DNA from: Thermoproteota archaeon
GTDB lineage: Archaea > Thermoproteota > Thermoprotei > Gearchaeales > Gearchaeaceae
NCBI GenBank assembly: GCA_021324265.1
Contig: JAJPJK010000004.1
Span: 1 to 64,000 of the forward strand
Direction: 5' to 3'
DNA length: 64,000 bases
Shown: positions 1-64,000 of the stretch, one piece after another
How the letters are laid out: the number at the start of each line of letters is the position of its first letter
Position numbering within the stretch: position 1 is the first letter of the stretch
The notes under the pieces: generated by a model
Seen by the model: the letters and a program-made list of their open reading frames with translations, nothing else
What the model was told of the DNA's origin: nothing
Databases searched by the model: none
Position numbers and translations under genes: made by a program

Positions 1-2
1 AG

Positions 3-1124
3 TCGGGAGCGAAGATTATAGATTTGGACATCGACATTTGCCCAGCACCTGGCTTAAAAGTTTCATTGGATGCTCTGACAGCGAGCTTGACATTTGAAAA
101 GATCAAAAGCGAGCTAAGAAAAATAGGACTCAACACCGATGTGCTAGACACCAACAGAGCACAGATCGAAAACCTCATTGTTAAACAGGATGTTATAAAT
201 CTAGCTAAGTTCTTAGCCAAAATATATAATGGATTTTGTCCTGAGCAGTATGATAACGAACTTAATCCTAAGGTTCATGAAGAGCTTACTGCAAAAGAAA
301 TTGAACAACAACTCGCTTACTACAGGGAAAATATCCAAGACTATACAATAGTGTGCACTTTCGGTACAGGAGGAACGGCAACAGGGCTTAGTAACTACTT
401 CATAAATAAATACGGGTCTAAGAAGGTTAGGGTTATTTATCCGTTAATTAACCAAGATGTCGCTGGAATTAGGACAAAAGAAAAAGCCATTGGCTTAAGA
501 TTTTATAAACCTGACCTTTACCTTGGAGAACATGAAGTTGATTTCGAAGAAGCCAAAAAGGTTTTGATTTATATGAATAATAAAGGATTCAACATTGGAG
601 AGAGCAGCGCTCTAGCAATTTATGCTACGCTACAAATGATAAATTTTGGACTTGGGAAAAAGTTCATAGTTATTCTTCCGGATGGCTTTGATAAATATGC
701 AAAGAAATATAGCCTTTCTGCGAAGAAGATAAGTGTTACTCTTGAGGAGGCTAAGGCCTACGCTAAGGAGTATGAAATGCTAATCTGGACACATGGGAGT
801 TTTGTACCAACACAAGACGCAATCGAAATTGTTTGTAATGAATTAGGCATAGATAAAAGTAAATTCGAAGTGGCCAATCGTGAAGACTTAATACAAATCA
901 ATATCAAAGGAGGTGTACCGCCGAGGATAAAAGGCAAACAAAAGGTATTATTGATGTGTATTGGCGGCTATACATCATTAAAATCTGCCGAGATATTGTC
1001 CAAAAACGGTATCGAAGCACATAGTATCGAAGGAGGACTCATGGCATTGGCAAATAGAACAGGAAAAGGAATTGAAAAACTTATCAAACCATTCGCTGCC
1101 GAAAATTTCACAACCAAACAATAG
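3..1124 (+). CDS. PLP-dependent cysteine synthase-family enzyme fused to a C-terminal rhodanese domain, 5' partial
   Basis: The reading frame is open to the left edge of the window, so the N-terminus, which should carry the PLP-binding lysine, is missing. The first usable start in view is a TTG at 24; residue numbers below count from there. A type II PLP fold is shown by the glycine loop FGTGGTATG (residues 113-121) and a QYDNELNP stretch near 75-82, both typical of cysteine synthase and cystathionine beta-synthase relatives. After about residue 230 comes an extension ending in a rhodanese-like loop, CIGGYTS, with a candidate persulfide cysteine at about 312. A fused enzyme could make cysteine, or release sulfide or persulfide and pass sulfur to the rhodanese cysteine; this is inference. 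No partner gene lies directly downstream. Family assignment is firm; the substrate is not known. Confidence 0.8.
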   Translation, partial: SGAKIIDLDIDICPAPGLKVSLDALTASLTFEKIKSELRKIGLNTDVLDTNRAQIENLIVKQDVINLAKFLAKIYNGFCPEQYDNELNPKVHEELTAKEIEQQLAYYRENIQDYTIVCTFGTGGTATGLSNYFINKYGSKKVRVIYPLINQDVAGIRTKEKAIGLRFYKPDLYLGEHEVDFEEAKKVLIYMNNKGFNIGESSALAIYATLQMINFGLGKKFIVILPDGFDKYAKKYSLSAKKISVTLEEAKAYAKEYEMLIWTHGSFVPTQDAIEIVCNELGIDKSKFEVANREDLIQINIKGGVPPRIKGKQKVLLMCIGGYTSLKSAEILSKNGIEAHSIEGGLMALANRTGKGIEKLIKPFAAENFTTKQ

Positions 1125-1220
1125 CGCTACTTAAGTTCTCTTATAAGTAAGTAATATGAGTCTGAAGACATAGTAGTCAATAAAAGGCTATTCACCGCTA
1201 AATAAATTAGGGTATACCTA

Positions 1221-1233
1221 AATCTTTAAATAC
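1221..1233 (+). promoter_or_regulatory. BRE/TATA box for the NicO-like gene
   Basis: AATCTTTAAATAC is centred about 26 bases before the GTG at 1254, the spacing of an archaeal TATA box to its transcription start. It therefore supports a leaderless message beginning at this GTG. CTTTAAATA-type boxes recur elsewhere in the window. Confidence 0.6.
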
Positions 1234-1253
1234 TTCGAGACATGTAGGATAGT

Positions 1254-2012
1254 GTGGACAAAAAACTCCTCGCAATTTCCTTCCTTATTTCTTCGGCAAT
1301 TATTGTTGCTATTTTATCAGTCCCTGATATAATGGAAGCACTGGCAAACTCAGTACTTGAAAAATTGGGCGTGAATCTAATATTCCTCGCTTTGCTTTTT
1401 ATAGGTATTATACATGGCCTTAAGCCTGATGAGCATACATGGCCAATCACTATACCTTATGCACTTGCGCAAAAAGATCTAAAAAGGGCCATTTTAGCTT
1501 CATTTGTATTTACGGGAGCGCTAACACTCGTCTGGACATTCCTGAGCTTAGCTGTTTCACAAATATTTCTATTCATAAATCCACAGGTAACTACTCCATA
1601 CGCTGATCTGATAGCAGGAATAACAATGATAATAGTGGCTTGCTTGTTTATTCTAAGATCTAAAAGAAATGAAAACGGCTTGAAAACTAGTAGCCCAGCA
1701 CCGGATTATAAATACATATGGATACATGGCTTAGCAGCATCATTCGGAGGCGATTTCATTGTTGTGCTTATACTAACAAGCGTATTAATAGGAAGCATAA
1801 TTCCATCCAGTATAGGTTTCATGATAGGGTTGATGTTTGGAGTAGGTTCTATGCTTGCTCAAAGCTTAGTCGTTATGGCAGCATATAAAAGCGCTAAATC
1901 CATAGTTAAAAATGCAGACATGATGGCTAGAAGTGGTATCCTCTCTTTGTTTTTCCTAGGAATATTTCTTGTTGGACTTGGAATTGTAAGTTTTATAGGT
2001 TTTACAACTTAA
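1254..2012 (+). CDS. NicO/NiCoT-like metal transporter, membrane protein
   Basis: This is a 252-residue membrane protein with about six hydrophobic helices. The second helix carries HGLKPDEH (residues 54-61), which resembles the HX4DH nickel/cobalt signature of the NiCoT/NicO superfamily but has one extra residue between the Asp and the second His. A mid-protein segment with HGLAASFGGDF lies in a later helix. The likely role is transport of Ni, Co or a similar divalent cation across the cytoplasmic membrane; direction (uptake or efflux) cannot be told. The GTG start is chosen because a TATA-like box lies 26 bases upstream. The gene stands alone, followed 30 bases later by the polyprenol-kinase-like gene with its own TATA box. 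Confidence 0.6.
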   Translation: MDKKLLAISFLISSAIIVAILSVPDIMEALANSVLEKLGVNLIFLALLFIGIIHGLKPDEHTWPITIPYALAQKDLKRAILASFVFTGALTLVWTFLSLAVSQIFLFINPQVTTPYADLIAGITMIIVACLFILRSKRNENGLKTSSPAPDYKYIWIHGLAASFGGDFIVVLILTSVLIGSIIPSSIGFMIGLMFGVGSMLAQSLVVMAAYKSAKSIVKNADMMARSGILSLFFLGIFLVGLGIVSFIGFTT

Positions 2013-2013
2013 C

Positions 2014-2023
2014 TTTTTAATTA
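2014..2023 (+). promoter_or_regulatory. TATA box deciding the start of the polyprenol-kinase-like gene
   Basis: TTTTTAATTA is centred about 25 bases before the ATG at 2043. This favours that ATG over the in-frame TTG at 2034. Confidence 0.5.
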
Positions 2024-2042
2024 TCCATAAGATTTGATACTC

Positions 2043-2693
2043 ATGTTATTATATGAGATTATATATGCGGCCGTTCTAACTTTATGGGTCTATTTCGTAA
2101 CCTTTCATTTAACCAAAGCAACTTATAACTTCTTTTTAAAACATGGCTACGTGCACAATGTTGCAATTTATTTCAATAGAAAGATAATTCATGTTCTCGC
2201 AGGTGGTCTAGTTGCTTTCTTAGTGCCTATCCTTTTCAGTTCCTTTTTGATCCCATTAATATTGGGTCTTCTCTTTGCAGTTCTGACTTACTTGCCACAT
2301 AGAACAAACAAACTACTATACTGGTTTCAAGATCCTTCTAATTATTATGAAGTGAATTTCTGTATCATGTGGGCTTTAATCATAGCTTTTGGTTGGTTTA
2401 TATTTAACAATCCATGGATGGCTGTTATACCTGTTCTCTTCATGTCCATAGGAGATGCTGTTACTGGATTTGTGAGGAACTTAATTTATAGAAAGAGAAC
2501 AAAATCATGGATAGGCAATTTAGCAATGGGTATTGTTAGTCTTCCCATTGGTGCAATAATAGGGTTACCTGGCATAATTGCAGCACTCATTGCTAGCTTT
2601 GTAGAACACTTCGAGTTCAAATATGTTGATGATAATATAACTGTTCCGTTATTTTCATTTATAATAATATATGCAGCATGGGCGTTCATTTGA
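2043..2693 (+). CDS. dolichol kinase / phosphatidate cytidylyltransferase-like membrane protein
   Basis: This 216-residue protein has about six membrane helices. Near the N-terminus it has RKIIHVLAGG (about residues 46-55), typical of the SEC59/dolichol kinase family. Later comes a SIGDAVTGFVRN loop followed by KSWIGNLAMG, the pattern of the CTP-binding loop in CTP-dependent polyprenol kinases and CDP-alcohol enzymes. It probably phosphorylates an isoprenoid alcohol, for N-glycan carrier or isoprenoid salvage, at the cytoplasmic membrane. The ATG at 2043 is preferred to the TTG at 2034 because of the TATA spacing. Its end overlaps the start of the methyltransferase gene by 23 bases, so the two are translated from one message. 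The exact substrate (dolichol, farnesol, geranylgeraniol, phytol) is unknown. Confidence 0.65.
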   Translation: MLLYEIIYAAVLTLWVYFVTFHLTKATYNFFLKHGYVHNVAIYFNRKIIHVLAGGLVAFLVPILFSSFLIPLILGLLFAVLTYLPHRTNKLLYWFQDPSNYYEVNFCIMWALIIAFGWFIFNNPWMAVIPVLFMSIGDAVTGFVRNLIYRKRTKSWIGNLAMGIVSLPIGAIIGLPGIIAALIASFVEHFEFKYVDDNITVPLFSFIIIYAAWAFI

Positions 2694-3345
2694 AATAGAC
2701 CAAAGGATATGGACAGCGTTAGAGAATATAGTGAATTCCTATGACAAAGTAACCCATTCTATAACTTTGTGCCTTGACGATATCTTAAGAGAAGAGGCGG
2801 TTAAGGATATTAAAAAATCTAGGGTACTCGATGTTGGTGCAGGTACAGGAGCCTTGAGCAATAAACTGAGAGAGAAAGATAAAAGCTGTTATATAGTCAT
2901 GCTTGATCCTATCAAAAATTTCAATTTGTATTTAAAGAAAAACAAGGAAAATGATGTGGTTCAAGGAGTTGCAGAATACTTGCCTTTCAAGTTTAAGGCA
3001 TTTGATTTCGCCATTAGCGCATTTATGTTGAGAGACGCAATGGATCTAGATAAAGCACTTCAAAATTTCAAACGTGTAGCACTGAAAAATGTAATTTTGG
3101 ATTTCTGGAAGCCAGACAATATCATAATTCTATTCTTCGAATTACTCTATATGTTTAGCTTGATGCCCTTATTGGCAATGGCGAGAGACCCTTGGAATGT
3201 AAGGCATTATTTAGCAATACCTTATACCGTAATGAAAGTTCCAAAGTTAAAAACATTAGTCAAGAGACTAAAGAAAAATGGCGAACTAAAATTCAGAAAA
3301 TTTTTTAAAGGTATATTTTTCATTGCTACAATAGAAAATTACTGA
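2671..3345 (+). CDS. UbiE/COQ5-like SAM-dependent methyltransferase
   Basis: This is a class I SAM methyltransferase of 224 residues. Motif I is VLDVGAGTG (residues 52-60). A UbiE-like FDFAISAFMLRDA stretch and a following AL..F.RVAL segment match the archaeal relatives of demethylmenaquinone methyltransferase. The C-terminal half has a hydrophobic stretch suggesting a lipid-like or membrane-associated substrate. The start overlaps the end of the polyprenol-kinase-like gene, which fits co-translation and perhaps a shared prenyl-lipid or quinone substrate (inference). It converges on the hydroxyacyl-CoA dehydrogenase gene with a 7-base overlap of the two 3' ends. Confidence 0.7.
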   Translation: MQHGRSFEIDQRIWTALENIVNSYDKVTHSITLCLDDILREEAVKDIKKSRVLDVGAGTGALSNKLREKDKSCYIVMLDPIKNFNLYLKKNKENDVVQGVAEYLPFKFKAFDFAISAFMLRDAMDLDKALQNFKRVALKNVILDFWKPDNIIILFFELLYMFSLMPLLAMARDPWNVRHYLAIPYTVMKVPKLKTLVKRLKKNGELKFRKFFKGIFFIATIENY

Positions 3346-5282
3346 CCTTTCCATATGGGATATCTTTTCGACATAAATGCACTCATTCCTTCCTTGAAAT
3401 CTTCTGTCGCAACCAAACTTGAAAGTTCTTCAGTTCCTATGAGCAAAGCATTAAGATAGAGATTCCTCAAAGCGCTTACACTCCTTTTTATTGCTTTTTC
3501 AGATAAAGGCGCTACACGTCTAATTTTATCCAAAAATTCTACCATGATCTCATCTAATTGATCCTTTCGAACTACAATATCCACTAAACCTAGTTCTTTC
3601 GCCTCGAAGGCGTCGAACTGCTCCCCTGTAAGACAATATCTTAGTAGTTTTCTTCCTAGCATTGCAACACCTACGGTTGATCCTATAGGAGGCATCGCCC
3701 CTATTAATCCTTCAGGCAAAGCAAAACTTGCATCATCACTTGCTATTACTATATCGAAGAGGAGATTGATTTCCAGCCCGCCACCATATGCTATCCCACT
3801 TATTAAAGAAATAACAGGCTTTTCATAATTCAATAGGTTCAAAACAAATGGTGCAATCGTTCGTTCAAAAAATTCTTTGCCCTCATTTAAGCTCTTCCAT
3901 TTTTCCATTACAGAAATATCATCCCCAGCGGAGAAAGCTCTTCCTTGGCCAGTGATAACGATTGCTCTTATCTCCTTGTCCTTCGCAGCTATCGTGAAAG
4001 CCTCATTTAAATTCTTCCACATCTCCTCATCCAATGAATTCAACTTCCTTTCTCTCCTCATTGTTATCATTGCATAATCATGTCTCTTCTCATAGAGAAT
4101 ATTACCTAGCTCATATCTCTCATATTTCCAGCTATAGAATCCCTGACCAGACTTCTTTCCAAGCCTGTTTTTTGATAACATATCCAAAAGTAATTCATTT
4201 GGAAAGTATTCACCCTCACCTCCCATTTCTTTAAGCGTAGAAACAACTTTGTCGATACCTATTTCATCAGCGAACTCAAGTGGGCCTTTTGGCAAATTCA
4301 AACCTTTTTTCATAGCTTTGTCTATATCTTTAGCTTCGCAAACATTGTTGGAGATCAGCCATGCACATTCATTAATCGTGCTGGCCAAGAATCTTACAGT
4401 ACTGATTTCATAAATCCTTTCATTCCTTATGTTCTTACTAGCCAATTTAAAACCGTATTCATAGAAGCCAGCGCCGGTCTTAATACCAAGCCTCTTACTT
4501 GAGACCATTTCTTCAAGCAGCTTAGGAATATTAACTTTAACGCCTGCAGCAGCCATTTCTTTGAGAACAGAATAAAGTATATCTATACCTACGAAATCTG
4601 CAAGTTCAAAAATTCCCATGGGATAACCCAGCCTCTTTTTAGCGAAAGTGTCTATTTCCTCGTATGTAAAGCCCTTTTCCACAAGTTTCATCGCTTCTAG
4701 AAAGCCTCTAATAGCCAATCTATTGACTACAAATCCGGGTATATCTTTTTGCAAAACAACATAATCCATAGCGAGACTTTTCGCAAACTCAATTAATCTC
4801 TCTATTGTTGTCCTCGCAACATTGGTGTGCCCAATGATTTCAACAAATCTTATCAATAGTGGAGGATTGAAAAAGTGAAGACCTGCTACCTTTTCAGGTC
4901 TTTTTGTTGCTAGAGCCAGCTTAGAAATAGGTATAGATGAGGTATTGCTTGCAATTATAACTTCTTCCTTACATAGTTTATCAAGAGTTTCAAAAAGCTT
5001 TGCCTTTAGTTCAAGATTTTCAGATATAGCTTCTATAACTAGATCTGCTTCTGCAGCAACACTACTTAAATCAGTTGTAACATGAATCCTATTCAATATT
5101 TCCTCTCCACTTTGTATCGTTCCCTTATTTTTCAATTGTTCTAAGCTCCATTTGATATTGGAAATCGCCTGATCAAGAATCTCTTGTTTTATATCAACTA
5201 AATAGACTTCATGGCCATATATAGCTGTAAGCTCCGCTATGGCATGTCCCATTGCACCAGCTCCTATAACTAAAACTTTCAT
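3339..5282 (-). CDS. bifunctional 3-hydroxyacyl-CoA dehydrogenase / enoyl-CoA hydratase
   Basis: This 647-residue fusion has an N-terminal NAD-binding Rossmann domain with GAGAMG (residues 7-12) and the HFFNPP signature near 135. Two C-terminal 3HCDH repeats follow (about 185-380), and then a crotonase domain from about 405. The crotonase part keeps GGGLE and FALPEG, whose glutamates correspond to the two catalytic acids of enoyl-CoA hydratases, and the oxyanion-hole AFSAGDD. The expected reaction is crotonyl-CoA to (S)-3-hydroxybutyryl-CoA to acetoacetyl-CoA, or the same steps on longer chains. In aerobic and microaerobic Crenarchaeota this dehydrogenase-first fusion serves the 4-hydroxybutyrate part of carbon fixation cycles as well as beta-oxidation. 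The sequence alone cannot choose. The gene is monocistronic. Confidence 0.92.
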   Translation of the reverse strand: MKVLVIGAGAMGHAIAELTAIYGHEVYLVDIKQEILDQAISNIKWSLEQLKNKGTIQSGEEILNRIHVTTDLSSVAAEADLVIEAISENLELKAKLFETLDKLCKEEVIIASNTSSIPISKLALATKRPEKVAGLHFFNPPLLIRFVEIIGHTNVARTTIERLIEFAKSLAMDYVVLQKDIPGFVVNRLAIRGFLEAMKLVEKGFTYEEIDTFAKKRLGYPMGIFELADFVGIDILYSVLKEMAAAGVKVNIPKLLEEMVSSKRLGIKTGAGFYEYGFKLASKNIRNERIYEISTVRFLASTINECAWLISNNVCEAKDIDKAMKKGLNLPKGPLEFADEIGIDKVVSTLKEMGGEGEYFPNELLLDMLSKNRLGKKSGQGFYSWKYERYELGNILYEKRHDYAMITMRRERKLNSLDEEMWKNLNEAFTIAAKDKEIRAIVITGQGRAFSAGDDISVMEKWKSLNEGKEFFERTIAPFVLNLLNYEKPVISLISGIAYGGGLEINLLFDIVIASDDASFALPEGLIGAMPPIGSTVGVAMLGRKLLRYCLTGEQFDAFEAKELGLVDIVVRKDQLDEIMVEFLDKIRRVAPLSEKAIKRSVSALRNLYLNALLIGTEELSSLVATEDFKEGMSAFMSKRYPIWKGQ

Positions 5283-5318
5283 AAGCTAAAATATCGAGGA
5301 AGTAAAAAAAGAAAAATT

Positions 5319-5912
5319 CTATACTGGCGCTTTCAAATGGCTTAAAGTAAATGTTGACGCTAGGAATAACCAAATTATACCGAATAATGCAGCGACTATC
5401 ACAAATAGCCACCTTGCGATTTTATTGTTTACATGCGTCAATGGAATTGAAAGAAATGCAGTTAGCGCAAAGGCTAAATATGCTAGTGCAGCTATTTCAG
5501 GAGTCTTACTAAGCCTGTAAGTCAAAATTGCTATTACATCGTTTATCGCATATATACCCACTATACCAGCAAAATATGATATTGGCCTAAGGCCACTATT
5601 TGTATACAATGCAGCACCGATTGCTAGCAACAAAAGACCTCCAATTGAAGAAGAGCCGCCGTATAAGACATCATAAACTCCGCCTCCAATTGCACCAAAA
5701 GGCCATATTGCTATGATGAAAAGGCCATTAATAAAAAGATAAAGACCTATTGCAAGGAAGGCTAATGCAAAGCTCTTTGATTTCGCTGGATCGAGAACGG
5801 TATCTTTAGAAGCGTCGTATGGCATTCTAAGAAAAGCAATAGCTAGGATTATTCCTGCACTACCTACTGCCCAAGCCATCGTATCCAATGCATCATGTGG
5901 TGGTACGGCCAT
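5319..5912 (-). CDS. DUF981-like membrane protein
   Basis: This is a 197-residue protein with about six hydrophobic helices and short loops. A conserved-looking loop after helix 2 has FGAIGGGVYDVLYGG, which resembles archaeal DUF981 proteins; I rate that resemblance as moderate. No catalytic motif is seen. The ATG at 5912 is preferred to the TTG at 5915 because a GTTTAAATATC box lies about 25 bases upstream on this strand. Function unknown. Confidence 0.65.
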   Translation of the reverse strand: MAVPPHDALDTMAWAVGSAGIILAIAFLRMPYDASKDTVLDPAKSKSFALAFLAIGLYLFINGLFIIAIWPFGAIGGGVYDVLYGGSSSIGGLLLLAIGAALYTNSGLRPISYFAGIVGIYAINDVIAILTYRLSKTPEIAALAYLAFALTAFLSIPLTHVNNKIARWLFVIVAALFGIIWLFLASTFTLSHLKAPV

Positions 5913-6046
5913 CAATATCTAGAACTATGGTTCGATATTTAAACCTTATTAAATTTTAAAATATCAATCTATATATATGAGAAGAATTAAAGATTTTTAT
6001 TTTCATGTTCATAAAAATATATATGTATGTATATCTAAGGAGTATA

Positions 6047-6511
6047 TTATGGAATATTAATCACCGTCGCATCTAATAATTTTAAAATATCTTGAGTCTT
6101 TATTTTGAGAGTTGCGTTCACTTTACCTCCACCTCCAAAAACATATATTTTTTTTATAACGTTCTCATCTATATAACATTTAAGTTTTTTTATATGCCCA
6201 ACTGGTGGAACGCCTCCCACTTCATAACCTGTTTGTGCTAAGACTTCATCCGGCCTAGCCAGCCTTAAATCCTTAAAGCCAAGCATCTTTGCAAGCCTGC
6301 TTTGATTAACTCTTTTGTTCCCCAAAACTATGACCAAAATAGCTTCATTTTTTTCGTTAATAAACACTAGGGATTTTATTATATCATCAATGCTTACTCC
6401 TAAAACTTGACTAGCTTTAAATGCACTATAGGTATCTTCATGAATTTTAAGTTCGTATTCAACTCCCTTTTCTTTCAGATACCTTTCCAGATCATCTGGG
6501 CCCAATGGCAT
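6047..6511 (-). CDS. YbaK/ProX-type aminoacyl-tRNA deacylase
   Basis: This 154-residue protein matches the YbaK/EbsC/ProRS INS-like fold along its length: an N-terminal helix, a segment with TYSAFKASQVLGV, the IIKSLVF strand with a conserved lysine, a GNKRVNQSRLAK stretch, and the GYEVGGVPPVGH loop typical of the substrate pocket. Family members hydrolyse mischarged tRNA such as Cys- or Ala-tRNA(Pro). It stands alone with a TTTATAAAAGC box about 25 bases upstream on the minus strand. Confidence 0.88.
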   Translation of the reverse strand: MPLGPDDLERYLKEKGVEYELKIHEDTYSAFKASQVLGVSIDDIIKSLVFINEKNEAILVIVLGNKRVNQSRLAKMLGFKDLRLARPDEVLAQTGYEVGGVPPVGHIKKLKCYIDENVIKKIYVFGGGGKVNATLKIKTQDILKLLDATVINIP

Positions 6512-6716
6512 ATCTTTTCATAATTATTGCCACGCTTTTATAAAGAAAATATTTCAACAAAATTCGTACAGTTGTTTTTAAACATTTTCATAACCTTTCA
6601 TAATACATACCGAAAATCATCACACAGCTTTCACCCTTATAAGATCAAGAAATAGCGTTTAGACGATCATGAAAATATCAAATAAGACTACTTTTTTTAC
6701 ATATGATGTATGAAGA

Positions 6717-7865
6717 ATGAAAGTCGAATTCCTCGCTACAGTTAACATGGGTCTAGAAAAAATAGCTGCCCATGAAGTCTCTGATCTTTTACGCGTTAAC
6801 GTAATACAAGGGCATGGATCAATAAGCTTCATTGCAGACATAGACGCTATTTTTTATTTAAATACATATTCGAGAACAATTAACAAACTTATCTTAACAA
6901 TCATCAAGGCAACTTTCGAAGATCTACAAGACTTATATAAAATAGCTTCTTTTCCTAATTATACAAACTACATCGAAAGAAATCAGAGTTTTGCAGTTAG
7001 AGTAGAAAGGTTTGGAAAGCACAATTTTTCCAGTGTAGAAGCTGCTGCTAGAATCGGCCAAGGTATAATTGATAGTTACTTATCGGACACAGGGCAAAGA
7101 CTTAAAGTAAATTTAGATTTCCCAGACATAGAATTCATTACAAGAATAATCGATGATAATGTAGTCATTGGAATAAATACTACTGGTATTTCGCTGCATA
7201 AGAGAGGTTATAAGAAGTACAAGCATCACTCCGGTTTAAGTCCTACAATAGCTGCGAGTATGATCTATCTTTCAGAATGGAACCAAGATGAATTATTGCT
7301 TGATCCTATGTGTGGTGGAGGAACAATTCCAATCGAGGCAGCGCTGATGTCTATTAAAGCTCCTTTGTTCATTCATAGAGAAAAAAGTGGCATAAGATAC
7401 GCCTTTGAAAAATTCAGCTTCATCGATTTGGAAAAATACGAATCATTGAAGAGAAAAGCCATTGAAAGCATTGCCCATAAAGTTATAAGGATTCTCGCAT
7501 CCGACATCTCCAAAAGGCACGTTATTGGTGCTAAGTTTAACTCAAAGATAGCTAACCTAAATGAACAAATTGATTTCTTTGTTGCGAATGCAGTCAATAT
7601 GGATAGATCTTTAAGTAGGATAGACAAAGTGGTAACCAATCCACCGTACGGTAAACGGTCAGCAGATCTAAGTTATATCAAAAAGCTTTATGAGCAATTC
7701 CTTTCAGCACTTAATAAAGCAGATATTAAAACTGCAATAATAATCACTGCAGCACCAAAAATATTGAAACAAAACATTTTAAAGAATAACTTTTACATAG
7801 ATGAGGAAATAAAAACGTTTAATGGTGGTCTAATTACAAAAATATTTAAAATTAGAAAAGCTTGA
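6717..7865 (+). CDS. trm14: THUMP-domain class I RNA methyltransferase, Trm14-like
   Basis: This 382-residue protein starts with the THUMP region and ends in a SAM methyltransferase domain with LLLDPMCGGGTIPIEA (about 193-208) and the N6/N2-methylating motif NPPYG (308-312). The order matches archaeal Trm14/TrmN, which makes N2-methylguanosine at position 6 of tRNA. Related THUMP enzymes that modify G10 are built similarly, so the exact site is inferred. A T-rich TATA-like box near 6694 fits the ATG at 6717; the upstream ATGs run into an immediate stop. Its 3' end overlaps the convergent O-methyltransferase gene by 14 bases. Confidence 0.85.
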   Translation: MKVEFLATVNMGLEKIAAHEVSDLLRVNVIQGHGSISFIADIDAIFYLNTYSRTINKLILTIIKATFEDLQDLYKIASFPNYTNYIERNQSFAVRVERFGKHNFSSVEAAARIGQGIIDSYLSDTGQRLKVNLDFPDIEFITRIIDDNVVIGINTTGISLHKRGYKKYKHHSGLSPTIAASMIYLSEWNQDELLLDPMCGGGTIPIEAALMSIKAPLFIHREKSGIRYAFEKFSFIDLEKYESLKRKAIESIAHKVIRILASDISKRHVIGAKFNSKIANLNEQIDFFVANAVNMDRSLSRIDKVVTNPPYGKRSADLSYIKKLYEQFLSALNKADIKTAIIITAAPKILKQNILKNNFYIDEEIKTFNGGLITKIFKIRKA

Positions 7866-8397
7866 AGCTTATTTCCATTGCATCGTAACCGAAATCTATT
7901 GTTAAACTTTTGTAAGACTTTGAATTACGAACGTAAGTTAAGTAATCGATCATCCTACTTTCAGCCATTTTAACATTATCAGCTACAACTATTGCGCCCT
8001 TCTTAAGTTTTTCCTCTGCAAGCTTAAGATATGTAAAATATTCGCTTTTTTCCGCATCTATAAAAAGCATATCAAAGGAAATATTTAATTTCGGTATCAC
8101 TTGTTTTGCATCGCCGACGAGTACTTCTATTTTGTTATTTAACATTGCCCTTTCTATATTTTCTCTCGCCTTTTTTGCTCTTAGCTCATTCAATTCAATG
8201 GTGTAAAGCTTCCCTTTTTTCATGTTTGATGCCATAAGTATAGCTGAATAACCAATGAGCGTCCCAATCTCAAGGATGTTTTTAGGCTTATATCTGCGTA
8301 TAAGATCGATCAAGACTTTTCCTTTCCTCCTCCCAACAATTGGAAGACCTTCTCTTTCAGCTTCCTCCTCGATCTTTTCTATTACACTACTGTACAT
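7852..8397 (-). CDS. O-methyltransferase (family 3, TrmR/COMT-like)
   Basis: This is a small class I SAM methyltransferase of 181 residues with ILEIGTLIGYSAI as motif I (about residues 41-53), an acidic YTIELNE motif II and FDMLFIDAEKSEYF holding the metal-binding aspartates. The pattern is that of the caffeoyl-CoA O-methyltransferase family; bacterial members include TrmR, which methylates 5-hydroxyuridine in tRNA. A tRNA target fits the Trm14 neighbour but is unproven. The ATG at 8397 is chosen because an ATTAATTA-like box lies about 25 bases upstream. Confidence 0.8.
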   Translation of the reverse strand: MYSSVIEKIEEEAEREGLPIVGRRKGKVLIDLIRRYKPKNILEIGTLIGYSAILMASNMKKGKLYTIELNELRAKKARENIERAMLNNKIEVLVGDAKQVIPKLNISFDMLFIDAEKSEYFTYLKLAEEKLKKGAIVVADNVKMAESRMIDYLTYVRNSKSYKSLTIDFGYDAMEISFKLF

Positions 8398-8431
8398 ATG
8401 ATACAATTAAAGTTGTAATTAATATGCAAAA

Positions 8432-8902
8432 TCAAAACTTACGTAAGTTAGATCTTTCAAAATCTAAAAGCCATTTTTTAATCTCCTTCCCTCCTAAGGA
8501 ATAGTTTCCCAAAGATCTTTTACCCAAAACTCTATGGCAAGGTATGAAAATTGGTAATGGATTTTTGGCCATGGCAATACCTACAACTCTAGGATGCGTA
8601 CCAACTTTTAAGGCAAGGCTTCCATAAGTAGTAGTTTCGCCATATTTCACTTCTAGAAGCTCAGATAAAATCCTATTGATTACTTTGTTTTCCGTCATTT
8701 TAAGGTCTTCTTTAATATGTTCAACAACTTCTCCATTGAAGTATCTTATGAGCCAATTTGTGAATATATCACCCCTCCCTTCTACCAATTCAGGTTTTCC
8801 TCTAATTTCAAAGTTAACTATGTCTACCTTAGCAAGCTTATCTTCACATACTTCAAGCTCGAATATACCTAAAGGGGTAACAACCCTTTTAAACTCATTC
8901 AT
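8432..8902 (-). CDS. ogt: methylated-DNA--[protein]-cysteine S-methyltransferase
   Basis: This 156-residue protein has a full alkyltransferase core: an ATTTYGSLA-like helix-turn-helix region (TTTYGSLALKVG), RVVGIAMAKNP and the active-site IPCHRVLG with the acceptor cysteine at residue 122. It removes O6-alkyl groups from guanine in DNA in a suicide reaction. The start overlaps the end of the DsbA-like gene by 8 bases, so the two form an operon transcribed leftward. Confidence 0.93.
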   Translation of the reverse strand: MNEFKRVVTPLGIFELEVCEDKLAKVDIVNFEIRGKPELVEGRGDIFTNWLIRYFNGEVVEHIKEDLKMTENKVINRILSELLEVKYGETTTYGSLALKVGTHPRVVGIAMAKNPLPIFIPCHRVLGKRSLGNYSLGGKEIKKWLLDFERSNLRKF

Positions 8903-9521
8903 TTAAACTAGAAATCCATTCCTCAAGGAACTCATAGGGTTGAGCCCCAACGAGAAAATGTTTTGAGTTAGCTACAAGCGTGGGCACAGCTGTTATTCCA
9001 TATTTCCTTGCTAATCTAAAATCGTATTGCAATGCTTCCATTGTTTTAGGATCTCTATAGTCTTTCTCAAACCTTTCAACATCAAGACCGATATCATTGG
9101 CACACTGCTTTAATACATTATAATCAGCTATGTTTAGACACTCAACAAGATGCGCCTTCTGGATTCTATCGAACATTTTCCAATGAACTTCATTACCTCC
9201 TTGAAGTTCCGCTGCTTTACATGCAAGCAATCCGGGAATTGAGTAAGGGTAATCGAAATCCCTTTTCTCCATCAAATCCGCATTGATTCTATGTTCATCA
9301 TCAATCTTATTTGCCATCCTCCAGTGATTAAGAATTTCCTTTTTTCCCTTTTCTTTAGAGCCGAATATTATCGCAATAGAACCTGGTGTAGGTGCAAGTG
9401 CAAAGCTGCGATGAACGACATCAACATCAAACTTCTCAACTATTCTATGCAGCCTTGGAGAAAGCACAAAGCACCAAGCACACAAAACATCATGAAAAAA
9501 TTCTATCTTAATTTTTCCCAT
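8895..9521 (-). CDS. DsbA-family (FrnE-like) thioredoxin-fold protein
   Basis: This 208-residue protein starts with a beta strand followed by CAWC (residues 14-17), has a helical insertion typical of FrnE/2-hydroxychromene-2-carboxylate isomerase relatives, and ends with the cis-proline loop ITAVPTLV (Pro near 180). There is no signal peptide, so it is cytoplasmic. Likely a dithiol/disulfide oxidoreductase or a glutathione-like-thiol-independent isomerase relative. It leads a two-gene operon with ogt, with overlapping ends, which suggests both respond to alkylating or oxidative stress (inference). Confidence 0.83.
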   Translation of the reverse strand: MGKIKIEFFHDVLCAWCFVLSPRLHRIVEKFDVDVVHRSFALAPTPGSIAIIFGSKEKGKKEILNHWRMANKIDDEHRINADLMEKRDFDYPYSIPGLLACKAAELQGGNEVHWKMFDRIQKAHLVECLNIADYNVLKQCANDIGLDVERFEKDYRDPKTMEALQYDFRLARKYGITAVPTLVANSKHFLVGAQPYEFLEEWISSLNE

Positions 9522-9602
9522 ATGAAATAAAGAAATCAGAAATAAAATAAAAGTTTATAAGCAAGTGCGCAATAGTAAGGAAGAGGGTGTTATGGCCCGC
9601 CA

Positions 9603-10955
9603 ATGGAATTTGGCCGCAAGGCCTTAATTAGAGCGACGCAAAGCGAACAGCTAGTGCCGAAATTCTGGTATAATATACTTCCAGACCTACCTAAGCAACT
9701 TCCACCTCCTAGATTGCCTGATGGATCCATACCGCCAAAAGAAATGTTTGAGAGACTGTTTCCAAAAGCTCTTGTAGAACAGGAAATGAGCATGGAAAGG
9801 TATATAGCAATTCCTGACGAAGTAAGAGATACTTTGGTTTCGTTAGGTAGACCAACTCCGCTATTCAGAGCTAAAAGATTAGAAAAGTATCTTAACACCA
9901 AAGCAAGAATTTATTATAAATATGAAGGTGTACTTCCTGCAGGTAGTCATAAGATAAATACAGCAGTTGCACAGGCATATTACAATTCAAAGCAAGGCGT
10001 TGAAAGGCTCGCAACTGAAACAGGTGCAGGACAATGGGGTTCTGCACTTTCGCTTGCAGCGAGACTCTTCTCTCTTAAAGCTAGGGTATACATGGTCAAA
10101 TCTAGTTACTTCCAAAAGCCATATAGAAGAATACTTATGGAGATATATGGTGCAGAAGTAATTCCAAGCCCTTCAAATAGAACAAAATTCGGTAGCTCTT
10201 TACTTGAAAAAGATCCGAATAATCCTGGAAGTTTAGGTATAGCTATTTCGGAAGCTATAGAAGATGTGCTTAGCGATGAAAGAGCGAGATATAGCCTCGG
10301 CAGCGTTTTAAACCATGTATTGCTCCATCAAACTATAATTGGACTTGAAGCAAAAGAACAGCTAAAGGAGCTTGGAGAAGAATTTCCAGATTACGTTATA
10401 GGTTGCGTAGGTGGAGGCTCAAATTACTCGGGGCTTGCATATCCATTCGTGTATGAAAAACTGAAGAGAAACCTAAACACAAAATTCATAGCTGTAGAAC
10501 CAAAGGCCTGTCCATCGCTTACACGAGGAAAATACATCTACGATTACGGTGATACTGCTGGCATAACTCCTTTGCTTAAGATGTATACAGTAGGGCATAG
10601 ATACCGCGTCCCGCCAATTCATGCAGGGGGTTTGAGATACCATGGTGATGCTCCTACGCTTTGTTTACTTGTTGATGAGAAAATCGTGGATGCAGTTGCA
10701 TACCATCAGACAGAAGTCTTTGAAGCTGCCAGACTTTTCTCAAGTGTCGAAGGTATAGTTCCAGCGCCTGAAAGCGCGCATGCAGTTAAAGCAGCAATTG
10801 ATATAGCAAGAAATTCTAAAGATGAAAAAGTAATACTCTTTAATTTAAGCGGCCACGGACTACTTGATCTTCAAGGTTATAGCGAATATTTAGATGGTAA
10901 ATTGCAAGATTATGAACCTAGCGAGATAGATTTATCTTACATACCGAGAATTTGA
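9603..10955 (+). CDS. trpB2: tryptophan synthase beta chain, TrpB2 type
   Basis: At 450 residues with an N-terminal extension ([17 protein letters not shown]), this is the long TrpB2 form rather than classic TrpB. The PLP lysine is K117 in AGSHKINTA, and the phosphate-binding loop [10 protein letters not shown] sits near 268-277. TrpB2 condenses indole with serine to make tryptophan, and can act without a canonical alpha subunit. No trpA or other trp gene is adjacent. The ATG at 9603 is the only good start in this frame; another ATG at 9592 is out of frame. A GTTTATAAGC box near 9552-9561 is positioned for a leader of roughly 20 bases, unlike the leaderless neighbours. Confidence 0.95.
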
Positions 10956-11825
10956 TTTTTTATTTTTTATTGATATTATTCCTGCAGCTAGAATTATGAA
11001 TATCGCACCTATATCCTGCATAAGATTTAACGACTCGTAAAATATTAAGAAAGACAAAACTATAGTTGTAACAGGTTCTAATAAACTTATAATAGATGTA
11101 TTAGTCGGACCAATAAGCCTTAGCCCCATGAAAAAAGTTGTTATCGCTATCGCCGTACTAACCAAGGCCATGATACATGACCATATAAAACCGTAGAAGT
11201 TAAAGTGAAAACCATTAAACATTGAAATAATAAAGAAACTTAATGAGGCGAAAGCCATAACGAATAGTGAGCCGAGTTCACCTTGGATTTCTTTCAATGT
11301 CTTTGAGCTGAAAACAATGTAGTTAGAATAAACAAATGAAGCACCTAAAGCCAATAAAATACCTAACAAATTCAGATTGTAGCTTGGATTTGCCACTAAG
11401 AATAATCCAATAAAACCAATAATAATAGCTACGACAGATTTACGCGTTATAACATCAATATGCATAGCATATGACATAACGGCAACTATGGGTGGAAAGG
11501 TGTAAAGCAACAATACTGCAACTGAAGCAGGTATGTAGCGTATTGAACTTAAATAGAATATTGATTGAAGGAAGTAACCTATACCTCCCAAAAGTGCAAG
11601 ATCTAACAAAATCCTTCTTGGAGGAATATTTAACATGTTTCTAATCCTTAGGGTCAATAAAAGAAAGAACGAGCCTAAAGAAAAACGCAAAAAGAGCATG
11701 CTGAAAACATCCATTCCTGACGCATAAACAAACTTAGCAAATATCGGTAAAAATCCAAATGAAATCGCGGAAATAGCAACTAATAAGGCACCTTGATGTA
11801 CATTTGAATGAACTTTGTATCTCAT
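10932..11825 (-). CDS. EamA/DMT-family transporter
   Basis: This 297-residue protein has ten predicted helices in two EamA repeats. The first has [13 protein letters not shown] and the second a [19 protein letters not shown] segment, both typical of drug/metabolite transporters of the RhaT/YdcZ type. It probably exports amino acids or other small metabolites. Its 3' end overlaps that of trpB2 by 24 bases in a convergent arrangement, so there is no shared transcript. Confidence 0.85.
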
Positions 11826-11871
11826 TGAAATTTCACAAGGCTTTTATTTAAGTTGAATGCTTTAATATTTG

Positions 11872-12180
11872 ATGTCTGAAGAACCTACGGAAAAAGAAGT
11901 CCTAGAAGCATTGAAGAATTGCTATGACCCAGAAATACCAGTTAATATTGTGGATCTTGGATTAATATATGAGCTTAAGATAGAACAGGGAGTAGTTAAG
12001 ATCAAAATGACGCTCACATCACCATTTTGCCCCGTTGGCCCGTTCGTAATCGAACAAGTGAGAGAAGAGGTAATGAAAGTAAAGGGTGTCAAGGATGTTC
12101 AAGTTGAGCTTGTTTGGGAGCCCAGATGGACGCCTGACAGAATGAACGACGAAGCAAAGATGGCATTAGGTTTGCTATAA
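11872..12180 (+). CDS. MIP18/SufT-family (DUF59) iron-sulfur assembly protein
   Basis: This 102-residue protein is a single DUF59 domain: CYDPEIPVNIVDLGLIYEL near the N-terminus, LTSPFCPVGPFV in the middle with the conserved cysteine, and a C-terminal VELVWEPRWTPDRM. The WEPRW tail is typical of PaaD/SufT relatives that help mature Fe-S proteins. The ATG at 11872 is chosen over the TTG at 11869 because GCTTTTATTTAAG lies about 25 bases upstream. A run of T follows the stop. A second DUF59 domain is fused to the ApbC ATPase at 24239. Confidence 0.9.
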   Translation: MSEEPTEKEVLEALKNCYDPEIPVNIVDLGLIYELKIEQGVVKIKMTLTSPFCPVGPFVIEQVREEVMKVKGVKDVQVELVWEPRWTPDRMNDEAKMALGLL

Positions 12181-12209
12181 TTTTTTAGCATGATTTCCAT
12201 AATTCCTTA

Positions 12210-13787
12210 GTGATTAAAACTTTAATAAAAGACGTAGCTCACATAATTTTAAATAAAGACAAAGAAAAAATAAAAGATTATTTATCTGATGAATCAAATA
12301 TAATAACTGGATTTGCCGATGAGGTTATTTTTGCTAATAATGAAGATGAGGTAATAAAGGCAATCATAGAAGCGAATTCAAAAAGAAAAAGGCTCACCAT
12401 CTCAGGTGCGGGAACAGGAATTACAGGTTCAAGGGTTCCATTGGGAGGAGCAGTAATATCCCTAGAAAATTTCACAAGGATAGAAAGAATTCCTAAAGAA
12501 AATGAAGAATTAGTTATATACCGCGAGTTCGACAAAGAATACAGTATTATACTCGGTAAGGATGAGAAAAGCTATTACGCTATCTTACCGCCTGCAATTC
12601 CTATTAGAATCCTAAAGAAGATTGTTGAAGATAAAGGACTTTTCTATCCTCCAGATCCAACAGAGACCTCTTCTTTTATTGGGGGAAATGTTGCAACCAA
12701 TGCTTCAGGCGCAAGAACTTTCAAATATGGATCTACAAGAGATTATGTAAGGAGGCTAAGGATAGTTTTACCATTTGGAGATATATTAGATGTAGAGAGG
12801 GGTAGATATTTCTTCGTAGATCGAAAACTTACTTTAGAAACTAGCCAAGGCAAAATAGAATTGGAGTTGCCGTCCTATAATATGCCTCCCGTAGAAAAAA
12901 ATGCTGCAGGCTACTACGTAAAAGATAACATGGATCTCATCGATCTATTCATCGGCTCTGAAGGAACGCTGGGTGTATTTACAGAAATAGAAGTTAAGTT
13001 GATCAAAAAACCCTCATTTATAAGCGCTGTTTTCGCTTACTTCGAGATTGAAGATAAAGCCATTGATTTCGCTAAAAAAGTAAGGAGAGAGGCAAAAAAT
13101 TCTAGGATCGATGTGCTCGCAATAGAATTTTTTGATTCAAATTCATTAAGTTTCATAAGAGATAAGTATGGGAATAGAATTCCAAAGAATGCAAATGCGC
13201 TCATAGATCTAGAAATCGAGGGGGACAACGAGGAAGATTTGGAGAAAAACTTTGAAAAAATCTTAGAGATTTCAGATGAATATGGAGGCGAGGCATACAT
13301 TATTGATGTCTCAGAAGCTAAAGAAATTAGACATTCACTGCCTGCAGGCGTCAATAATTATGTTCGAATTCATGGAACAAAAAAAGTTGCAACCGACATA
13401 GCTGTACCTGAAGAAAACTTCGATAAAATGTATAAATTCTATCACGAAGTAGGCATCAATTCAGGCATCAAATATGTTCTTTTTGGGCACATCGGCAACT
13501 TCCATTTACACTTTAATTTCCTTCCGAGAAATCAAGATGAGCTAACAAGAGCCGAGAAATACATAGTGAGTTTATGGAAGAAAGCCATTGAACTCAATGG
13601 CACAGTAAGCGCTGAGCATGGCGTTGGCAAAAAATACTACGTAGAAAATAGTTCAAAAAAGCCCTTGATATCTTTGATGTATGATAAAAATACGATCTTG
13701 AATTTTGCTAATCTTAAGAAAAAATTGGATCCGAATCTAATACTTAATATAGGTAATATAATACCTGAGGAATATTTTAATCTTTGA
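12210..13787 (+). CDS. FAD-linked oxidase of the glycolate oxidase/D-lactate dehydrogenase type
   Basis: This 525-residue protein has the FAD-binding PCMH fold at the N-terminus (ISGAGTGITGSRVP, about residues 64-77), a central GGNVATNASGART loop that contacts the flavin, and the C-terminal cap ending in SAEHGVGKKY, a signature of GlcD/D-LDH enzymes. It should oxidise a D-2-hydroxyacid such as D-lactate or glycolate to the 2-oxoacid, passing electrons on to an unseen acceptor. The start is GTG, with a TTTTTTAG box about 25 bases upstream. It stands between the MIP18 gene and the convergent iron-type dehydrogenase. No GlcE or GlcF partner is nearby. Confidence 0.85.
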   Translation: MIKTLIKDVAHIILNKDKEKIKDYLSDESNIITGFADEVIFANNEDEVIKAIIEANSKRKRLTISGAGTGITGSRVPLGGAVISLENFTRIERIPKENEELVIYREFDKEYSIILGKDEKSYYAILPPAIPIRILKKIVEDKGLFYPPDPTETSSFIGGNVATNASGARTFKYGSTRDYVRRLRIVLPFGDILDVERGRYFFVDRKLTLETSQGKIELELPSYNMPPVEKNAAGYYVKDNMDLIDLFIGSEGTLGVFTEIEVKLIKKPSFISAVFAYFEIEDKAIDFAKKVRREAKNSRIDVLAIEFFDSNSLSFIRDKYGNRIPKNANALIDLEIEGDNEEDLEKNFEKILEISDEYGGEAYIIDVSEAKEIRHSLPAGVNNYVRIHGTKKVATDIAVPEENFDKMYKFYHEVGINSGIKYVLFGHIGNFHLHFNFLPRNQDELTRAEKYIVSLWKKAIELNGTVSAEHGVGKKYYVENSSKKPLISLMYDKNTILNFANLKKKLDPNLILNIGNIIPEEYFNL

Positions 13788-13824
13788 TTGTCTTTAACTA
13801 AAAATTTTTTATAATCTTATTATG

Positions 13825-15126
13825 CTAAGAAATGGCATCCAAGAATATTTTCTCCAGATCTTTTTTTGTAATAGTTTTTGGAGATTGGGCTAATAATCTT
13901 TGTTGCTTTAAAGTACCCTCTACTAATGAATCCAAATCCGCACTGGTAAACCCAATATCCCTTAAGTTTGTTGGAACGTGTAGATCTTCAAGCAGCTTAA
14001 TATAATACTCGAATAGTGATTCACCGACCTCTCTAACATTCTCAACCTCTTTGCCTGTTAGTATTCTGACAACCTCCTTAAACTTTGCATGATTGTATGA
14101 AGCAATGTATCGAAAAGCATAGGCTGCTGGGATAGCTGTAGAGATCCCATGCGGAGCAATAGGATAGCCAAATTCATAGTCCTGAGGATAATAGTTTCTT
14201 ACCATGCCTGCAATGGGATATGCCATTGAATGCGGAATATGAACTCCAACATGGCCAAAGCCAACGCCTGCAATACTAGCACCAAGCATCATATAATATC
14301 TAGCTTCGAGATCATAAGGGTCGCCAAATGCTCTCCTTAGATATTTATGGACCCACTCGATTGCTTGCCTTGCAAGCATATCTCCCAATGGGGTTGCACC
14401 AGAGTATACAGGCCGCTCACCAGGATTTTTAAGTGCAGGTTTGGAAGTATATGGTCTAGAAGTGAAAGATTCGATGGCATGGTTCAAGACGTCTAAGCCA
14501 GATGAGGCTGTTACCATAGGGGGTAAAGATAGGGTTGTAAAAGGATCTATCAACGCAACAGTGGGACGCATATACTGATTGCTTATCCCAGTCTTCACTT
14601 TAATTTGCTTCACGTCTAAGATTGCTACACTTGTTGCCTCACTTCCAGTTCCTGCGGTTGTAGGAATAGCTATGAGTGGCTTTAAAGGACCAGGAGGAAT
14701 GATACCTTTGCCAACAGGTCGGTTGATATAGTCTTCGATTGGCCTAGGATATGTATGTAAAAGGTTTAGGACCTTAGCAGTATCTATCGTTGAGCCACCA
14801 CCTAAAGCTACAAAGCCATCAAGATCCTTATCCTTTATCTCTCTATAAGCCTCGATTAACTCTTCATCTTCTGGTTCTACTCTGACCCTTGTATTGATCT
14901 CAACAGCAACCCCTTCATTCTCCAAGGATTGTCTCACATCCTCGAAGAGCTTGCTTTCAACTAATTTTTTGCCTACTACGAGTAAAACCCGTTTTAGGCC
15001 CAATCTTTTTGCTTCGTAGCCAACTTCTTTGCTTACACCAAAGCCAAACTTTATAGTTTGTGGTAAGGATATGACGAATACAGTATCATTTGTAGGAGAA
15101 TAGGTAACGTACGGATTCATGGCCAT
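13825..15126 (-). CDS. iron-containing alcohol dehydrogenase, possibly hydroxyacid-oxoacid transhydrogenase-like
   Basis: The 433-residue protein has the type III dehydrogenase layout: GGGSTIDTAK (NAD-binding) and TTAGTGSEAT, then SSGLDVLNHAIESF, HSMAYPIAG and a HGIS loop supplying metal ligands. The long central insertion with a PGERPVYSG stretch is seen in the hydroxyacid-oxoacid transhydrogenase (ADHFE1-like) branch, so oxidation of 4-hydroxybutyrate or a similar hydroxyacid is possible. The reading frame extends 25 residues further, but the ATG at 15126 sits about 26 bases after AAATACTTATAAATG on this strand, so the shorter form is chosen. Convergent with the FAD-linked oxidase gene. Confidence 0.85.
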   Translation of the reverse strand: MAMNPYVTYSPTNDTVFVISLPQTIKFGFGVSKEVGYEAKRLGLKRVLLVVGKKLVESKLFEDVRQSLENEGVAVEINTRVRVEPEDEELIEAYREIKDKDLDGFVALGGGSTIDTAKVLNLLHTYPRPIEDYINRPVGKGIIPPGPLKPLIAIPTTAGTGSEATSVAILDVKQIKVKTGISNQYMRPTVALIDPFTTLSLPPMVTASSGLDVLNHAIESFTSRPYTSKPALKNPGERPVYSGATPLGDMLARQAIEWVHKYLRRAFGDPYDLEARYYMMLGASIAGVGFGHVGVHIPHSMAYPIAGMVRNYYPQDYEFGYPIAPHGISTAIPAAYAFRYIASYNHAKFKEVVRILTGKEVENVREVGESLFEYYIKLLEDLHVPTNLRDIGFTSADLDSLVEGTLKQQRLLAQSPKTITKKDLEKIFLDAIS

Positions 15127-15146
15127 GCAATATAAATCTCCTATAC

Positions 15147-15160
15147 ATTTATAAGTATTT
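15147..15160 (-). promoter_or_regulatory. TATA box deciding the start of the iron-type dehydrogenase
   Basis: On the minus strand this reads AATACTTATAAATG, centred about 26 bases before the ATG at 15126. It argues against the longer reading frame that begins at 15201. Confidence 0.55.
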
Positions 15161-15329
15161 CTCACGCAACTATTTTGATTCGTAACTAAAAATAACATCA
15201 AAATAATAGTTCATAAAATCCAAGTTTTTTAGGAGATTAATTACTTCAAAGGGATTAAATTAAGAAATTCCATAAAATACTAAGCCACAAATAACCTTTA
15301 TATACTTATAAAGTTTAACTATTTCAGCC

Positions 15330-16142
15330 ATGAGCATAGTAAAGAAAATCTATATGTTCGATTTCGGTTGGCTAGGCGGTGACGGCGGATGGTTCTTGCC
15401 AGGTTGGGGGGCAATGACTTATAGTGATAAAGCACCGCAAAGAGTATGGGTAGAAATTCCTGTTACTGGAGTTCTTATGGATACGGACATAGGCTACATA
15501 GTTTTCGATACAGGCGTTGCTCCAAACGCTTGGCAGACGCATACAAGGGGTGTACTTGAAGCCTTCCCAGTAATAAAGTTTAGCGATGAAAACAGGATTG
15601 AAAAACAACTCAATAATTTAGGTCTAAAGCCAAGCGATATTGCATTCGTGATTCAATCACATCTCCACTTCGACCATGTAGGACAAACAAACATATTTAA
15701 AGATGCTAAAGTCCCCATAATAGTTAACAAAAAAGAACTCCAATCGGCGCTCATGATGCTATGGATGGGCAAGGAGGGAGCTTACCAATCAGCTAATCTT
15801 AATGACCTAAAAGGAGCCAACTGGCTCATCGTAGACTTGCCTATGTTTGAGCTAGCAGAGGGCATAAGGCTTTATTTCTCAGGCGGCCATACCAGCGGTC
15901 ACATGGTATTAAGCGTAAAAACGAAGAAAGGGAATACTTACTTCTTTACAGGTGATCATCTACACTTACCAAGAGAACTTGAGACGGAATCCAAAGGATG
16001 GCTGCTATCGGATTATGATGAATGGCTAACATTTGTAAAACAATTGAAGATTTGGGAAAAGGCAAACAATGCTAAGATAATAATCTGCCACGACCCTGAT
16101 TTCTGGAATAAATATCCCAGAATCCCGACTTATTTAGAATAA
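15330..16142 (+). CDS. MBL-fold hydrolase, N-acyl homoserine lactonase-like
   Basis: This 270-residue protein has the zinc-binding motif HLHFDH (residues 111-116), the later GGHTSGHM histidine and the FTGDHLH aspartate/histidine, so a full dinuclear metal site is likely. The overall order resembles AttM/AiiA-type lactonases. In an archaeon the substrate is probably another lactone or ester. The ATG follows a TATACTTATAAAG box by 20-25 bases. It converges on the SPFH operon, whose last gene ends three bases away. Confidence 0.85.
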   Translation: MSIVKKIYMFDFGWLGGDGGWFLPGWGAMTYSDKAPQRVWVEIPVTGVLMDTDIGYIVFDTGVAPNAWQTHTRGVLEAFPVIKFSDENRIEKQLNNLGLKPSDIAFVIQSHLHFDHVGQTNIFKDAKVPIIVNKKELQSALMMLWMGKEGAYQSANLNDLKGANWLIVDLPMFELAEGIRLYFSGGHTSGHMVLSVKTKKGNTYFFTGDHLHLPRELETESKGWLLSDYDEWLTFVKQLKIWEKANNAKIIICHDPDFWNKYPRIPTYLE

Positions 16143-16144
16143 AT

Positions 16145-16453
16145 CTACTTTTTTCTAAGCATAAAAAATACCAGAATAGATATTATTATGAAGTAAATCC
16201 CTATCAGGAGGAGAATATTTACGAAAACGAATGTAAGAATATAAAAACCCACAAAGAACAGTGTTATCCCCCATATCATATAATAAAGGATGTCTTTTGT
16301 AGCTGTTCCTAAAAGAATAATCGTAACGGATGAAAGTATTATGAAGAAGCCAGTGAACTCAGCTAAATTGAAAGGTCTTAGTCCGGAACCATATATTAGC
16401 AAGAGCACGCCAAGCATTAGGAAAAAGAATAAAAATGAGTAACGTTGGTCCAT
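16145..16453 (-). CDS. small four-helix membrane protein, last gene of the msrA/SPFH operon
   Basis: This 102-residue protein consists almost only of hydrophobic helices (about four) and ends in a basic MLRKK tail. No family is recognised. Its start shares its first base with the last base of the SPFH gene, so it is almost surely co-translated with it. It may give the otherwise soluble SPFH and zinc-ribbon proteins a membrane anchor (inference from gene order). Confidence 0.7.
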   Translation of the reverse strand: MDQRYSFLFFFLMLGVLLLIYGSGLRPFNLAEFTGFFIILSSVTIILLGTATKDILYYMIWGITLFFVGFYILTFVFVNILLLIGIYFIIISILVFFMLRKK

Positions 16454-17469
16454 TATACCAACTTAGCTCCACAGTTTGGACAGAATTTTTGACCTTCACT
16501 CACACTAGCTCCACAATTAGGACATTTCATATCCGAAACTAGCTTTGCACCGCATTCTGGACAGAACTTCGCTCCTGCAGGTACCACATGACCATTGGGA
16601 CACTTCGTAATCTGTTGCAATGGCTTACCGCAGTTGGAACAGAACTTCGCACCTTGCTGATTATTTGCACCGCAATATGGACATGCAACTAAGACTTGAG
16701 TCTGTGGCTGTTGCAACAATGGGGGGATGATTGCAACTCCTGCAGCTACACCTGCACCAGGGCTCTTTCCTAACTCTTCAGCAGCTTTTTGCACTGTCTG
16801 CATTCTCAATACCTCACTTGCGCTTACGCCTGTCTGTATGAAGAAGATCCTATCCCTCCACTCCGGGGCTGTATCTATACCTTCGAACTTTACATCTATA
16901 AGCTCTAAGCCAATCCGCTTGAAAGCCTGCATAAGCATGTTTTTAGTTATAAAGCTTGTCTCATCGAGCTTTCCATAAACATCTTTTAGGCTATACTTAC
17001 TTATTCCTTCAATGAAATTTTGATTGAAATATCCGCGAAGGAATTCCTGAAGCTTAAATGTATCGAATATTGCTTGGCCGCCGACGACTTCATTGACAAA
17101 AAGATTAGGGTCTTCTACCCTAAACCAAAAGCTTCCATGGAACATCAGCGGCGCTAGCTCAACTGTTTGAGCTTGACCTCCGAATTTACCTTGAAACTGT
17201 TTCAACGAAACGAAAATTACATTTGCAGTGAAAGGAACTTTGTCATATCCAGTAATTTTTGATAGAACTTTTGTGAGTAATGGGAGATTTAACGTTGTGA
17301 TTACATGCCTACCAGCCCTGAAAACATCATAAACTTTGCCATCTCTATAAAAGACTGCAGCCTCAAATTCCTTAACGATTAGCTGGCTTCCCCATTCGAT
17401 TGTGTTTATGGGATATCTATAGACTATTTCTACATCGCTTGGATTTACCCACTCAATTACCTTAGGCAT
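16453..17469 (-). CDS. SPFH-domain protein with three C-terminal zinc ribbons (YdjI-like)
   Basis: At 338 residues this has an N-terminal SPFH/virion-core-type domain (about 1-215), a glycine/alanine-rich hydrophobic linker with PPLLQQPQTQ (about 235-257), and then three zinc-ribbon modules. These begin CPYCGANN and end FCSNCG; CPNGHVV with FCPECG; and CPNCGAS with FCPNCG. The layout matches bacterial YdjI proteins, which scaffold membrane-stress complexes. In the middle module the first knuckle is CPNGH, with histidine replacing a cysteine. A GGTGA ribosome-binding site lies about 5 bases before the ATG. It overlaps the upstream gene by 8 bases. Confidence 0.82.
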   Translation of the reverse strand: MPKVIEWVNPSDVEIVYRYPINTIEWGSQLIVKEFEAAVFYRDGKVYDVFRAGRHVITTLNLPLLTKVLSKITGYDKVPFTANVIFVSLKQFQGKFGGQAQTVELAPLMFHGSFWFRVEDPNLFVNEVVGGQAIFDTFKLQEFLRGYFNQNFIEGISKYSLKDVYGKLDETSFITKNMLMQAFKRIGLELIDVKFEGIDTAPEWRDRIFFIQTGVSASEVLRMQTVQKAAEELGKSPGAGVAAGVAIIPPLLQQPQTQVLVACPYCGANNQQGAKFCSNCGKPLQQITKCPNGHVVPAGAKFCPECGAKLVSDMKCPNCGASVSEGQKFCPNCGAKLV

Positions 17470-17968
17470 TTATCTCACCCAATTCATGCAGGATATTTGT
17501 CCTAGCATCAATTTTCGATTCAAGATCCCTTAATAAATTCAATATCCTATCCATTGCAGACTTCAATTCTTCTGCTTTTAAAGATTTAGAACTCAAATCG
17601 GTTGTTTCTTTTCTAAGTGCTTGTGTAGCTTCAATAAGTTGTGAATCATATTTTATCACATCATCCAGCTTATCCTCTCTAACCTTAACTAGATCGAAGA
17701 GACCAGAATAACCAGCTTCAGCTTTATCTATTTTCTGCCACACTTTGTCATACATGAATCTCACATTATCATAGAGCGATCTAAGTTGTTGATCTTTGCT
17801 CAGCTCTTTTAAGTTATTGTATCCAAAATTCTCGAAATCCTCTTTACTACTTCTCAACAAATTCGTTATAGTTGATCTGATAAGTCTATCGCTCTCCCTC
17901 CTAACCTCCTTTAATTTGTATCCCCGATAGCCGGGTATATAAGATGCTATCTTCTCAATTAAGCTCAT
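17462..17968 (-). CDS. helical protein of the msrA/SPFH operon
   Basis: This 168-residue protein is mainly charged and helical. The N-terminus has a short amphipathic IEKIASYIPGYRGYKLKE stretch, followed by coiled-coil-like segments rich in Lys, Glu, Asp and Leu. There are no cysteines or membrane helices. I do not recognise a named family, but the position between a zinc-ribbon protein and a YdjI-like SPFH protein is that of YdjH or a short PspA-like partner in bacteria. It overlaps both neighbours (4 and 8 bases), which argues for a complex made in fixed ratio. Confidence 0.72.
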   Translation of the reverse strand: MSLIEKIASYIPGYRGYKLKEVRRESDRLIRSTITNLLRSSKEDFENFGYNNLKELSKDQQLRSLYDNVRFMYDKVWQKIDKAEAGYSGLFDLVKVREDKLDDVIKYDSQLIEATQALRKETTDLSSKSLKAEELKSAMDRILNLLRDLESKIDARTNILHELGEINA

Positions 17969-19164
17969 TCTTCATGCTTTTTAAAAAGGGACGAAATATT
18001 AAACTTAACTAAAGGTCTGGTTCCTGTTATAACATTCCCTGTTGACTTATCTATTGCAACAAAATATTCCTTTTCATCCCAATTGTATTTAACAACCACG
18101 ATTGGGACATAAATGATTTCGGGCTCCCCAATTGATTCACCCTTTACATTGAAAACAGCGATATTTGAATATTTTTTCTTGAGCATCTCCATAGCCTTAC
18201 TCGTAGCCAATGATACCGCTTCATCCTTATCGAGCTCTATTGCAAGCATATCTGGAACTATTTTAAAAGGCTGCTTGCTTGCTAAAGGAAGCCTATATTT
18301 CTCGATATCAGGCTGAAACTCAGCACTCCTTCTAGCAATTATCGGCAACTCGTATGTTTGATCGATATTAAAGCGCTGCCTTATTGTCCTAGTGACTGGC
18401 GTCTTGTTAATGTATTCAGTTACATATCTCACAGTTTCAATATAACCACTCAATCTAATTGTTAGATTCCATATAGGAACATACTTATCTTCAGTTACAC
18501 GCATGTTAGCGGTTTTAGCTGCCCCTCGCGTTACGAATATTCCTTTTGCGATGAAATCCTCAGCTATCTTAAATGCATCGATATCCATTGCAGGCAATAT
18601 ACCTATTTGCGGTACAGTTTTGGAAGGATCAGTATTGTTTATGAAACCACAATAAGAACAAACTACCAACCATGGTAAAGCTTCACCGCCAATGTTAAGC
18701 GGTGCACCGCAGTTCTGACACTTCTCAAGCTTTATCCTCTGCTCTTTAGGAGTGAGTGCCTGCTTCGCCTGTTTAGCATGCTCTTCATCGATCTTCTTAG
18801 ATATGTTCTCCAAGTTAAGCTTCTCTTTAAAAGGGATGAATTTAGTTTTATCAGGAGCTAACTCATATATAGCTTCGTCTAAAAAAGGAATAATCTCATC
18901 TTCAACGTAGCCTTGCACTACGAGGTCACCGTTATCATTGGAAAAGACAACGTTTCCTTTCTTGAAAAACCCTCTCTTCCAATTCACAACAGATGTTATC
19001 TTACTTGACTCAATGTTAGTAAAGTAACCTCTAGCCTGAAGTTTCTGCGAAAGGATTTTTGCTACTTCATTGTGATCAATTGTTAATCCTTCATAACGAA
19101 CCATCAATTCATAAATATTCAATTGACTTATAAGCGAATCTATCCCTTTAAATAAGCGCCCCAA
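17965..19164 (-). CDS. zinc-ribbon protein, possible YdjG counterpart
   Basis: The protein has 399 residues. After an N-terminal region of about 150 residues it carries one zinc ribbon: CQNCGAP (Cys near 152 and 155) and later CSYCGF. The following 220 residues are beta-rich with no recognised domain and no clear membrane helix, ending in a lysine-rich tail. Bacterial YdjG has a TFIIB-like zinc ribbon and sits beside YdjH and YdjI, so this may be a diverged soluble relative; that is inference from context. Start and stop overlap those of msrA (25 bases) and the helical gene (4 bases). Confidence 0.72.
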
Positions 19165-19679
19165 TATTTTTCAAGCTTCAAAAGCTTAGGTTCTATTACG
19201 AAAATGCAATACGGATAGTTTGGGTTTTTATCGTAAAAATCTTTATGATAATCTTCTGCAGGATAAAACTTCTCGAATTTCTTGAGTTCTGTAACGATTG
19301 GCTTTTTATAATGTTTCTGGGCTTCTTTTATTTCTTCTTCAGCGATTTTCTTTTGTTCATCGTTCAAATATAGGATAATTGATCTGTATTGCGTTCCAAC
19401 GTCATTGCCTTGCCTGTTGAGCGTAGTTGGATCGTGAATTGTGAAAAATATTTTGAGTATCTCACGATAGGATATAACTTTTGGGTCAAAAATTATCTTA
19501 ACAACTTCTGCATGACCTGTTTGATCTGAACATACATCCTCATACGTTGGGTTCTCCATCCATCCTCCTGAATAACCTGGTTCAACACTTATCACTCCTT
19601 TAATTCTTTTGAAAGCAGCTTCAGTGCACCAAAAGCATCCCCCTCCTAGAACAGCAATTTCATAGTTTTCTTGCATCAT
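19140..19679 (-). CDS. msrA: peptide methionine sulfoxide reductase MsrA
   Basis: This 179-residue protein shows the MsrA core: [11 protein letters not shown] with the catalytic cysteine at residue 15, [24 protein letters not shown] and the [19 protein letters not shown] signature. It reduces methionine-S-sulfoxide in proteins, using thioredoxin-like donors. It is the first gene of the five-gene operon ending at 16145, and its 3' end overlaps the zinc-ribbon gene by 25 bases. The tight linkage suggests the rest of the operon belongs to an oxidative or membrane-stress response. Two adjacent ATGs (19679 and 19676) are both possible starts. Confidence 0.95.
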
Positions 19680-19805
19680 GATGCATTAATCGAACAAGAA
19701 TTTATGGTTAAAATTTTTGTCACTATAACGCTATCGTCCAGACCTTTTACAAGCTACTAGAAAAACTAAGAATATTAGCATGAAAACAATAAAACTGTGA
19801 TAAAC

Positions 19806-20360
19806 ATGCGAAGATTTAGAAGCTTGGCCTATACATGCTTTTTCGGAATGCTTTCTTTCGTTATCACCGCTTTACTTTCTGCTTATTATAACCCTTGGTT
19901 TGATTTCTTCAAAAATGCATTCAGCGATCTCGGAGGTAATAGAGCTAACATGCCATGGATTTATAATTATGGATTAATAGTGACTTCCGTCTTTATCATG
20001 CTTTTCTCCATTTATTTAATTCTCGTAGCGAATAACAAGTTGGAAACTATATCAGGAGGATTCTTTTTTATTGCTGGTATCTTTCTTGCCTTGGTAGGCA
20101 TATATCATGCAGGCACAAGACCACATGTTTTTGTATCCACATATTTTTTTGTTCAAAGTGATTTCTCAATTTTGGCATGGAGTTTGGGAATCCTTGGAAA
20201 AAGCAGACTGATAGGCATTACATTCTTAGTTATTTCTTTGATTTCTCCTTTATTAGCTGCGGTAATACCTTGGCCTTCCGTAGCTACTCAAGAGGCTTTC
20301 GGTATTGTCATAATAAGTGCTTGGGCTGCTACAGCATTCTTCCATTATCGTAAGATCTGA
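19806..20360 (+). CDS. DUF998-family membrane protein
   Basis: This 184-residue protein has about six hydrophobic helices. The first loop has NAFSDLGGNRAN, the N-x2-SDLG signature of the DUF998 family. Function unknown; no soluble domain. The ATG at 19806 is preferred to the GTG at 19797 by codon, though no clear TATA box was seen for either. The gene stands alone. Confidence 0.72.
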   Translation: MRRFRSLAYTCFFGMLSFVITALLSAYYNPWFDFFKNAFSDLGGNRANMPWIYNYGLIVTSVFIMLFSIYLILVANNKLETISGGFFFIAGIFLALVGIYHAGTRPHVFVSTYFFVQSDFSILAWSLGILGKSRLIGITFLVISLISPLLAAVIPWPSVATQEAFGIVIISAWAATAFFHYRKI

Positions 20361-20433
20361 AAACTTCTTCTAGCTCTAAGGTAGCAAAATTTTAGCAATA
20401 CAGAGTTTTATTGAACGCGGAATATTTCAACAT

Positions 20434-21267
20434 ATGAGAGCGCATAGATGTATTCTCTTTACACCTGCAAATGACGAAAGGAAAATTAAGAAGTTAGATG
20501 CAATAGCAGTAGAAGCAGTAGTTTTAGATCTTGAAGATTCTGTTCCGACTGAAGAAAAAGCAAAAGCAAGGCAACAAATCAAGGAGGCTATACCAAGGCT
20601 TAAGGAAAAGAAAGAAATCGGTGTAAGGATAAATTCTCTCGATACAAAATTTTGGCTACATGATATATTGGAAACTTACCAATCAAGCCCTGCTTTCTAC
20701 GTGATTCCTAAGGTTAGAAGCGAACAACAGGTTGTTACAGTAAGCGAGGTGCTCAAAGCTTTGAATTTTGATGTTCCTTTAATCATTGCTATTGAAGATG
20801 CTGAAGGTCTCTCAAGAGTTTTCGAAATTGCAAACTCATGTGATCAATTAGCTGCTATTATGTTTGGAAAGATCGATTTCAATGCCAGCGTAGGAGGAGA
20901 GGAAGGAAATTATGCTGAAATGCTGGCCAGGGCTATGATAAGTTTGGCTGCTTCAACAAGAGGATTGCAAGCAATAGACGCACCATGTGTAGAGCTTAAT
21001 GATTTGAAAAAGGTTGAAGATGAAGCTAAGTTAGCAAAATCAATGGGCTATACTGCGAAGATGGCCATACACCCTGCACAAATCGATGTAATAAACAGGA
21101 TATTCATGCCTAGTAATGAAGAGATCAATTTGGCTAAGAAAATTTTTGAAATATATGAAACAGCGAAAAAGAAGGGGGTAGGGGCTATTAGGTTAGAAAA
21201 TAAGATGATCGATGAAGCAGTATTCAAGCAAGCTGTAAGAATACTGCAAAGAGCTGGAATTATTTAA
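20434..21267 (+). CDS. HpcH/HpaI aldolase/citrate lyase beta-family protein (CitE/malyl-CoA lyase-like)
   Basis: This 277-residue TIM-barrel protein has VVLDLEDSVPTEEK near the N-terminus, RINSLDTKFW, then IEDAEGLSRVFEIA with the metal-binding glutamate, FGKIDFNASVG with the second metal-binding acid, and AIHPAQIDVINRIF. This is the order of CitE-like and L-malyl-CoA/citramalyl-CoA lyases. It probably cleaves or forms a C-C bond in a CoA-linked hydroxyacid, e.g. malyl-CoA to glyoxylate and acetyl-CoA. No citrate lyase alpha or gamma subunit is near, so a stand-alone lyase is more likely than citrate lyase. The AATATTTC stretch about 20 bases before the ATG may be its TATA element. Confidence 0.85.
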   Translation: MRAHRCILFTPANDERKIKKLDAIAVEAVVLDLEDSVPTEEKAKARQQIKEAIPRLKEKKEIGVRINSLDTKFWLHDILETYQSSPAFYVIPKVRSEQQVVTVSEVLKALNFDVPLIIAIEDAEGLSRVFEIANSCDQLAAIMFGKIDFNASVGGEEGNYAEMLARAMISLAASTRGLQAIDAPCVELNDLKKVEDEAKLAKSMGYTAKMAIHPAQIDVINRIFMPSNEEINLAKKIFEIYETAKKKGVGAIRLENKMIDEAVFKQAVRILQRAGII

Positions 21268-21495
21268 AAATGACTAACTAATAAAAATCTCTTCCATAAA
21301 TGAAATAATTAATAAATAATTTATAACTTTAAAAATATTCAATTGCTTTCCCAAGTTAGTTATAACATATAGTATACTAGAACAAACTAAACATTAAAGA
21401 TATTTTCCAGTCTAAAGAAATTCATAAGATTAATTATTATAACAAAGTGACAGAGATTTAGACTTGTATCCTGAAATTTAAACAATATCAAAAAC

Positions 21496-23025
21496 TCACA
21501 AGTATTCCCAAATTCCTCTTCCTTTATAACTATACACGACTGTTTTATAGGACATTACGTATTCAATAGCATAACCTATACCTTCTCTTCCTATTCCTGA
21601 CTCCTTTCTACCTCCGAATGGGAAATATCCTATACCATGCCTAGGATAATCGTTTATATAGATTGTTCCGACTTCGAGATATCTAATCAACCTTCTGATC
21701 TTATTTATATCATTGCCGAAAATTGCAGCATCTAGGCCATACTTCCTTCCATTCGCAAGCCTTATTGCCTCATCTACATCTTTTACCTCAACAAGCAAAG
21801 AAACTGATGCAAAAATTTCTTTGTTATATAAATACATCTCAATAACATTATTTGCGTTTGCTTCAATCAATGTAGGCTTTATGTAGTTTCTATCTCTTTC
21901 TCCTCCATATAATAGTTTGCCACCTTTCGAAATAGCATCTTCCACGCCCTTAATCATTTCTATCGCTGTTTCTTCGCTAATCAAAGGTCCCATATTTGTA
22001 GTTGGATCCCTAGGATCTCCTATCTTAACCTTTTTAATTTCCTCAATAAGATTTTGTTTTAAGCTTTCATAAATTTGACTTTCAGCCAAAACTAACTTTA
22101 TTGAGTCACATCTTTGGCCTGAATAACTTGTTATACCTGTTGCAATTCTTGCCGCTGCATATGCAGGATCCGAATCATTTAAGACAATAGCAGGATCTCC
22201 TCCACCTAGTTCCATAATAAAGCTTTTAATTCCACTCTTCTTTATTACCTTCTCTCCTGTTTCAGAACTTCCTGTTAAAGAAATGACAGATATCCTTCTA
22301 TCTCCTAGATATTTTTCCATTTCGCTACCAGATAAAGGTAAAATAGAAAAAGCTTCTTTTGGAAAACCCGCCAATTCTAATATTCTTGCAAACATGATCG
22401 CAGGTAAAGGGGTTAAAAGGGAAGGTTTAAGTAAAATAGCATTAGCAGATACAGTTGAGTATACGAATTTGTTTACCGCATCAAATAAAGGATAGTTAAA
22501 TGGAGTTATTGCTAAGACTAATCCATATGGTTCTCTTCTAACTATGGCTTCACTTTCTAAGCTTTCTGTGCTCCAGTCTCCTGGCACATATTCCCCATAC
22601 ATTCTTCTAATGTCCATATCTGCTCTTCTCAACCTTTCGACGCTTGCATTAATTTCACCATTAGCAGCAGCTCTTGTTTTAGCATTACCTACTACCAATG
22701 CTTCAATGAAATCCTCTCTATGCTCTTCGAGTAAATCTGCGATTTTATTGAATATCCTAAGCCTTTTTTCTCCCGGAGTATCTCTAATTGCCCATCTTCC
22801 TTTATTATATGCAAACTCTATCGCTTTATTCACTGTTTCTTCCTTAAGCTTTGTTACTCTAGCAATAATGTTGAGATCTATTGGGCTTTTAATTTCATAG
22901 AAATCTTCTTCTAATTTCCATTCGCCTGCAATATAGGCCTTAAAAGTTGGGATGTTTTCTTTTTCTTCATAGATATGTTTAAAAATTTCTGAGCTTAGAT
23001 TGAGCTTTGTTTTATTTAAGACCAT
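21496..23025 (-). CDS. gapN: aldehyde dehydrogenase, probably non-phosphorylating glyceraldehyde-3-phosphate dehydrogenase
   Basis: This 509-residue NAD(P)-dependent aldehyde dehydrogenase has TPFNYPLF, the TGSSETGEKV nucleotide motif, a catalytic glutamate in MELGGGDP and the catalytic cysteine at about 306 in SGQRCDSIKLVL. The QRCD-IKLVL wording and C-terminal GIGREGIGYAIEYVMSYKTVV resemble archaeal GapN, which oxidises glyceraldehyde-3-phosphate directly to 3-phosphoglycerate without making ATP. Related enzymes for lactaldehyde or succinic semialdehyde cannot be excluded. Gene alone; promoter not clear. Confidence 0.8.
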   Translation of the reverse strand: MVLNKTKLNLSSEIFKHIYEEKENIPTFKAYIAGEWKLEEDFYEIKSPIDLNIIARVTKLKEETVNKAIEFAYNKGRWAIRDTPGEKRLRIFNKIADLLEEHREDFIEALVVGNAKTRAAANGEINASVERLRRADMDIRRMYGEYVPGDWSTESLESEAIVRREPYGLVLAITPFNYPLFDAVNKFVYSTVSANAILLKPSLLTPLPAIMFARILELAGFPKEAFSILPLSGSEMEKYLGDRRISVISLTGSSETGEKVIKKSGIKSFIMELGGGDPAIVLNDSDPAYAAARIATGITSYSGQRCDSIKLVLAESQIYESLKQNLIEEIKKVKIGDPRDPTTNMGPLISEETAIEMIKGVEDAISKGGKLLYGGERDRNYIKPTLIEANANNVIEMYLYNKEIFASVSLLVEVKDVDEAIRLANGRKYGLDAAIFGNDINKIRRLIRYLEVGTIYINDYPRHGIGYFPFGGRKESGIGREGIGYAIEYVMSYKTVVYSYKGRGIWEYL

Positions 23026-23323
23026 AAATCTTTATGAGTTAGGAACTATTAGAACTTAAAGAAAATCTATAGTGTATATATGATAGTCGGAGATATGAAG
23101 GATTTCAATAATGCTTTTGTTCAAGCAATGGGAATGCTATAAGATTTAAAAATAATGTGAATGACAGTGATAATTATAATTCATTTTAGAGTGTTCTTCC
23201 ATGATCTAAAATCAAGTCTATAAGTAGGCTGATTGTAGACAAGCAATAGTTTTCTTCATCTTAGCTTTTTGGACATTTTACACAAGGAAATAGTTAAGGT
23301 TCCTTCTTCCAAGTCACTACCTT
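23026..23323. other. intergenic region of about 300 bases
   Basis: Between the gapN-like and LysO-like genes. It holds the gapN upstream region and a 20-codon ORF at 23080-23142 (+) that has no recognised similarity. The rest is AT-rich with many stop codons in all frames. No RNA gene or repeat was seen. Confidence 0.5.
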
Positions 23324-24181
23324 TTAAAAAGATAACGCTAATGGAATCAAGAAGGGAACTAATATTGTTAGGAGCAAACCGCTTGATATTGAAGGGATAG
23401 AATAATCTTTTCCAAGCCTAGCAATATATATGGGAAGTGTATCATCCATCGTAGTAGCTCCTCCAATGCTTATTAATGATGCAGGATTTCCTTTAAGAAG
23501 CGGTATCAAAATGAATGTGAATTGTTCCCTAATGAAGTTAGCCAAAAAGGCTATGCTGCCTAACACAGAGCCCTTATATGTAGCTATCATTGGCCCTGCA
23601 TAAGTATACCAGCCCATACCTAAGCAAATAGCCCAAGAAGTCCCTAGATCAATAGAAAGTAGAATTGAGGCTATGCTTCCAGCAATTAAGGCACCAATTA
23701 TAGCGGCTATCAATGTGAGCGCTGTCGTCCTTGCACTCTTTTTCAGCAAATCCCAAGAAAAATGATTTCCTACAGCAATGCCAGCAGCCACAGCAAGGAT
23801 CAAAAGCTCTATGCTTATGGCTTCCTTGAACGGTAGATAAGAAGGTAAAAAATATCCAGAGGCCCAGCCAAAAATTATGGCTAAAATGAAGCTGTGCTTG
23901 AATTCCCTTTTTGTATCCATAAGTCTGATATCTGCTTTCCCAATGAGAAGACCAACTACATAAGTGCTAAAAACTACTATAAGAGCATAGATCAGCGATA
24001 ACAAAATAACACTCAGAATCTCGCTGGCTGAACTTAAACTTGAAGATGCCCATGCAGAGATTGTTAAGATAAGGACAAGCACGATTGGCGTAAGAGCTCT
24101 ATCATAGTTTCTATTTAGAAATTTAGAAATGCCGAGAGATATTACGAAGAGAGAGATGAATCCTATTGAAAGTAAATCCAT
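23324..24181 (-). CDS. LysO (DUF340)-family transporter
   Basis: This 285-residue membrane protein has about eight helices. The C-terminal half has GMGWYTYAGPMIA, then SIAFLANFIREQFTFILIPLL and GGATTMDDTLPI, matching the LysO/YbjE family of lysine exporters and archaeal relatives. It should sit in the cytoplasmic membrane and may export lysine or a related cation; the substrate is inferred from the family only. It is divergent from the ApbC gene, with 57 bases between the starts. Confidence 0.8.
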   Translation of the reverse strand: MDLLSIGFISLFVISLGISKFLNRNYDRALTPIVLVLILTISAWASSSLSSASEILSVILLSLIYALIVVFSTYVVGLLIGKADIRLMDTKREFKHSFILAIIFGWASGYFLPSYLPFKEAISIELLILAVAAGIAVGNHFSWDLLKKSARTTALTLIAAIIGALIAGSIASILLSIDLGTSWAICLGMGWYTYAGPMIATYKGSVLGSIAFLANFIREQFTFILIPLLKGNPASLISIGGATTMDDTLPIYIARLGKDYSIPSISSGLLLTILVPFLIPLALSF

Positions 24182-24238
24182 TAAGGATTGATATATTCGG
24201 TTCTAATTTAAATATTCGTTGCTCTACCTTAGTCTTGA

Positions 24239-25294
24239 ATGATTAAAGAAGAAGAAATATGGAAGATCCTCGAAAAGATAAGGGATCCTGAGCTAGGTGT
24301 TAGCATAGTTAAGATGGGAATGATAAAGAAGGTTGAACTTAAAAATAGAAAGGTTCTCGTTGAATGTGAGCTAACAACACCTGCATGTCCGCTTAAGAAG
24401 GAAATAGAGGAAAGCATAAGGGAGGAATTGAGAAAAATAGATGGAATAGATGATGTTGAGATAAAAACTACTGCAAAAGTACTTCCTTCAAGAAGGGTTT
24501 TACCTGAGGATATCCTACCCAATGTTAAAAACATAATAGCTATTGGTAGCGGAAAAGGAGGAGTAGGTAAGACAACAGTTTCATGTAATTTGGCGATAGC
24601 TCTTGCTCAAAATGGAGCAAAAGTCGGTCTTCTAGACGGAGATATTTATGGTCCAAGCGTACCTAAGATGCTTGCAATAAAAGAACCTGTTAGAACAGAT
24701 GGCAAAAAGCTAATACCGCCGGAAGTACATGGGATTAAGGTCATTTCAATAGGATTTTTCATCACTGAAGATACTCCTTTAATTTGGAGAGGGCCGATAA
24801 TATCTGGCGCTTTGAGGCAATTGTTCACAGATGTTGACTGGGGAGAATTAGATTATCTCATTGTAGACCTCCCACCTGGAACTGGTGATATACCTTTAAC
24901 GCTTGCTCAAACTTTACCAAATGCACATGGAGTTATAGTCACGACTCCACAGCCTGCTGCATACAGTATTGCTATGAAAGCATTGATGATGTTTAGAAAG
25001 CTTAATCTGAACGTAATAGGCGTGATAGAGAACATGAGCTACTTCATATGCCCACATTGCAAAGGAAGGGTAGATATCTTTGGTTCAGGAGGAGGGAAAG
25101 AGCTCGCAGATAAACTGGGAGTAAGTTTCCTAGGTGGAATTCCTTTGGATACAGAAATAAGAATTGGCTCGGATGAAGGAATACCTATCGTAGTTTCGAA
25201 TCCAAGCAGTGAAGCAGCGAAAGCTTATCATGAGATTGCAAAGCGACTTGCAGGAAAGTTGAGCATTATTTCTTATAAGCTTTTGAAAACCTAG
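24239..25294 (+). CDS. apbC: Mrp/ApbC Fe-S carrier ATPase with N-terminal MIP18 (DUF59) domain
   Basis: The 351-residue protein joins a DUF59 domain (about 1-85, with DPELGVSIVKMGM and TPACPL) to a P-loop ATPase: GSGKGGVGKTT (103-113), a Walker-A-prime-like GDIYGPSVPKML and DLPPGTGDIPL, then ENMSYFICPHC with a CxxC near 270 that binds the bridging [4Fe-4S] cluster in this family. It should load Fe-S clusters onto apoproteins. Its stop codon directly abuts the stop of the convergent methyltransferase gene. Confidence 0.93.
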   Translation: MIKEEEIWKILEKIRDPELGVSIVKMGMIKKVELKNRKVLVECELTTPACPLKKEIEESIREELRKIDGIDDVEIKTTAKVLPSRRVLPEDILPNVKNIIAIGSGKGGVGKTTVSCNLAIALAQNGAKVGLLDGDIYGPSVPKMLAIKEPVRTDGKKLIPPEVHGIKVISIGFFITEDTPLIWRGPIISGALRQLFTDVDWGELDYLIVDLPPGTGDIPLTLAQTLPNAHGVIVTTPQPAAYSIAMKALMMFRKLNLNVIGVIENMSYFICPHCKGRVDIFGSGGGKELADKLGVSFLGGIPLDTEIRIGSDEGIPIVVSNPSSEAAKAYHEIAKRLAGKLSIISYKLLKT

Positions 25295-25876
25295 CTAAAG
25301 AGAACACTTAACGAACAACCATGAACCGAATCTTTTACTTTCAATTACTTTAAAACCAGTTTCGCTAAGGAGTTCAAGATATTCCTCATCTTCTAAAGTT
25401 TGAACTTTCCACCATTTAGATAGAAGATTGCCTATTCTACTTCCTTTACAGAGCACAGTTAAGACGAGCTTCCCATCTTTTCTCATCACTCTTTTTAGAT
25501 CTCTTAAAAATCCATGCTTATCTTGGATTAAATGAAGAAAAAACATCATAGCTACACCATCGAAGCATTGATTTTTAAATGGTAAGTACTGTGCATCAGC
25601 CCTAATGGCATCTCTTCTTTTCCTTTTTTTCTTCATAACTTTCAAGAATTTTTCAGATAATTCCAAAGCCAAATATGAGGAATTAACGTAATCACTTAAC
25701 TTACCCGTACCTGCACCAACATCTAATATGTTTTCACAGTTTAGAAAGTTTGAGGCCTCCTTAAGAATTGATGAATATCTTTTCCTTGCGCTTATTAGCA
25801 TGCCTAATGGGGCCCATATATTCTCATAGAATGGCGCTAATGAATCGAGCAGATCTAAGCTAGATTTTTTGCTCAT
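25295..25876 (-). CDS. class I SAM-dependent methyltransferase
   Basis: This 193-residue protein has NILDVGAGTGKLS as SAM motif I (about residues 50-62), FDGVAMMFFLHLIQD as motif post-II, and LKRVMRKDGKLVL, a UbiE-like methyltransferase 11 pattern. The substrate is unknown. It overlaps the start region of its operon partner CoaBC by 17 bases at the upstream end, so it is probably co-expressed with it; the functional link is not clear. Confidence 0.75.
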   Translation of the reverse strand: MSKKSSLDLLDSLAPFYENIWAPLGMLISARKRYSSILKEASNFLNCENILDVGAGTGKLSDYVNSSYLALELSEKFLKVMKKKRKRRDAIRADAQYLPFKNQCFDGVAMMFFLHLIQDKHGFLRDLKRVMRKDGKLVLTVLCKGSRIGNLLSKWWKVQTLEDEEYLELLSETGFKVIESKRFGSWLFVKCSL

Positions 25877-27083
25877 AGGACAAAATTGTTTGCCATAGAG
25901 ATTCAGCCAACTCCTCCTTCCTCATTTTTCCAATGCTTTTTGTCAACTTTTTAGAAATTACAGCGAAGATTACTTCATTATAATCACTTGCAAAGCCAAT
26001 GTCGCTACGAGAAACGTCATTCACAATCAAATAATCTACGAATTCGTACTCGCTTATAAGCGATGAAAAATCCTTATTCAGGCCATATTCAGCCTTGAAA
26101 GCAATCAACCGGGTTTCAGGAGATTCTTCCTTTACAAGCTTTATAATCTTCTTCGTAGCTGTTAATTCCAAGGTTAGCTTCTCAACTTTCTTCGTTTCGA
26201 TCTTACCAACTGCTTTAGTAACGGGTTTGAAATCTGCGACGGAAGCGGCTGAAACGAAGTAATCGATTTTATCTTTCTTCAAAAGATTAAGAGCAATATT
26301 TGCCATATCATCTGAACTCTCTCCATAAAAAGTTTTGAGAAAATTAGGAGGATTCACACGTAGGTCGCCATGAATAAAATAAACCTCTGCACCATAATAC
26401 CATGCAGCTATTGCCATAGCTAAACCCATCTTACCCGAGCCCGGATTTGATATGAATCTCACAGGATCAAAATATTCCCTCGTAGCACCTGCAGTTACTA
26501 TTACCTTCTTATCTTTAAGAGGTTTAGGCCGTAGTGTTTTAAGGATATTATATAATATTGCGTTCTCATCTGCTATTTTCGCCTTATCCTCTTCAATTAT
26601 TGGTTCTATGAAATTAACACCAAAGCTTTTTAACCTCTCTATATTTTCCCTCATGATCTCATTTTTATACATTGGAAGGTGCATAGCTGGCATAATTAGT
26701 ATAGGAATCTTCCTTCCCAGAGCAACTGATGCGAAGAGCGTTACAGTCGAATCTGATATACCATTAGCTATTTTGCTGAGCGTATTCGCTGTGCATGGAG
26801 CTATTAATAAAAGATCTATGTTGTGTTCGTCAAAGATCATAGTATGCTCTACCTTACCTGTTATCTTTGAGATCGGCTTGTGTCCAGTTGCATATTCAAA
26901 CAAATATGGACTTACAAGCTTTGATGCATTTTCACTGAGCACTGGTATTATGTTTGCTCCATGCCTTATCAAAAATCTCGCTATATCAATAGCCCTATAA
27001 AGCGATACACTTGAAGTTACGCAATGTAGTATATTTTTATTGCTCAGTAAGCTACTTAGCTTACCTCTAATTTCCTCAACCAC
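25860..27083 (-). CDS. coaBC: bifunctional phosphopantothenoylcysteine decarboxylase / phosphopantothenate--cysteine ligase
   Basis: This 407-residue protein has an N-terminal FMN-dependent decarboxylase domain (about 1-185), with GISDSTVTLFASVALG and PAMHLPMY (the latter typical of CoaC), and a C-terminal ligase domain starting at KKVIVTAGATREYFDPVR and SNPGSGKMG. It converts 4'-phosphopantothenate to 4'-phosphopantetheine in two steps of CoA synthesis. The start codon is GTG, with CATATTAATAATG about 25 bases upstream on the minus strand. Confidence 0.93.
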   Translation of the reverse strand: MVEEIRGKLSSLLSNKNILHCVTSSVSLYRAIDIARFLIRHGANIIPVLSENASKLVSPYLFEYATGHKPISKITGKVEHTMIFDEHNIDLLLIAPCTANTLSKIANGISDSTVTLFASVALGRKIPILIMPAMHLPMYKNEIMRENIERLKSFGVNFIEPIIEEDKAKIADENAILYNILKTLRPKPLKDKKVIVTAGATREYFDPVRFISNPGSGKMGLAMAIAAWYYGAEVYFIHGDLRVNPPNFLKTFYGESSDDMANIALNLLKKDKIDYFVSAASVADFKPVTKAVGKIETKKVEKLTLELTATKKIIKLVKEESPETRLIAFKAEYGLNKDFSSLISEYEFVDYLIVNDVSRSDIGFASDYNEVIFAVISKKLTKSIGKMRKEELAESLWQTILSYEQKI

Positions 27084-27216
27084 AAGGAATTAGTCCTTCA
27101 GTCATTATTAATATGAGTTATCACTATTCATACAGCTACATTTGAAAACAGTTTTCACTGATAATTCATGCTTGCAGAACACGTAATTTTTAAATGATTA
27201 TGCGATATTTTAGCGT

Positions 27217-27600
27217 ATGAAAATAAATAGAGCTACAGTTCTAATCCTAATAGGCGGCCTCTTCATAATATCTTCGATATCTTATCCTTTCTACGAAACA
27301 TCTGCTGTGCTTTTTTACGAAGATCAAATAATAGGAAGCTACGTATACATCGTATTGCTTTTAGGATTTCTTTCCATGCTTGCGCCAATCATTCAAGATG
27401 CTGGTTTTCTCAAGCAACATGGCAGAGCTGGCAATTTCTTGCTCTATTTCACCTTTACCGCAATTCTTGTAGCAATACTTCTTCGATCTTTTACATCATT
27501 CGGTTCTGTAGCCTCATTAAAAAGTGGTTTCTTCGTATACGTTATAGGAGCCTTGCTTATCTTCATAGGTTCGGTAAGCTTTTTTTCAACGAAGGAATAG
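27217..27600 (+). CDS. small membrane protein of unknown family
   Basis: The protein has 127 residues with about four hydrophobic helices and almost no charged loops apart from a mid-protein QDAGFLKQHGRAGN. No motif is recognised. A TTTTTAAATG-like box is placed upstream of the ATG. Its stop directly abuts the end of the convergent MFS gene. Confidence 0.65.
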   Translation: MKINRATVLILIGGLFIISSISYPFYETSAVLFYEDQIIGSYVYIVLLLGFLSMLAPIIQDAGFLKQHGRAGNFLLYFTFTAILVAILLRSFTSFGSVASLKSGFFVYVIGALLIFIGSVSFFSTKE

Positions 27601-29028
27601 TCATTTATTATTATTTTTAAGTACTTCACTAGCAAAGAACAGAGATACCAGTAGAACAATAAACATCGCTGCAGTAATGTAGAAAATAAGTTGATATGCA
27701 AAATGCGACGGAACACTCAAAGGGAATTTTCCAATATAGATTGTATCCTGATATTGATTCATTATAGTTCCTGCTATAGCTGGCCCCCATGCTGCACCTA
27801 TATTTCTGAATACTGTATTCAAACCAGTTGCTATTCCAATATTCCTCTTATCGACTGAGAATATGACCATGTTTATTAGTGAAACATTAATCAAAGTTGA
27901 GCCAAAAGATGTGAATACTAGCGTAGAAACCATTGAAGGAATTGTGACGAAAGCAGTATAGCTCAATATTAACAAACCCATGGCAGATATTATGGATCCA
28001 ATTATCGCAAAGGGTTTAGTTCCTATTTTAAACAGCTGTCTACCAGCAATAGGCGCTGCAATAAGCTGAATTATTGCTGTAGGTGTCATCCATAGCCCTG
28101 ATTCAAGAATTGTAAGAGCATAACCATTGGGCTGAGGCATTTGAAAAATATACGTAATAGCTTGAGACATAAGCTGAAAAATGAAACTGGCTAAAAAGAT
28201 ACCGAAGTTAGCTATGGCTATATTCTTATTGGAAAACAAGAATATAGGAATCAAAGGATTATCGATTCTCCTTTCATAAATAGCAAATGCTACGAGGCTT
28301 ATTAATGATATAGTAAGTAATGCTAAGACCTCTGCATTAAGCCAGCCTAAGCTCGGAGCCTCAGCGATGCCTATAATGCCTGTGATTAGACAAAGAGATA
28401 AAATAATAGCTCCTAACCAATCGATTTTCTGTGGATTTCTATACCTGCTCTCTCTTATTAAAAAGAAAGCGAGGATGTCCATGATTATGATAAAAGGTAT
28501 AACTGTATGATACGTTGCTTGCCAACCATAATTTTGACTTATGTATGCACCAATCGGCAAAGAAATCAAAACCCCAACTCCAAACATTGCACTTATTATT
28601 CCTTGAACTTGAGGTATCATCCGTGGAGGAAACTCTTCTCTAACTATGGAAAAGGCAAGGGGCATCATTGCAACTCCCATTCCCTGAATAGCTCTTGAAA
28701 ATAAGAGCATCGTAAAGCTTGTAGAAAATCCTGTGAGTGTAGCGCCAGCTGTATATGTAAGCATGGCGATCATCATAATCTTTTTCTTTCCATAAACATC
28801 GCCAAGTTTTCCCAATAATGCAGCAGAAACTGTACCGAAGGCTAGATATAGAGATAGCACCCAAGATATTTGGGCTTCGGTAACATTGAAAGATCTTTGC
28901 ATCGTTGGCAAAGAAGGAATGAGCATAGCTTCGGTATACATTACGAGCAAAGGTATCGATGCTAACAAAACTGCAGCTCTATATGCATACTTTAGATCAT
29001 ACTTTTCCTCGGTTTCTAAATTCTGCAT
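27601..29028 (-). CDS. MFS efflux transporter, DHA2 (14-helix) type
   Basis: This 475-residue protein has about 14 helices. The loop after helix 2 carries GKLGDVYGKKKIMM, the MFS motif A, and helix 5 has FGVGVLISLPIGAYISQ, motif C of the drug:H+ antiporters. The family exports hydrophobic compounds using the proton gradient. The gene stands alone between two convergent or unrelated genes. Confidence 0.88.
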   Translation of the reverse strand: MQNLETEEKYDLKYAYRAAVLLASIPLLVMYTEAMLIPSLPTMQRSFNVTEAQISWVLSLYLAFGTVSAALLGKLGDVYGKKKIMMIAMLTYTAGATLTGFSTSFTMLLFSRAIQGMGVAMMPLAFSIVREEFPPRMIPQVQGIISAMFGVGVLISLPIGAYISQNYGWQATYHTVIPFIIIMDILAFFLIRESRYRNPQKIDWLGAIILSLCLITGIIGIAEAPSLGWLNAEVLALLTISLISLVAFAIYERRIDNPLIPIFLFSNKNIAIANFGIFLASFIFQLMSQAITYIFQMPQPNGYALTILESGLWMTPTAIIQLIAAPIAGRQLFKIGTKPFAIIGSIISAMGLLILSYTAFVTIPSMVSTLVFTSFGSTLINVSLINMVIFSVDKRNIGIATGLNTVFRNIGAAWGPAIAGTIMNQYQDTIYIGKFPLSVPSHFAYQLIFYITAAMFIVLLVSLFFASEVLKNNNK

Positions 29029-29072
29029 TGAAGAGTTAGATAAAAAAACTAACTTAAAAATTATTTTTTGGG

Positions 29073-29777
29073 CTATTCAACCCTGTAATATATCCTTCTA
29101 TTTGTTTTGCCTTTATTCTCGAGTTTTAATAATACTATCCTTCCTATTTCCTTTATGTTAGATACATGACAGCCCCCATCAGCCTGCACATCTATTCCAC
29201 TGATCTCAACTATTCTAAGAACATCTAAGTCAGGCGGCTGTGCCTCTGCGAGTTTAACAAGACCAGGAATCTTTAATGCTTCATCTTTCCTCATGAAATA
29301 TATTTTCACTTCTGCCCCTTTTTCGATCATCTTATTGGCCTCTTCTACCATAGCTTCTATCAGAGATCTATCGAAGCTCTCCAAAGAAAAATCTATTCTC
29401 GACTTATCGACGTCAATTTGATTGCCTGTAATTTTAGCGCCAATCTTATTATAGAATATAGCACTTAATAGGTGAGCAGCTGTGTGCATGCGCACAAGGA
29501 TTTTCCTTCTTTCCCAATTTATCACGCCATGAACAAGATCGCCTTGTTTTAGGCCTAGTTCTGCTAACACATGGTAAATATGACCGTCTTGCTTGTAGAC
29601 ATCAATAATATCATATTTTTTATCATCAGCAAGCAAGTAACCCGTATCATTTGCTACGCCCCCGCTACGTGGATAAAATGCAGTCCTATCAAGCTCTACC
29701 TTGTTACCTTCAACAGCTATAACTTTAGCATCGAACTCCATAATGCTACAATCCTTTAAGTATAGAGCTTCGCTCAT
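29073..29777 (-). CDS. alaX: AlaX-type alanyl-tRNA editing protein
   Basis: This 234-residue protein has an N-terminal second-additional-domain-like part (FYPRSGGVANDTG, the AlaRS editing signature) and the metal-binding motif HTAAH followed by a later GGCHVSNIKEIG, which supplies the Cys and His zinc ligands. It hydrolyses Ser- or Gly-charged tRNA(Ala) in trans. Length fits the AlaX-M class. It lies 9 bases after the end of the PPC-domain gene, so both may form an operon. Confidence 0.9.
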   Translation of the reverse strand: MSEALYLKDCSIMEFDAKVIAVEGNKVELDRTAFYPRSGGVANDTGYLLADDKKYDIIDVYKQDGHIYHVLAELGLKQGDLVHGVINWERRKILVRMHTAAHLLSAIFYNKIGAKITGNQIDVDKSRIDFSLESFDRSLIEAMVEEANKMIEKGAEVKIYFMRKDEALKIPGLVKLAEAQPPDLDVLRIVEISGIDVQADGGCHVSNIKEIGRIVLLKLENKGKTNRRIYYRVE

Positions 29778-29786
29778 TTCATAATA

Positions 29787-30185
29787 CTAAACTTTAAGGA
29801 CATATAGACCTATCTTATCATCGAATTCCTTCTTAGCTATGTTTTCTGTAGGCTGAACTATCAATTCTATGAAGGGATTCACAACAGCTTTGGTTAAATG
29901 GCCGCCAACAGTGCTCATATCTCTCCTTGAAAGAACGGTATGAAGATGAACAAATGGTTCATTATCCCTTAAAGCGATATTACCATTCAGACTAACAACT
30001 TCGAATTGTTCATCAAATTCTATTTCTTCATATTTTTTAGTTTGGTGATTAAAATAGGCAAGGATTACTTTGTTAAACCCTCCTATACCTTGCAGTGAGG
30101 CAGTCTTGTAGCCATTTGCTTTAGCTATCTCAACGATCTTATCCGGTAGGATGTCGCCCTTCTCTAATCTGAATATTTTTGTCAT
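29787..30185 (-). CDS. PPC-domain (DUF296) protein
   Basis: This 132-residue protein is a single PPC domain: FRLEKGDILPDKIVEIAK, then a GIGGFNKVILAYF strand and HLHTVLSRRDMSTVGGHL, whose histidines are typical of the family. Archaeal and bacterial members are trimers of unknown role, and some have been proposed to bind DNA or metal. It is the first gene of a likely two-gene operon with alaX. Confidence 0.82.
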   Translation of the reverse strand: MTKIFRLEKGDILPDKIVEIAKANGYKTASLQGIGGFNKVILAYFNHQTKKYEEIEFDEQFEVVSLNGNIALRDNEPFVHLHTVLSRRDMSTVGGHLTKAVVNPFIELIVQPTENIAKKEFDDKIGLYVLKV

Positions 30186-30256
30186 ATGCTATCAACTAAA
30201 CCTTATAATTATTTAGATCTAATTGGCAAGAGCATCATGTACTTACTTAAACGAGC

Positions 30257-30270
30257 TTGAAATATTTCAA
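30257..30270. promoter_or_regulatory. 14-base palindrome between divergent genes
   Basis: TTGAAATATTTCAA is a perfect inverted repeat in the 176-base gap between the PPC gene (-) and the DUF1059 gene (+). It could be an operator or only a symmetric AT-rich promoter element. A TTTTTATAAA box near 30350 lies too close to the DUF1059 ATG to be its TATA box with certainty. Confidence 0.35.
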
Positions 30271-30361
30271 AAGAGCCAAGCACACTTTTTAACAGCATGC
30301 GCAATGAAAGGTCTAAACATTCGATGCAGGCCTTTGACTACTCTCTAAATCTTTTTATAAA

Positions 30362-30562
30362 ATGGATAATAAATTATCATGTATGCCGTACTCCTTTAAA
30401 TGCAAGGATGTTGGGATGAAATGTGGTTTCGAAGTTAAAAATGCCTCAAGTGAACAAGAATTGATGGAAATGATTAAAACTCATGCAAAAAATGCTCACA
30501 ATATTCAAGAAATAACTAAGGATTTGGAAGATAAAGTTAGAAAAGCTATAAAAGCTAAATAA
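30362..30562 (+). CDS. DUF1059 small protein
   Basis: At 66 residues it has CKDVGMKCGFEV and ELMEMIKTHAKNAHN, the two signature blocks of DUF1059. Two or three cysteines (CMPYSFKCKD and MKCGF) suggest a metal or redox site. Function unknown. It is separated by 24 bases from the end of the convergent HxlR gene. Confidence 0.82.
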   Translation: MDNKLSCMPYSFKCKDVGMKCGFEVKNASSEQELMEMIKTHAKNAHNIQEITKDLEDKVRKAIKAK

Positions 30563-30586
30563 ATTTTTTTATAAAATCAAAATTTT

Positions 30587-30877
30587 CTACATCAGCCATT
30601 TCTCAGACCATATCCTAACATTCTCAACAATCTTCGCCAAATCCTTCCCTTTTTCCGTTAATGAATATATCCTCCTATTTCTATTGGTCTCAACCTTAAT
30701 CAATTCTTCTTTACAGAGCTCCTTTAAGGCATTCGAAAGAGTTTTCGAACTTATTCCCTTCATAGACCATAGTAATTCGTTATAGCTTTTACAACCATCT
30801 AAAAGCCTTGCAATAATAACTATTCGCCATGGCTTCCCTAGCATCTTCCATGCTTTCGTTACAGGACACTCCGCCAT
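30587..30877 (-). CDS. HxlR-family transcriptional regulator
   Basis: This 96-residue winged-helix protein starts MAECPVTKAWKMLGKPW with the conserved cysteine (residue 4), continues with ELLWSMKGISSKTLSNALKEL as the recognition helix region, and has RRIYSLTEKG as the wing. HxlR proteins respond to oxidants or aldehydes through this cysteine. It is divergent from the DoxX-family gene, with 65 bases between starts, and a 6-1-6 palindrome lies between them. Confidence 0.9.
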   Translation of the reverse strand: MAECPVTKAWKMLGKPWRIVIIARLLDGCKSYNELLWSMKGISSKTLSNALKELCKEELIKVETNRNRRIYSLTEKGKDLAKIVENVRIWSEKWLM

Positions 30878-30903
30878 ATGCTATAATAGGATTTAAACCA
30901 TAA

Positions 30904-30913
30904 AATTTAAATA
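30904..30913 (+). promoter_or_regulatory. TATA box for the DoxX-family gene
   Basis: AATTTAAATA lies about 35 bases before the ATG at 30943, giving an expected start of transcription about 9 bases upstream of the codon. The AAATTTTA run on the opposite strand may serve the HxlR gene. Confidence 0.4.
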
Positions 30914-30914
30914 C

Positions 30915-30927
30915 TTTACTAAGTAAA
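30915..30927. promoter_or_regulatory. palindromic operator candidate between HxlR and DoxX genes
   Basis: TTTACTAAGTAAA has two 6-base arms around a single central base. It overlaps the region just downstream of the DoxX TATA box, where a bound HxlR protein would block transcription. The role is inferred from position and symmetry. Confidence 0.5.
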
Positions 30928-30942
30928 TTTACAAAATAAAGT

Positions 30943-31413
30943 ATGGCCATGAACATGTTGTATGATCCTATAAGCGATACAATGATAGTTTCCATAGTCT
31001 CACTGATAATGAGGATATTTATAGGAGCATTAATGGTAATACATGGAGCACCGAAGCTTTTTGGTCCTTCAAGAAAACCTATGAGGGATAACTTCAAACA
31101 AATAATTCCTGCCTTTCTATTCGATCTTGTAGGATTGCTGGAATTCATAGGAGGAATAGCCTTAATATTTGGATTTTTGACAAGGATTGCAGCAATTCTA
31201 TTTGCAATTGAAATGGTTGGAACAACAATATTAACTATAACAAAACTTTACAATATGCCCATACCCAGAGGTTATGTCGAACCGATGTTCAAAGCAACTA
31301 AGGGATTTGTCGGTGGATGGGAATTGGATGTGGTTATACTAGCAAGCTGCTTGGCACTAGCTGTAATAGGGCCAGGAATGCTTTCAATAGACTATCTCAT
31401 AGCTATAATCTAA
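30943..31413 (+). CDS. DoxX-family membrane protein
   Basis: This 156-residue protein has four hydrophobic helices and the DoxX layout: MRIFIGALMVIHGAPKLFG at the start, LLEFIGGIALIFGFLTRIAA in the middle and WELDVVILASCLALAVIGPG at the end. The family includes oxidoreductase-linked membrane subunits such as that of thiosulfate:quinone oxidoreductase, and many members of unknown role. It is the likely target of the divergent HxlR regulator, which would fit an oxidant or electrophile response. Confidence 0.85.
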   Translation: MAMNMLYDPISDTMIVSIVSLIMRIFIGALMVIHGAPKLFGPSRKPMRDNFKQIIPAFLFDLVGLLEFIGGIALIFGFLTRIAAILFAIEMVGTTILTITKLYNMPIPRGYVEPMFKATKGFVGGWELDVVILASCLALAVIGPGMLSIDYLIAII

Positions 31414-31419
31414 AATAAA

Positions 31420-31427
31420 TTTTTTTT
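31420..31427 (+). terminator. T-run after the DoxX-family gene
   Basis: Eight T residues directly follow the DoxX stop codon by six bases. Runs of this kind act as intrinsic terminators in archaea. Confidence 0.45.
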
Positions 31428-31430
31428 CGG

Positions 31431-31470
31431 TCCTCCACTCATCGAAGCCCTTAAGGGTACTTGTGGAGGA
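31431..31470. ncRNA. GC-rich stem-loop, possible small RNA or 3' end element
   Basis: The arms TCCTCCAC (31431-31438) and GTGGAGGA (31463-31470) are perfectly complementary, and a 10-base palindrome CCCTTAAGGG lies inside (31448-31457). This is clearly more GC-rich than the AT-rich surroundings, which in a thermophile often marks structured RNA. It lies between the DoxX T-run and the TATA-like region of adenine deaminase, so it is probably outside both messages. I recognise no RNA family. Confidence 0.4.
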
Positions 31471-31528
31471 GATCCTGCCATGATATAATTTTACAAAACA
31501 TTTTTTATTTTTTAGCCCTTTAGATGAT

Positions 31529-33157
31529 GTGGAGATTGAAGGTAATGTTGTAGATGTTTTCGAAGAAAGGATTTATCCAGCTAGGATTGTGATTCAAGGA
31601 AATAAAATAAAAGAGATAAAAAGAATTGATTCTGAACAGAGAAATTATATTCTGCCTGGCTTCATAGATTCGCACATCCACATAGAAAGTAGCATGTTAT
31701 GCCCTAGCAGATTCGCACAGGTTGTAATTCCACATGGAACTGTAGCTACTGTATCTGACCCCCACGAAATCGCAAATGTTCTAGGAATAGATGGGATTAA
31801 ATACATGATAGAGGATTCCAAGAATACTCCGCTAAAAATATTTTTTACAGCTCCTTCTTGCGTTCCTGCAACTACATTCGAAACAAACGGTGCAGAACTC
31901 GATGCCAAAGCAATAGAGGAAATATTCAAGATGGAACGCATCGTTGCATTAGGAGAAGTGATGGATTTTGAAGCCGTAATAAATCGCGAGCCATATATCA
32001 TGAACAAAATTGAAGTTGCCAAGAAATTAGGTAAGAGAATAGATGGCCATGCGCCTTTGTTAAGAGGCGAAAGGCTCGTTAGATACATTTCTGCGGGCAT
32101 CGAAACTGACCATGAATCTGTGTTTTATGATGAAGCTTTGGAAAAAGCAAAGTTAGGAATGAAGATAATGATAAGAGAAGGTTCAACTGCTAAGAATATG
32201 CAAGCTCTCATTGAACTAGCTAAAGACTATGATTGCTTTTTCGTTGGCGATGACGTAACAGTTAACGACCTAATTAAAGGCCATCTAGATGAGCTATTGA
32301 AGAAAGCTGTTGAACTAGGGCTGGATCCGATAAAAGCGATAAAATGCGTTACAAAGAATCCCGCATTGCATTACGCTTTACCAGTTGGGCTTCTTAGAGA
32401 AAATGATTTTGCAGATCTTGTAATTTGTAGTGATATCAACAATTTTAATGTCGAAAAAGTTTTTATAAATGGAGAGCTTGTAGCTCTAAATGGAGAAAGT
32501 CTATTCGAAATTAATCCTATTCAAATTAAAAATACAATGAAAACACCTATAGTAATTCCAGAAAAATTGAAAATATATGCAAAAGGAGAAATTGCTTTGG
32601 TAAATGTTATAGGAGTAATTGAGGATCAAATTGTAACGAAGCACTTAATAGAAGAGTTTAAGATAAAGAATGGAGAAATCAAGGCCGATCCTGATAGAGA
32701 TCTTTTAAAGATAGTTGTAGTTGAAAGGTATGGGCATGGAAACATTTCTGTTGGCTTTATTAATGGTTTTGGTTTTAAAGATTGTGCTATCGCTTCAAGT
32801 ATAGCACATGATTCACATAACATTATAGCTGTAGGCGATAGAGATGAAATGATTTGCGAGGCAGTGAATATGCTAATAGCGATTGGAGGCGGTCTTTCCT
32901 TTGCGAATAAAAATCAAAAAGAAATAGTTGACTTACCCATTGCAGGTCTCATGAGTATACATCCTCCAAAAGAGGTTGCCAAAAAATTGGAAAAATTACA
33001 TGCGCTACTTTACAAAATGGGATGCAAGATCAAAAATCCTTTCATAACACTTTCCTTCATGAGCTTGTTGGTTATTCCAGAGCTTAAAATAAGCGATAGA
33101 GGTGTATTTGATGTTAATAAAAGGAGCTTTATACCATTAATAAGTTCACTTCGGTAA
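31529..33157 (+). CDS. ade: adenine deaminase
   Basis: This 542-residue amidohydrolase has the metal motif GFIDSHIHIESS (HxH near 48-50), DPHEIANVLG, and the C-terminal domain with VERYGHGN and AHDSHN, all characteristic of Ade rather than of other amidohydrolases. It converts adenine to hypoxanthine plus ammonia in purine salvage. The start is GTG, preceded by a T-rich TTTTTTATTTTTT stretch about 25 bases upstream. No other purine gene is adjacent, though an NCS1 permease that could carry purines lies at 62.4-63.7 kb. Confidence 0.94.
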   Translation: MEIEGNVVDVFEERIYPARIVIQGNKIKEIKRIDSEQRNYILPGFIDSHIHIESSMLCPSRFAQVVIPHGTVATVSDPHEIANVLGIDGIKYMIEDSKNTPLKIFFTAPSCVPATTFETNGAELDAKAIEEIFKMERIVALGEVMDFEAVINREPYIMNKIEVAKKLGKRIDGHAPLLRGERLVRYISAGIETDHESVFYDEALEKAKLGMKIMIREGSTAKNMQALIELAKDYDCFFVGDDVTVNDLIKGHLDELLKKAVELGLDPIKAIKCVTKNPALHYALPVGLLRENDFADLVICSDINNFNVEKVFINGELVALNGESLFEINPIQIKNTMKTPIVIPEKLKIYAKGEIALVNVIGVIEDQIVTKHLIEEFKIKNGEIKADPDRDLLKIVVVERYGHGNISVGFINGFGFKDCAIASSIAHDSHNIIAVGDRDEMICEAVNMLIAIGGGLSFANKNQKEIVDLPIAGLMSIHPPKEVAKKLEKLHALLYKMGCKIKNPFITLSFMSLLVIPELKISDRGVFDVNKRSFIPLISSLR

Positions 33158-33172
33158 TATATTGATCTAAAA

Positions 33173-33562
33173 TTAGCTTGGAGTTTGAGAAGTAGTTGCA
33201 GCTTGCTGTACCGAGGGCTTCCATGTTAAAGCTAAAATCCCTCCAATCAAGCCCAAGATAAATCCTAAAAAGAACCCCCCACCAAAGAAAAGACTTACTA
33301 TCGAGAATATTAACACAAGAATGCCGCCTGTTCTTACTTTCGAAGAGTCATTACTATTTATGAAGATTGACCCTATAATAATGAGTACCCCCATAACCAA
33401 ACCTGCTAGCCCTAATACTAAGATCAACGCTCCAAAGAATGGTACAAATGAGAAAAGGCCACCAAAGGACATTATGATTACTGAGTGAATTAATACAAGA
33501 AGCCCAGCAATTAATGATAACACAAAAGCTGCAGTAGGTTTCTCAGGAGCAGGATTCGTCAT
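33173..33562 (-). CDS. small membrane protein, unknown function
   Basis: This 129-residue protein has about four hydrophobic helices with many glycines, a short hydrophilic NSNDSSKVRTG loop and a Gln/Thr-rich C-terminal tail. It resembles small archaeal proteins of the DUF4064/DUF4870-like type, but I do not assign a family. Convergent with ade. Confidence 0.6.
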   Translation of the reverse strand: MTNPAPEKPTAAFVLSLIAGLLVLIHSVIIMSFGGLFSFVPFFGALILVLGLAGLVMGVLIIIGSIFINSNDSSKVRTGGILVLIFSIVSLFFGGGFFLGFILGLIGGILALTWKPSVQQAATTSQTPS

Positions 33563-33647
33563 AAAACTATTCCGTCATACAGGTATATAAATTTGTAGTC
33601 ATATATGGGCTCAATATCTTAAGTTTTATACTAGAAGATAGCCTAGA

Positions 33648-33656
33648 TTTATATAG
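33648..33656 (+). promoter_or_regulatory. TATA box for the GT-C-like gene
   Basis: TTTATATAG lies about 32 bases before the ATG at 33684, giving a short leader of roughly 6 bases. Confidence 0.4.
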
Positions 33657-33683
33657 AAAAAATTAATCAATAAAGTAATCTGC

Positions 33684-34943
33684 ATGAGAACGATTACGAA
33701 GCTAATCATCTTATCTATTATTATAAGAGAAATTTTTTCTTTTTGGACTGGACATCCATATGATTTTGAAATGTTTGTTAGAGTAGGAGAACAATTATAC
33801 TATGGCAAACCTCTTTATGTTTTCATAAGTGCCTACCAAGATGTAAGCTTTTGGCCTTATGGCACTGTAGGGTATGCCTATCCACCACTCTTCGCTTACT
33901 ATTGTATGCTTAGTTATGCATTCTATAAAGAAATTGGTATAGATCTACCTTTTCTTTATTACTTTCTTTTAAAACAGCCAATGATTTTAGGCGATGTTCT
34001 TTGCGGTTATCTTATATATAAATTAAAATTAAAATATTATAACATATCAAATTTAAAAGCTACCATGATTTGGCTTTTTAACCCAATAACTATTCTATTC
34101 TCAGCTATATGGGGTATCCCACACGCATTAGCAATATCATTTATACTATTATATTTATTATATTTTGAAAATAAGTTTAGCTTTATATACTTAGTTATAT
34201 CCTTTCTATTAATAGGTTTACCTTTTATATATATATTATCATTTATTTTTTTATTTTTAAAGGATAAAAAAGTTATTATAAATACAATTATATTATTTTT
34301 CATCATGGCCATCATCTTACCATTACTTTCATTAATACCATTCCAGCTAGAAAATCAGCTAAACAATATCTATATGGCTGTCGAAGATGTGTTCTTTAAA
34401 AAAGCACTAGGTCAATTTAATATATTCATGATTTTTAATTTCTTGTATTATCTCAATCATTACAGCTTCAATCCTCTTATATTTACAGCCTTTCAAATAA
34501 TTCCCTATATTTGGCTGCCCACATTAATATTTGTAATTATATTTTATAGACTTAATTACGTGAAGAAAATCGACTTCAAAAATATTTATTTAATTTTCTT
34601 TTTAGTAACAATAACCTTTCTTATATTTAGGCAAAGCGTTAATGAACAATATATCCTTTATTTCTTATCATTAGCGCTTATTAACTATGAATATTTAAAC
34701 CCGAAATTAAAAACTATTCTATTGTTCATACAAATAAATACCTTTCTGTTTATTCTTGTAAATAATCCTCTACTAATAAGATTTGCGACACCTATAGATC
34801 AACATCTTTACCTGCTCGACATACAATTTACAACAACTGAACCTACCGAATTCATTCGTTATATGCTCATGACCATCTTTGGGTCACTAAATACAATATT
34901 TCTCATTTTATTCCTAAAAAAACTAGGAATAAAAAATTTATAA
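33684..34943 (+). CDS. GT-C-type membrane glycosyltransferase-like protein
   Basis: This 419-residue protein has about ten or more membrane helices. An early loop has HPYDFEMFVRVGEQL and later GYAYPPLFAYY, wording seen in PIG-M/mannosyltransferase-like GT-C enzymes, where a D/E pair in the first loop is catalytic. It would use a polyprenyl-phosphate sugar on the outer face of the membrane. The gene is visibly more AT-rich than its neighbours, with long runs of A/T and codons such as TTA and ATA dominating, which suggests transfer or relaxed selection. Family placement is tentative. Confidence 0.6.
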   Translation: MRTITKLIILSIIIREIFSFWTGHPYDFEMFVRVGEQLYYGKPLYVFISAYQDVSFWPYGTVGYAYPPLFAYYCMLSYAFYKEIGIDLPFLYYFLLKQPMILGDVLCGYLIYKLKLKYYNISNLKATMIWLFNPITILFSAIWGIPHALAISFILLYLLYFENKFSFIYLVISFLLIGLPFIYILSFIFLFLKDKKVIINTIILFFIMAIILPLLSLIPFQLENQLNNIYMAVEDVFFKKALGQFNIFMIFNFLYYLNHYSFNPLIFTAFQIIPYIWLPTLIFVIIFYRLNYVKKIDFKNIYLIFFLVTITFLIFRQSVNEQYILYFLSLALINYEYLNPKLKTILLFIQINTFLFILVNNPLLIRFATPIDQHLYLLDIQFTTTEPTEFIRYMLMTIFGSLNTIFLILFLKKLGIKNL

Positions 34944-36554
34944 CTAAGGTGGAAGCGGAGGTGCCGGCGAAAGTCCTCTTGAATAAATTTGCAAAAACGG
35001 AAAGACGTAAGCTAATATTATAATAATGATTGCTAAAATTACCCAGACTGAAATTCTATCTAATATGGTCTCTTTCTCATTTACTTTTTCAAATAAGCTT
35101 CCTGCATCCATAGCAACATGAGCGCCTTTGAGTATAGAAGTTCCTGAATTGAATATGAAAATTACTCCTGAAACCCATAAAATAACACCTCCAATTGCTG
35201 CTATTTGAGCCAATTCTATCCATATTGAAGGAGCAAGACCGCCATATAATATGTCCGCAGTCCTTCTAGGCATACCATATAGCCCAGCAATATGAAACGC
35301 TGTTGAAAATATAGTCATCCCTATAAACCAAAGATAAGGCTGCAAAACTGTCAATTTCTTGAAAATAATAGCCTTATTGAAGATTGCAGGAATTAAAACA
35401 TAGCTTGAGACCATGAAGGTTAAGGTAACTGCGGTTGCTACTGTCAAATGGAAATGTCCAACTATCCAAGTTGTGTTATGAACTAAGGCATTCAAAGTGT
35501 AGCTCGCATTGATTATCCCTCCTATTCCACCAAATGCAAATAGTATCATTGAAAAAGCTATCCCTGCGAAAACGCTATCCCTCCAAGGCAATTCCTTGAT
35601 CCAACCAAATAAACTCTTGCCTCCTCTTTCTCTATAACTCTTTTCCATTGTAGCAAGTAAAGTGAAAGCTGTCAAGAAACTGGGTATTGTTACGAGATAA
35701 GTCAAGACCGATTGTAAGAACTTGTACTGATTTGCTATACCTGGATCTACGAATTGGTGATGAATTCCTACTGGTGTAGAAAACAATATAAACAATATAA
35801 ATGCGACTTTAGGTAACCTTTCACTGTAAAGCTTGGTGTTTAAGAGTCTAGGTATAAAGAAGTACCACAAAGTAATAGCTGGAAGAAGCCAAAAGTACAC
35901 AAGCGGATGTCCAAAGTACCAGAAATACGTTCTAGCTTCTAAAACATCAACAGGAGTATTGAATAAAGACATTGGAATTAGATCTTTAATTACTTCAATT
36001 GCAACTCCAGGTGTAGCCTCTAGCCAGATTATCAAGGTAGTTAAAACGCCAAACGTAGCGATAGGAATAGCGGACTTTGTTGCCTTTTTCCATCTAATGA
36101 AAGCCAAAAATATAGTGGCTGCAAAAATCCAAGTCCCTAATATCAGTATCGTTAGTCCTAGATAAAATAGAGCAGATGCGTTCATAGGAGGATAAAATGT
36201 GTATAAAACGTTTGACGTGCCACTTAAAATCGCCGCGGTTGTCATTATAACGCCAACAATAGATAAAATCAAGGATCCTTGTAGCAAATATTTATTCAAG
36301 TTTATGTTCAGTTCCCGCGAGATAACAAATACTGCTAGGCCCATTATAAAGAAAGCAGTCCAAACAATAGCAAGCAAAACACCATGAGCCGTAAGACTAA
36401 GATAGTACTGATCTGGAGATAATTGGATAGGCGAATATGGCGTTCTAGTCAGTAATTGCAATAACCCAAACATTCCTCCTATAGCTAGGACTGTAAAGGC
36501 GAATACAATCGCTATCTTTGAAAATCTATCTTCTAGCTTGAAATTCATCTGCAT
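34944..36554 (-). CDS. heme-copper oxidase subunit I, ba3/B type
   Basis: About 536 residues and 13 or so membrane helices. Visible ligands are LTAHG (low-spin heme His), GHPLVYFWLLPA (CuB His plus the cross-linked Tyr), GIHHQFVDPG (two CuB His) and IVGHFHLTVATA (both hemes). HPLVY in place of HPEVY places it with B-type oxidases such as Thermus ba3, which use one proton channel. It reduces oxygen to water and pumps protons. The ATG at 36554 is preferred to the upstream TTG because GAGGTGAT lies a few bases before it. It follows subunit II directly. Confidence 0.93.
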   Translation of the reverse strand: MQMNFKLEDRFSKIAIVFAFTVLAIGGMFGLLQLLTRTPYSPIQLSPDQYYLSLTAHGVLLAIVWTAFFIMGLAVFVISRELNINLNKYLLQGSLILSIVGVIMTTAAILSGTSNVLYTFYPPMNASALFYLGLTILILGTWIFAATIFLAFIRWKKATKSAIPIATFGVLTTLIIWLEATPGVAIEVIKDLIPMSLFNTPVDVLEARTYFWYFGHPLVYFWLLPAITLWYFFIPRLLNTKLYSERLPKVAFILFILFSTPVGIHHQFVDPGIANQYKFLQSVLTYLVTIPSFLTAFTLLATMEKSYRERGGKSLFGWIKELPWRDSVFAGIAFSMILFAFGGIGGIINASYTLNALVHNTTWIVGHFHLTVATAVTLTFMVSSYVLIPAIFNKAIIFKKLTVLQPYLWFIGMTIFSTAFHIAGLYGMPRRTADILYGGLAPSIWIELAQIAAIGGVILWVSGVIFIFNSGTSILKGAHVAMDAGSLFEKVNEKETILDRISVWVILAIIIIILAYVFPFLQIYSRGLSPAPPLPP

Positions 36555-36557
36555 TTT

Positions 36558-36565
36558 ATCACCTC
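36558..36565 (-). promoter_or_regulatory. ribosome-binding site for oxidase subunit I
   Basis: GAGGTGAT on the minus strand sits about 4 bases before the ATG at 36554 and overlaps the stop of subunit II. It is a near-perfect archaeal Shine-Dalgarno, decides the start, and contrasts with the leaderless genes around it. Confidence 0.65.
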
Positions 36566-37011
36566 TCAATGATCAATTCTGCATACATATTTGGATGACC
36601 ATTACCGCAATATTCATTGCAAATTATCATGAAATTTCCTTTCAGTTCACTAGGAACATCCCAAGTAAAGGTTGCCTGATAATAAGGTAAGACCATGACA
36701 TTGACATTCGTACCAACAATTTCAAACCCATGAAGAACATCCTTACTCAAGATCTCGAAAATCACTTTTTTCGGATTCTTCAATATTATCGTAGAAGGAT
36801 CGAAATAATATCGCGCAGCAACAATTCTCACTTCATAAACTCCTGGCTGAATCTCTACTACGCCTGACTTAAAAGTATTCACAGCTGGATAGACTGAACA
36901 AGCAGAGGGTGGCTGATAACCTATTGTTGTACCTTGTAATAGAGCATATACGAAAAAACTAAGAATCGCAATTACTACAGCTATAAATGATATTTCAAAT
37001 TTATCTGTCAT
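36559..37011 (-). CDS. heme-copper oxidase subunit II with CuA centre
   Basis: This 150-residue protein has one N-terminal membrane helix (about residues 8-28) and a periplasm-facing cupredoxin domain. The CuA ligands are seen as VLHGFEIVG (His) and CNEYCGNGHPNM (Cys, Glu, Cys, His, Met). It takes electrons from a soluble donor and passes them to subunit I. The ATG at 37011 overlaps the stop of the small upstream gene as ATGA; the 15 extra in-frame residues upstream have no support. The ba3-type operon is small subunit, II, I. Confidence 0.92.
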   Translation of the reverse strand: MTDKFEISFIAVVIAILSFFVYALLQGTTIGYQPPSACSVYPAVNTFKSGVVEIQPGVYEVRIVAARYYFDPSTIILKNPKKVIFEILSKDVLHGFEIVGTNVNVMVLPYYQATFTWDVPSELKGNFMIICNEYCGNGHPNMYAELIIER

Positions 37012-37160
37012 ACTATGCCTCCCCTTGTCAACATAATATAATAAACAAGCAACCAAACAGTAACCAATATCGCTGTATAAATTAGCAATATTACAAGAGT
37101 TCCAATTGGTTTAAATTGTTTATTGGAACTTCTTCTAAAATTAAGCAGTTGCCTTATCAT
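37008..37160 (-). CDS. small single-helix oxidase protein, CbaD-like
   Basis: About 50 residues with a basic N-terminal part (RRSSNKQFK) and one membrane helix ending near YYIMLTRGG. In ba3-type oxidases a tiny single-helix subunit is encoded just before subunit II, so this is probably that subunit; the family is not proven because such proteins barely share sequence. CTTTAAATATTTAA lies about 26 bases before the ATG at 37160. An in-frame GTG at 37202 is a possible longer start. The stop overlaps the subunit II start. Confidence 0.65.
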   Translation of the reverse strand: MIRQLLNFRRSSNKQFKPIGTLVILLIYTAILVTVWLLVYYIMLTRGGIV

Positions 37161-37177
37161 TGGCAAAATTATTTCAA

Positions 37178-37192
37178 TTAAATATTTAAAGC
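37178..37192 (-). promoter_or_regulatory. TATA box for the ba3 oxidase operon
   Basis: On the minus strand this reads GCTTTAAATATTTAA-like sequence centred about 26 bases upstream of the ATG at 37160, matching other CTTTAAATA boxes in the window. Confidence 0.55.
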
Positions 37193-37253
37193 TTTGTATC
37201 ACCTATTATGAGAAAATATAAAAAAATATATACTTATTAAGCTTAATTTTTTT

Positions 37254-38162
37254 ATGAAGGCAGCCCTCATCGTTGATTATCTCAAGCCTTTGTCTATACA
37301 AGAATTGCCCTTTGTTCTTGGTCATGAAAACGTTGGTTACATAGAGGAAAAAGGCGATGCTGTAGATTGGTTAGATGAAGGAGATCCAGTAATTCTACAT
37401 CCATTGATTACTTGCAGGCACTGTAGATCATGTAGACTTGGTGATGATATGCATTGCACAAATAGCAAATTCCCAGGCCTCGATGGTACAAACGGTGGCT
37501 TCGCAGAGTACATGCTGAGTTCAGCTTATTCTGCGATTAAATTGCCAAAAGGAATCGATCCTGTACCGCTAGCACCTTTAGCAGATGCGGGAGTTACAGC
37601 ATACCACGCTGCAAAGAAACTAGTCCCAAAGCTTTATCCGGGGACGTTTGTAGGAGTGATAGGTATTGGAGGCCTAGGACATATTGCAATACAAGTTCTT
37701 AAATCAATAACTCCTGCGAAAATTGTTGCCATAGATATAACAGAAGAAAGGCTGAGATTTGCCAAGGATATGGGGGCAGATTATGCTTTTTTGGTAAATG
37801 ACGCTGAAAAAGAGATAGAGAAAATCACAGATAGAACAGGATTGGATGCAATACTTGACTTTGTTGGAGAACATAACACTCCTAGCTTAGCACTGAAAAT
37901 CTTGAAGCGTGGAGGGGTTTATTCTATTATAGGTTATGGAGGGGAATTCAGAAATCTAACTGTCGATTTCATTGTAAGGGAAATATCTGTAATAGGTAAT
38001 CTTGTTGGGACCTATACGGAGTTAGCCGAGTTGGTCGAGCTCTATAATCAAGGAAAAGTGAAGCTTAAGATTCAGCGTTTTCAGCTCGAATCGATAAATG
38101 AATTGCTTGAAGATCTTAAGAAAGGAAAAATAATTGGTAGAGCTGTTATAGAACCTAAATAG
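37254..38162 (+). CDS. zinc-type alcohol dehydrogenase lacking the catalytic-cysteine segment
   Basis: At 302 residues this is about 40 shorter than the usual 340-350. The N-terminus MKAALIVDYLKPLSIQE runs directly into LPFVLGHENVGY. The family segment between these, which carries the GVCHTDLH zinc ligand cysteine (intact in the gene at 39794), is absent without frameshift. The structural-zinc cysteines CRHCRSCRLGDDMHC and the NAD-binding GIGGLG remain. Without the cysteine and the HTD triad it may be inactive or may bind substrate differently. It is divergent from the oxidase operon. The ends are ordinary, so an assembly error cannot be excluded. Confidence 0.8.
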   Translation: MKAALIVDYLKPLSIQELPFVLGHENVGYIEEKGDAVDWLDEGDPVILHPLITCRHCRSCRLGDDMHCTNSKFPGLDGTNGGFAEYMLSSAYSAIKLPKGIDPVPLAPLADAGVTAYHAAKKLVPKLYPGTFVGVIGIGGLGHIAIQVLKSITPAKIVAIDITEERLRFAKDMGADYAFLVNDAEKEIEKITDRTGLDAILDFVGEHNTPSLALKILKRGGVYSIIGYGGEFRNLTVDFIVREISVIGNLVGTYTELAELVELYNQGKVKLKIQRFQLESINELLEDLKKGKIIGRAVIEPK

Positions 38163-39752
38163 TTATTTCCCTAGCTTTTCTCTTAATACTTTTTTATCGA
38201 TTTTATTTGTTGAAGTTAAAGGCATAGAATCGATTAAAATAAATCTATCAGGTATCCACCAGTCTTGAATCTTACCTTGCCTGACCATCTCTTTGAGAAA
38301 AGCTCTTAGATCATTCTCATTGAAATTACCTTTGGGGACTATGAAAGCAACAGGTCTTTCACCCCATTTTTCATCTTTCATTCCCACAACAGCTACTTGG
38401 GATACACTTGGATGCAGAGATATTATATTTTCTAAAATCAGAGTAGGAATGAATTCGCCTCCGCTCTTAACTGCGTCTTTAGTCCTGTCAACTATTCTTA
38501 CGTAACCATAGTCATCAATATAACCTAAATCCCCAGTATGTAACCAACCGAATCGCCATAAATCAGATGTCCTCTCCGGATCCTTATAATATTCTCTTGT
38601 TAGCCAAGGACTCCTTACAACAATTTCTCCAATTTTGTTTTTGGGCAATAATTCACCGCTTAAAGGATCCATAATCCTTAAGTCAACGAAAGGCAAGGGA
38701 GTTCCTGCAGTTATTTGTTCCTTGAATTTGATATCCTCTCTCTCATTTTCTAGCAAACCGTTATGGAAACCTACTGTGAGTACAGGGCATGTTTCAGATA
38801 ACCCATATCCTGCAAGCACAGTTATTCCCATATCTCTTGCCTTTATAGCGAGCCCTTCTGGCAAAGCTGAACCGCCGATAACAACCTTCCAATTCTTAAA
38901 TACATTCAAATAATTAACAGCTTCAGGATGATTCAAGATCATATGAAGAATCGTAGGAACCATTGCAGAAAAAGTTACACCTTCTCTTTCCATGAGCTTC
39001 AATATTAAACCATAATCATATTTGCCAGGAAGGACATATTTATTGCCGTTTATTAACGCAACGTAAGGAAGCCCCCACGCATGAACATGAAACATTGGGA
39101 CAAGTATCAAAAATGTATCCTTAGGCGTGATATACGTAGGCGATCTTGAGAAAGTTAGAGCTGTACCTACTGTGTGAAGCACAATATCTCTATGTGTAAA
39201 CCAGACACCTTTAGGATCACCAGTAGTTCCACTTGTAAAAAATATAGTGGCTTGCTCGTTTTCGCTGATATCGAAGAATTCAGTGGGGTCTTCATTTAGT
39301 AGATCCCAAAAGTTCACATAACCCTTAACTGGTTCCTTACTCTCACTATATGCTATTATCTTCACACTGCTCGGCAATAAGCTCTTTGCTTTTTCAAGTA
39401 ATGGCAAAAATTCATCCCTTATTATGATCCATTTATCCTCTGCCGCGATTAGTGTTTTTAAAATGATCTCAGGAGGATAGCGTATGTTTACAGTATGTAG
39501 CGTGGCACCTAACATAGGTATCGCGTAGTAAGCATGCATATATACATCTGTATCCCAATCGATAACAGCAACCCTATCGCCTTTCTTAACTCCAAGTTTT
39601 CTCAAACCTGAAACAAGTCTTTTAACAGAATCTGTAAAACTTTGAAAACTATATCTACGTAAATCTCTATAAACAATCTCTCTATTAGGAAACGTTCTTG
39701 CACCACTTTCAAGGAGCTTATCAATCGTTAATTCGTATCGATAATAAGCCAT
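38163..39752 (-). CDS. acyl-CoA synthetase, AMP-forming (fatty-acid type)
   Basis: The 529-residue protein has IFFTSGTTGDPKG (about residues 169-181), the P-loop of ANL enzymes, GYGLSETCPVLT, and the C-terminal WLHTGDLGYIDDYGYVRIVDR hinge with catalytic lysine near the end (TSTNKIDKK). It activates a fatty or medium-chain acid to its CoA ester. The GLSETCP wording resembles medium/long-chain acyl-CoA synthetases. It abuts the truncated dehydrogenase end to end and lies close upstream of the intact dehydrogenase on the other strand, with its start 42 bases from that gene. The product could feed the hydroxyacyl-CoA dehydrogenase at 3.3 kb. Confidence 0.9.
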   Translation of the reverse strand: MAYYRYELTIDKLLESGARTFPNREIVYRDLRRYSFQSFTDSVKRLVSGLRKLGVKKGDRVAVIDWDTDVYMHAYYAIPMLGATLHTVNIRYPPEIILKTLIAAEDKWIIIRDEFLPLLEKAKSLLPSSVKIIAYSESKEPVKGYVNFWDLLNEDPTEFFDISENEQATIFFTSGTTGDPKGVWFTHRDIVLHTVGTALTFSRSPTYITPKDTFLILVPMFHVHAWGLPYVALINGNKYVLPGKYDYGLILKLMEREGVTFSAMVPTILHMILNHPEAVNYLNVFKNWKVVIGGSALPEGLAIKARDMGITVLAGYGLSETCPVLTVGFHNGLLENEREDIKFKEQITAGTPLPFVDLRIMDPLSGELLPKNKIGEIVVRSPWLTREYYKDPERTSDLWRFGWLHTGDLGYIDDYGYVRIVDRTKDAVKSGGEFIPTLILENIISLHPSVSQVAVVGMKDEKWGERPVAFIVPKGNFNENDLRAFLKEMVRQGKIQDWWIPDRFILIDSMPLTSTNKIDKKVLREKLGK

Positions 39753-39793
39753 GAAAAATTAACAATTTTTAAATTAAAATTCTTTTACTATTA

Positions 39794-40828
39794 ATGAAGG
39801 CCGCGAGATTACATGAGTTCAAAAAACCTTTAATAATCGAAGAAATTGATTTACCAAAGATAAGAGATGATGAAGGTGTTCTTATAAGGATTGCTGGTGC
39901 AGGTGTATGCCATACAGATTTACACATATCGAAAGGCGAGGAAGAATTAGGATTGAAGTTGCCTTTGATATTAGGTCATGAAAATGCGGGCTATATCTAT
40001 GAAACTGGAAGCAATGTTGAGAATTTCAAGAAAGGAGATCCAGTGATTGTATATGGCGCTTGGGGGTGTAAAAATTGCGAATTCTGCAGAAGAGGTGAGG
40101 AAAATCTTTGTGACGAAATGCGTGGCCCGGGATTGAGTGAATTTCAAGGAGGCTACGCTGAATTTATGTATGTTCCCTCTTATAGATATCTGATAAAAGT
40201 AGATGAGGATCCAACATTTCTCGCTCCGCTTACAGATGCAGGACTGACTAGTTATAGAGCAGTTAAGAAAGCTAGGAATTTCTTGAAGCCAGGAGATTTT
40301 GCTTTGATTTTGGGTATTGGAGGCCTAGGCATGTTTGGATTAAGCTATGCTAAGATTCTCGGCAATAGTTACTTAATAGCAGCTGATGTTATCGATGAGA
40401 AGTTAAAAATCTCTGAGAATCTAGGAGCAGATTTCACTGTAAATACGAAGCACATTGAAAGCGCAATAAAAGAAATAATGAGAATTACGAATAAAAAGGG
40501 ATGCAGAGTTATACTAGATTTTGTAGGGAGTGATTCCACAATAAAGCTTGCTCTAGAGTGTTTAAGTAAAGAGGGAATTTACATAGTAGTCGGAGTGGGA
40601 GGAGGGAGAATAAGAGATTTTTTAGCTAGCAACTTGCTATCTGAAGCTATCATTACTGGAAACATCTGGGGCAGCTATAATGAACTCGTAGAAGTGTATA
40701 ACATATACAAAGCTAAGAAGCTAAGATTGGAAGGCTTGATTAAAATAAGAAGACTTGAAGAGATCAATGAAGTATTCGAAGAAATGAATAGAGGTTCGCT
40801 TATTGGAAGAGTAGTATTAAAACCCTAG
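39794..40828 (+). CDS. zinc-dependent alcohol dehydrogenase
   Basis: A complete 344-residue medium-chain dehydrogenase: catalytic Zn region GVCHTDLH (about 35-42), LGHENAGY, four structural cysteines in CKNCEFCRRGEENLC, the PLTDAGLTSYRA hinge and the GIGGLG Rossmann motif. It oxidises alcohols with NAD(H) or reduces aldehydes. It is clearly a paralog of the truncated protein at 37254, with the same beginning (MKAA) and the same ending style (LIGRVVLKP against IIGRAVIEP). It is transcribed divergently from the acyl-CoA synthetase gene. Confidence 0.93.
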   Translation: MKAARLHEFKKPLIIEEIDLPKIRDDEGVLIRIAGAGVCHTDLHISKGEEELGLKLPLILGHENAGYIYETGSNVENFKKGDPVIVYGAWGCKNCEFCRRGEENLCDEMRGPGLSEFQGGYAEFMYVPSYRYLIKVDEDPTFLAPLTDAGLTSYRAVKKARNFLKPGDFALILGIGGLGMFGLSYAKILGNSYLIAADVIDEKLKISENLGADFTVNTKHIESAIKEIMRITNKKGCRVILDFVGSDSTIKLALECLSKEGIYIVVGVGGGRIRDFLASNLLSEAIITGNIWGSYNELVEVYNIYKAKKLRLEGLIKIRRLEEINEVFEEMNRGSLIGRVVLKP

Positions 40829-42175
40829 CTAATCTATTCTTGTGACGATCCTTCTTTTGAAAAGAGCCATTGCCCAGTCAAACATAACTCCAAGCTTGTT
40901 CCTCATTGTAGAGATTTTGACTAAATGTACCATACGCCATATAAGCCAGCCTAGAAAACCCGTTATAACCCAGCCGTTAGGAAACTCAACAATCCCCTTG
41001 AACCTTCCCAATGAGAGCATAAGTCCAAAGTCCTTGTAGACAAAAGGTTTTTTGAATGTATAATTGCTCAAGATACTTGCAAGATATTTTCCCAAATATT
41101 CTCCTTGCTGGACAGCTGCACTCGCCATTGCAGGCACAGGATTGAGTTTTGAACCACTGGTTACCCATGCATTATCTCCTATTGCAAACGCATATGGATA
41201 ATTCTGAACACGTAAATATTCATCAACTATTATCCTCCCTTTTTTCTTAAGCACAAGCTCATCTGAGATATTCTCTACAACAGGATTCACCTTTATTCCT
41301 GCAGTCCAAAAAACATTTGAAGATTCTATCTTCGTTCCATCGGCCAGAACTACGCCGTCCTGTTCTACAGCAACTACCTTTGCATTCAGTAAAACTCTCA
41401 CACCCCTTGATTCAAGTATTCTCCTGCATTTTTCAGCTGTCTTTTCTCTGGCTTGAAGTAGTAAGCGATTCGCAGCCTCAATCAAGATAACCCTACATTC
41501 GCTTGAATCAATGCTGTAATATTTGTTACAGAGTTGTTTTACATAATCTCTTATTGCTCCTACGAGCTCAACGCCAGTAGGCCCGCCGCCTATTACGACA
41601 AAAGTCAATAAGGACTTTCTCATAGGATTTCCTATATCTAGTAAAGAAGCTCTTTCAAAAGAAGAAATGATTTTGCTTCTTATCTTTATTGCATCTTTTG
41701 CTGACTTCAGAGGGATTGCATTCTCCTTCACCCCTTTTATACCGAAATCATTGTCAACACTGCCTAATGCTATAACTAAATAATCATACGCTATATTGCC
41801 AAGAGACGTTACCACGAATTTTCTCTCGATATTTATTTCCTTTATTTCAGCTTCTATTACGCGATAATCAAGCTTTTTAGTCTTTATCCTTACAGGATCG
41901 AGAATATGATACTCATTAACCAACCCAGTGGCGACTTGATATAACAGAGGCGTGAAAAGATGATAATTTTTGATCGTTATCAGAAAAAGTTCTAAATTTT
42001 CTGCAATATCATACTTCACATTTTTTAGAAAAGACTTGATGAATGACATTCCAGCAAAACCGCTACCTAAAACAAGTATTCTGGTCTTGTTACCCTTTTC
42101 GGGTATCAATCCTCCTAGGGCCTTTTTATCTAACTCATACTGAGCCTGCATCGTCTTCCTTCTATACCATGGCAT
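40829..42175 (-). CDS. type II NADH:quinone oxidoreductase (NDH-2)
   Basis: The 448-residue flavoprotein has LVLGSGFAGMSF (FAD-binding, about 34-45), a second dinucleotide motif VVIGGGPTGVEL (about 174-185) and AIGDNAWV, which binds FAD in this family. The C-terminus is amphipathic, with a GWLIWRMVHLV stretch that likely anchors it to the membrane. It passes electrons from NADH to quinone without pumping protons, and should feed the oxidase at 35-37 kb. Its promoter and that of the S9 peptidase share one AT-rich element. Confidence 0.9.
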   Translation of the reverse strand: MPWYRRKTMQAQYELDKKALGGLIPEKGNKTRILVLGSGFAGMSFIKSFLKNVKYDIAENLELFLITIKNYHLFTPLLYQVATGLVNEYHILDPVRIKTKKLDYRVIEAEIKEINIERKFVVTSLGNIAYDYLVIALGSVDNDFGIKGVKENAIPLKSAKDAIKIRSKIISSFERASLLDIGNPMRKSLLTFVVIGGGPTGVELVGAIRDYVKQLCNKYYSIDSSECRVILIEAANRLLLQAREKTAEKCRRILESRGVRVLLNAKVVAVEQDGVVLADGTKIESSNVFWTAGIKVNPVVENISDELVLKKKGRIIVDEYLRVQNYPYAFAIGDNAWVTSGSKLNPVPAMASAAVQQGEYLGKYLASILSNYTFKKPFVYKDFGLMLSLGRFKGIVEFPNGWVITGFLGWLIWRMVHLVKISTMRNKLGVMFDWAMALFKRRIVTRID

Positions 42176-42192
42176 TTAAAAGCTTTATGAAG

Positions 42193-42202
42193 AAATATTA
42201 AG
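42193..42202. promoter_or_regulatory. shared bidirectional TATA element
   Basis: AAATATTAAG is centred about 25 bases from the ATG at 42223 (+) and about 23 bases from the ATG at 42175 (-). One AT-rich element could thus serve both divergent genes, or two boxes overlap. Confidence 0.4.
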
Positions 42203-42222
42203 CCGTATAGCATTCTCTATTA

Positions 42223-43944
42223 ATGTATTCAGAAATTGTGAGAAAGATCGAAAAAATAGTTGGAACACATTCCTATGGAATGGTAGGTGTTACGAAAAAA
42301 AGATTATATTACGTCTCTAACGTAGATGGCACCTATGATCTATGGGTCGCTGGATTGGATGGTTCTAACAGAACCAAAATCGCTGAAAGGCCTCTTACAG
42401 GATCTAGGGTTAGAAAGGATAAAGAAAAAATATATTTTGCGAAGGACGTAAGCCAAGGAAGAGAGCTTGCTAAAATCTATGCATGGGAAGAAGGTAAAAC
42501 TAAAGAACTAGAGATGGATCCCATGAGAATCCTCTCTATTGCATACTTTGAAAACATCTTAAGCTTCGCGGGCTCAACTTCTAAGGAGAACTTAATTTGC
42601 ATAGCATACAACGATAGGGAAATACAAAAAGTATACTCGAGCAATAAATGGATTTTTGTTAATGATATCTACAAGGATTACATGGTGGCTAGCGGAACTC
42701 TGGCAGGCAATCCAAAAAGCATGGAGATTCTCATTTATAACTTAAAAGCAAACGAATATAGGATTTTTACTCCAAAAGAAGGATCCTATAACGTAGCTAG
42801 CGCAGTAAGAGAGAATAAAATACTCATGGAATCAAACTTTAAAGGAAAGAAGAAACTCTACGTTTATGACATAGAAGCAAATCTTTTAAGCGAACCTGAA
42901 TTAGATGGCGAAGACTATAAAAACTATGAATTTCAAGACTACTTATCTTTTGGTTTCACTGATGATGGTGAGATATGGTTCATTGGTCTTCATGATTATA
43001 GAGCATATGCTTTCTTAGACGGCTATAAGATTCCGCATCCAGAAGGTACACCATCATATTTGGATTTCATAGATGATGAAATATACTTCAACTTCTCAAG
43101 CCTAAAAACACCATATTCAATATTTAAGGCTAAACTAAAAGGAGGATGGGAAAAGATCCTGGGCGATGAGCTCGATGAAGAAATCAAAGACCAGCTCGGC
43201 GATGTAAGTATTGTAAAATATAAGTCTTTTGACAACCTTGAAATACCTTCCACAGTTTATAGAACTAAAAATCCCAGCAAGATAGCTATCATATACGTTC
43301 ACGGAGGGCCTTGGAGTCATGTAGGTGATTTTTGGAATGCAAGCATTACAGCACTTGTTTCAGCAGGCTTCAACGTCATTGCACCTAACTATAGAGGCTC
43401 AACTGGTTATGGAGAAGAATTTAGAACACTTGATATTGGTGATCCAGGCGGAGGAGATTTGAAAGACATAGTTTATGCAAGAAACTATGCAATAGAGAAT
43501 AAGATTGGAGAAAAAATAGCAATAATGGGCTATAGTTACGGTGGATTCATGAGCTACTTAGTAACTGTAAAGGAGCCTGAACTATGGCATGCTGCTGTTG
43601 CAGGCGCTGGAGTAGTTGACTGGGAAATGATGTATGAACTAGCTGATGCAACGTTTAAACATTTCCAAGACTTATTGTTTGCAGGCAAAAATGATTTAAA
43701 AAGGGATAGATCAGCAATTAATTTCGCTGAAAAACTAAAAGTGCCAATATGTATAATACATCCTCAAAACGATAGTAGGACTCCTTTGAAGCCAGTACTT
43801 AAGTATATTGAAAAACTTTTGGAAAACGGGAAAACTTTTGAAGCGCATATAATCCCCAATATGGGGCATGTTGTCACTAGCATCGAAGATGCGTATAAAC
43901 TACTATTACCTGCGATCACTTTCTTGCAGAAACACTTGATATAA
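42223..43944 (+). CDS. S9-family serine peptidase (acylaminoacyl-peptidase-like)
   Basis: The 573-residue protein has a beta-propeller-like N-terminal half with repeated sheets, and a C-terminal alpha/beta-hydrolase domain. The nucleophile elbow is GYSYGGF (Ser near 440), the acid is in NDSRTPLKP and the histidine in NMGHVV. An HGGPWSHVGD oxyanion loop and PNYRGSTGYG are typical of acylaminoacyl-peptidases and dipeptidyl peptidase IV relatives. There is no signal peptide, so it acts in the cytoplasm on short peptides. Confidence 0.9.
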   Translation: MYSEIVRKIEKIVGTHSYGMVGVTKKRLYYVSNVDGTYDLWVAGLDGSNRTKIAERPLTGSRVRKDKEKIYFAKDVSQGRELAKIYAWEEGKTKELEMDPMRILSIAYFENILSFAGSTSKENLICIAYNDREIQKVYSSNKWIFVNDIYKDYMVASGTLAGNPKSMEILIYNLKANEYRIFTPKEGSYNVASAVRENKILMESNFKGKKKLYVYDIEANLLSEPELDGEDYKNYEFQDYLSFGFTDDGEIWFIGLHDYRAYAFLDGYKIPHPEGTPSYLDFIDDEIYFNFSSLKTPYSIFKAKLKGGWEKILGDELDEEIKDQLGDVSIVKYKSFDNLEIPSTVYRTKNPSKIAIIYVHGGPWSHVGDFWNASITALVSAGFNVIAPNYRGSTGYGEEFRTLDIGDPGGGDLKDIVYARNYAIENKIGEKIAIMGYSYGGFMSYLVTVKEPELWHAAVAGAGVVDWEMMYELADATFKHFQDLLFAGKNDLKRDRSAINFAEKLKVPICIIHPQNDSRTPLKPVLKYIEKLLENGKTFEAHIIPNMGHVVTSIEDAYKLLLPAITFLQKHLI

Positions 43945-43953
43945 CCTAAAATT

Positions 43954-44622
43954 TTAACTTTTTGGGATCAGATCTATATAATAAAATCTGTTATCTCTAA
44001 ACACTTTTTGACCTAACTCGAATTCAATCCTTTCCTTAAATATTGGCCCATCATAGACAAATGTATGAAATTCACCTCTTTCACCGCAAGGATCCACAGA
44101 ATTAGGTAAAATAGATAAGAAATATTCATCGAATTCCATTCCAACGAAATTCTCTCCCAATACCTTACCATCTACACAACAAACGATTGCCTTAAAACCA
44201 AGTTTTATAAATTCCCTTGCTAACTCGCGAGTATCCAAATTCCAGAGCGGCCATATGCCTTCTATGCCTAGTTTTTTGAGGTTTTTCTCTCTATATTGCC
44301 TTACATCCTCTAAGAAAATGTCACCAAACACATGTTTTCTAATGCCCTTTGAGAGCAAATCGATAGTAGCCTCTTTCATTTTCTCTTCATAAACCTCGTT
44401 CTTAGCATAAGCAGGGATGTATACTTTTTTAAGCTCAAAACCTAAACTTTTAGCCTGAAGCTCTATTAGTTGCCTTCTAACGCCATGCATCGTTACCCTA
44501 TCAAAATCCTCAGTAATCGTTGTCAAAAGATAGGCAATATCATAATTCTTAGAGAGCATGATCTTATAGAGAGCCATAGTGCAATCTTTTCCTCCGCTCC
44601 AAGAAACTGCTACCTTATCCAT
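43954..44622 (-). CDS. dph6: diphthine--ammonia ligase, DPH6-like ATP-PPase
   Basis: This 222-residue PP-loop protein starts with VAVSWSGGKDC (SGGKDC at 9-14), followed by the DPH6-specific EITTMHGVRRQLIELQ-like run (RVTMHGVRRQ) and HVFGDIFLEDVR, CVDG and DPCGERGEFHTFVYDGP, which is diagnostic for the family. It makes the last step of diphthamide on elongation factor 2, transferring ammonia to diphthine using ATP. It overlaps the PaREP1-like gene by 8 bases. Confidence 0.92.
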   Translation of the reverse strand: MDKVAVSWSGGKDCTMALYKIMLSKNYDIAYLLTTITEDFDRVTMHGVRRQLIELQAKSLGFELKKVYIPAYAKNEVYEEKMKEATIDLLSKGIRKHVFGDIFLEDVRQYREKNLKKLGIEGIWPLWNLDTRELAREFIKLGFKAIVCCVDGKVLGENFVGMEFDEYFLSILPNSVDPCGERGEFHTFVYDGPIFKERIEFELGQKVFRDNRFYYIDLIPKS

Positions 44623-44974
44623 TCTTCAAAGCAATTGATACAAGTTTTTCAATGTCTTTTATTCTATTGCGTAAGAACTCCGGTCTAAGGCCATATTGCT
44701 TGCTCTCAACCCTGAGCTCCCATGCTTCATACCAATACTTCTTTATTTTTTTATCCAACTTCTTCGAAAGCTCCTCAGCTACTTTAAATAATTGAAAGAG
44801 ACCCCATGACCCCTTTTCATTCGCTTCCTTATAGACTTCTTGAACATGTTTTGCGGCTAAAATTATCATAGATTTCTCAGCAGCTTTGTAAAGCATGATT
44901 CCTGCTTCATTTGGATCTTTTTCAATAAGACCCTTTGCTTGATCTAAGAGCTCAAGGATCTCATTTTTGCTCAT
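44615..44974 (-). CDS. PaREP1/HEPN-like small helical protein
   Basis: This 119-residue all-helical protein begins with an ELLDQAKGLIEKDPNEAGIMLYKAAEKSMII segment that matches the PaREP1/PaREP8 family, common in Thermoproteota; these are HEPN-like helical bundles. A WEAWELRVESKQ-like helix follows (YWYEAWELR). Function unknown; HEPN relatives include RNases and toxins, but no Rx4-6H motif is seen here. It leads the operon with dph6. Confidence 0.68.
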   Translation of the reverse strand: MSKNEILELLDQAKGLIEKDPNEAGIMLYKAAEKSMIILAAKHVQEVYKEANEKGSWGLFQLFKVAEELSKKLDKKIKKYWYEAWELRVESKQYGLRPEFLRNRIKDIEKLVSIALKNG

Positions 44975-45013
44975 AAGCTTAAATGCCTATGTTTTTTAAA
45001 TCGATTAATCAAG

Positions 45014-45026
45014 GATTTAATTTAAA
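45014..45026 (+). promoter_or_regulatory. TATA box for the 2-hydroxyacid dehydrogenase operon
   Basis: GATTTAATTTAAA is centred about 23 bases before the ATG at 45042, implying a nearly leaderless start. Confidence 0.45.
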
Positions 45027-45041
45027 AAAATTTAGTAAATT

Positions 45042-46040
45042 ATGGCACAAAAGAAATTTCTGATTGCTTCATTTTCTCCCTTGCCCGAAAGTGTCATAGA
45101 GGGTTTCTTTTCGCCATTTCTAAGCGAAGTGAAAGCTGAAATAGAAATTGTTAGCCTATTTGGTGCAGATGAAAACAGGATTTTCAAAACTCTTGAGAAA
45201 GCAGACATAGTCATTGGAGATCATACATTCCAAATGAAAATAACCAAAGAAATGGTTGAACACATGAAGAATGTCAAACTAATTCAACAGCCAAGTACAG
45301 GCTATGATAATATAGATATCGAAGCATGCAGAGAGAAAGGTATACCTGTGGCTAACGCAGGAGGCGCCAATGCAGTCTCAGTTGCAGAATACACAATCAT
45401 GGTAGCGCTAGCTCTACTTAAGCGACTCTTTGAAGCGCATCAAAAAACCCAAGCTGGAGAATGGCCTCAATGGGAACTCATGGATCGAGGAACTTTTGAT
45501 CTTTCATCTCGAACATGGGGCATTATTGGACTTGGAAGAATAGGCAGCGAATTAGCTAAAAGACTAAGGGCATTCGATGTTAGAATCATATATTATGATA
45601 AGATAAGGCGTGAAGAAATAGAGAGAAGCTTAGGAATTGAATTCAGAAATTTGCCAAGGCTTCTCAAGGAAAGCGATATCATCTCGATACATGTGCCTCT
45701 TACAAAAGAAACAAAAGCCATGATAGGCGAAAAGGAGTTAAGGACGATGAAACCTTCAGCAATCTTCATCAATCCATCAAGAGGTGAGCTTGTGGATGAA
45801 AAAGCACTAGCTAAGGCATTACAGGAGAGATGGATCTGGGGAGCAGCTGTTGATGTATTTAGCGTAGAACCGCCTGATAAAGAGCATCCACTTTTAAATT
45901 TGAAGAATGTTAACTTAATTACAACTCCTCATATCGCAGGGGCGAACACAGATTCAAGATTTAGAATTATCGAGTTCAGCATTAAAAATGTAATAAGGGT
46001 CATCAATGGAGAAAAACCTGAAGGCGTTGTAAATTTATAA
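45042..46040 (+). CDS. D-isomer-specific 2-hydroxyacid dehydrogenase
   Basis: The 332-residue protein has the NAD-binding WGIIGLGRIGSELAKRL and catalytic residues in NPSRGELVDEKAL (Arg) and TPHIAGANTDSR (His), giving the D-2-hydroxyacid dehydrogenase pattern seen in 3-phosphoglycerate dehydrogenase and glyoxylate/hydroxypyruvate reductases. Without the ACT domain of SerA, a simple hydroxyacid substrate is likely. Its stop (TAA) overlaps the start of the ThDP enzyme as TAATG, so both are co-translated and probably act on the same 2-oxoacid. Confidence 0.88.
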   Translation: MAQKKFLIASFSPLPESVIEGFFSPFLSEVKAEIEIVSLFGADENRIFKTLEKADIVIGDHTFQMKITKEMVEHMKNVKLIQQPSTGYDNIDIEACREKGIPVANAGGANAVSVAEYTIMVALALLKRLFEAHQKTQAGEWPQWELMDRGTFDLSSRTWGIIGLGRIGSELAKRLRAFDVRIIYYDKIRREEIERSLGIEFRNLPRLLKESDIISIHVPLTKETKAMIGEKELRTMKPSAIFINPSRGELVDEKALAKALQERWIWGAAVDVFSVEPPDKEHPLLNLKNVNLITTPHIAGANTDSRFRIIEFSIKNVIRVINGEKPEGVVNL

Positions 46041-47731
46041 TGCCTGAACTAAGTGTTGCTAGATTCGTAGCACATTGCCTTTACCTAAACTCAGTTAAAA
46101 GGATTTATGGAATAATCGGCACTAGTGTGCTAGATTTCTTTGATGCGCTCTATGATTATAGAGCACAGATTAAATTTATCACAACAAGACATGAGCAAGT
46201 TGCGGTCTCTGCAGCAGATGCTGAAGCGAGGATAACAGGTAACATAGGAGTAGCTGTAGTTCATGCAGGTCCTGGATTCCTTAACTCCATTATATCGCTA
46301 GGCATCGCTATGAAAGATCGCATACCCTTACTTCTCATCACTGGAGGCGTGAGAAGGAGACTAAAAGGAACTGATGCATGGCTAGAGGTAGAGCAAGAAG
46401 ATATAGCTAAACCTATAGTTAAAGCTTACTTTAGGATCAATACACCAGTTGAAACACCTTCAATAATGAAGGAAGTCTTCGATGCGTTATCAAAGACCCC
46501 AAAAGGGCCTGTAATTTTAGAAGTGCCCGAAGACAACTGGAACGAAAAAGTCAGCTTCGATGAACATGTATTCAATGAGTTAAGATTAAGGGAAATGGAT
46601 GCAGGTACTCCGAAAAGAGAGAATATTAAAGAAATTTCGGATAAACTGCTAAATGCTAAAAGGCCTTTGATACTTGCATGCGGAGAGCTTACTCTTAACA
46701 AAGGTTATAGAGAAGAACTTTTAGAAAGGCTGTTGCAGAAAACTGGAGCCTATTTAATAACGAGCGGTAATGGAAGAGGAGCAATTAGCGAGGAAAACGA
46801 AAGAAACCTAGGGCGAGCTGGATATGGAGGCGGAAATCTAGTAGCAGATAGCGCACTAGAAAGTTGCGATTTCCTCCTAGTCCTTGGAAATGAGTTCGAT
46901 GATATAACAACCTATGCTTACACATTGCTACCTGAAGGCGAAGCAATAGCGGTAAGCAAAGATGATTCGATGAAGAAAAGACCAAGCTACTTTGAGCTTA
47001 TTGATGCTGATCCATTTAGTTTTCTAGAATACCTCAATAAAGAAATCGAAAATAGAAATAGTGTTGTTAAGCCAGAATGGGATGAAAGAATAAACGGTTA
47101 TAGAAAAAAATGGAGAGCCATGCTTGAAGAGGCAATAGCTAGAAAGTTTGAAGGAAGAGTTAACGTTTCAAGATTCTTCAAAACACTTGATGATAGGCTA
47201 CCAAGAAATCGCATTGTAACAGGAGGCCAAGGCGTCCATATCCTTTACGCTTATGATTATCTAAAAATATATAGACCTAGAAGCTTTTTGGCTGCTACAA
47301 ATCTAGGAGCTATGGGTTATGCATTTCCTGCAGCTATAGGAGCGAAGCTCGCGAGTAAAGAAGATGAAGTAATCGCGGTGCTTGGTGACGGTGATTTCAT
47401 GATGACAATTCAAGATCTGGAAACAGTTAAGAGAGAAAACATAGCGCTGAAAATGATTATTGTCAATGATAATAGCTATAGAGTTCTATATCAACGACAA
47501 GCTATTCAGAAGCAAGGAAGAATATATGAAACTCTATTACAAAACCCTGATTTCGTAAAGCTAGCAAACTCCTTTGGAATAAGTGCGATGCGTATAACAA
47601 GCGATGAAGAAATAATTGAAGCCGTGAATAAGTTAGTGGAAACAAAGGATCCATTCCTTCTCGAAATTGTCTGTGACCCAAATGACTTGCCTCCTCTCAA
47701 CTTAAAACAAACCTTGGAAATGAGCATGTAA
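46040..47731 (+). CDS. ThDP-dependent 2-oxoacid decarboxylase/acetolactate synthase-family enzyme
   Basis: This 563-residue protein has the ThDP layout: TTRHEQ with the proton-shuttling glutamate (E52), a central domain with SGNGRGAISEEN, and a C-terminal GDGDFMMTIQDLETV (about 449-463) with the Mg/ThDP motif GDG-x25-N. It fits the acetolactate synthase/oxalyl-CoA decarboxylase/benzoylformate decarboxylase superfamily. No small regulatory subunit follows, so acetolactate synthesis is less likely than a decarboxylation or carboligation. It is co-translated with the hydroxyacid dehydrogenase and followed by an aldo/keto reductase. Confidence 0.85.
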   Translation: MPELSVARFVAHCLYLNSVKRIYGIIGTSVLDFFDALYDYRAQIKFITTRHEQVAVSAADAEARITGNIGVAVVHAGPGFLNSIISLGIAMKDRIPLLLITGGVRRRLKGTDAWLEVEQEDIAKPIVKAYFRINTPVETPSIMKEVFDALSKTPKGPVILEVPEDNWNEKVSFDEHVFNELRLREMDAGTPKRENIKEISDKLLNAKRPLILACGELTLNKGYREELLERLLQKTGAYLITSGNGRGAISEENERNLGRAGYGGGNLVADSALESCDFLLVLGNEFDDITTYAYTLLPEGEAIAVSKDDSMKKRPSYFELIDADPFSFLEYLNKEIENRNSVVKPEWDERINGYRKKWRAMLEEAIARKFEGRVNVSRFFKTLDDRLPRNRIVTGGQGVHILYAYDYLKIYRPRSFLAATNLGAMGYAFPAAIGAKLASKEDEVIAVLGDGDFMMTIQDLETVKRENIALKMIIVNDNSYRVLYQRQAIQKQGRIYETLLQNPDFVKLANSFGISAMRITSDEEIIEAVNKLVETKDPFLLEIVCDPNDLPPLNLKQTLEMSM

Positions 47732-47768
47732 ACAATACTTGTATATTTCTTTATTGATATAACCATTC

Positions 47769-48596
47769 ATGGAAAAGAAAAGATTCGGGAATAAAGGCCC
47801 GCTTGTTTCTGAAATAGGCATGGGAACATATTACGATGTTGCATGGATCATACTATCAAGGATCGGTATTTTAAGAGGAAAAAACAAAAAGATTGAAGCC
47901 ATCAAAACAGGCCTAAGAGGCGGAATAAACCTCATCGACACTGCAGAACTGTATGGCTCTGAGCCACTTGTAGCAAAAGCTGTATCTGAATTCAATAGAG
48001 AAGAACTTTTCATATCTACCAAGGTTTGGCCTAGCCATCTTAAAAGAGATGCGTTGCTTAGAGCTCTAGATAATAGTTTGAAGAGACTTAATATGAAATA
48101 CGTCGATCTATATCTCATTCATTTTCCCAATCCTAGGATACCAATTCAGGAAACAATGAGAGCAATGGAAGAAGCGGTAGCAAATGGAAAGGTATTATAC
48201 ATAGGCTTGAGTAACTTTAACCTCAAACAAATAGAGGAAGCAAGAAATGCTTTAAGCAAACATGATATAACAGCAGTCCAGCTAGAATACAGTTTATTGA
48301 ATAGAAAGATCGAGAAAGATATATTGCCATATTGCCAGAAAGAAGGTATTGCTCTAATGGCCTATTATCCTTTAGGTCATGGAAGACTTGCAAAAGATAA
48401 ACGAAAGTTCGAACCATTCATAAAAAAATACGGTAAAAGTCAGGCCCAGATAGCACTTCGATGGCTAGCTGATAAATATTATGTATTCCCTATACCTAGG
48501 GCTTCCAATCCTATTCACATAGAAGAAAATTTAAATGCGTCTGGTTGGAAGCTCGATGAGGCAGATACTAAGCAACTAGAATATATATTTAGCTAA
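47769..48596 (+). CDS. aldo/keto reductase
   Basis: The 275-residue TIM-barrel protein has NLIDTAELYGSEPLV (catalytic Asp/Tyr), STKVWPSH (Lys) and LIHFPNP (His), so the full AKR tetrad is present. It reduces an aldehyde or ketone with NADPH, or the reverse. It lies 37 bases after the ThDP enzyme with its own GTATATTTCTT box about 25 bases upstream, and may finish the pathway by handling an aldehyde product (inference). Confidence 0.9.
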   Translation: MEKKRFGNKGPLVSEIGMGTYYDVAWIILSRIGILRGKNKKIEAIKTGLRGGINLIDTAELYGSEPLVAKAVSEFNREELFISTKVWPSHLKRDALLRALDNSLKRLNMKYVDLYLIHFPNPRIPIQETMRAMEEAVANGKVLYIGLSNFNLKQIEEARNALSKHDITAVQLEYSLLNRKIEKDILPYCQKEGIALMAYYPLGHGRLAKDKRKFEPFIKKYGKSQAQIALRWLADKYYVFPIPRASNPIHIEENLNASGWKLDEADTKQLEYIFS

Positions 48597-48658
48597 AAGT
48601 ATTTAATAAAAATTTTATAGCATAAACATCAATAAGAACATAAAAATTTTAGATAACT

Positions 48659-50665
48659 TTAAACTCTTTTTATAAATATTGTAGCCGATTTTTTATCTAC
48701 TTGCTCCTTACCTGAACACACAACGCCTTTATCTTTATAAGAAGAAATGATGACCTCCCACTTCCCTTCAGGTAATGGGAATTCGAATGCTTCTCCTGCA
48801 TTAAGAACTATCAAGTACTCTTTACTATCTAAAGTGATGAAAAAAGCTAAAAAATTTGTAGTTGAATTCCATGCAGATTGATCAACCTGCTTTCCTTCTT
48901 TGTTAAACCAAATAATTCCCTTAGGAAAATTGAGAGCCGTATTCTCCTTTCTGAACTTTATTGCAGATTTCACGAACTCAAGAAATCTTCGCCTTCTCTC
49001 ATCGAGCTCCCAAGAATACCATGAAATCTCGTTGTCTTGACAAAAGGCATTATTGTTTCCTTTTTGAGTCCTGCTCAATTCATCACCGCCTAAGAGCATG
49101 GGGATCCCTTGACTTATAAATAAAGTAATGATGAAATTCCTCTTGATCCTTTCTCTAAGTTCAATAATTTCTTGTTTATCCGTTGGGCCTTCAACCCCGC
49201 AATTCCAGCTAAAGTTCTCATCAGCACCATCTTTGTTTTCGAAACCATTTGCTTCATTATGTTTTTGATTATAACTTACCAAGTCCTCAAGTGTAAAGCC
49301 ATCATGGCAAGTAATGTAGTTAATGCTCGAAAAGATGTCCTTTTTAACAAAGATATCCCTCGAACCTGTTATTCTATTCGCTATTTCGCCATATGGAAGC
49401 ATTTCTCCCCTCCAAAATCTCCTGATTATATCTCTATATTTGCCATTCCATTCTGCCCATTCCAAGGGGAAATTTCCGAGCTGGTATCCGTTTGGACCAA
49501 GATCCCAAGGTTCAGCAATTAAAATCGCTCTCGAAAGAATTGGGTCTTGTCGAATAGCAATCATCAAAGCATTGTTCATATTGATCTTTTCATATTCCCT
49601 CGCAAGCACGGGTGCTACATCGAATCGAAAACCATCTACATGCATTTCTTGAACCCAGTATCTAAGACTATCTAGTATCATTTGTATCACTCTAGGATGA
49701 GTTGTATTCAGTGTATTTCCAACACCAGTATAGTCTATATAATATGTTTTATCGTTGCTGCTCAAAAGATAGTAGCTTAAATTATCTATTCCCCTGAAGC
49801 TAATAGTTGGGCCTAAGTGATTGCCTTCTCCTGTATGATTGTAAACAACATCTAAAATTACTGCAATGCCAGCATTGTGCAACTCATTGACCATTTTCTT
49901 GAACTCGATCACTTGCTGGCCATGAGAGCCTGAGCTTGAATACCTCGCATCAGGAGAGAAATAGTTAATGGGGTTGTATCCCCAATAATTTCTCAAACCC
50001 CTTTCAACCAGTATCTTGTCATCTAAGAATGCATGCACTGGCATGAGCTCGATCACATTGACCCCTAGATCATTAAGATAATCTATGACTTGTTTTGTTG
50101 CAAGTGCAGCATAAGTACCTCTTAAATGCTCGGGAATCTCCTTATTAAGAATTGTGAAGCCTTTTACATGCGTTTCGTAAATTAAAAGATCTTTCAAATC
50201 AATGCCTCTTTTTATAAATTCCTTGTCCTCCCAATTGAAATTAGAATCAACTACAACACATTTGGGCACATATAAGTCATCAGGCACTTCATTAAACTCA
50301 AAGATTCCTGTTATATTTGGCTTGTAATCAAAGAGTGAATCATCCCATTTTATGGGTATAGTCCCTGCAATAGCTTTAGCATAGGGATCAATCACTATCT
50401 TGTTAGGATTAAAACGTAGACCTTCGTTAGGTTTGTATGGTCCATGAATTCGATAAGCATAAAGCTGTCCTGGTTTTATTCCTGAAATGAAGTCCAACCA
50501 TAAATCTCCATATCTATTCCTAAGCTCAACGGATTCTTTGGGATATTTTTGATCTTCTGAATAAATTTGAAGTTCAACTTTAGTAGCAAATTCCGAAAAT
50601 ATGACGAAGGCCGTTCCGCCTTTTTCCTCGATATACGTCGAACCAATAGGATAAGGACAGCGCAT
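48659..50665 (-). CDS. glgX: glycogen debranching enzyme GlgX/isoamylase type
   Basis: About 668 residues of GH13 family with an N-terminal beta-domain (CBM48-like, IHGPYKPNEGLRFNPNK), then the catalytic barrel with VVYNHTGEG, GFRFDVAP (nucleophile Asp), LIAEPWDLG (acid Glu) and ITCHDGFTL, plus GGDELSRTQKGNNNAFC, the mark of GlgX/TreX-type enzymes. It cleaves alpha-1,6 branches of glycogen. The ATG at 50665 is preferred over the longer reading at 50680, because CTTTTTATATGA lies about 25 bases before it. No other glycogen gene is adjacent. Confidence 0.93.
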   Translation of the reverse strand: MRCPYPIGSTYIEEKGGTAFVIFSEFATKVELQIYSEDQKYPKESVELRNRYGDLWLDFISGIKPGQLYAYRIHGPYKPNEGLRFNPNKIVIDPYAKAIAGTIPIKWDDSLFDYKPNITGIFEFNEVPDDLYVPKCVVVDSNFNWEDKEFIKRGIDLKDLLIYETHVKGFTILNKEIPEHLRGTYAALATKQVIDYLNDLGVNVIELMPVHAFLDDKILVERGLRNYWGYNPINYFSPDARYSSSGSHGQQVIEFKKMVNELHNAGIAVILDVVYNHTGEGNHLGPTISFRGIDNLSYYLLSSNDKTYYIDYTGVGNTLNTTHPRVIQMILDSLRYWVQEMHVDGFRFDVAPVLAREYEKINMNNALMIAIRQDPILSRAILIAEPWDLGPNGYQLGNFPLEWAEWNGKYRDIIRRFWRGEMLPYGEIANRITGSRDIFVKKDIFSSINYITCHDGFTLEDLVSYNQKHNEANGFENKDGADENFSWNCGVEGPTDKQEIIELRERIKRNFIITLFISQGIPMLLGGDELSRTQKGNNNAFCQDNEISWYSWELDERRRRFLEFVKSAIKFRKENTALNFPKGIIWFNKEGKQVDQSAWNSTTNFLAFFITLDSKEYLIVLNAGEAFEFPLPEGKWEVIISSYKDKGVVCSGKEQVDKKSATIFIKRV

Positions 50666-50680
50666 TACCAAATTGATCAT

Positions 50681-50994
50681 ATAAAAAGATTTATGTTTGC
50701 TGATCAGCAGACAAAAAAGGAATTATTTCCTTAAATATAGCTCATTTTTCCATATATAATCTCCCAGCATGCTACCTTTTTTATACAAAATTTTATATCG
50801 AATAACCCTTCAATGATGAGAGCCTAATGTCTTTAATAGCACACTTGAAATATTTATAAACCAAAGTTTCTCCTACTTTACTTTATACCGCTAACGTTTA
50901 TGGAGAAAGGTATAATTAAATTTTTGTACCTTCCCCAATAGAAAAACCAAAATAATGTACTAAAACTAAATGAGCTGAAAAAATTGAGCAGTAA
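50681..50994. other. intergenic region upstream of glgX
   Basis: This 314-base stretch holds the glgX promoter and upstream region and the 3' flank of the aminopeptidase gene. A perfect palindrome TGCTGATCAGCA (50698-50709) lies upstream of the glgX TATA box. An AAATATTTATAAACC element near 50850 (+) looks like a TATA box but leads only to a 13-codon ORF from 50900. No RNA gene is recognised. Confidence 0.5.
50698..50709. promoter_or_regulatory. 12-base palindrome upstream of glgX
   Basis: TGCTGATCAGCA is perfectly self-complementary and stands about 33-44 bases before the chosen glgX start, just upstream of the TATA box. This is a position used by activators in archaea. The role is inferred. 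Confidence 0.4.
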
Positions 50995-52044
50995 CTACGC
51001 TAAGGTTCCCTTAATACGCTTAGCCAAATCCTTGAGATCTTCGTGAACAAAATCGCCATTTTCTATTATAGTTGCACCGTCTGCGCGAAGAGTCGTATTA
51101 AGCATTACACAGTCTGTGTGAGACTTAGCTAACCCAAATTTGCCTTTGAAAGTTGGAGCTTGACTGCCAAACCCCCAGTCTAAGGCCCCCCATATCCTTT
51201 CGTCTTCTAGAATGTTACCTGATGGACGAGCATTTGGATTGCAACCTATAGCTATATGTGCTACGTTATACATATTTGGGTCATTTAGGTCTTCAAGCCA
51301 CCGTTTAAAGACCATCGCTTCTCTGCCGCCTCTTATACTTACAATTTTCCCATTTTCTATTCGTATTTCAATAGGTTTTCTTAAGAGCCCGAGTTCAAAT
51401 GGAGGGTAGGCAGAGACGTCTGCGACAAAAATGCCGTTTATAGATTCTTCAAGCGGAGCCCAATCAACTTGACCTACAAGCGCATAGTCTCCAGGACCAA
51501 AAATTTCGCCCTCAATTAGTATAGGTCTAGAACTATCATTTTCGAATGTCATATTTGTACCTTCGCTGGAAAAGAGTTCAAATCTTTTTGATCTGGACAC
51601 TATATTAGCTAATTTTTTTTGAAATTCAAACAAGAGCTTCAAATCGACTCTTCCAATCATTCTAACCATCATATCTGCATCCATCCCTACCAATATGAGA
51701 TATTTTGTCTTGTTGTTCAAAATCACCTCTTCGTAAATTGAAGAATAGAGTAGCCAAGTTTTATTGAACTCTAACCAAACATCAGCGTTCTTTAGTGCGG
51801 CCCTTAGGCTTCTCACAGGTAAATCTTTTTCTGCCTCCATTCCTACTCCGCTTGTCATATTATACCAAAGCACTAAGGGTTTAGCTCCAATAAGCTTAGC
51901 CGCTTGAGCCGTAGCAACGATTGCCCGATAATCAGAACCTGAATCAGCGGTTATAAGTACTTCATCACCCTTATTCACATGCAATATATCTTCGATCAAT
52001 TTCCTAGCTGCTATCGCAAGCTCGAATTCATACCCGCTTGTCAT
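50995..52044 (-). CDS. aminopeptidase-like protein, M29-related
   Basis: The 349-residue protein resembles M29-type aminopeptidases and the related NicX-type ring-opening enzymes: an N-terminal VNKGDEVLITADSGSDYRAIV block, a central SSEGTNMTFE, GEIFGPGD and AYPPFELGL, and later HIAIGCNPNAR, WGALDWGFG, AKSHTDCVML and the C-terminal ENGDFVHE, which supply the Glu/His/Asp metal ligands seen in this group. It probably hydrolyses a small peptide or amide. It lies one base after the DUF917 gene, forming a two-gene operon that faces away from the ABC operon. Confidence 0.75.
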   Translation of the reverse strand: MTSGYEFELAIAARKLIEDILHVNKGDEVLITADSGSDYRAIVATAQAAKLIGAKPLVLWYNMTSGVGMEAEKDLPVRSLRAALKNADVWLEFNKTWLLYSSIYEEVILNNKTKYLILVGMDADMMVRMIGRVDLKLLFEFQKKLANIVSRSKRFELFSSEGTNMTFENDSSRPILIEGEIFGPGDYALVGQVDWAPLEESINGIFVADVSAYPPFELGLLRKPIEIRIENGKIVSIRGGREAMVFKRWLEDLNDPNMYNVAHIAIGCNPNARPSGNILEDERIWGALDWGFGSQAPTFKGKFGLAKSHTDCVMLNTTLRADGATIIENGDFVHEDLKDLAKRIKGTLA

Positions 52045-52045
52045 G

Positions 52046-53125
52046 TTATTTCTTAACTAAAACCTCTACCGGTATGAAATCAAAGTCAAAACCGAAATGT
52101 CTAGGACCAAAAAGTTCAAGGCCTTTACTTGAACGCCATACCTTAGGTGATGGAGATGCTATAATGTGTACATATTCATTTATCTTCAACCGATTAGTAA
52201 GCAACGGCTGGCCATTTTCTTTGAGTAAGACGATTAAATCAGGAGGCATGACGATGGGCTTTCCGTTTATGGAAGCAAAGATGTACTCATTCTTGACATA
52301 TATGGTAAGCTCTGATGATTTATTCTCCAGCACTACATTGCCTTCAAGAAATTTTCCTGTATTCTGTAAATCAACCATTTTTACTACGCCCTCAAAAATC
52401 TTGTATCCCTTCAATAACTTGAGTAGCTCATGAATCGGATCCAAGTTTTCTTCAATACACCTTCTTACCGTTCTACCTAGCTCCAAGCAAAGGGTCAAAG
52501 TTCCTTCAATTACCACTTCTCGTGCATCTTTTCCATTTAAAGGAGTGTCTATAACAAATCCACTTCCCTTTGACAAATAAGAAACAAATCTGGCAATGTT
52601 TTCATAGTCATCTATACTCGCGGTGTTTTCTATCAATAGAGAGTTGCCTGTTTTTGTAACTATCACTGAAGGTGTAACTGGTTTACCAAAAATATGAGCT
52701 GTTGACTGATGCAACTCAGGTCCAGCTCTACCCATTAAATCCCCATCTACTACTGGCACATTTAATAAAGAAGCAACGAACAATGCAATCGATGTATTCC
52801 CACCTCCTATCTCGGATGCGACAATAGCGGTTATTCTTTTTTCCATTCTTCTCTCAAGTAAATGAAAAGCTTTTTTTACGAGTGCTACCGTTTCCTGCTG
52901 ACTCCTTTCCTCCAACGAACCCATTGAACCAACAAAGTAAGGAGACACCACGAAATCGTCATCGGTAAGATCAGAAACGCTTATGAAACTGATATTATTA
53001 TAAATGTCTTTCAAAAGCTCATACCCCAAATCAGGAGAGCCACCTCCTCCAGTTGCTAGTATTGTTGTACCTAAAATAAAGTCCTTAACATCCTCTATAT
53101 TCTTTAATATATTAATTTGTTTCAT
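52046..53125 (-). CDS. DUF917 (S-methyl-thiohydantoin desulfurase-like) protein, copy 1
   Basis: This 359-residue protein begins ATGGGGSPDLGYELL after a short helix, and has EIGGGNTSIALF, DGDLMGRAGPELHQST and GPRHFGFDFDFIPVE near its end. These are the hallmarks of DUF917, a family usually found next to HyuA-type proteins. Family members have been linked to thiohydantoin and hydantoin breakdown. It is divergent from the ABC transporter operon (64 bases between starts). A second copy lies at 59314. Confidence 0.85.
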   Translation of the reverse strand: MKQINILKNIEDVKDFILGTTILATGGGGSPDLGYELLKDIYNNISFISVSDLTDDDFVVSPYFVGSMGSLEERSQQETVALVKKAFHLLERRMEKRITAIVASEIGGGNTSIALFVASLLNVPVVDGDLMGRAGPELHQSTAHIFGKPVTPSVIVTKTGNSLLIENTASIDDYENIARFVSYLSKGSGFVIDTPLNGKDAREVVIEGTLTLCLELGRTVRRCIEENLDPIHELLKLLKGYKIFEGVVKMVDLQNTGKFLEGNVVLENKSSELTIYVKNEYIFASINGKPIVMPPDLIVLLKENGQPLLTNRLKINEYVHIIASPSPKVWRSSKGLELFGPRHFGFDFDFIPVEVLVKK

Positions 53126-53160
53126 TTATGTTTTTTTTGTTGAAGTACTTATAAACATTA

Positions 53161-53170
53161 CTTTTTAAAA
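53161..53170 (+). promoter_or_regulatory. TATA box for the ABC importer operon
   Basis: CTTTTTAAAA is centred about 25 bases before the ATG at 53190, supporting this start and a leaderless message. Confidence 0.5.
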
Positions 53171-53189
53171 CACCTCTCTATAATAGCTC

Positions 53190-54842
53190 ATGAACAAAAA
53201 AGCTATTGGAAAAGGATTAATAGTAATAATAATATTGGTGGTTATTATTGTAGCTGTCTTGGGAGGGTACTATTACTCACTATTAAATAGCCAACAGAGC
53301 CAGCCAAAGAAAACGGTTGTAGTGTATGCCTCTATATCGGAGATGACATCTGCAGATCCTAGCACCGAGTTCTCAAATTCAATAATGTGGCTTGCATTTA
53401 CATATGAAAGATTGATCTATTATGATCCTATTCAAAATAAACTTATACCTGAATTAGCAGTGAGTTGGGAAAGAAGCCAAGATAATCTAACTTGGACTTT
53501 TCACCTTAGACACGGCGTAACCTTCCATGACGGGTCTCCACTCAATGCCGATGCAGTAATCTTTTCATTGAACAGGACGATTACACTAGGTCAAGGCGCC
53601 GCATTCCTTTGGGCTTCTGTCAAGTCCATTGAAAAAGTAGACGATTATACAGTAAGGCTACATCTAAACTATCCAGCACCAATTGATTTGATTGCTTCTG
53701 CAGCCTATGCTAGTTATATATTCAGCCCTAAGGTAGTGCAATACGCAAAAGCTTCCAATGCAACTGATCCTAAAATAAGTGATTGGTTCAACGCAGGAAA
53801 TGACGCTGGATCAGGTCCCTATAAATTAATCAAATGGGATCCAAAAAATGAAGTGATTTTTGAAAAATATAGCGCTTGGTGGGGATGGAATGCAACAGAT
53901 TACCCGTTAAAATCTAGTAGCGCTCCTGATATATTCACAATAAAAATCGTCGCGGATGCTGTAACACAAGAAAATATGCTTCTTGCAGGCCAGATCCAAA
54001 TCGCTCAGCAAGTACCGTTGGAGGATCTTAACAATCTTAAAAATAATCCCAATATTCAAGTTGTAACGAAACCAAGTTTCCAGCAACTGATCCTCCTTTT
54101 AAATACAAAAAAGGCACCTTTAGATAATGTGCTAGTAAGGGAAGCTATAGCTCACGCAATACCCTACGATGACATCGTAACCGTGGCGAGATATGGATAT
54201 GCAAGGGTTGCTAGTGGCCCTGTGCCATATGGTATGTGGGGTCATTCAGATCAATTCAGATATAGTTACAACTTAACATTAGCAAAAAGCCTCCTAGTTC
54301 AAGCTGGATATCCGAACGGAATTAATAGAAAACTTTTGTTAACATACACTACTGGAGATATATACGAAAAAAGGTCTGCTGAACTGATTCAGTCTGCTTT
54401 AGCCCAAATAGGTATCCAAGTAGATGTGAGACCGCTAAGCTGGGATGAACAGTGGGCTCTTGCTAAATCTGGATGGGAAAATCCGAACAATGCTCAGGAT
54501 ATACTTATGTTCTATTGGTGGCCAACATATAATTCGCCTTTCGACTTCTTATATAATATGTTTGATAGCCAAAGCAAAGATTTCAATCTTGGGTACTTCA
54601 CAAACGAAACTTTCGACAACTTACTTTCAACAGCAGTTACTCTTGAAGGTTCTGATAGAGAAAAAGCAACTACCCTATATCTTCAAGCACAGCAAATCAT
54701 TTACGAACAAGTTGCAGGGATACCACTTTGGGATATGACATACGTAATTGCCGCCTCTTCAAGTCTTTCCAATTTGGACATGGCCATAAATCCGGCATAT
54801 CCGACTGTAATCTTCCCACAGGCTCTATCTTTAAAGAGCTGA
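53190..54842 (+). CDS. ABC transporter substrate-binding protein, oligopeptide type
   Basis: The 550-residue protein has an N-terminal KAIGKGLIVIIILVV-type hydrophobic segment (residues 5-26) that resembles the class III (pilin-like) signal peptides of crenarchaeal binding proteins, then the SBP_bac_5 fold: LAVSWERSQDNLTWTFHLR, GVTFHDGSPL and the DWFNAGNDAGSGPYKL block. It binds peptides or similar compounds outside the cell and delivers them to the permease. It is the first gene of the operon ending at 58488. Confidence 0.9.
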   Translation: MNKKAIGKGLIVIIILVVIIVAVLGGYYYSLLNSQQSQPKKTVVVYASISEMTSADPSTEFSNSIMWLAFTYERLIYYDPIQNKLIPELAVSWERSQDNLTWTFHLRHGVTFHDGSPLNADAVIFSLNRTITLGQGAAFLWASVKSIEKVDDYTVRLHLNYPAPIDLIASAAYASYIFSPKVVQYAKASNATDPKISDWFNAGNDAGSGPYKLIKWDPKNEVIFEKYSAWWGWNATDYPLKSSSAPDIFTIKIVADAVTQENMLLAGQIQIAQQVPLEDLNNLKNNPNIQVVTKPSFQQLILLLNTKKAPLDNVLVREAIAHAIPYDDIVTVARYGYARVASGPVPYGMWGHSDQFRYSYNLTLAKSLLVQAGYPNGINRKLLLTYTTGDIYEKRSAELIQSALAQIGIQVDVRPLSWDEQWALAKSGWENPNNAQDILMFYWWPTYNSPFDFLYNMFDSQSKDFNLGYFTNETFDNLLSTAVTLEGSDREKATTLYLQAQQIIYEQVAGIPLWDMTYVIAASSSLSNLDMAINPAYPTVIFPQALSLKS

Positions 54843-54844
54843 AA

Positions 54845-55867
54845 GTGCCTGTTAGCTTAAGATACGTAATCAAAAGAATTTTTTACCTTTTTCTTGTAGT
54901 TTTAGGTGTTATAACCATAGTTTTTATAGCCACTAGGATCATTCCTGCTCACCCAGAATTCTTATGGGCAGGGCCTCATGCTACTGAGGAACAGCTCCAA
55001 GAGGCTAGAAACGAATTAAGATTAAATGACCCGATTTGGGTACAGTATGTTTATTTTATTGAAAATATGCTCACTTTTAATTTTGGAATATCTTGGAGTT
55101 CTCGTCATCCCATCTCTCAAGACATACTTTCTGCATTGCCCGCAACTCTGGAACTTGCCATAAGTGGATTCATTATAGGCATTTTAATAGGTTTATTTCT
55201 AGGTATAAGAGCTGCAGTAAAATACGGTAGTATTATCGATAAATTTGTTCGAAGCCTTTCTATATCTGGTTCTGCAATACCCGTTTTCTGGTTGGCATTA
55301 ATATTTCAGCTTATATTAGCGATAAAATTAGGAATTTTGCCTGTTGGTTATAGGATAGACCCTAATGCAGAAATCCTTGAGGGTTTCCAACCAATAACGG
55401 GATTTTACACAATAGACACATTAATTGAAGGAAAATTCGATCTTTTTCTAGATGTTCTTAAAAGACTGCTGATGCCTGCACTCGTAGTATCTGTATATCC
55501 TTTGTGTTTAACCGCCAGAATGACCAGATCGCTAGCACTAGAAACCCTACAAGAAGATTATGTAAGAAATATGAGAAGCTGGGGTGTAAAAGATAATGTA
55601 ATAATAAGGAAATATGTAATCAAAGCTGTTATTCCTCCACTAATCGCTTCATTGGGTTTATCCTTCGGGTATGCTCTCGTAGGATCATTTCTTGTTGAAG
55701 TAATATTCGCATGGAATGGACTTGGGATGTACGTCGTCCATGCACTAGCTAATTACGATTTCCCCGCAGTCATAATAAGTGTAATGACCGTTGCAATCAT
55801 CTACAGTTCAATAAATACAGTTGTAGATATCCTTCATGCATATTTGGATCCTAGAATTAGATTATGA
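54845..55867 (+). CDS. ABC transporter permease, DppB type
   Basis: About 340 residues with six helices: VIKRIFYLFLVVLGVITIVF at the N-terminus and the EAA loop of binding-protein-dependent permeases (MRSWGVKDNVIIRKYVIKAVIPP). The chosen start is GTG at 54845, two bases after the substrate-binding gene, since the open frame running back to 54728 lies inside that gene. It pairs with the DppC-type permease. Confidence 0.9.
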   Translation: MPVSLRYVIKRIFYLFLVVLGVITIVFIATRIIPAHPEFLWAGPHATEEQLQEARNELRLNDPIWVQYVYFIENMLTFNFGISWSSRHPISQDILSALPATLELAISGFIIGILIGLFLGIRAAVKYGSIIDKFVRSLSISGSAIPVFWLALIFQLILAIKLGILPVGYRIDPNAEILEGFQPITGFYTIDTLIEGKFDLFLDVLKRLLMPALVVSVYPLCLTARMTRSLALETLQEDYVRNMRSWGVKDNVIIRKYVIKAVIPPLIASLGLSFGYALVGSFLVEVIFAWNGLGMYVVHALANYDFPAVIISVMTVAIIYSSINTVVDILHAYLDPRIRL

Positions 55868-56748
55868 TAATATCATCAAGATTTATACGAGAATATTATG
55901 AATATCTCAAAAAAGATAAGCTAGGCTTGACAGGAGCCATTATTGTAATGATCTTTATTTTCCTTGCAGTATTTGCGCCTTACATTGTACCTTATCCTGC
56001 TGATGCATGGGGATACGCTTATAATATTGAACAAAGATTGCAACCTCCAAGCTTAGCACATCCCTTTGGAACTGATGTATATGGCCGTGATGTTTTCAGT
56101 AGGGTTATTTTAGGTTCTAGATTCTCTCTAATCATAGCCCTCGGCGTCGTATCTATAGCCTTACTTATAGGCGTTGTTCTTGAATTGTTTGCAGGTTATT
56201 TGGGAGGAAGAATTGGAACTTTTTTCATGAGAATAACAGATATGTTTTTGGCATTTCCTCCAATTCTCCTAGCACTCCTCTTTGCGGTTGTGATTGGTAG
56301 AGGATTGCTCAATCTCATTATTTCGCTAAGTTTAGCATGGTGGCCTTGGTACGCTAGGTTGACATATGTTCAAGTAACAACAGTGAAAAACATGCCTTAC
56401 ATAGATGCTGCTAAGATAGCAGGTATTAATACTCCTACAATAATCTTCAAATACATACTCCCAAACTCATTAACGCCAGTAACAGTTCAGGCTTTCCTTG
56501 ATATGGGAGCCGCTATTCTAGAAGCTGCTGCTCTGAGTTTTATTGGGATAGGTGTGCAGCCTCCAAATCCCGAATGGGGTTTGATGATAAGTGAGGGTTG
56601 GTATTTAATAGGGGTTGCATGGTGGATAAGTATATTCCCTGGTATAATGCTATTTTTAGTAGTTATGGCCTTTAACTTTCTAGGCGATTCATTCAGAGAA
56701 TTTAATAATCCTAAAGTTAGAAGGTTATTAGAAAGTAGGGGAATATAA
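55864..56748 (+). CDS. ABC transporter permease, DppC type
   Basis: The 294-residue protein has an N-terminal cytoplasmic helix, then six helices; HPFGTDVYGRDVFSRVILGSR is the signature of DppC/OppC proteins, and the EAA loop is DAAKIAGINTPTIIFKYILPN. Its start overlaps the end of the DppB gene by 4 bases. Together they form the membrane pore of the importer. Confidence 0.92.
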   Translation: MIISSRFIREYYEYLKKDKLGLTGAIIVMIFIFLAVFAPYIVPYPADAWGYAYNIEQRLQPPSLAHPFGTDVYGRDVFSRVILGSRFSLIIALGVVSIALLIGVVLELFAGYLGGRIGTFFMRITDMFLAFPPILLALLFAVVIGRGLLNLIISLSLAWWPWYARLTYVQVTTVKNMPYIDAAKIAGINTPTIIFKYILPNSLTPVTVQAFLDMGAAILEAAALSFIGIGVQPPNPEWGLMISEGWYLIGVAWWISIFPGIMLFLVVMAFNFLGDSFREFNNPKVRRLLESRGI

Positions 56749-57698
56749 TGGAGACATTATTAACGGTTGATGATTTAAAGATTTCATACAAATCTGGTAA
56801 CTATTATATAAAAGCTTTAGATGGGGTATCTTTTGAGATAAAAGAGGGAGAATCATTGGCTATTGTTGGGGAATCAGGTTCAGGAAAATCCACACTAGGA
56901 ATGGCAATAGCAAGGTTGCTGCCCCCAAATGCCATAATTGAAAAAGGAAGAATTGTCATGAAAGATATAGATATCCTTAATTCGAAACCGGATTCTATAA
57001 GAGGAAAGCTAATTTCTATGATACCTCAAGAAGTTGGAACAGCTTTAAGCCCTTTTCATAAAATATCGACGGTATTTGAGGACGTTATGGCCTCAGAAAA
57101 CAAAGCTACGAATATACTAAACGAGGCATCAAAGATCTTAGCATTTTTAGGTTTCAAAGATCCTGAAAGAATCCTGAAATCTTACCCTCATGAATTAAGC
57201 GGAGGAATGTTGCAGCGGGTACTTTTGGCTTTAGCTATCATAAAACGACCCTATCTAATTATTGCAGATGAACCAACTTCAATGGTGGACGCACCGTTAA
57301 GAATTAACATCGTAGAAATTCTTAACGCTGTAAGGAAAGAATTCAACATATCAATGATCATAATTACGCACGACATTGCAATAACCCCTCATCTCTGCGA
57401 TAACATTGTAGTAATGTATGCAGGTAAAATCATGGAATATGGTAAAGCAAAAGAGATAATAGATAACCCTTTAAATCCTTACACAAAACTTTTAATAAAC
57501 TCCATACCTAGGATAAAAACCGCAACTAGATTTGAGGTCATAGAAAGAAAAAATACCCAAATTCAATTTTACAAAGGGTGTCCTTTCGCAGATAGATGCG
57601 AAAGTTTTATGAAAGGTATTTGCGACATAACGATACCGCGATATACATCTCTTGGAAATAGAAAAGTTTTGTGTCACCTCTACAATGATAAAAAGTAA
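56748..57698 (+). CDS. ABC transporter ATP-binding protein, DppD type
   Basis: The 316-residue protein has Walker A GESGSGKST (41-49), the signature LSGGM, Walker B LIIADEPTS and the oligopeptide-type C-terminal extension CPFADRCESFMKGICD, whose cysteines bind an Fe-S cluster in DppD relatives. It energises the importer. It begins at the last base of the DppC gene. Confidence 0.92.
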   Translation: METLLTVDDLKISYKSGNYYIKALDGVSFEIKEGESLAIVGESGSGKSTLGMAIARLLPPNAIIEKGRIVMKDIDILNSKPDSIRGKLISMIPQEVGTALSPFHKISTVFEDVMASENKATNILNEASKILAFLGFKDPERILKSYPHELSGGMLQRVLLALAIIKRPYLIIADEPTSMVDAPLRINIVEILNAVRKEFNISMIIITHDIAITPHLCDNIVVMYAGKIMEYGKAKEIIDNPLNPYTKLLINSIPRIKTATRFEVIERKNTQIQFYKGCPFADRCESFMKGICDITIPRYTSLGNRKVLCHLYNDKK

Positions 57699-58488
57699 AA
57701 GCCTCCTAAAAGTTCAAAATGTAACGATACTTTTCAGAAAAAATATTGGGGTGCTTAAAAAAGAAGATATGATAATTCGTGCAGTAGACGGAATAAGCTT
57801 TGATGTTGAAGAAGGAGAAATTTTAGGTATCGCTGGAGAATCAGGTTCAGGAAAATCCACACTTGCGAAAAGTATTGCAGGACTGCTGAAGCCAACAAGT
57901 GGAATTATATTGTTCGAAGGAGAGAATATTTATGAAATCAAAGGGGAAAAATATAGATATTTCAGAAAAAATGTCCAAATGGTGTTCCAGAACCCCTTTG
58001 GTTCTCTTAATCCTTCAATGAAGATAAGAGATACATTAAAAGACGTGCTTAAAGCAGCAAAAAAAGAAACTAACGAAGACGTTCTCAGATCATTGATGGA
58101 ATTTGTAAATCTAAATTATGAAATTTTAGACAAATATCCTTCAGAACTTAGCGGTGGTCAAGCTCAAAGAGTTGCTATAGCGAGAGCTATTGCGACCCAA
58201 CCTAAGCTTTTGATACTCGATGAACCAACTTCAGCACTAGATGTTTCAGTGCAAGCCCAAATTCTTACATTATTGAAGAAAATACAGACCGAGAAAGGAC
58301 TTACCTATATATTGATATCGCATGACATAGGTGTAATAAGATACCTCTGCAAAAGAGTTATAGTAATGAAAGCTGGAAAGATTGTGGAACAAGGAGACAT
58401 TGAAGATATTATTTACCGTCCTAAAGAAGAATACACAAAAAGATTAGTTGAAAGTTTGCTTAGGCTTTATGGTTATATTGAAAATTAA
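57685..58488 (+). CDS. ABC transporter ATP-binding protein, DppF type
   Basis: About 267 residues; Walker A GESGSGKST at 51-59, QMVFQNPFGSLNPSM, signature LSGGQAQRVAIARAI, Walker B LLILDEPTS. The ATG at 57685 overlaps the DppD stop by 14 bases; the further upstream ATG at 57652 would overlap more and is less likely. The Walker A region is nearly identical in DNA to that of DppD (about 26 identical bases in a row), suggesting recent shared ancestry or gene conversion. The usual C-terminal oligopeptide extension is shortened. Confidence 0.9.
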   Translation: MIKSKSLLKVQNVTILFRKNIGVLKKEDMIIRAVDGISFDVEEGEILGIAGESGSGKSTLAKSIAGLLKPTSGIILFEGENIYEIKGEKYRYFRKNVQMVFQNPFGSLNPSMKIRDTLKDVLKAAKKETNEDVLRSLMEFVNLNYEILDKYPSELSGGQAQRVAIARAIATQPKLLILDEPTSALDVSVQAQILTLLKKIQTEKGLTYILISHDIGVIRYLCKRVIVMKAGKIVEQGDIEDIIYRPKEEYTKRLVESLLRLYGYIEN

Positions 58489-58512
58489 TTTTTAGAAAAT
58501 GATAATTATACT

Positions 58513-59187
58513 GTGAAAAAACTCGGGTTAATAACTATAGGACAAAGCCCAAGAGATGACGTGACAAAAGAGCTTATACCACTCCTAGATTCGAATGTAG
58601 AGATCTTAGAATATGGAGTCCTCGACGGTTATAATGAAGATGTAATTGCAACAATGTTTGGACCCAGAGATGGAGAAATAGTATATGTGACAAGGCTGAG
58701 AAATGGAAAAGAAGTTATTGTATCTAGAAATAAAATCCTAAGAAATATGATTCAACTATTAAAAAGAATAGCAAAAAAGTCACCCGATATAATAGTTATT
58801 CTATGCTCTGGAGAATTTCCTACTTACAAAATAGGAATACCGATAATATACCCAGATAAGTTACTGAAAGGAATTAGTTCAAGTCTTAAAATTGATAAAA
58901 AAACTGCAGTTATAATACCCTCAAAAGAACAAATAGAATATGCAGTAGCAAGATGGAAAAAATATTTCAAAAATTTAGCTATATATCCTATATCTCCCTA
59001 TACATCTGATGAAAAGATTTTTATCCAATTAAGCAAAGAATTTAAGAAAAAAGACATAAGATTAGCATTGATGGATTGTATTGGTTATACTTTAAAACAA
59101 AAAGAAATTTTAGAAAAAAATTCCCCACAAACAATGATTATAAACACTAGATCAATTCTTTCGAGATTTATTTCTGAGTTAATATAA
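58513..59187 (+). CDS. AroM-family protein
   Basis: The 224-residue protein begins KKLGLITIGQSPRDDVTKEL, the AroM signature, followed by LEYGVLDGYNED and GEIVYVTRLRNGKEV, and SGEFP, which carries a conserved cysteine just before (LCSGEFP). AroM proteins look like Asp/Glu racemase-fold relatives and are found beside DUF917 and HyuA genes; their reaction is not known. The start is GTG, 24 bases after DppF. Confidence 0.85.
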   Translation: MKKLGLITIGQSPRDDVTKELIPLLDSNVEILEYGVLDGYNEDVIATMFGPRDGEIVYVTRLRNGKEVIVSRNKILRNMIQLLKRIAKKSPDIIVILCSGEFPTYKIGIPIIYPDKLLKGISSSLKIDKKTAVIIPSKEQIEYAVARWKKYFKNLAIYPISPYTSDEKIFIQLSKEFKKKDIRLALMDCIGYTLKQKEILEKNSPQTMIINTRSILSRFISELI

Positions 59188-59277
59188 ATAATACTTCAAA
59201 TGTCAAAGTTATTCTTTAATTAATTTTTATATAGTAGAAAGTTAGTTGAAAATTCTCTATTGCCAAAAAAGAACAAA

Positions 59278-59293
59278 CTTTAAATATATAATC
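59278..59293 (+). promoter_or_regulatory. TATA box for the DUF917/HyuA operon
   Basis: CTTTAAATATATAATC is centred about 26 bases before the ATG at 59314, so this pair has its own promoter besides any read-through from the ABC operon. Confidence 0.5.
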
Positions 59294-59313
59294 ATAATAA
59301 TAAGCATTAAACT

Positions 59314-60417
59314 ATGAGTAGATATAAACTCAAAAAACAAGATGTAGAAGATCTTGTTACTGGAGCAGCAATACTGGGCACAGGAGGTGGTGGAGACCCA
59401 TATGTAGGTAAACTTATGGTTCTACAACAACTAGAAAGAGGTAAGGAAATTGAGATAGTAGATATGGAAGAAATTGATGACAATGCTTTTGTAGTGCCTG
59501 TTGCAGCCATGGGAACGCCAGTCGTATTATTTGAAAAGATTCCTAGCGGTAAGGAGGCAATATTTTCATTAAACCTTTTAGAGCAATACTTTAACAAGAA
59601 AGTTGATTTCATATCACCTATAGAAGCAGGCGGTATAAACTCTACGATACCTTTGGTTGTAGGCGCTGAGAGAAAGCTTCCTGTTATAGATGCTGATGGT
59701 ATGGGCCGAGCATTTCCTGAATTACAAATGGTCACGCTGCACGTTTATGGCATCAAGGCTACTCCAATGGCATTGTCGGACGAAAGAGGCAATGCTGTTA
59801 TTCTTGATACGGTTGATAACTTTTGGGCTGAAAAAATTGCTAGAGCCATAACAGTAAGAGTAGGAGGCTCTGCTTGGATAGCGATCTATCCAACTACAGG
59901 CAAACCATATAAACAAGCTGCTATTAAAGGGAGTATTTCTTTAGCAATTGAAATAGGCAGAGTACTAAGGGAAGCTAAGGCTTCAGGGAGAAACCCCATA
60001 GACGCATTGCTAGATTTAACAAAAGGATATGAACTCTTCAAGGGAAAAATAATAGATATCAAAAGATTTAATGTTGGAGGATTCGCAAGAGGTGAAGCCG
60101 TTATTGAAGGTTATGATAACTATAAAAACTCACGTTTAATTGTAAGATTCCAAAACGAAAATCTTGTCGCCATTAGAGATAACGAAATAATAGCTTCTGT
60201 ACCTGATCTAATAACAATTTTAGAGAGCGAAACAGGTAAGCCTATTACTACTGAAAGATTGAAGTACGGACTCAGAGTTCTAGTTATAGGCTTCCCATGC
60301 ACAGAAAAATGGAGAACCGAGACAGCGTTAAGGGTTGTAGGACCTAAGTACTTTGGCTATGACATAGATTACTTACCAATAGAAAACAGAATGCGAAAAA
60401 TTAGTACGTTAACATGA
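59314..60417 (+). CDS. DUF917 (S-methyl-thiohydantoin desulfurase-like) protein, copy 2
   Basis: At 367 residues, with LGTGGGGDPYVGKL, PIEAGGINSTIPLV, DADGMGRAFPELQM and GPKYFGYDIDYLPIE near the end, it matches copy 1 throughout yet is clearly distinct. Its stop overlaps the start of the HyuA-type gene as ATGA, so the two are co-translated. This pairing is the usual bacterial one, which suggests that copy 2 is the HyuA partner while copy 1 partners the aminopeptidase. Confidence 0.88.
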   Translation: MSRYKLKKQDVEDLVTGAAILGTGGGGDPYVGKLMVLQQLERGKEIEIVDMEEIDDNAFVVPVAAMGTPVVLFEKIPSGKEAIFSLNLLEQYFNKKVDFISPIEAGGINSTIPLVVGAERKLPVIDADGMGRAFPELQMVTLHVYGIKATPMALSDERGNAVILDTVDNFWAEKIARAITVRVGGSAWIAIYPTTGKPYKQAAIKGSISLAIEIGRVLREAKASGRNPIDALLDLTKGYELFKGKIIDIKRFNVGGFARGEAVIEGYDNYKNSRLIVRFQNENLVAIRDNEIIASVPDLITILESETGKPITTERLKYGLRVLVIGFPCTEKWRTETALRVVGPKYFGYDIDYLPIENRMRKISTLT

Positions 60418-61985
60418 CTAAATATAAAATAGGAATTGACGTTGGTAGTACACATACAGACGCAGTACTACTCGACGAAAACAATAGAATAATATATGCT
60501 GATAAAACCATGACTACGCAAGATGTAACGAGCGGTATCATAAACGCACTAAAACTTGTATTGGAAAATTCAAAAATTAGAAAAGATGATGTAGTAGCTG
60601 TTATGTTCGGCACTACACATATTATTAATGCAATCGTTCAAAGGAAAGGATTGGGTAAAGTAGGAGTTATACGTATAGGTCTGCCAGCAACTGAAGCAAT
60701 AGAACCCCTCTTAGATTGGCCATCTGATCTAAGAACAGTGGTTTTAGCTGGTTCAGCAATGATAAAAGGAGGACATGATTACACAGGCGAACCAATCATG
60801 GAATTCGATGAAGAAAAAGCTAAAAGGGTATTAGAAAGGTTCGGTGAACTTAGAGTGGATGCTATTGCTGTTACATCTGTATTCTCTACCGTAAATAATG
60901 AACATGAAGTCAAAATAAAGGAGATGGCAAGTAGGATTTTACCTAATACTCCAGTTGTGCTTTCTCATGAGATTAGCTCAATAGGATTACTTGAAAGAGA
61001 AAATGCAACGGTACTCAATGCAGCAACAATCAATGTCATGCAAAATGCAATGAAAGCTTTAAAAACTGCACTAATAGATTTAGGACTATCACATGCGAAG
61101 ATGTTCTTTGCCCAAAATGACGGGACAACAGCACTTGCAGAATATATATTAAGATTCCCTATTTTCACTACCATTGCTCCTGTATCGAACAGCATTAGAG
61201 GGGCATATGTACTAACAGGCATTCCCAATGCATTGGTAGCTGACACAGGAGGAACCACAACAAACATAGGCGCATTAGTAAATGGTTACCCCAGGGAAAC
61301 GCTGGAAATTGAAATTGGAGGGGTCAGAACTAACATTCGAGCGCCTGATCTTCTTGCTGTAGGTTTAGCGGGAGGAAGCATAGTGAAATTCCATAATGAT
61401 GACGTATCAATAGGACCATTAAGTGTAGGCTATAGGCTAATATGGGAAGGCATCGCTTGGGGAGGAAATACTATTACAGCTACAGATATAGCGCTTGCGA
61501 AAGGTGCCATGTATATAGATGATCCAAATTGCAAGATAGAATTAGCAAAAGAGAAAATTCCGTCGAAAATGATTGACCTAGCTTATAACAAAATGGTATC
61601 AATGCTCGAAGACTACTTAGATAGAATTAAAACCAGACCTGAGCCCGAAACTGTAATACTAGTTGGAGGAGGATCAGCAATGTGGCCTAAGAAACTGAAA
61701 GTTGCTAAAGAAGTGATAAGACCTGAATACGCACAATTCGCTAATGCTGTAGGCGCAGCAACAGCTTTGGTAGGATCAACAGTGGAAAAGGCATACTCCT
61801 ATGAAAAAATAGCTAGAGAAAAGGCAATACAAGAAGTTTCAGAAGAAGCTAGACAGAGAGCGATAGATGCTGGTGCAGAAGCTGGTTCTGTCGAAATTGC
61901 TGAAGTAGAAGAGGTTGCAATGCCCTATTTGCCTGGAACAGCTGTAAAGATAAGAATAAAAGCCGTAGGAAAACTTAGATTATAG
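60414..61985 (+). CDS. hydantoinase/oxoprolinase A-type protein (HyuA-like)
   Basis: The 523-residue protein has an actin-like ATPase fold: GIDVGSTHTDAVLLD at the start, the hydantoinase A region with VLSHEISSIGLLERENATVLNAA, then LVADTGGTTTNIGALVNG and VGLAGGSIVKF. Hydantoinase A enzymes open hydantoin- or 5-oxoproline-like rings with ATP, usually with a HyuB partner, but no HyuB gene is seen here. Alone with DUF917 it is the known short operon form. Confidence 0.9.
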   Translation: MTKYKIGIDVGSTHTDAVLLDENNRIIYADKTMTTQDVTSGIINALKLVLENSKIRKDDVVAVMFGTTHIINAIVQRKGLGKVGVIRIGLPATEAIEPLLDWPSDLRTVVLAGSAMIKGGHDYTGEPIMEFDEEKAKRVLERFGELRVDAIAVTSVFSTVNNEHEVKIKEMASRILPNTPVVLSHEISSIGLLERENATVLNAATINVMQNAMKALKTALIDLGLSHAKMFFAQNDGTTALAEYILRFPIFTTIAPVSNSIRGAYVLTGIPNALVADTGGTTTNIGALVNGYPRETLEIEIGGVRTNIRAPDLLAVGLAGGSIVKFHNDDVSIGPLSVGYRLIWEGIAWGGNTITATDIALAKGAMYIDDPNCKIELAKEKIPSKMIDLAYNKMVSMLEDYLDRIKTRPEPETVILVGGGSAMWPKKLKVAKEVIRPEYAQFANAVGAATALVGSTVEKAYSYEKIAREKAIQEVSEEARQRAIDAGAEAGSVEIAEVEEVAMPYLPGTAVKIRIKAVGKLRL

Positions 61986-61993
61986 AAAAAATT

Positions 61994-62362
61994 TTAAATT
62001 TTTAGAATATTTATTCCGTTTTTCCTAGCAAAGTATAGATTGGCAATCCAAACCAACGTAATTATTGTAGCCAATGCTAATTCTATAGGCTTTGCAGAAC
62101 TATCCATATATGGGGATACTTGAATTGAAAGGTATGCTGTTACTATGGATATTATAAGCCATGCAGTTGCAACTATTCTTCCATACTGAATATTGAGAGA
62201 GAAGTATATTCCCATTAAAGCAGTCAATAACATGAAAGTAGCTATAGCCATTGTATGATAAAGCGCGTTTTGATTATTGTTTAAAGGATACGTACCGAAA
62301 AGGATTAAAGAAAATACTAGTTGCATCACAGAAAAGTATAGGCTTATCTTTTCGTAGTTCAT
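61994..62362 (-). CDS. small membrane protein, NCS1 operon
   Basis: The 122-residue protein has about four helices with no named family. Its start overlaps the end of the NCS1 permease gene by 4 bases (ATGA type), so it is likely co-translated and may be an accessory to that transporter. Confidence 0.65.
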   Translation of the reverse strand: MNYEKISLYFSVMQLVFSLILFGTYPLNNNQNALYHTMAIATFMLLTALMGIYFSLNIQYGRIVATAWLIISIVTAYLSIQVSPYMDSSAKPIELALATIITLVWIANLYFARKNGINILKI

Positions 62363-63714
62363 TTCTCCAAACCTCCTTTGTAAAGGTACTTACCTAGCTC
62401 ATATTTAACGCCAGCACTCTTGAAAATAGCAGCTATAACTATATGTGCAATAAATGCAACAGCCAAGGCATTTATTGCTGCAATTCCAAAGTTTAAAAAT
62501 AGCCCTGCCAAAGAACCTAGTATAAAGGATATAACTCCAACTAAGTTTAAATCTGCATACTCCTTCCCTGGAATTAATTTATACCTTTCATACGCATTTT
62601 TCACACCCTCTATGTATGGCTTTACTACAAAGAAATCTGCAAAAACCGACCCGCCTGCAGCTGGTAACAAACTACCAAGTAGCGTTATAAAGTTCTCAAA
62701 TGGTTGCAAAGAAGCACCTGCAGAATATCCCCAGTATGCAGCCAATAGTGTACCTATAATACCAACAATTATTGAGGAATAATCCCTTCGTATAGGTATG
62801 GCATTAGTGAAGCTTAAACTTCCACTGTATAAGTTAACTGTATTTATAATCCATTGACCAAGTATTATTATTAATAACACTCCAAAGCCCATTCCAAGCT
62901 TCAACATATCTTCCGTTATAATTACACTGCCCGCAAGAAGAACAATAGCTACAGCGCCTATCAAGAGGAATGGATAGAAAATAAACATATGCAAAACCCA
63001 TGCTACAACTGCGTTAGATGGTTTTCTTGCGAATCTCGTTATATCAGGTGCTATCAACGAACCAGCTATATAAAGTCCAACAACGGCCGTGATTGCATCA
63101 GCCATACTCATTGAAGATGAAGGTTGTGCAGACCATACTGCACCCCAACCACCATGCAGAGATACAGCAAGTATAAGACCTACTGCAATTAGCCAAACAT
63201 GCTGAGGCAGTATGAAATAGCTAAGGAACGATAAAGCTTTGTAGCCTATGTAGGTTGACAGTATCATGAGTGCTCCTCCCCACAAAGCAGCAACCCAAAC
63301 AGAAAATAATGGATTAGTAGGATCTATCTCATTCATTACGACACCAAAAAACCAGCTCTCAACAGCAAACCAACCTATTCCGGTCGTTACAGTTATCAAT
63401 GCAAACCCTAATATTTTGCCTGCAATTCTTCCGAACGGAAAACGCCATCCTACATATGTCGAAAGGCCTGAATATGCTCCTATAACGCCAGTTAATGCTC
63501 CTATTACAGAGAGTATTATGTTCCCTGCCATGATGGCTATGAGTGCGTTTGTGAAACTTAAGCCTCCACCAAGCACACCGCCTGCAAATAGAACTGCAAT
63601 CGCCCCGAATGCTGCGCTTAAGGTCAAAAATAGATTGTATAGCCCATATCTCTCACTACTTGGTACTTCCTCTAATGAATAATCATCGAATGTAGTTCGC
63701 TTTTGTTCAGTCAT
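62359..63714 (-). CDS. NCS1-family permease (purine/cytosine/hydantoin type)
   Basis: The 451-residue protein has about 12 helices. The segment SYFILPQHVWLIAVG and GLYIAGSLIAPDITRFARKP are typical of the cytosine permease branch of NCS1 (the SLIAPDITRFAR run matches CodB-like proteins). NCS1 carriers take up cytosine, purines, allantoin or hydantoins with Na+ or H+. Its place beside the HyuA/DUF917 genes makes a hydantoin-like or purine substrate attractive. A CTTTATATATC box lies about 25 bases before the ATG on the minus strand. Confidence 0.88.
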   Translation of the reverse strand: MTEQKRTTFDDYSLEEVPSSERYGLYNLFLTLSAAFGAIAVLFAGGVLGGGLSFTNALIAIMAGNIILSVIGALTGVIGAYSGLSTYVGWRFPFGRIAGKILGFALITVTTGIGWFAVESWFFGVVMNEIDPTNPLFSVWVAALWGGALMILSTYIGYKALSFLSYFILPQHVWLIAVGLILAVSLHGGWGAVWSAQPSSSMSMADAITAVVGLYIAGSLIAPDITRFARKPSNAVVAWVLHMFIFYPFLLIGAVAIVLLAGSVIITEDMLKLGMGFGVLLIIILGQWIINTVNLYSGSLSFTNAIPIRRDYSSIIVGIIGTLLAAYWGYSAGASLQPFENFITLLGSLLPAAGGSVFADFFVVKPYIEGVKNAYERYKLIPGKEYADLNLVGVISFILGSLAGLFLNFGIAAINALAVAFIAHIVIAAIFKSAGVKYELGKYLYKGGLEK

Positions 63715-63862
63715 AGTTATTAAAAAATTTATTACTGATATATAAAGATTACTATTACTTTATTCTAATAATACCTATGACCTAGGTTTATCATTATTTA
63801 ACTACGAAATATATCTTACAAAAAAATATTTATTAAAATTATACATTAAATTTTAAAAGCTC
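63715..63862. other. AT-rich upstream region of the NCS1 operon
   Basis: Contains the NCS1 promoter and an 8-base palindrome ACCTAGGT (63780-63787) of unknown meaning. No gene is seen. Confidence 0.4.
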
Positions 63863-64000
63863 TTATCTATTTTTATTTTTAAAGACAAATGTTAATATAA
63901 ACCAAGGTCGCACTATAAGCCAAGCATAACTGAAAAGATACAGTAATAGTTCTTTATTCATAAAAAACAAAATATCACTAATTGATGCATAATTTTCAAT
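63863..64000 (-). CDS. partial CDS at right edge, C-terminal end of a membrane-associated protein
   Basis: On the minus strand an open frame enters from the window edge and ends in a TAA at 63863. The 45 visible residues include LLLYLFSYAWLIVRPWFILT, a hydrophobic helix, and end in the basic tail KNKNR, which looks like the C-terminus of a membrane protein. It is too short to name, and the frame could be chance. Confidence 0.4.
   Translation of the reverse strand: MENYASISDILFFMNKELLLYLFSYAWLIVRPWFILTFVFKNKNR

Follow-up and report, generated by a model that had tools for sequence, protein, structure and literature searches.

A conserved four-gene operon in Thermoproteota encoding an SPFH protein with helical, zinc-ribbon and small membrane proteins, with msrA as a likely chance neighbor

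Many archaea of the Thermoproteota carry a conserved operon of four genes, which encode a zinc-ribbon protein (ZnR), a helical protein of 168 residues (hel168, or hel), an SPFH protein and a small membrane protein of 102 residues (tm102, or tm). We describe it here in a window of 64,000 nucleotides from a Thermoproteota archaeon (assembly GCA_021324265.1, contig JAJPJK010000004.1, positions 1 to 64,000), in which a methionine sulfoxide reductase gene, msrA, stands just upstream and is most likely an unrelated neighbor that lies there by chance. SPFH proteins exist in most organisms, and their archaeal partners are poorly known. SPFH-zinc-ribbon proteins have already been described in some archaeal ESCRT loci (PMC10936438) and in a Bacillus operon, while our search of the literature, which was incomplete, found no description of the four-gene archaeal set. 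The set spans Bathyarchaeota, Caldarchaea/Aigarchaeota, Nezhaarchaeota, Brockarchaeota, Thermofilales and Thermoproteales. Its genes are candidates for the upkeep of membranes in archaea that lack PspA, and the presence of hel-SPFH pairs in cultured Pyrobaculum and Thermoproteus makes the idea testable.

In the window, an ORF check found five consecutive ORFs on the minus strand, in the order msrA (19140..19679), ZnR, hel (17462..17968), SPFH (16453..17469) and tm (16145..16453). A sequence-only reading had described them as a single operon overlapping at every junction. The ORFs and the overlaps of 4, 8 and 1 bases at the ZnR/hel, hel/SPFH and SPFH/tm junctions are real, but the overlap of 25 bases between msrA and ZnR is likely a start-codon artifact. 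The start codons of hel and SPFH agree with the conserved N termini of their relatives. By hydropathy, the 102-residue protein has four hydrophobic helices, and ZnR, hel, SPFH and MsrA have none, as the sequence-only reading had seen for the small membrane protein and for ZnR. The tm gene finishes at a distance of 2 bases from the end of a convergent gene on the opposite strand, which encodes a metallo-beta-lactamase-fold protein (15330-16142, plus strand).

The conservation of the four genes was surveyed in 118 other hel-containing loci, including the best 80 named ones, which come from Bathyarchaeota, Calditenuaceae/Caldarchaeum, Nezhaarchaeota, Brockarchaeota, Geothermarchaeota, Thermofilum, Thermoproteus, Pyrobaculum and others. 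These named loci are the best 80 matches to the hel query, and collecting them through hel inflates counts of linkage; they hold SPFH in 77 cases, the small membrane family in 67 (its most distant members, gathered by HMM iterations on hydrophobic sequences, rest partly on adjacency to SPFH), ZnR in 52 and msrA in none. Among the other 38 loci, the tm family is found in 21 and ZnR in 18. The hel-SPFH linkage is near universal across the 118 loci, with a median gap of 3 bases and, in 102 of 115 cases, a gap no longer than 100 bases. Within the best 80 named loci, the exact order of the window (ZnR>hel>SPFH>tm) occurs in 19; other orders are tm>hel>SPFH (17 loci), hel>SPFH>tm>ZnR>ZnR (8) and ZnR>ZnR>hel>SPFH>tm (6). 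The surroundings of these loci are shuffled, the commonest other neighbor family occurring in 20 of the 80, while membership of the module is stable. ZnR or tm is unlinked or was not found in some relatives; therefore, not all four genes are obligatory.

A survey independent of hel, with SPFH as the query in 81 genomes of the window's class, agrees with the picture drawn from the named loci. At a loose cut-off, hel168 was detected in 53 and SPFH in 58 of these genomes. With SPFH required at an E value below 1e-10, both genes are present in 50 genomes, SPFH only in 1, hel only in 3 and neither in 27 (Fisher P = 5e-17, uncorrected for relatedness). Strong matches to the ZnR profile were obtained in some 40 of these 81 genomes, usually two genes in tandem; the window genome has a single copy. 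Thus, the gene order survey gave a divided answer to the five-gene proposal: four of the genes are conserved beyond this genome, and msrA is not. In four genomes of one family of the class (L125, L126, L127 and L128; family f7), hel and SPFH are much diverged and there is no clear ZnR pair, and in some of them hel and SPFH are oppositely oriented and about 3 kb apart, which suggests a reduced form of the module.

The closest known parallel to the SPFH gene and its surroundings is the PspA-YdjGHI system of Bacillus subtilis. There, YdjI, an SPFH protein with a zinc ribbon, is soluble, needs two membrane proteins, YdjG and YdjH, and recruits PspA to the membrane (PMC8581546), and YdjG combines zinc ribbons, a YpeB-related domain and a membrane segment (PMC11237479). 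The 338-residue SPFH protein of the window belongs to PF13421 (Band_7_1), with 89 bits against a cut-off of 24 (3.9e-25), and its three C-terminal zinc ribbons, already recognized in the sequence-only reading, also score over cut-off; the PF13421 profile matches in B. subtilis as well. Like YdjI, the archaeal protein has C-terminal zinc ribbons and no membrane helix and is encoded together with a zinc-ribbon protein. In contrast, the module lacks PspA and the TPM protein YdjH and has hel and the four-helix protein instead. PspA (PF04012) exceeded the curated cut-off in none of the 81 class genomes, and the search of the window genome gave a single, stop-containing match of 21 bits, below threshold, so that the earlier statement that PspA is absent is borne out at this cut-off. 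No TPM domain was detected in hel, ZnR or tm.

The resemblance of ZnR to YdjG is looser. ZnR (17965..19104 with the start codon preferred below) comprises an N-terminal alpha/beta domain, one CxxC...CxxC zinc ribbon (codons 18649-18720), with cysteines that are invariant across 82 aligned sequences, and a beta-rich C-terminal region; the ribbon matches weakly, and Pfam yielded no further domain. Its subfamily is soluble, with members of some 400 residues that lack membrane helices (relatives in L131, L139, L140, L160, L133 and L136); in these relatives the gene lies between hel and SPFH. The closest relatives of the window protein, of about 415 residues and with up to 170 bits, are encoded by L131:7511-8758, L140:7510-8763 and L160:1600-2865, each an additional ZnR gene of its locus. 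Many other members of the family are tandem genes whose products carry C-terminal hydrophobic helices, reminiscent of the YdjG membrane segment, which the window ZnR, unlike YdjG, does not possess. Just before these helices, a PepSY/YpeB signal appears below threshold (best E value, 0.005). The likeness of ZnR to YdjG thus consists of architecture and this subthreshold match, YdjG being compared by its published description only. The YdjG/YdjH/YdjI parallel drawn earlier therefore holds clearly for SPFH and loosely for ZnR, and it fails for hel, which is not YdjH and carries no TPM domain. The AlphaFold2 model of ZnR (pLDDT, 87.9) was compared with solved structures by Foldseek, which returned no homologue of the body of the protein beyond generic zinc ribbons and coiled coils. 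Pore toxins were among the best matches, at a meaningless probability of 0.1, and Flpp3, the Chk1 KA1 domain and CENP-N reached probabilities of 0.85 to 0.99 over about 100 residues, yet with E values of at least 0.06.

Neither hel nor tm has a Pfam match over cut-off. The hel protein carries the conserved motifs IPGYRGYK.KE.RRE.D and GY.G.FD.VKV, and its model (pLDDT, 85.8) shows four long helices of 22 to 36 residues each, packed as a bundle. All 37 hel proteins scanned match the NCBIfam family NF047596 (LIMLP_15305; best, 3e-18), but at 34 bits for the window protein and about 66 bits for the best one against a cut-off of 210 bits, and none of 299 Thermoproteota genomes has a match over this cut-off. 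By these profile scores, hel168 is a distant relative of the LIMLP_15305 family and not a member. That family is named after a Leptospira gene, and no description of its function was found in the literature searched. The best 80 matches to hel in named genomes are all archaeal, and a collection of plasmids contained no hel relative and only distant SPFH matches. The tm family shares the core pattern YG.GAL, YG.G and YY..WG, and hydropathy marks tm102 as the module's sole integral membrane protein in this genome.

Taken with the shared SPFH protein and the plausible ZnR, the presence of hel and tm in place of PspA and a TPM protein leads us to propose a tm-anchored SPFH scaffold. On balance we favor, with some reserve, a membrane-associated assembly that would work like PspA-YdjGHI without PspA and YdjH, msrA being a chance neighbor. 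The SPFH protein would oligomerize at the cytoplasmic face of the membrane. Since it has no membrane helix of its own, we propose that the four-helix protein holds it there, helped in relatives by the helix-bearing ZnR pair; the earlier suggestion that the small membrane protein serves as anchor is plausible, given that no other protein of the set is integral to the membrane in this genome. The hel protein, encoded directly before SPFH, would be the usual SPFH partner, a role suggested by the position of its gene only, and the zinc ribbons may provide protein-protein contacts or a regulatory hook. The four proteins may form a complex that maintains the membrane, and we infer that it could act under stress. 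Experimental work on any member of the module was not found in the literature searched. A search with PADLOC gave no match, and the possibility of a defense system was therefore dropped. A bolder form of the proposal, which we put forward tentatively, is that the hel family and the four-helix protein constitute a distinct, widespread archaeal machine for membrane maintenance that replaces PspA in those Thermoproteota that lack it, with hel as a new family of SPFH partners.

Instead of countering membrane stress, the module could sort proteins or form vesicles, its zinc-ribbon and arrestin-like proteins acting as cargo adaptors in a way comparable to the archaeal loci that combine SPFH with adaptin and ESCRT components, but we consider this unlikely. 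In its favor, the Meth_adaptin ESCRT loci of archaea encode SPFH proteins with a coiled coil and a zinc ribbon in an operon (PMC10936438), and an arrestin-like protein with a zinc-ribbon-like motif is encoded beside the module in 16 of the best 80 named loci. The Meth_adaptin loci, however, also encode Vps4, ESCRT-III and adaptin-appendage proteins, and no such protein was noticed at the module; no recurrent Vps4 or ESCRT-III family was seen among the neighbor families listed, and no arrestin-like gene was identified at the window locus. The arrestin-like gene deserves mention for itself. It adjoins the hel-SPFH pair, often tail to tail with SPFH, and its product bears the zinc-ribbon-like motif at the C terminus; examples are L146:8633-9229 (PF00339, 1.7e-6), the 15 other named loci and, in addition, L098:7879-8412. 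The protein is possibly a further partner or a cargo adaptor.

It is also quite doubtful that hel168 is a diverged polymer of the PspA/ESCRT-III type, in which case the module would amount to a hidden PspA system in archaea that seem to lack PspA. Its helical nature, the lack of PspA over cut-off in the class and the position of its gene beside SPFH, which recalls the pairing of pspA with band-7 genes in several bacterial phyla (PMC9239133), would fit this idea. However, PF04012 is absent among the families listed for 81 hel members, and the model shows four helices of 22 to 36 residues rather than the long ESCRT-III hairpin. Furthermore, a fold search of the PDB with the model gave nothing at an E value below 0.001, with no ESCRT-III or PspA structure among the best 50 matches and no solved homologue beyond generic coiled coils. 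Neither sequence nor fold comparison thus linked hel168 to PspA or Snf7. An identity with YdjH was rejected as well, no TPM match being listed for any hel member. The comparison of the 168-residue protein with YdjH and PspA by profile and fold searches, one of the checks that the sequence-only reading had named, produced no TPM, PF04012 or significant fold match.

The remaining question is whether msrA belongs to the unit. Its product is a genuine MsrA, as first read, scoring over the cut-offs of PF01625 (1.8e-67) and TIGR00401 and carrying a GCFWC active site. However, msrA lies near the module in none of the 118 other hel-containing loci, and among 61 relatives it occurs in only three genomes, all in the window's family: that of the window and two of a sister genus. 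In the latter, the orthologues are 71 to 74% identical and stand elsewhere, between unrelated genes, and searches of these two genomes (89% and 67% complete) for hel, SPFH and ZnR gave no match. Because the sister-genus msrA is found elsewhere without genes of the module, the pairing in the window is local and unconserved, and nothing was seen that would tie msrA to the module in function.

The junction between msrA and ZnR points in the same direction. The overlap of 25 bases hinges on the most upstream TTG (19164), which gave the 399-residue ORF of the first reading (17965-19164). We aligned the N-terminal domain with five relatives (L131, L140, L160, L133 and L136, some of them truncated at the 3' end); since four of the five begin at or within 2 residues of M21 of the window protein, the fifth beginning 11 residues earlier, the true start is likely the ATG at 19102-19104. 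With this start, a gap of 35 bases follows the msrA stop codon and contains the TATA-box-like sequence CTTATAAG (19127..19134, minus strand) at -30..-23. TATA-like hexamers occur at -33..-25 before 12 of 35 gene starts of the window, control offsets lying farther upstream giving 2 to 6 of 35, and the motif class occurs at 3.6% of random positions. Such spacing would be expected of an archaeal promoter whose leader is very short, and a site at this enriched distance makes it probable that the four genes have a promoter of their own. A scan for sigma-70-type promoters and terminators stayed at shuffle level, a type of model that is uninformative for archaea. The place of msrA at the head of the operon, as first proposed, thus loses its footing with the neighborhood survey, the sister-genus genomes and the likely separate promoter, and the oxidation theme, for which the analysis found no evidence apart from the adjoining msrA, goes with it. 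That all five genes would be cotranslated against combined membrane and oxidation stress, MsrA repairing methionines of membrane proteins, is very improbable: although the five genes share one strand with minimal spacing and read-through from msrA across the 35-base gap is possible, the overlap vanishes with the homology-supported ZnR start, a TATA-like box is suitably spaced from that start, and msrA keeps company with the module in this genome only.

Follow-up and report, generated by a model that had tools for sequence, protein, structure and literature searches.

A two-module gene block with a short HyuA–DUF917 pair in a Thermoproteota archaeon: a candidate system for scavenging of cyclic amides

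Gene content and organisation of the block

The block (positions 50995–63714) was analysed within a window of 64,000 nucleotides (positions 1–64,000, forward strand, of contig JAJPJK010000004.1, assembly GCA_021324265.1) from a Thermoproteota archaeon (Gearchaeales; Gearchaeaceae), a hot-spring-type organism. The window's own genome is denoted G000, and other G numbers refer to genomes of relatives. All genes named in an earlier, sequence-only reading of this DNA were recovered in place with open reading frames. Pfam searches across the block detected a solute-binding protein (SBP_bac_5), two BPD permeases, two ABC ATPases, AroM (PF07302), an NCS1 permease (PF02133), two DUF917 proteins (now PF06032 plus PF20906, S-Me-THD-like) and a protein with Hydant_A_N and Hydantoinase_A domains. 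These genes divide into two modules: module A comprises a DUF917 protein (THD2), a short HyuA of 523 amino acids, the NCS1 permease, a small membrane protein and AroM, while module B comprises a Dpp-type ABC importer, a second DUF917 protein (THD1) and a NicX-like metal enzyme.

On the reverse strand, module B consists of the gene for the NicX-like (M29/COG2309-type) enzyme (50995–52044, 349 aa) and, across a 1-bp gap, that for THD1 (52046–53125, 359 aa). A putative divergent promoter region of 64 bp (53126–53189) contains one TATA-like element readable on both strands (TTATAAA/TTTATAA) and separates THD1 from the forward-strand Dpp/Opp-type importer genes, which encode the solute-binding protein (53190–54842), DppB-type and DppC-type permeases (PermB, 54845–55867; 55864–56748), a DppD-type ATPase with an oligo_HPY domain (56748–57698) and a DppF-type ATPase (ATPF, 57685–58488). 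For PermB, a start at GTG 54845 is more plausible than one at TTG 54728, and ATG 57685 is the more plausible start of ATPF. Module A continues on the forward strand with AroM (58513–59187, 224 aa), THD2 (59314–60417, 367 aa) and the short HyuA (60414–61985), whose gene overlaps that of THD2 by 4 bp. A TATA-like element (59279–59290, forward strand) lies approximately 30 bp upstream of the THD2 start, so module A probably has a promoter of its own. The small membrane protein (61994–62362, reverse strand, 122 aa), a predicted NCS1 accessory protein that is kept together with NCS1 in five relatives from the same class or family, and the NCS1 permease (62359–63714, reverse strand, 451 aa) complete the block. 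Further along, at ~64.2 kb, lies a gene for an NCS2 purine/uracil-type permease. Judging from its gaps, strand changes and TATA-like sites, the block probably comprises four or more transcription units rather than one.

AroM scored 191 bits against a profile cut-off of 23.8. Its C98 is invariant, and C189, present in the window protein, is replaced by Ser in 4 of 14 relatives. In the PDB, AroM gave only a weak match to hydantoin racemase (2eq5, E 0.042), in which the two cysteines align.

The sequence-only reading had regarded the 349-aa protein as an M29-like aminopeptidase that would cleave a peptide bond after ring opening. No Pfam or NCBIfam model, M29 included, matched this protein at E ≤ 0.001, and its only meaningful PDB sequence match was NicX, a 2,5-dihydroxypyridine (DHP) dioxygenase (E = 1.2e-10). 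The invariant residues H263, H309 and D311 aligned with the NicX Fe(II) ligands H265, H318 and D320; at the place of the fourth ligand, S302, a serine occurs in the window protein and in part of its relatives. In the alignment, which is weak, the DHP-binding residues H105, E177 and H189 of NicX correspond to S101, I177 and Y187. Judged by these alignments, NicX appears to be a closer relative of the enzyme than the M29 peptidases are. The aminopeptidase identity was dropped, and the proposed peptide-bond cleavage became doubtful with it.

The short HyuA and its DUF917 partner

The short HyuA belongs to a distinct clade and matched PF05378 (1.5e-39) and PF01968 (2.1e-23); its C-terminal third had no Pfam family match. 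Both phosphate motifs are intact (P1, D9xGSTHTD16; P2, D277xGGT), and among 47 short HyuA sequences D9, T13, T15, D16, D277, G279 and G280 are invariant and the last Thr of P2 is rarely changed. The adenosine motif GxxPGP of the caprolactamase subunit CapA was found in none of the 47, and since the C-terminal third also matched no family, use of ATP by the short HyuA is a prediction. A predicted model (pLDDT 92.7) had a HyuA-type ASKHA fold, with acetone carboxylase beta, N-methylhydantoinase and CapA as best structural matches. No HyuB gene (PF02538) was detected on the contig that carries the block (C11); in G000, HyuB occurs on contigs C6 and C12 only, where it adjoins long HyuA genes in two conventional pairs. 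The 5-oxoprolinase of Sulfolobus acidocaldarius is such a long-HyuA plus HyuB pair (PMC11486757), and 5-oxoproline is therefore an unlikely substrate for the block.

THD1 and THD2 scored above the gathering cut-offs of PF06032 and PF20906 (147/164 bits for THD1, 202/248 bits for THD2), and the sole solved structure matched by the DUF917 fold was 2o3i (E 5.5e-25). The putative active site of the THD2 clade consists of acidic and amide residues; because it contains no conserved His, the D-H-D-H zinc site is absent from this clade, and there is no conserved Cys either.

In 300 genomes of the phylum, each of the 18 short HyuA genes was an immediate neighbour of a DUF917 gene, at a match-to-match distance of ~600 bp. 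Similarly, a short HyuA gene lay beside each of the 18 DUF917 genes that scored above 180 bits. Of the 52 DUF917 genes with lower scores, 2 had such a neighbour, in each case a HyuA that was already paired. In a scan that used HyuA as its sole criterion and covered Archaea, Bacillota, Proteobacteria, Actinomycetota and other groups, each of the 79 named loci had DUF917 adjacent and on the same strand, mostly with an overlap of 1–4 bp and in either gene order. NCS1 was present in 62 of these loci, and recurrent neighbours in the bacterial ones included M19 and M20 peptidases, CN_hydrolase and PucR. Divergence of HyuA was strongly correlated with that of DUF917 (r = 0.91, 88 pairs); r was 0.08 after partners had been swapped between paralogous pairs within nine loci and averaged 0.00 under random permutation. 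Fusions of the two genes, which would argue for a complex, occur in fungi; none was found in the 79 loci or in 20 context loci. Many DUF917 genes, that of THD1 among them, have no HyuA neighbour, which argues that DUF917 proteins do not generally need ATP activation.

No biochemical work on any DUF917–short-HyuA pair was found in the literature. Expression of permease, DUF917 and hydantoinase genes was reported to shift together in RNA-seq data of C. difficile (PMC12915319), and cytosine permease, DUF917 and hydantoinase have consecutive accessions in L. rhamnosus (PMC7513527).

Neighbourhood conservation and possible functions

The association of these genes goes far beyond chance, with neighbourhoods that are shared between families, between classes and even between domains. 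Modules A and B both recur in other archaea, and homologs in relatives were found in conserved neighbourhoods rather than dispersed over unrelated places, an outcome in favour of the sequence-only reading. The combination is not restricted to this archaeon: DUF917, AroM, racemase and dipeptide ABC importer genes have been reported together in cyclodipeptide oxidase (CDO) clusters, Thermoproteota included (PMC11055893). The general cluster type has been described before.

The best-supported explanation of the conserved block is the one proposed in the sequence-only reading, namely that a cyclic amide or hydantoin is taken up and then opened at the expense of ATP. At about even confidence, the block is interpreted as a two-module scavenging system for small cyclic amides, in which HyuA phosphorylates and DUF917 hydrolyses in the stead of HyuB. 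The NCS1 permease would import a hydantoin-like ring or a related five- or six-membered cyclic amide, and a stereocentre of that ring may be isomerised by AroM, which is of the Asp/Glu/hydantoin racemase kind. The short HyuA and THD2 would together form one enzyme, presumably as a physical complex: HyuA would phosphorylate the ring amide, hydantoin-like or diketopiperazine-like, at the expense of ATP, and THD2 would attack and open the activated ring, in the place held by HyuB in ordinary ATP-dependent hydantoinases. Module B, with its importer, THD1 and the NicX-like enzyme, may deal with a product or with another substrate, of peptide-like or heterocyclic nature.

Among the alternatives, it is unlikely, but deserves most weight, that the two modules are mere neighbours with unrelated substrates and that HyuA, instead of being a catalytic subunit, is an ATPase that regulates or activates DUF917. 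The core of the short HyuA is similar to activator ATPases (1hux), and the multiple transcripts suggested above would fit such an arrangement. Moreover, the ABC importer of module B is missing at the locus of the closest relative (G296), which indicates that the modules may be functionally separate, and the loci of G200 and G277 lack module A. However, both modules occur within one contig region in G117 and G265, and the HyuA–DUF917 pairing is much too regular for coincidence.

A thiohydantoin route, in which THD1 and/or THD2 would remove sulfur or an S-methyl group from a thiohydantoin before HyuA or another enzyme opens the resulting hydantoin, is rather improbable. Characterised DUF917 members are named thiohydantoin desulfurase and S-methyl thiohydantoin desulfurase in NCBIfam, and THD1 and THD2 match both models (NF058529, NF058532), but with 77–101 bits against cut-offs of 440–450, so neither protein is a desulfurase equivalog. 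No open paper on a thiohydantoin desulfurase enzyme was found. This route also leaves the one-to-one pairing with an ATPase unexplained, and we know of no ATP requirement for desulfuration.

Doubtful, too, is degradation of imported peptides or diketopiperazines by a set that originally included CDO and of which only the ring-handling part was kept here. In G117, the whole block is followed by CDOA (PF00881) and CDOB (PF19585), and HyuA–DUF917 pairs lie beside CDO genes in G071, G134 and G170; enrichment of DUF917, AroM and dipeptide ABC importers around CDO genes, as reported in PMC11055893, points the same way. CDOB was found in these four genomes and in G145, but not in G000, and a CDO in the window's own genome was accordingly rejected. 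Only 2 of the 79 HyuA–DUF917 loci contain CDO, and neither DUF917 nor HyuA has, to our knowledge, diketopiperazine hydrolase activity.

Salvage or degradation of nucleobases, with import by a CodB-like NCS1 and action on a dihydropyrimidine, allantoin or another purine-breakdown ring, is very unlikely: cytosine permease CodB is the best solved relative of the permease, the NCS2 gene lies close by and PucR regulators accompany some bacterial relatives, but the cytosine hydrogen-bond residue Gln105 of CodB is Gly112, the sodium ligands Thr278/Thr279 are Ile289/Ile290, and the block showed neither a deaminase nor a dihydropyrimidinase nor an allantoinase.

Returning to opening of a cyclic amide by HyuA and DUF917, we suggest, with slightly less than even confidence, that this pair represents a class of two-component ATP-dependent cyclic-amide hydrolases that is hitherto undescribed and widespread among bacteria and archaea, in which DUF917 replaces HyuB and which usually has its own NCS1. 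DUF917, AroM, DUF1177 and short HyuA are frequently encountered, and the fixed HyuA–DUF917 partnership provides one testable enzyme. If correct, this interpretation would mean that an unrelated hydrolase fold can be joined to the ATP-activating hydantoinase subunit, and hyperthermophilic archaea, bacilli and gut bacteria would share a further route for scavenging nitrogen.

Comparison with known systems

Several known systems share parts of the block. The CDO-associated clusters, as far as the accessible part of PMC11055893 describes them, combine DUF917, AroM, hydantoin racemase and dipeptide ABC families in one neighbourhood, from which G000 differs by its lack of CDOB; NCS1 and the short-HyuA pairing are not mentioned in that part. 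The NicX-like enzyme shows weak, full-length homology to NicX 2,5-dihydroxypyridine 5,6-dioxygenase (7cn3) with three of four Fe(II) ligands, but the Ser302 ligand is not conserved in its group and three DHP-binding residues are replaced. With the NCS1 symporters CodB (cytosine) and Mhp1 (hydantoin), the permease shares the family profile and the aromatic sandwich (Trp108/Phe204 of CodB, W115/Y215 here). It differs from CodB in the loss of Gln105 and of the Na2-site threonines, and from Mhp1 in an invariant Glu (E119) at the position of Gln121; its identity as a cytosine permease proper was rejected on the lost key cytosine contact. THD1 and THD2 have both Pfam domains and the fold of the S-methyl thiohydantoin desulfurase superfamily (PF06032 plus PF20906; 2o3i), but score far under its equivalog cut-offs, and the THD2 clade is the one paired with the short HyuA. 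In CapAB, the solved two-subunit relative, CapA phosphorylates and CapB hydrolyses (PMC8453981). The short HyuA shares with HyuAB, OplAB and CapAB the HyuA-type ASKHA fold, the P1 and P2 phosphate motifs, the two-gene operon and the cyclic-amide context; in contrast to these systems, it is ~170 aa shorter, lacks GxxPGP and has DUF917 instead of HyuB as its obligate partner.

Gene content and layout of the block

The twelve genes that the sequence-only reading had placed at 50995-63714 were all found there as open frames, and the families of the block genes were confirmed with Pfam and NCBIfam models. Its HyuA call stood, with the correction that the window protein is the short form, while the 349-aa protein called an M29-like aminopeptidase was not placed among M29 peptidases by any model tried. 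The source genome (1.45 Mb, 95% complete, window on contig C11) is archaeal and contains an archaeal 16S gene; closest named relatives of the window HyuA are Thermoproteota (Caldivirga, Desulfurococcales, Ignisphaera).

Judged by strand, intergenic gaps and TATA-like sites, the block would comprise at least four transcription units with putative transcript ends. THD1, one of two DUF917 (S-Me-THD-like) proteins, and a NicX-like protein are encoded on the minus strand, divergently from a plus-strand unit comprising the Dpp-type ABC importer (SBP-PermB-PermC-ATPD-ATPF) and AroM; the 64 bp between them include a TATA-like element that can be read on either strand. THD2, the second DUF917 protein, and HyuA (plus strand, 4-bp overlap) have their own TATA-like element approximately 30 bp upstream of the start. 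Genes for the NCS1 permease and a small membrane protein (minus strand, 4-bp overlap) also have a TATA-like site upstream. Just past the window, after NCS1, lies an NCS2 xanthine/uracil-type permease gene (PF00860; L003:4165-5634, contig 64.16-65.63 kb), and an aconitase X gene (PF04412; L003:11473-12642) occurs downstream on the contig. Genes for a 2-hydroxyacid dehydrogenase, a TPP-dependent acetolactate-synthase-like enzyme and an aldo/keto reductase lie consecutively at window positions 45042-48596 (plus), adjoining a GlgX-like debranching enzyme, and possibly represent a separate small pathway.

Pairing and co-divergence of short HyuA and DUF917

A short-HyuA profile left a clean gap between short forms (790-941 bits; broken copy 563) and conventional long HyuA (at most 190 bits). 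Across 300 genomes of the phylum, DUF917 adjoined short HyuA in 18/18 cases; conversely, each of the 18 DUF917 genes that scored more than 180 bits had a short HyuA next to it. A scan of named genomes, selected by HyuA alone and, as a sample of the best 80 matches, biased toward near relatives, yielded 79 loci, archaeal as well as bacterial, the latter from many phyla. DUF917 adjoined HyuA on the same strand in 79/79 of these best-match loci, in the order DUF917-HyuA in 59 and reversed in 20, most frequently with gaps of -4 and -1; a few large negative values reflected over-long or broken ORF calls. Their neighbours included NCS1 (62 loci), racemase (16) and AroM (6).

DUF917 and HyuA distances were correlated over 88 pairs (r = 0.91), and r fell to 0.08 once partners were swapped between paralogous pairs (nine loci), a swap that controls for species history. 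These results demonstrated pairing and co-divergence. Conventional HyuB genes of these genomes, the usual partners of HyuA, sit elsewhere, in the window's genome beside long HyuA. We infer that short HyuA and DUF917 form a complex, for which the likeliest mechanism would be the opening of an imported cyclic amide with the use of ATP.

The predicted HyuA model (pLDDT 92.7) best matched acetone carboxylase beta, N-methylhydantoinase and the caprolactamase ATPase subunit CapA. By the motif definitions of PMC8453981, short HyuA retains the P1 and P2 phosphate motifs, and the GxxPGP loop was found in 0/47 short sequences. The THD2 model (pLDDT 94.3) had a sole structural match, the uncharacterised structural-genomics entry 2o3i. 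E74, E104, N109, D128, R132, E173, K245, N281 and E282 are conserved in 58/58 sequences of the THD2 clade, and D126, E136, R177 and others in at least 90%.

In bacteria, genes near the pair coded for TetR (approximately 20 loci) and sigma-54 regulators, SDR, M19 dipeptidase, M20, CN_hydrolase, PucR and OPT, among others. Tandem double pairs occurred in seven bacterial loci (L124, L125, L129, L134, L141, L143, L190); those of Bacillus type contain one diverged pair, frequently with a sigma-54 activator gene close by. DUF917 genes flank HyuA on both sides in L122:6925-10615 and L070:8235-11893 (Thermoplasmata; G081, G088).

The cluster type is already published in part. Two bacteria offer independent hints: consecutively numbered permease, DUF917 and hydantoinase genes shift together in C. 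difficile RNA-seq (PMC12915319), and consecutive accessions are assigned to cytosine permease, DUF917 and hydantoinase proteins in L. rhamnosus (PMC7513527). No description of an obligate short-HyuA-DUF917 pairing was found in the open literature searched, a set outside which most subscription journals fall.

Two modules in related genomes

DUF917 and AroM searches across the 300 genomes, followed by examination of 20 loci, resolved two modules. The first, module A, unites THD2, short HyuA, NCS1, the small membrane protein, AroM and often DUF1177; it recurred in G296 (same family) and in G050, G117, G248 and G265 (same class), with 70-82% identity for THD2, HyuA and NCS1. The G265 HyuA is broken into two ORFs of 182 and 322 aa (L067:4852-6430), by a frameshift, pseudogene formation or assembly error. 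Module B (ABC importer, THD1, NicX-like) recurred in G117, G265 and G200, in the last with an Asp/Glu/hydantoin racemase gene between the NicX-like gene and THD1; G277 encodes THD1 and a NicX-like protein and, for the importer, just a distant SBP-like gene. Importer identity to that of the window was 43-62% in G200 and 24-43% in G117, which argues that the importer was exchanged or diverges faster than module A.

The entire block is near-collinear in G117 (L065), with DUF1177 lying between AroM and THD2, and this version ends in a cyclodipeptide oxidase (CDOA and CDOB, L065:3729-4578) that immediately follows the small membrane protein gene. In L076, L077 and L079, AroM and a NicX-like gene accompany an ABC importer and HyuA is lacking, an arrangement which suggests that AroM and the NicX-like protein serve the ABC module as well; L076 and L077 additionally carry an Asp/Glu racemase gene, DUF1177 and a DUF917 gene of low score.

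Comparison with characterised proteins

AroM has been predicted in PMC11055893 to resemble hydantoin and glutamate/aspartate racemases. In a profile search, its best solved match was a hydantoin racemase (weak, E 0.042) with both cysteines aligned. C98 is invariant, and C189 of the window protein is Ser in 4/14 relatives; because some orthologs carry Ser, a strict two-base racemase in every AroM is disfavoured. Among 29 NicX-like genes above 300 bits, 18 had a DUF917 gene within 10 kb and 14 adjoined one. Of the four NicX iron ligands, three fall on invariant residues of the window protein (H263, H309 and D311), and Ser302, the remaining one, corresponds to its Ser294, a position that varies among relatives. 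Substrate contacts differ from those of NicX, and the protein is probably a metal enzyme acting on another substrate.

No conserved His or Cys was found in the 58 THD2-clade sequences, which therefore cannot host the zinc site of HyuB. The window NCS1 retains the ring-sandwiching aromatic pair of CodB (W115, Y215) and its TM8 Asn280 (Asn291), whereas the cytosine-binding Gln105 is replaced by Gly112 and the sodium-site threonines by Ile289/Ile290. Four positions after the sandwich Trp, an invariant Glu119 would, as mapped by offset, hold the place of Gln121 in Mhp1.
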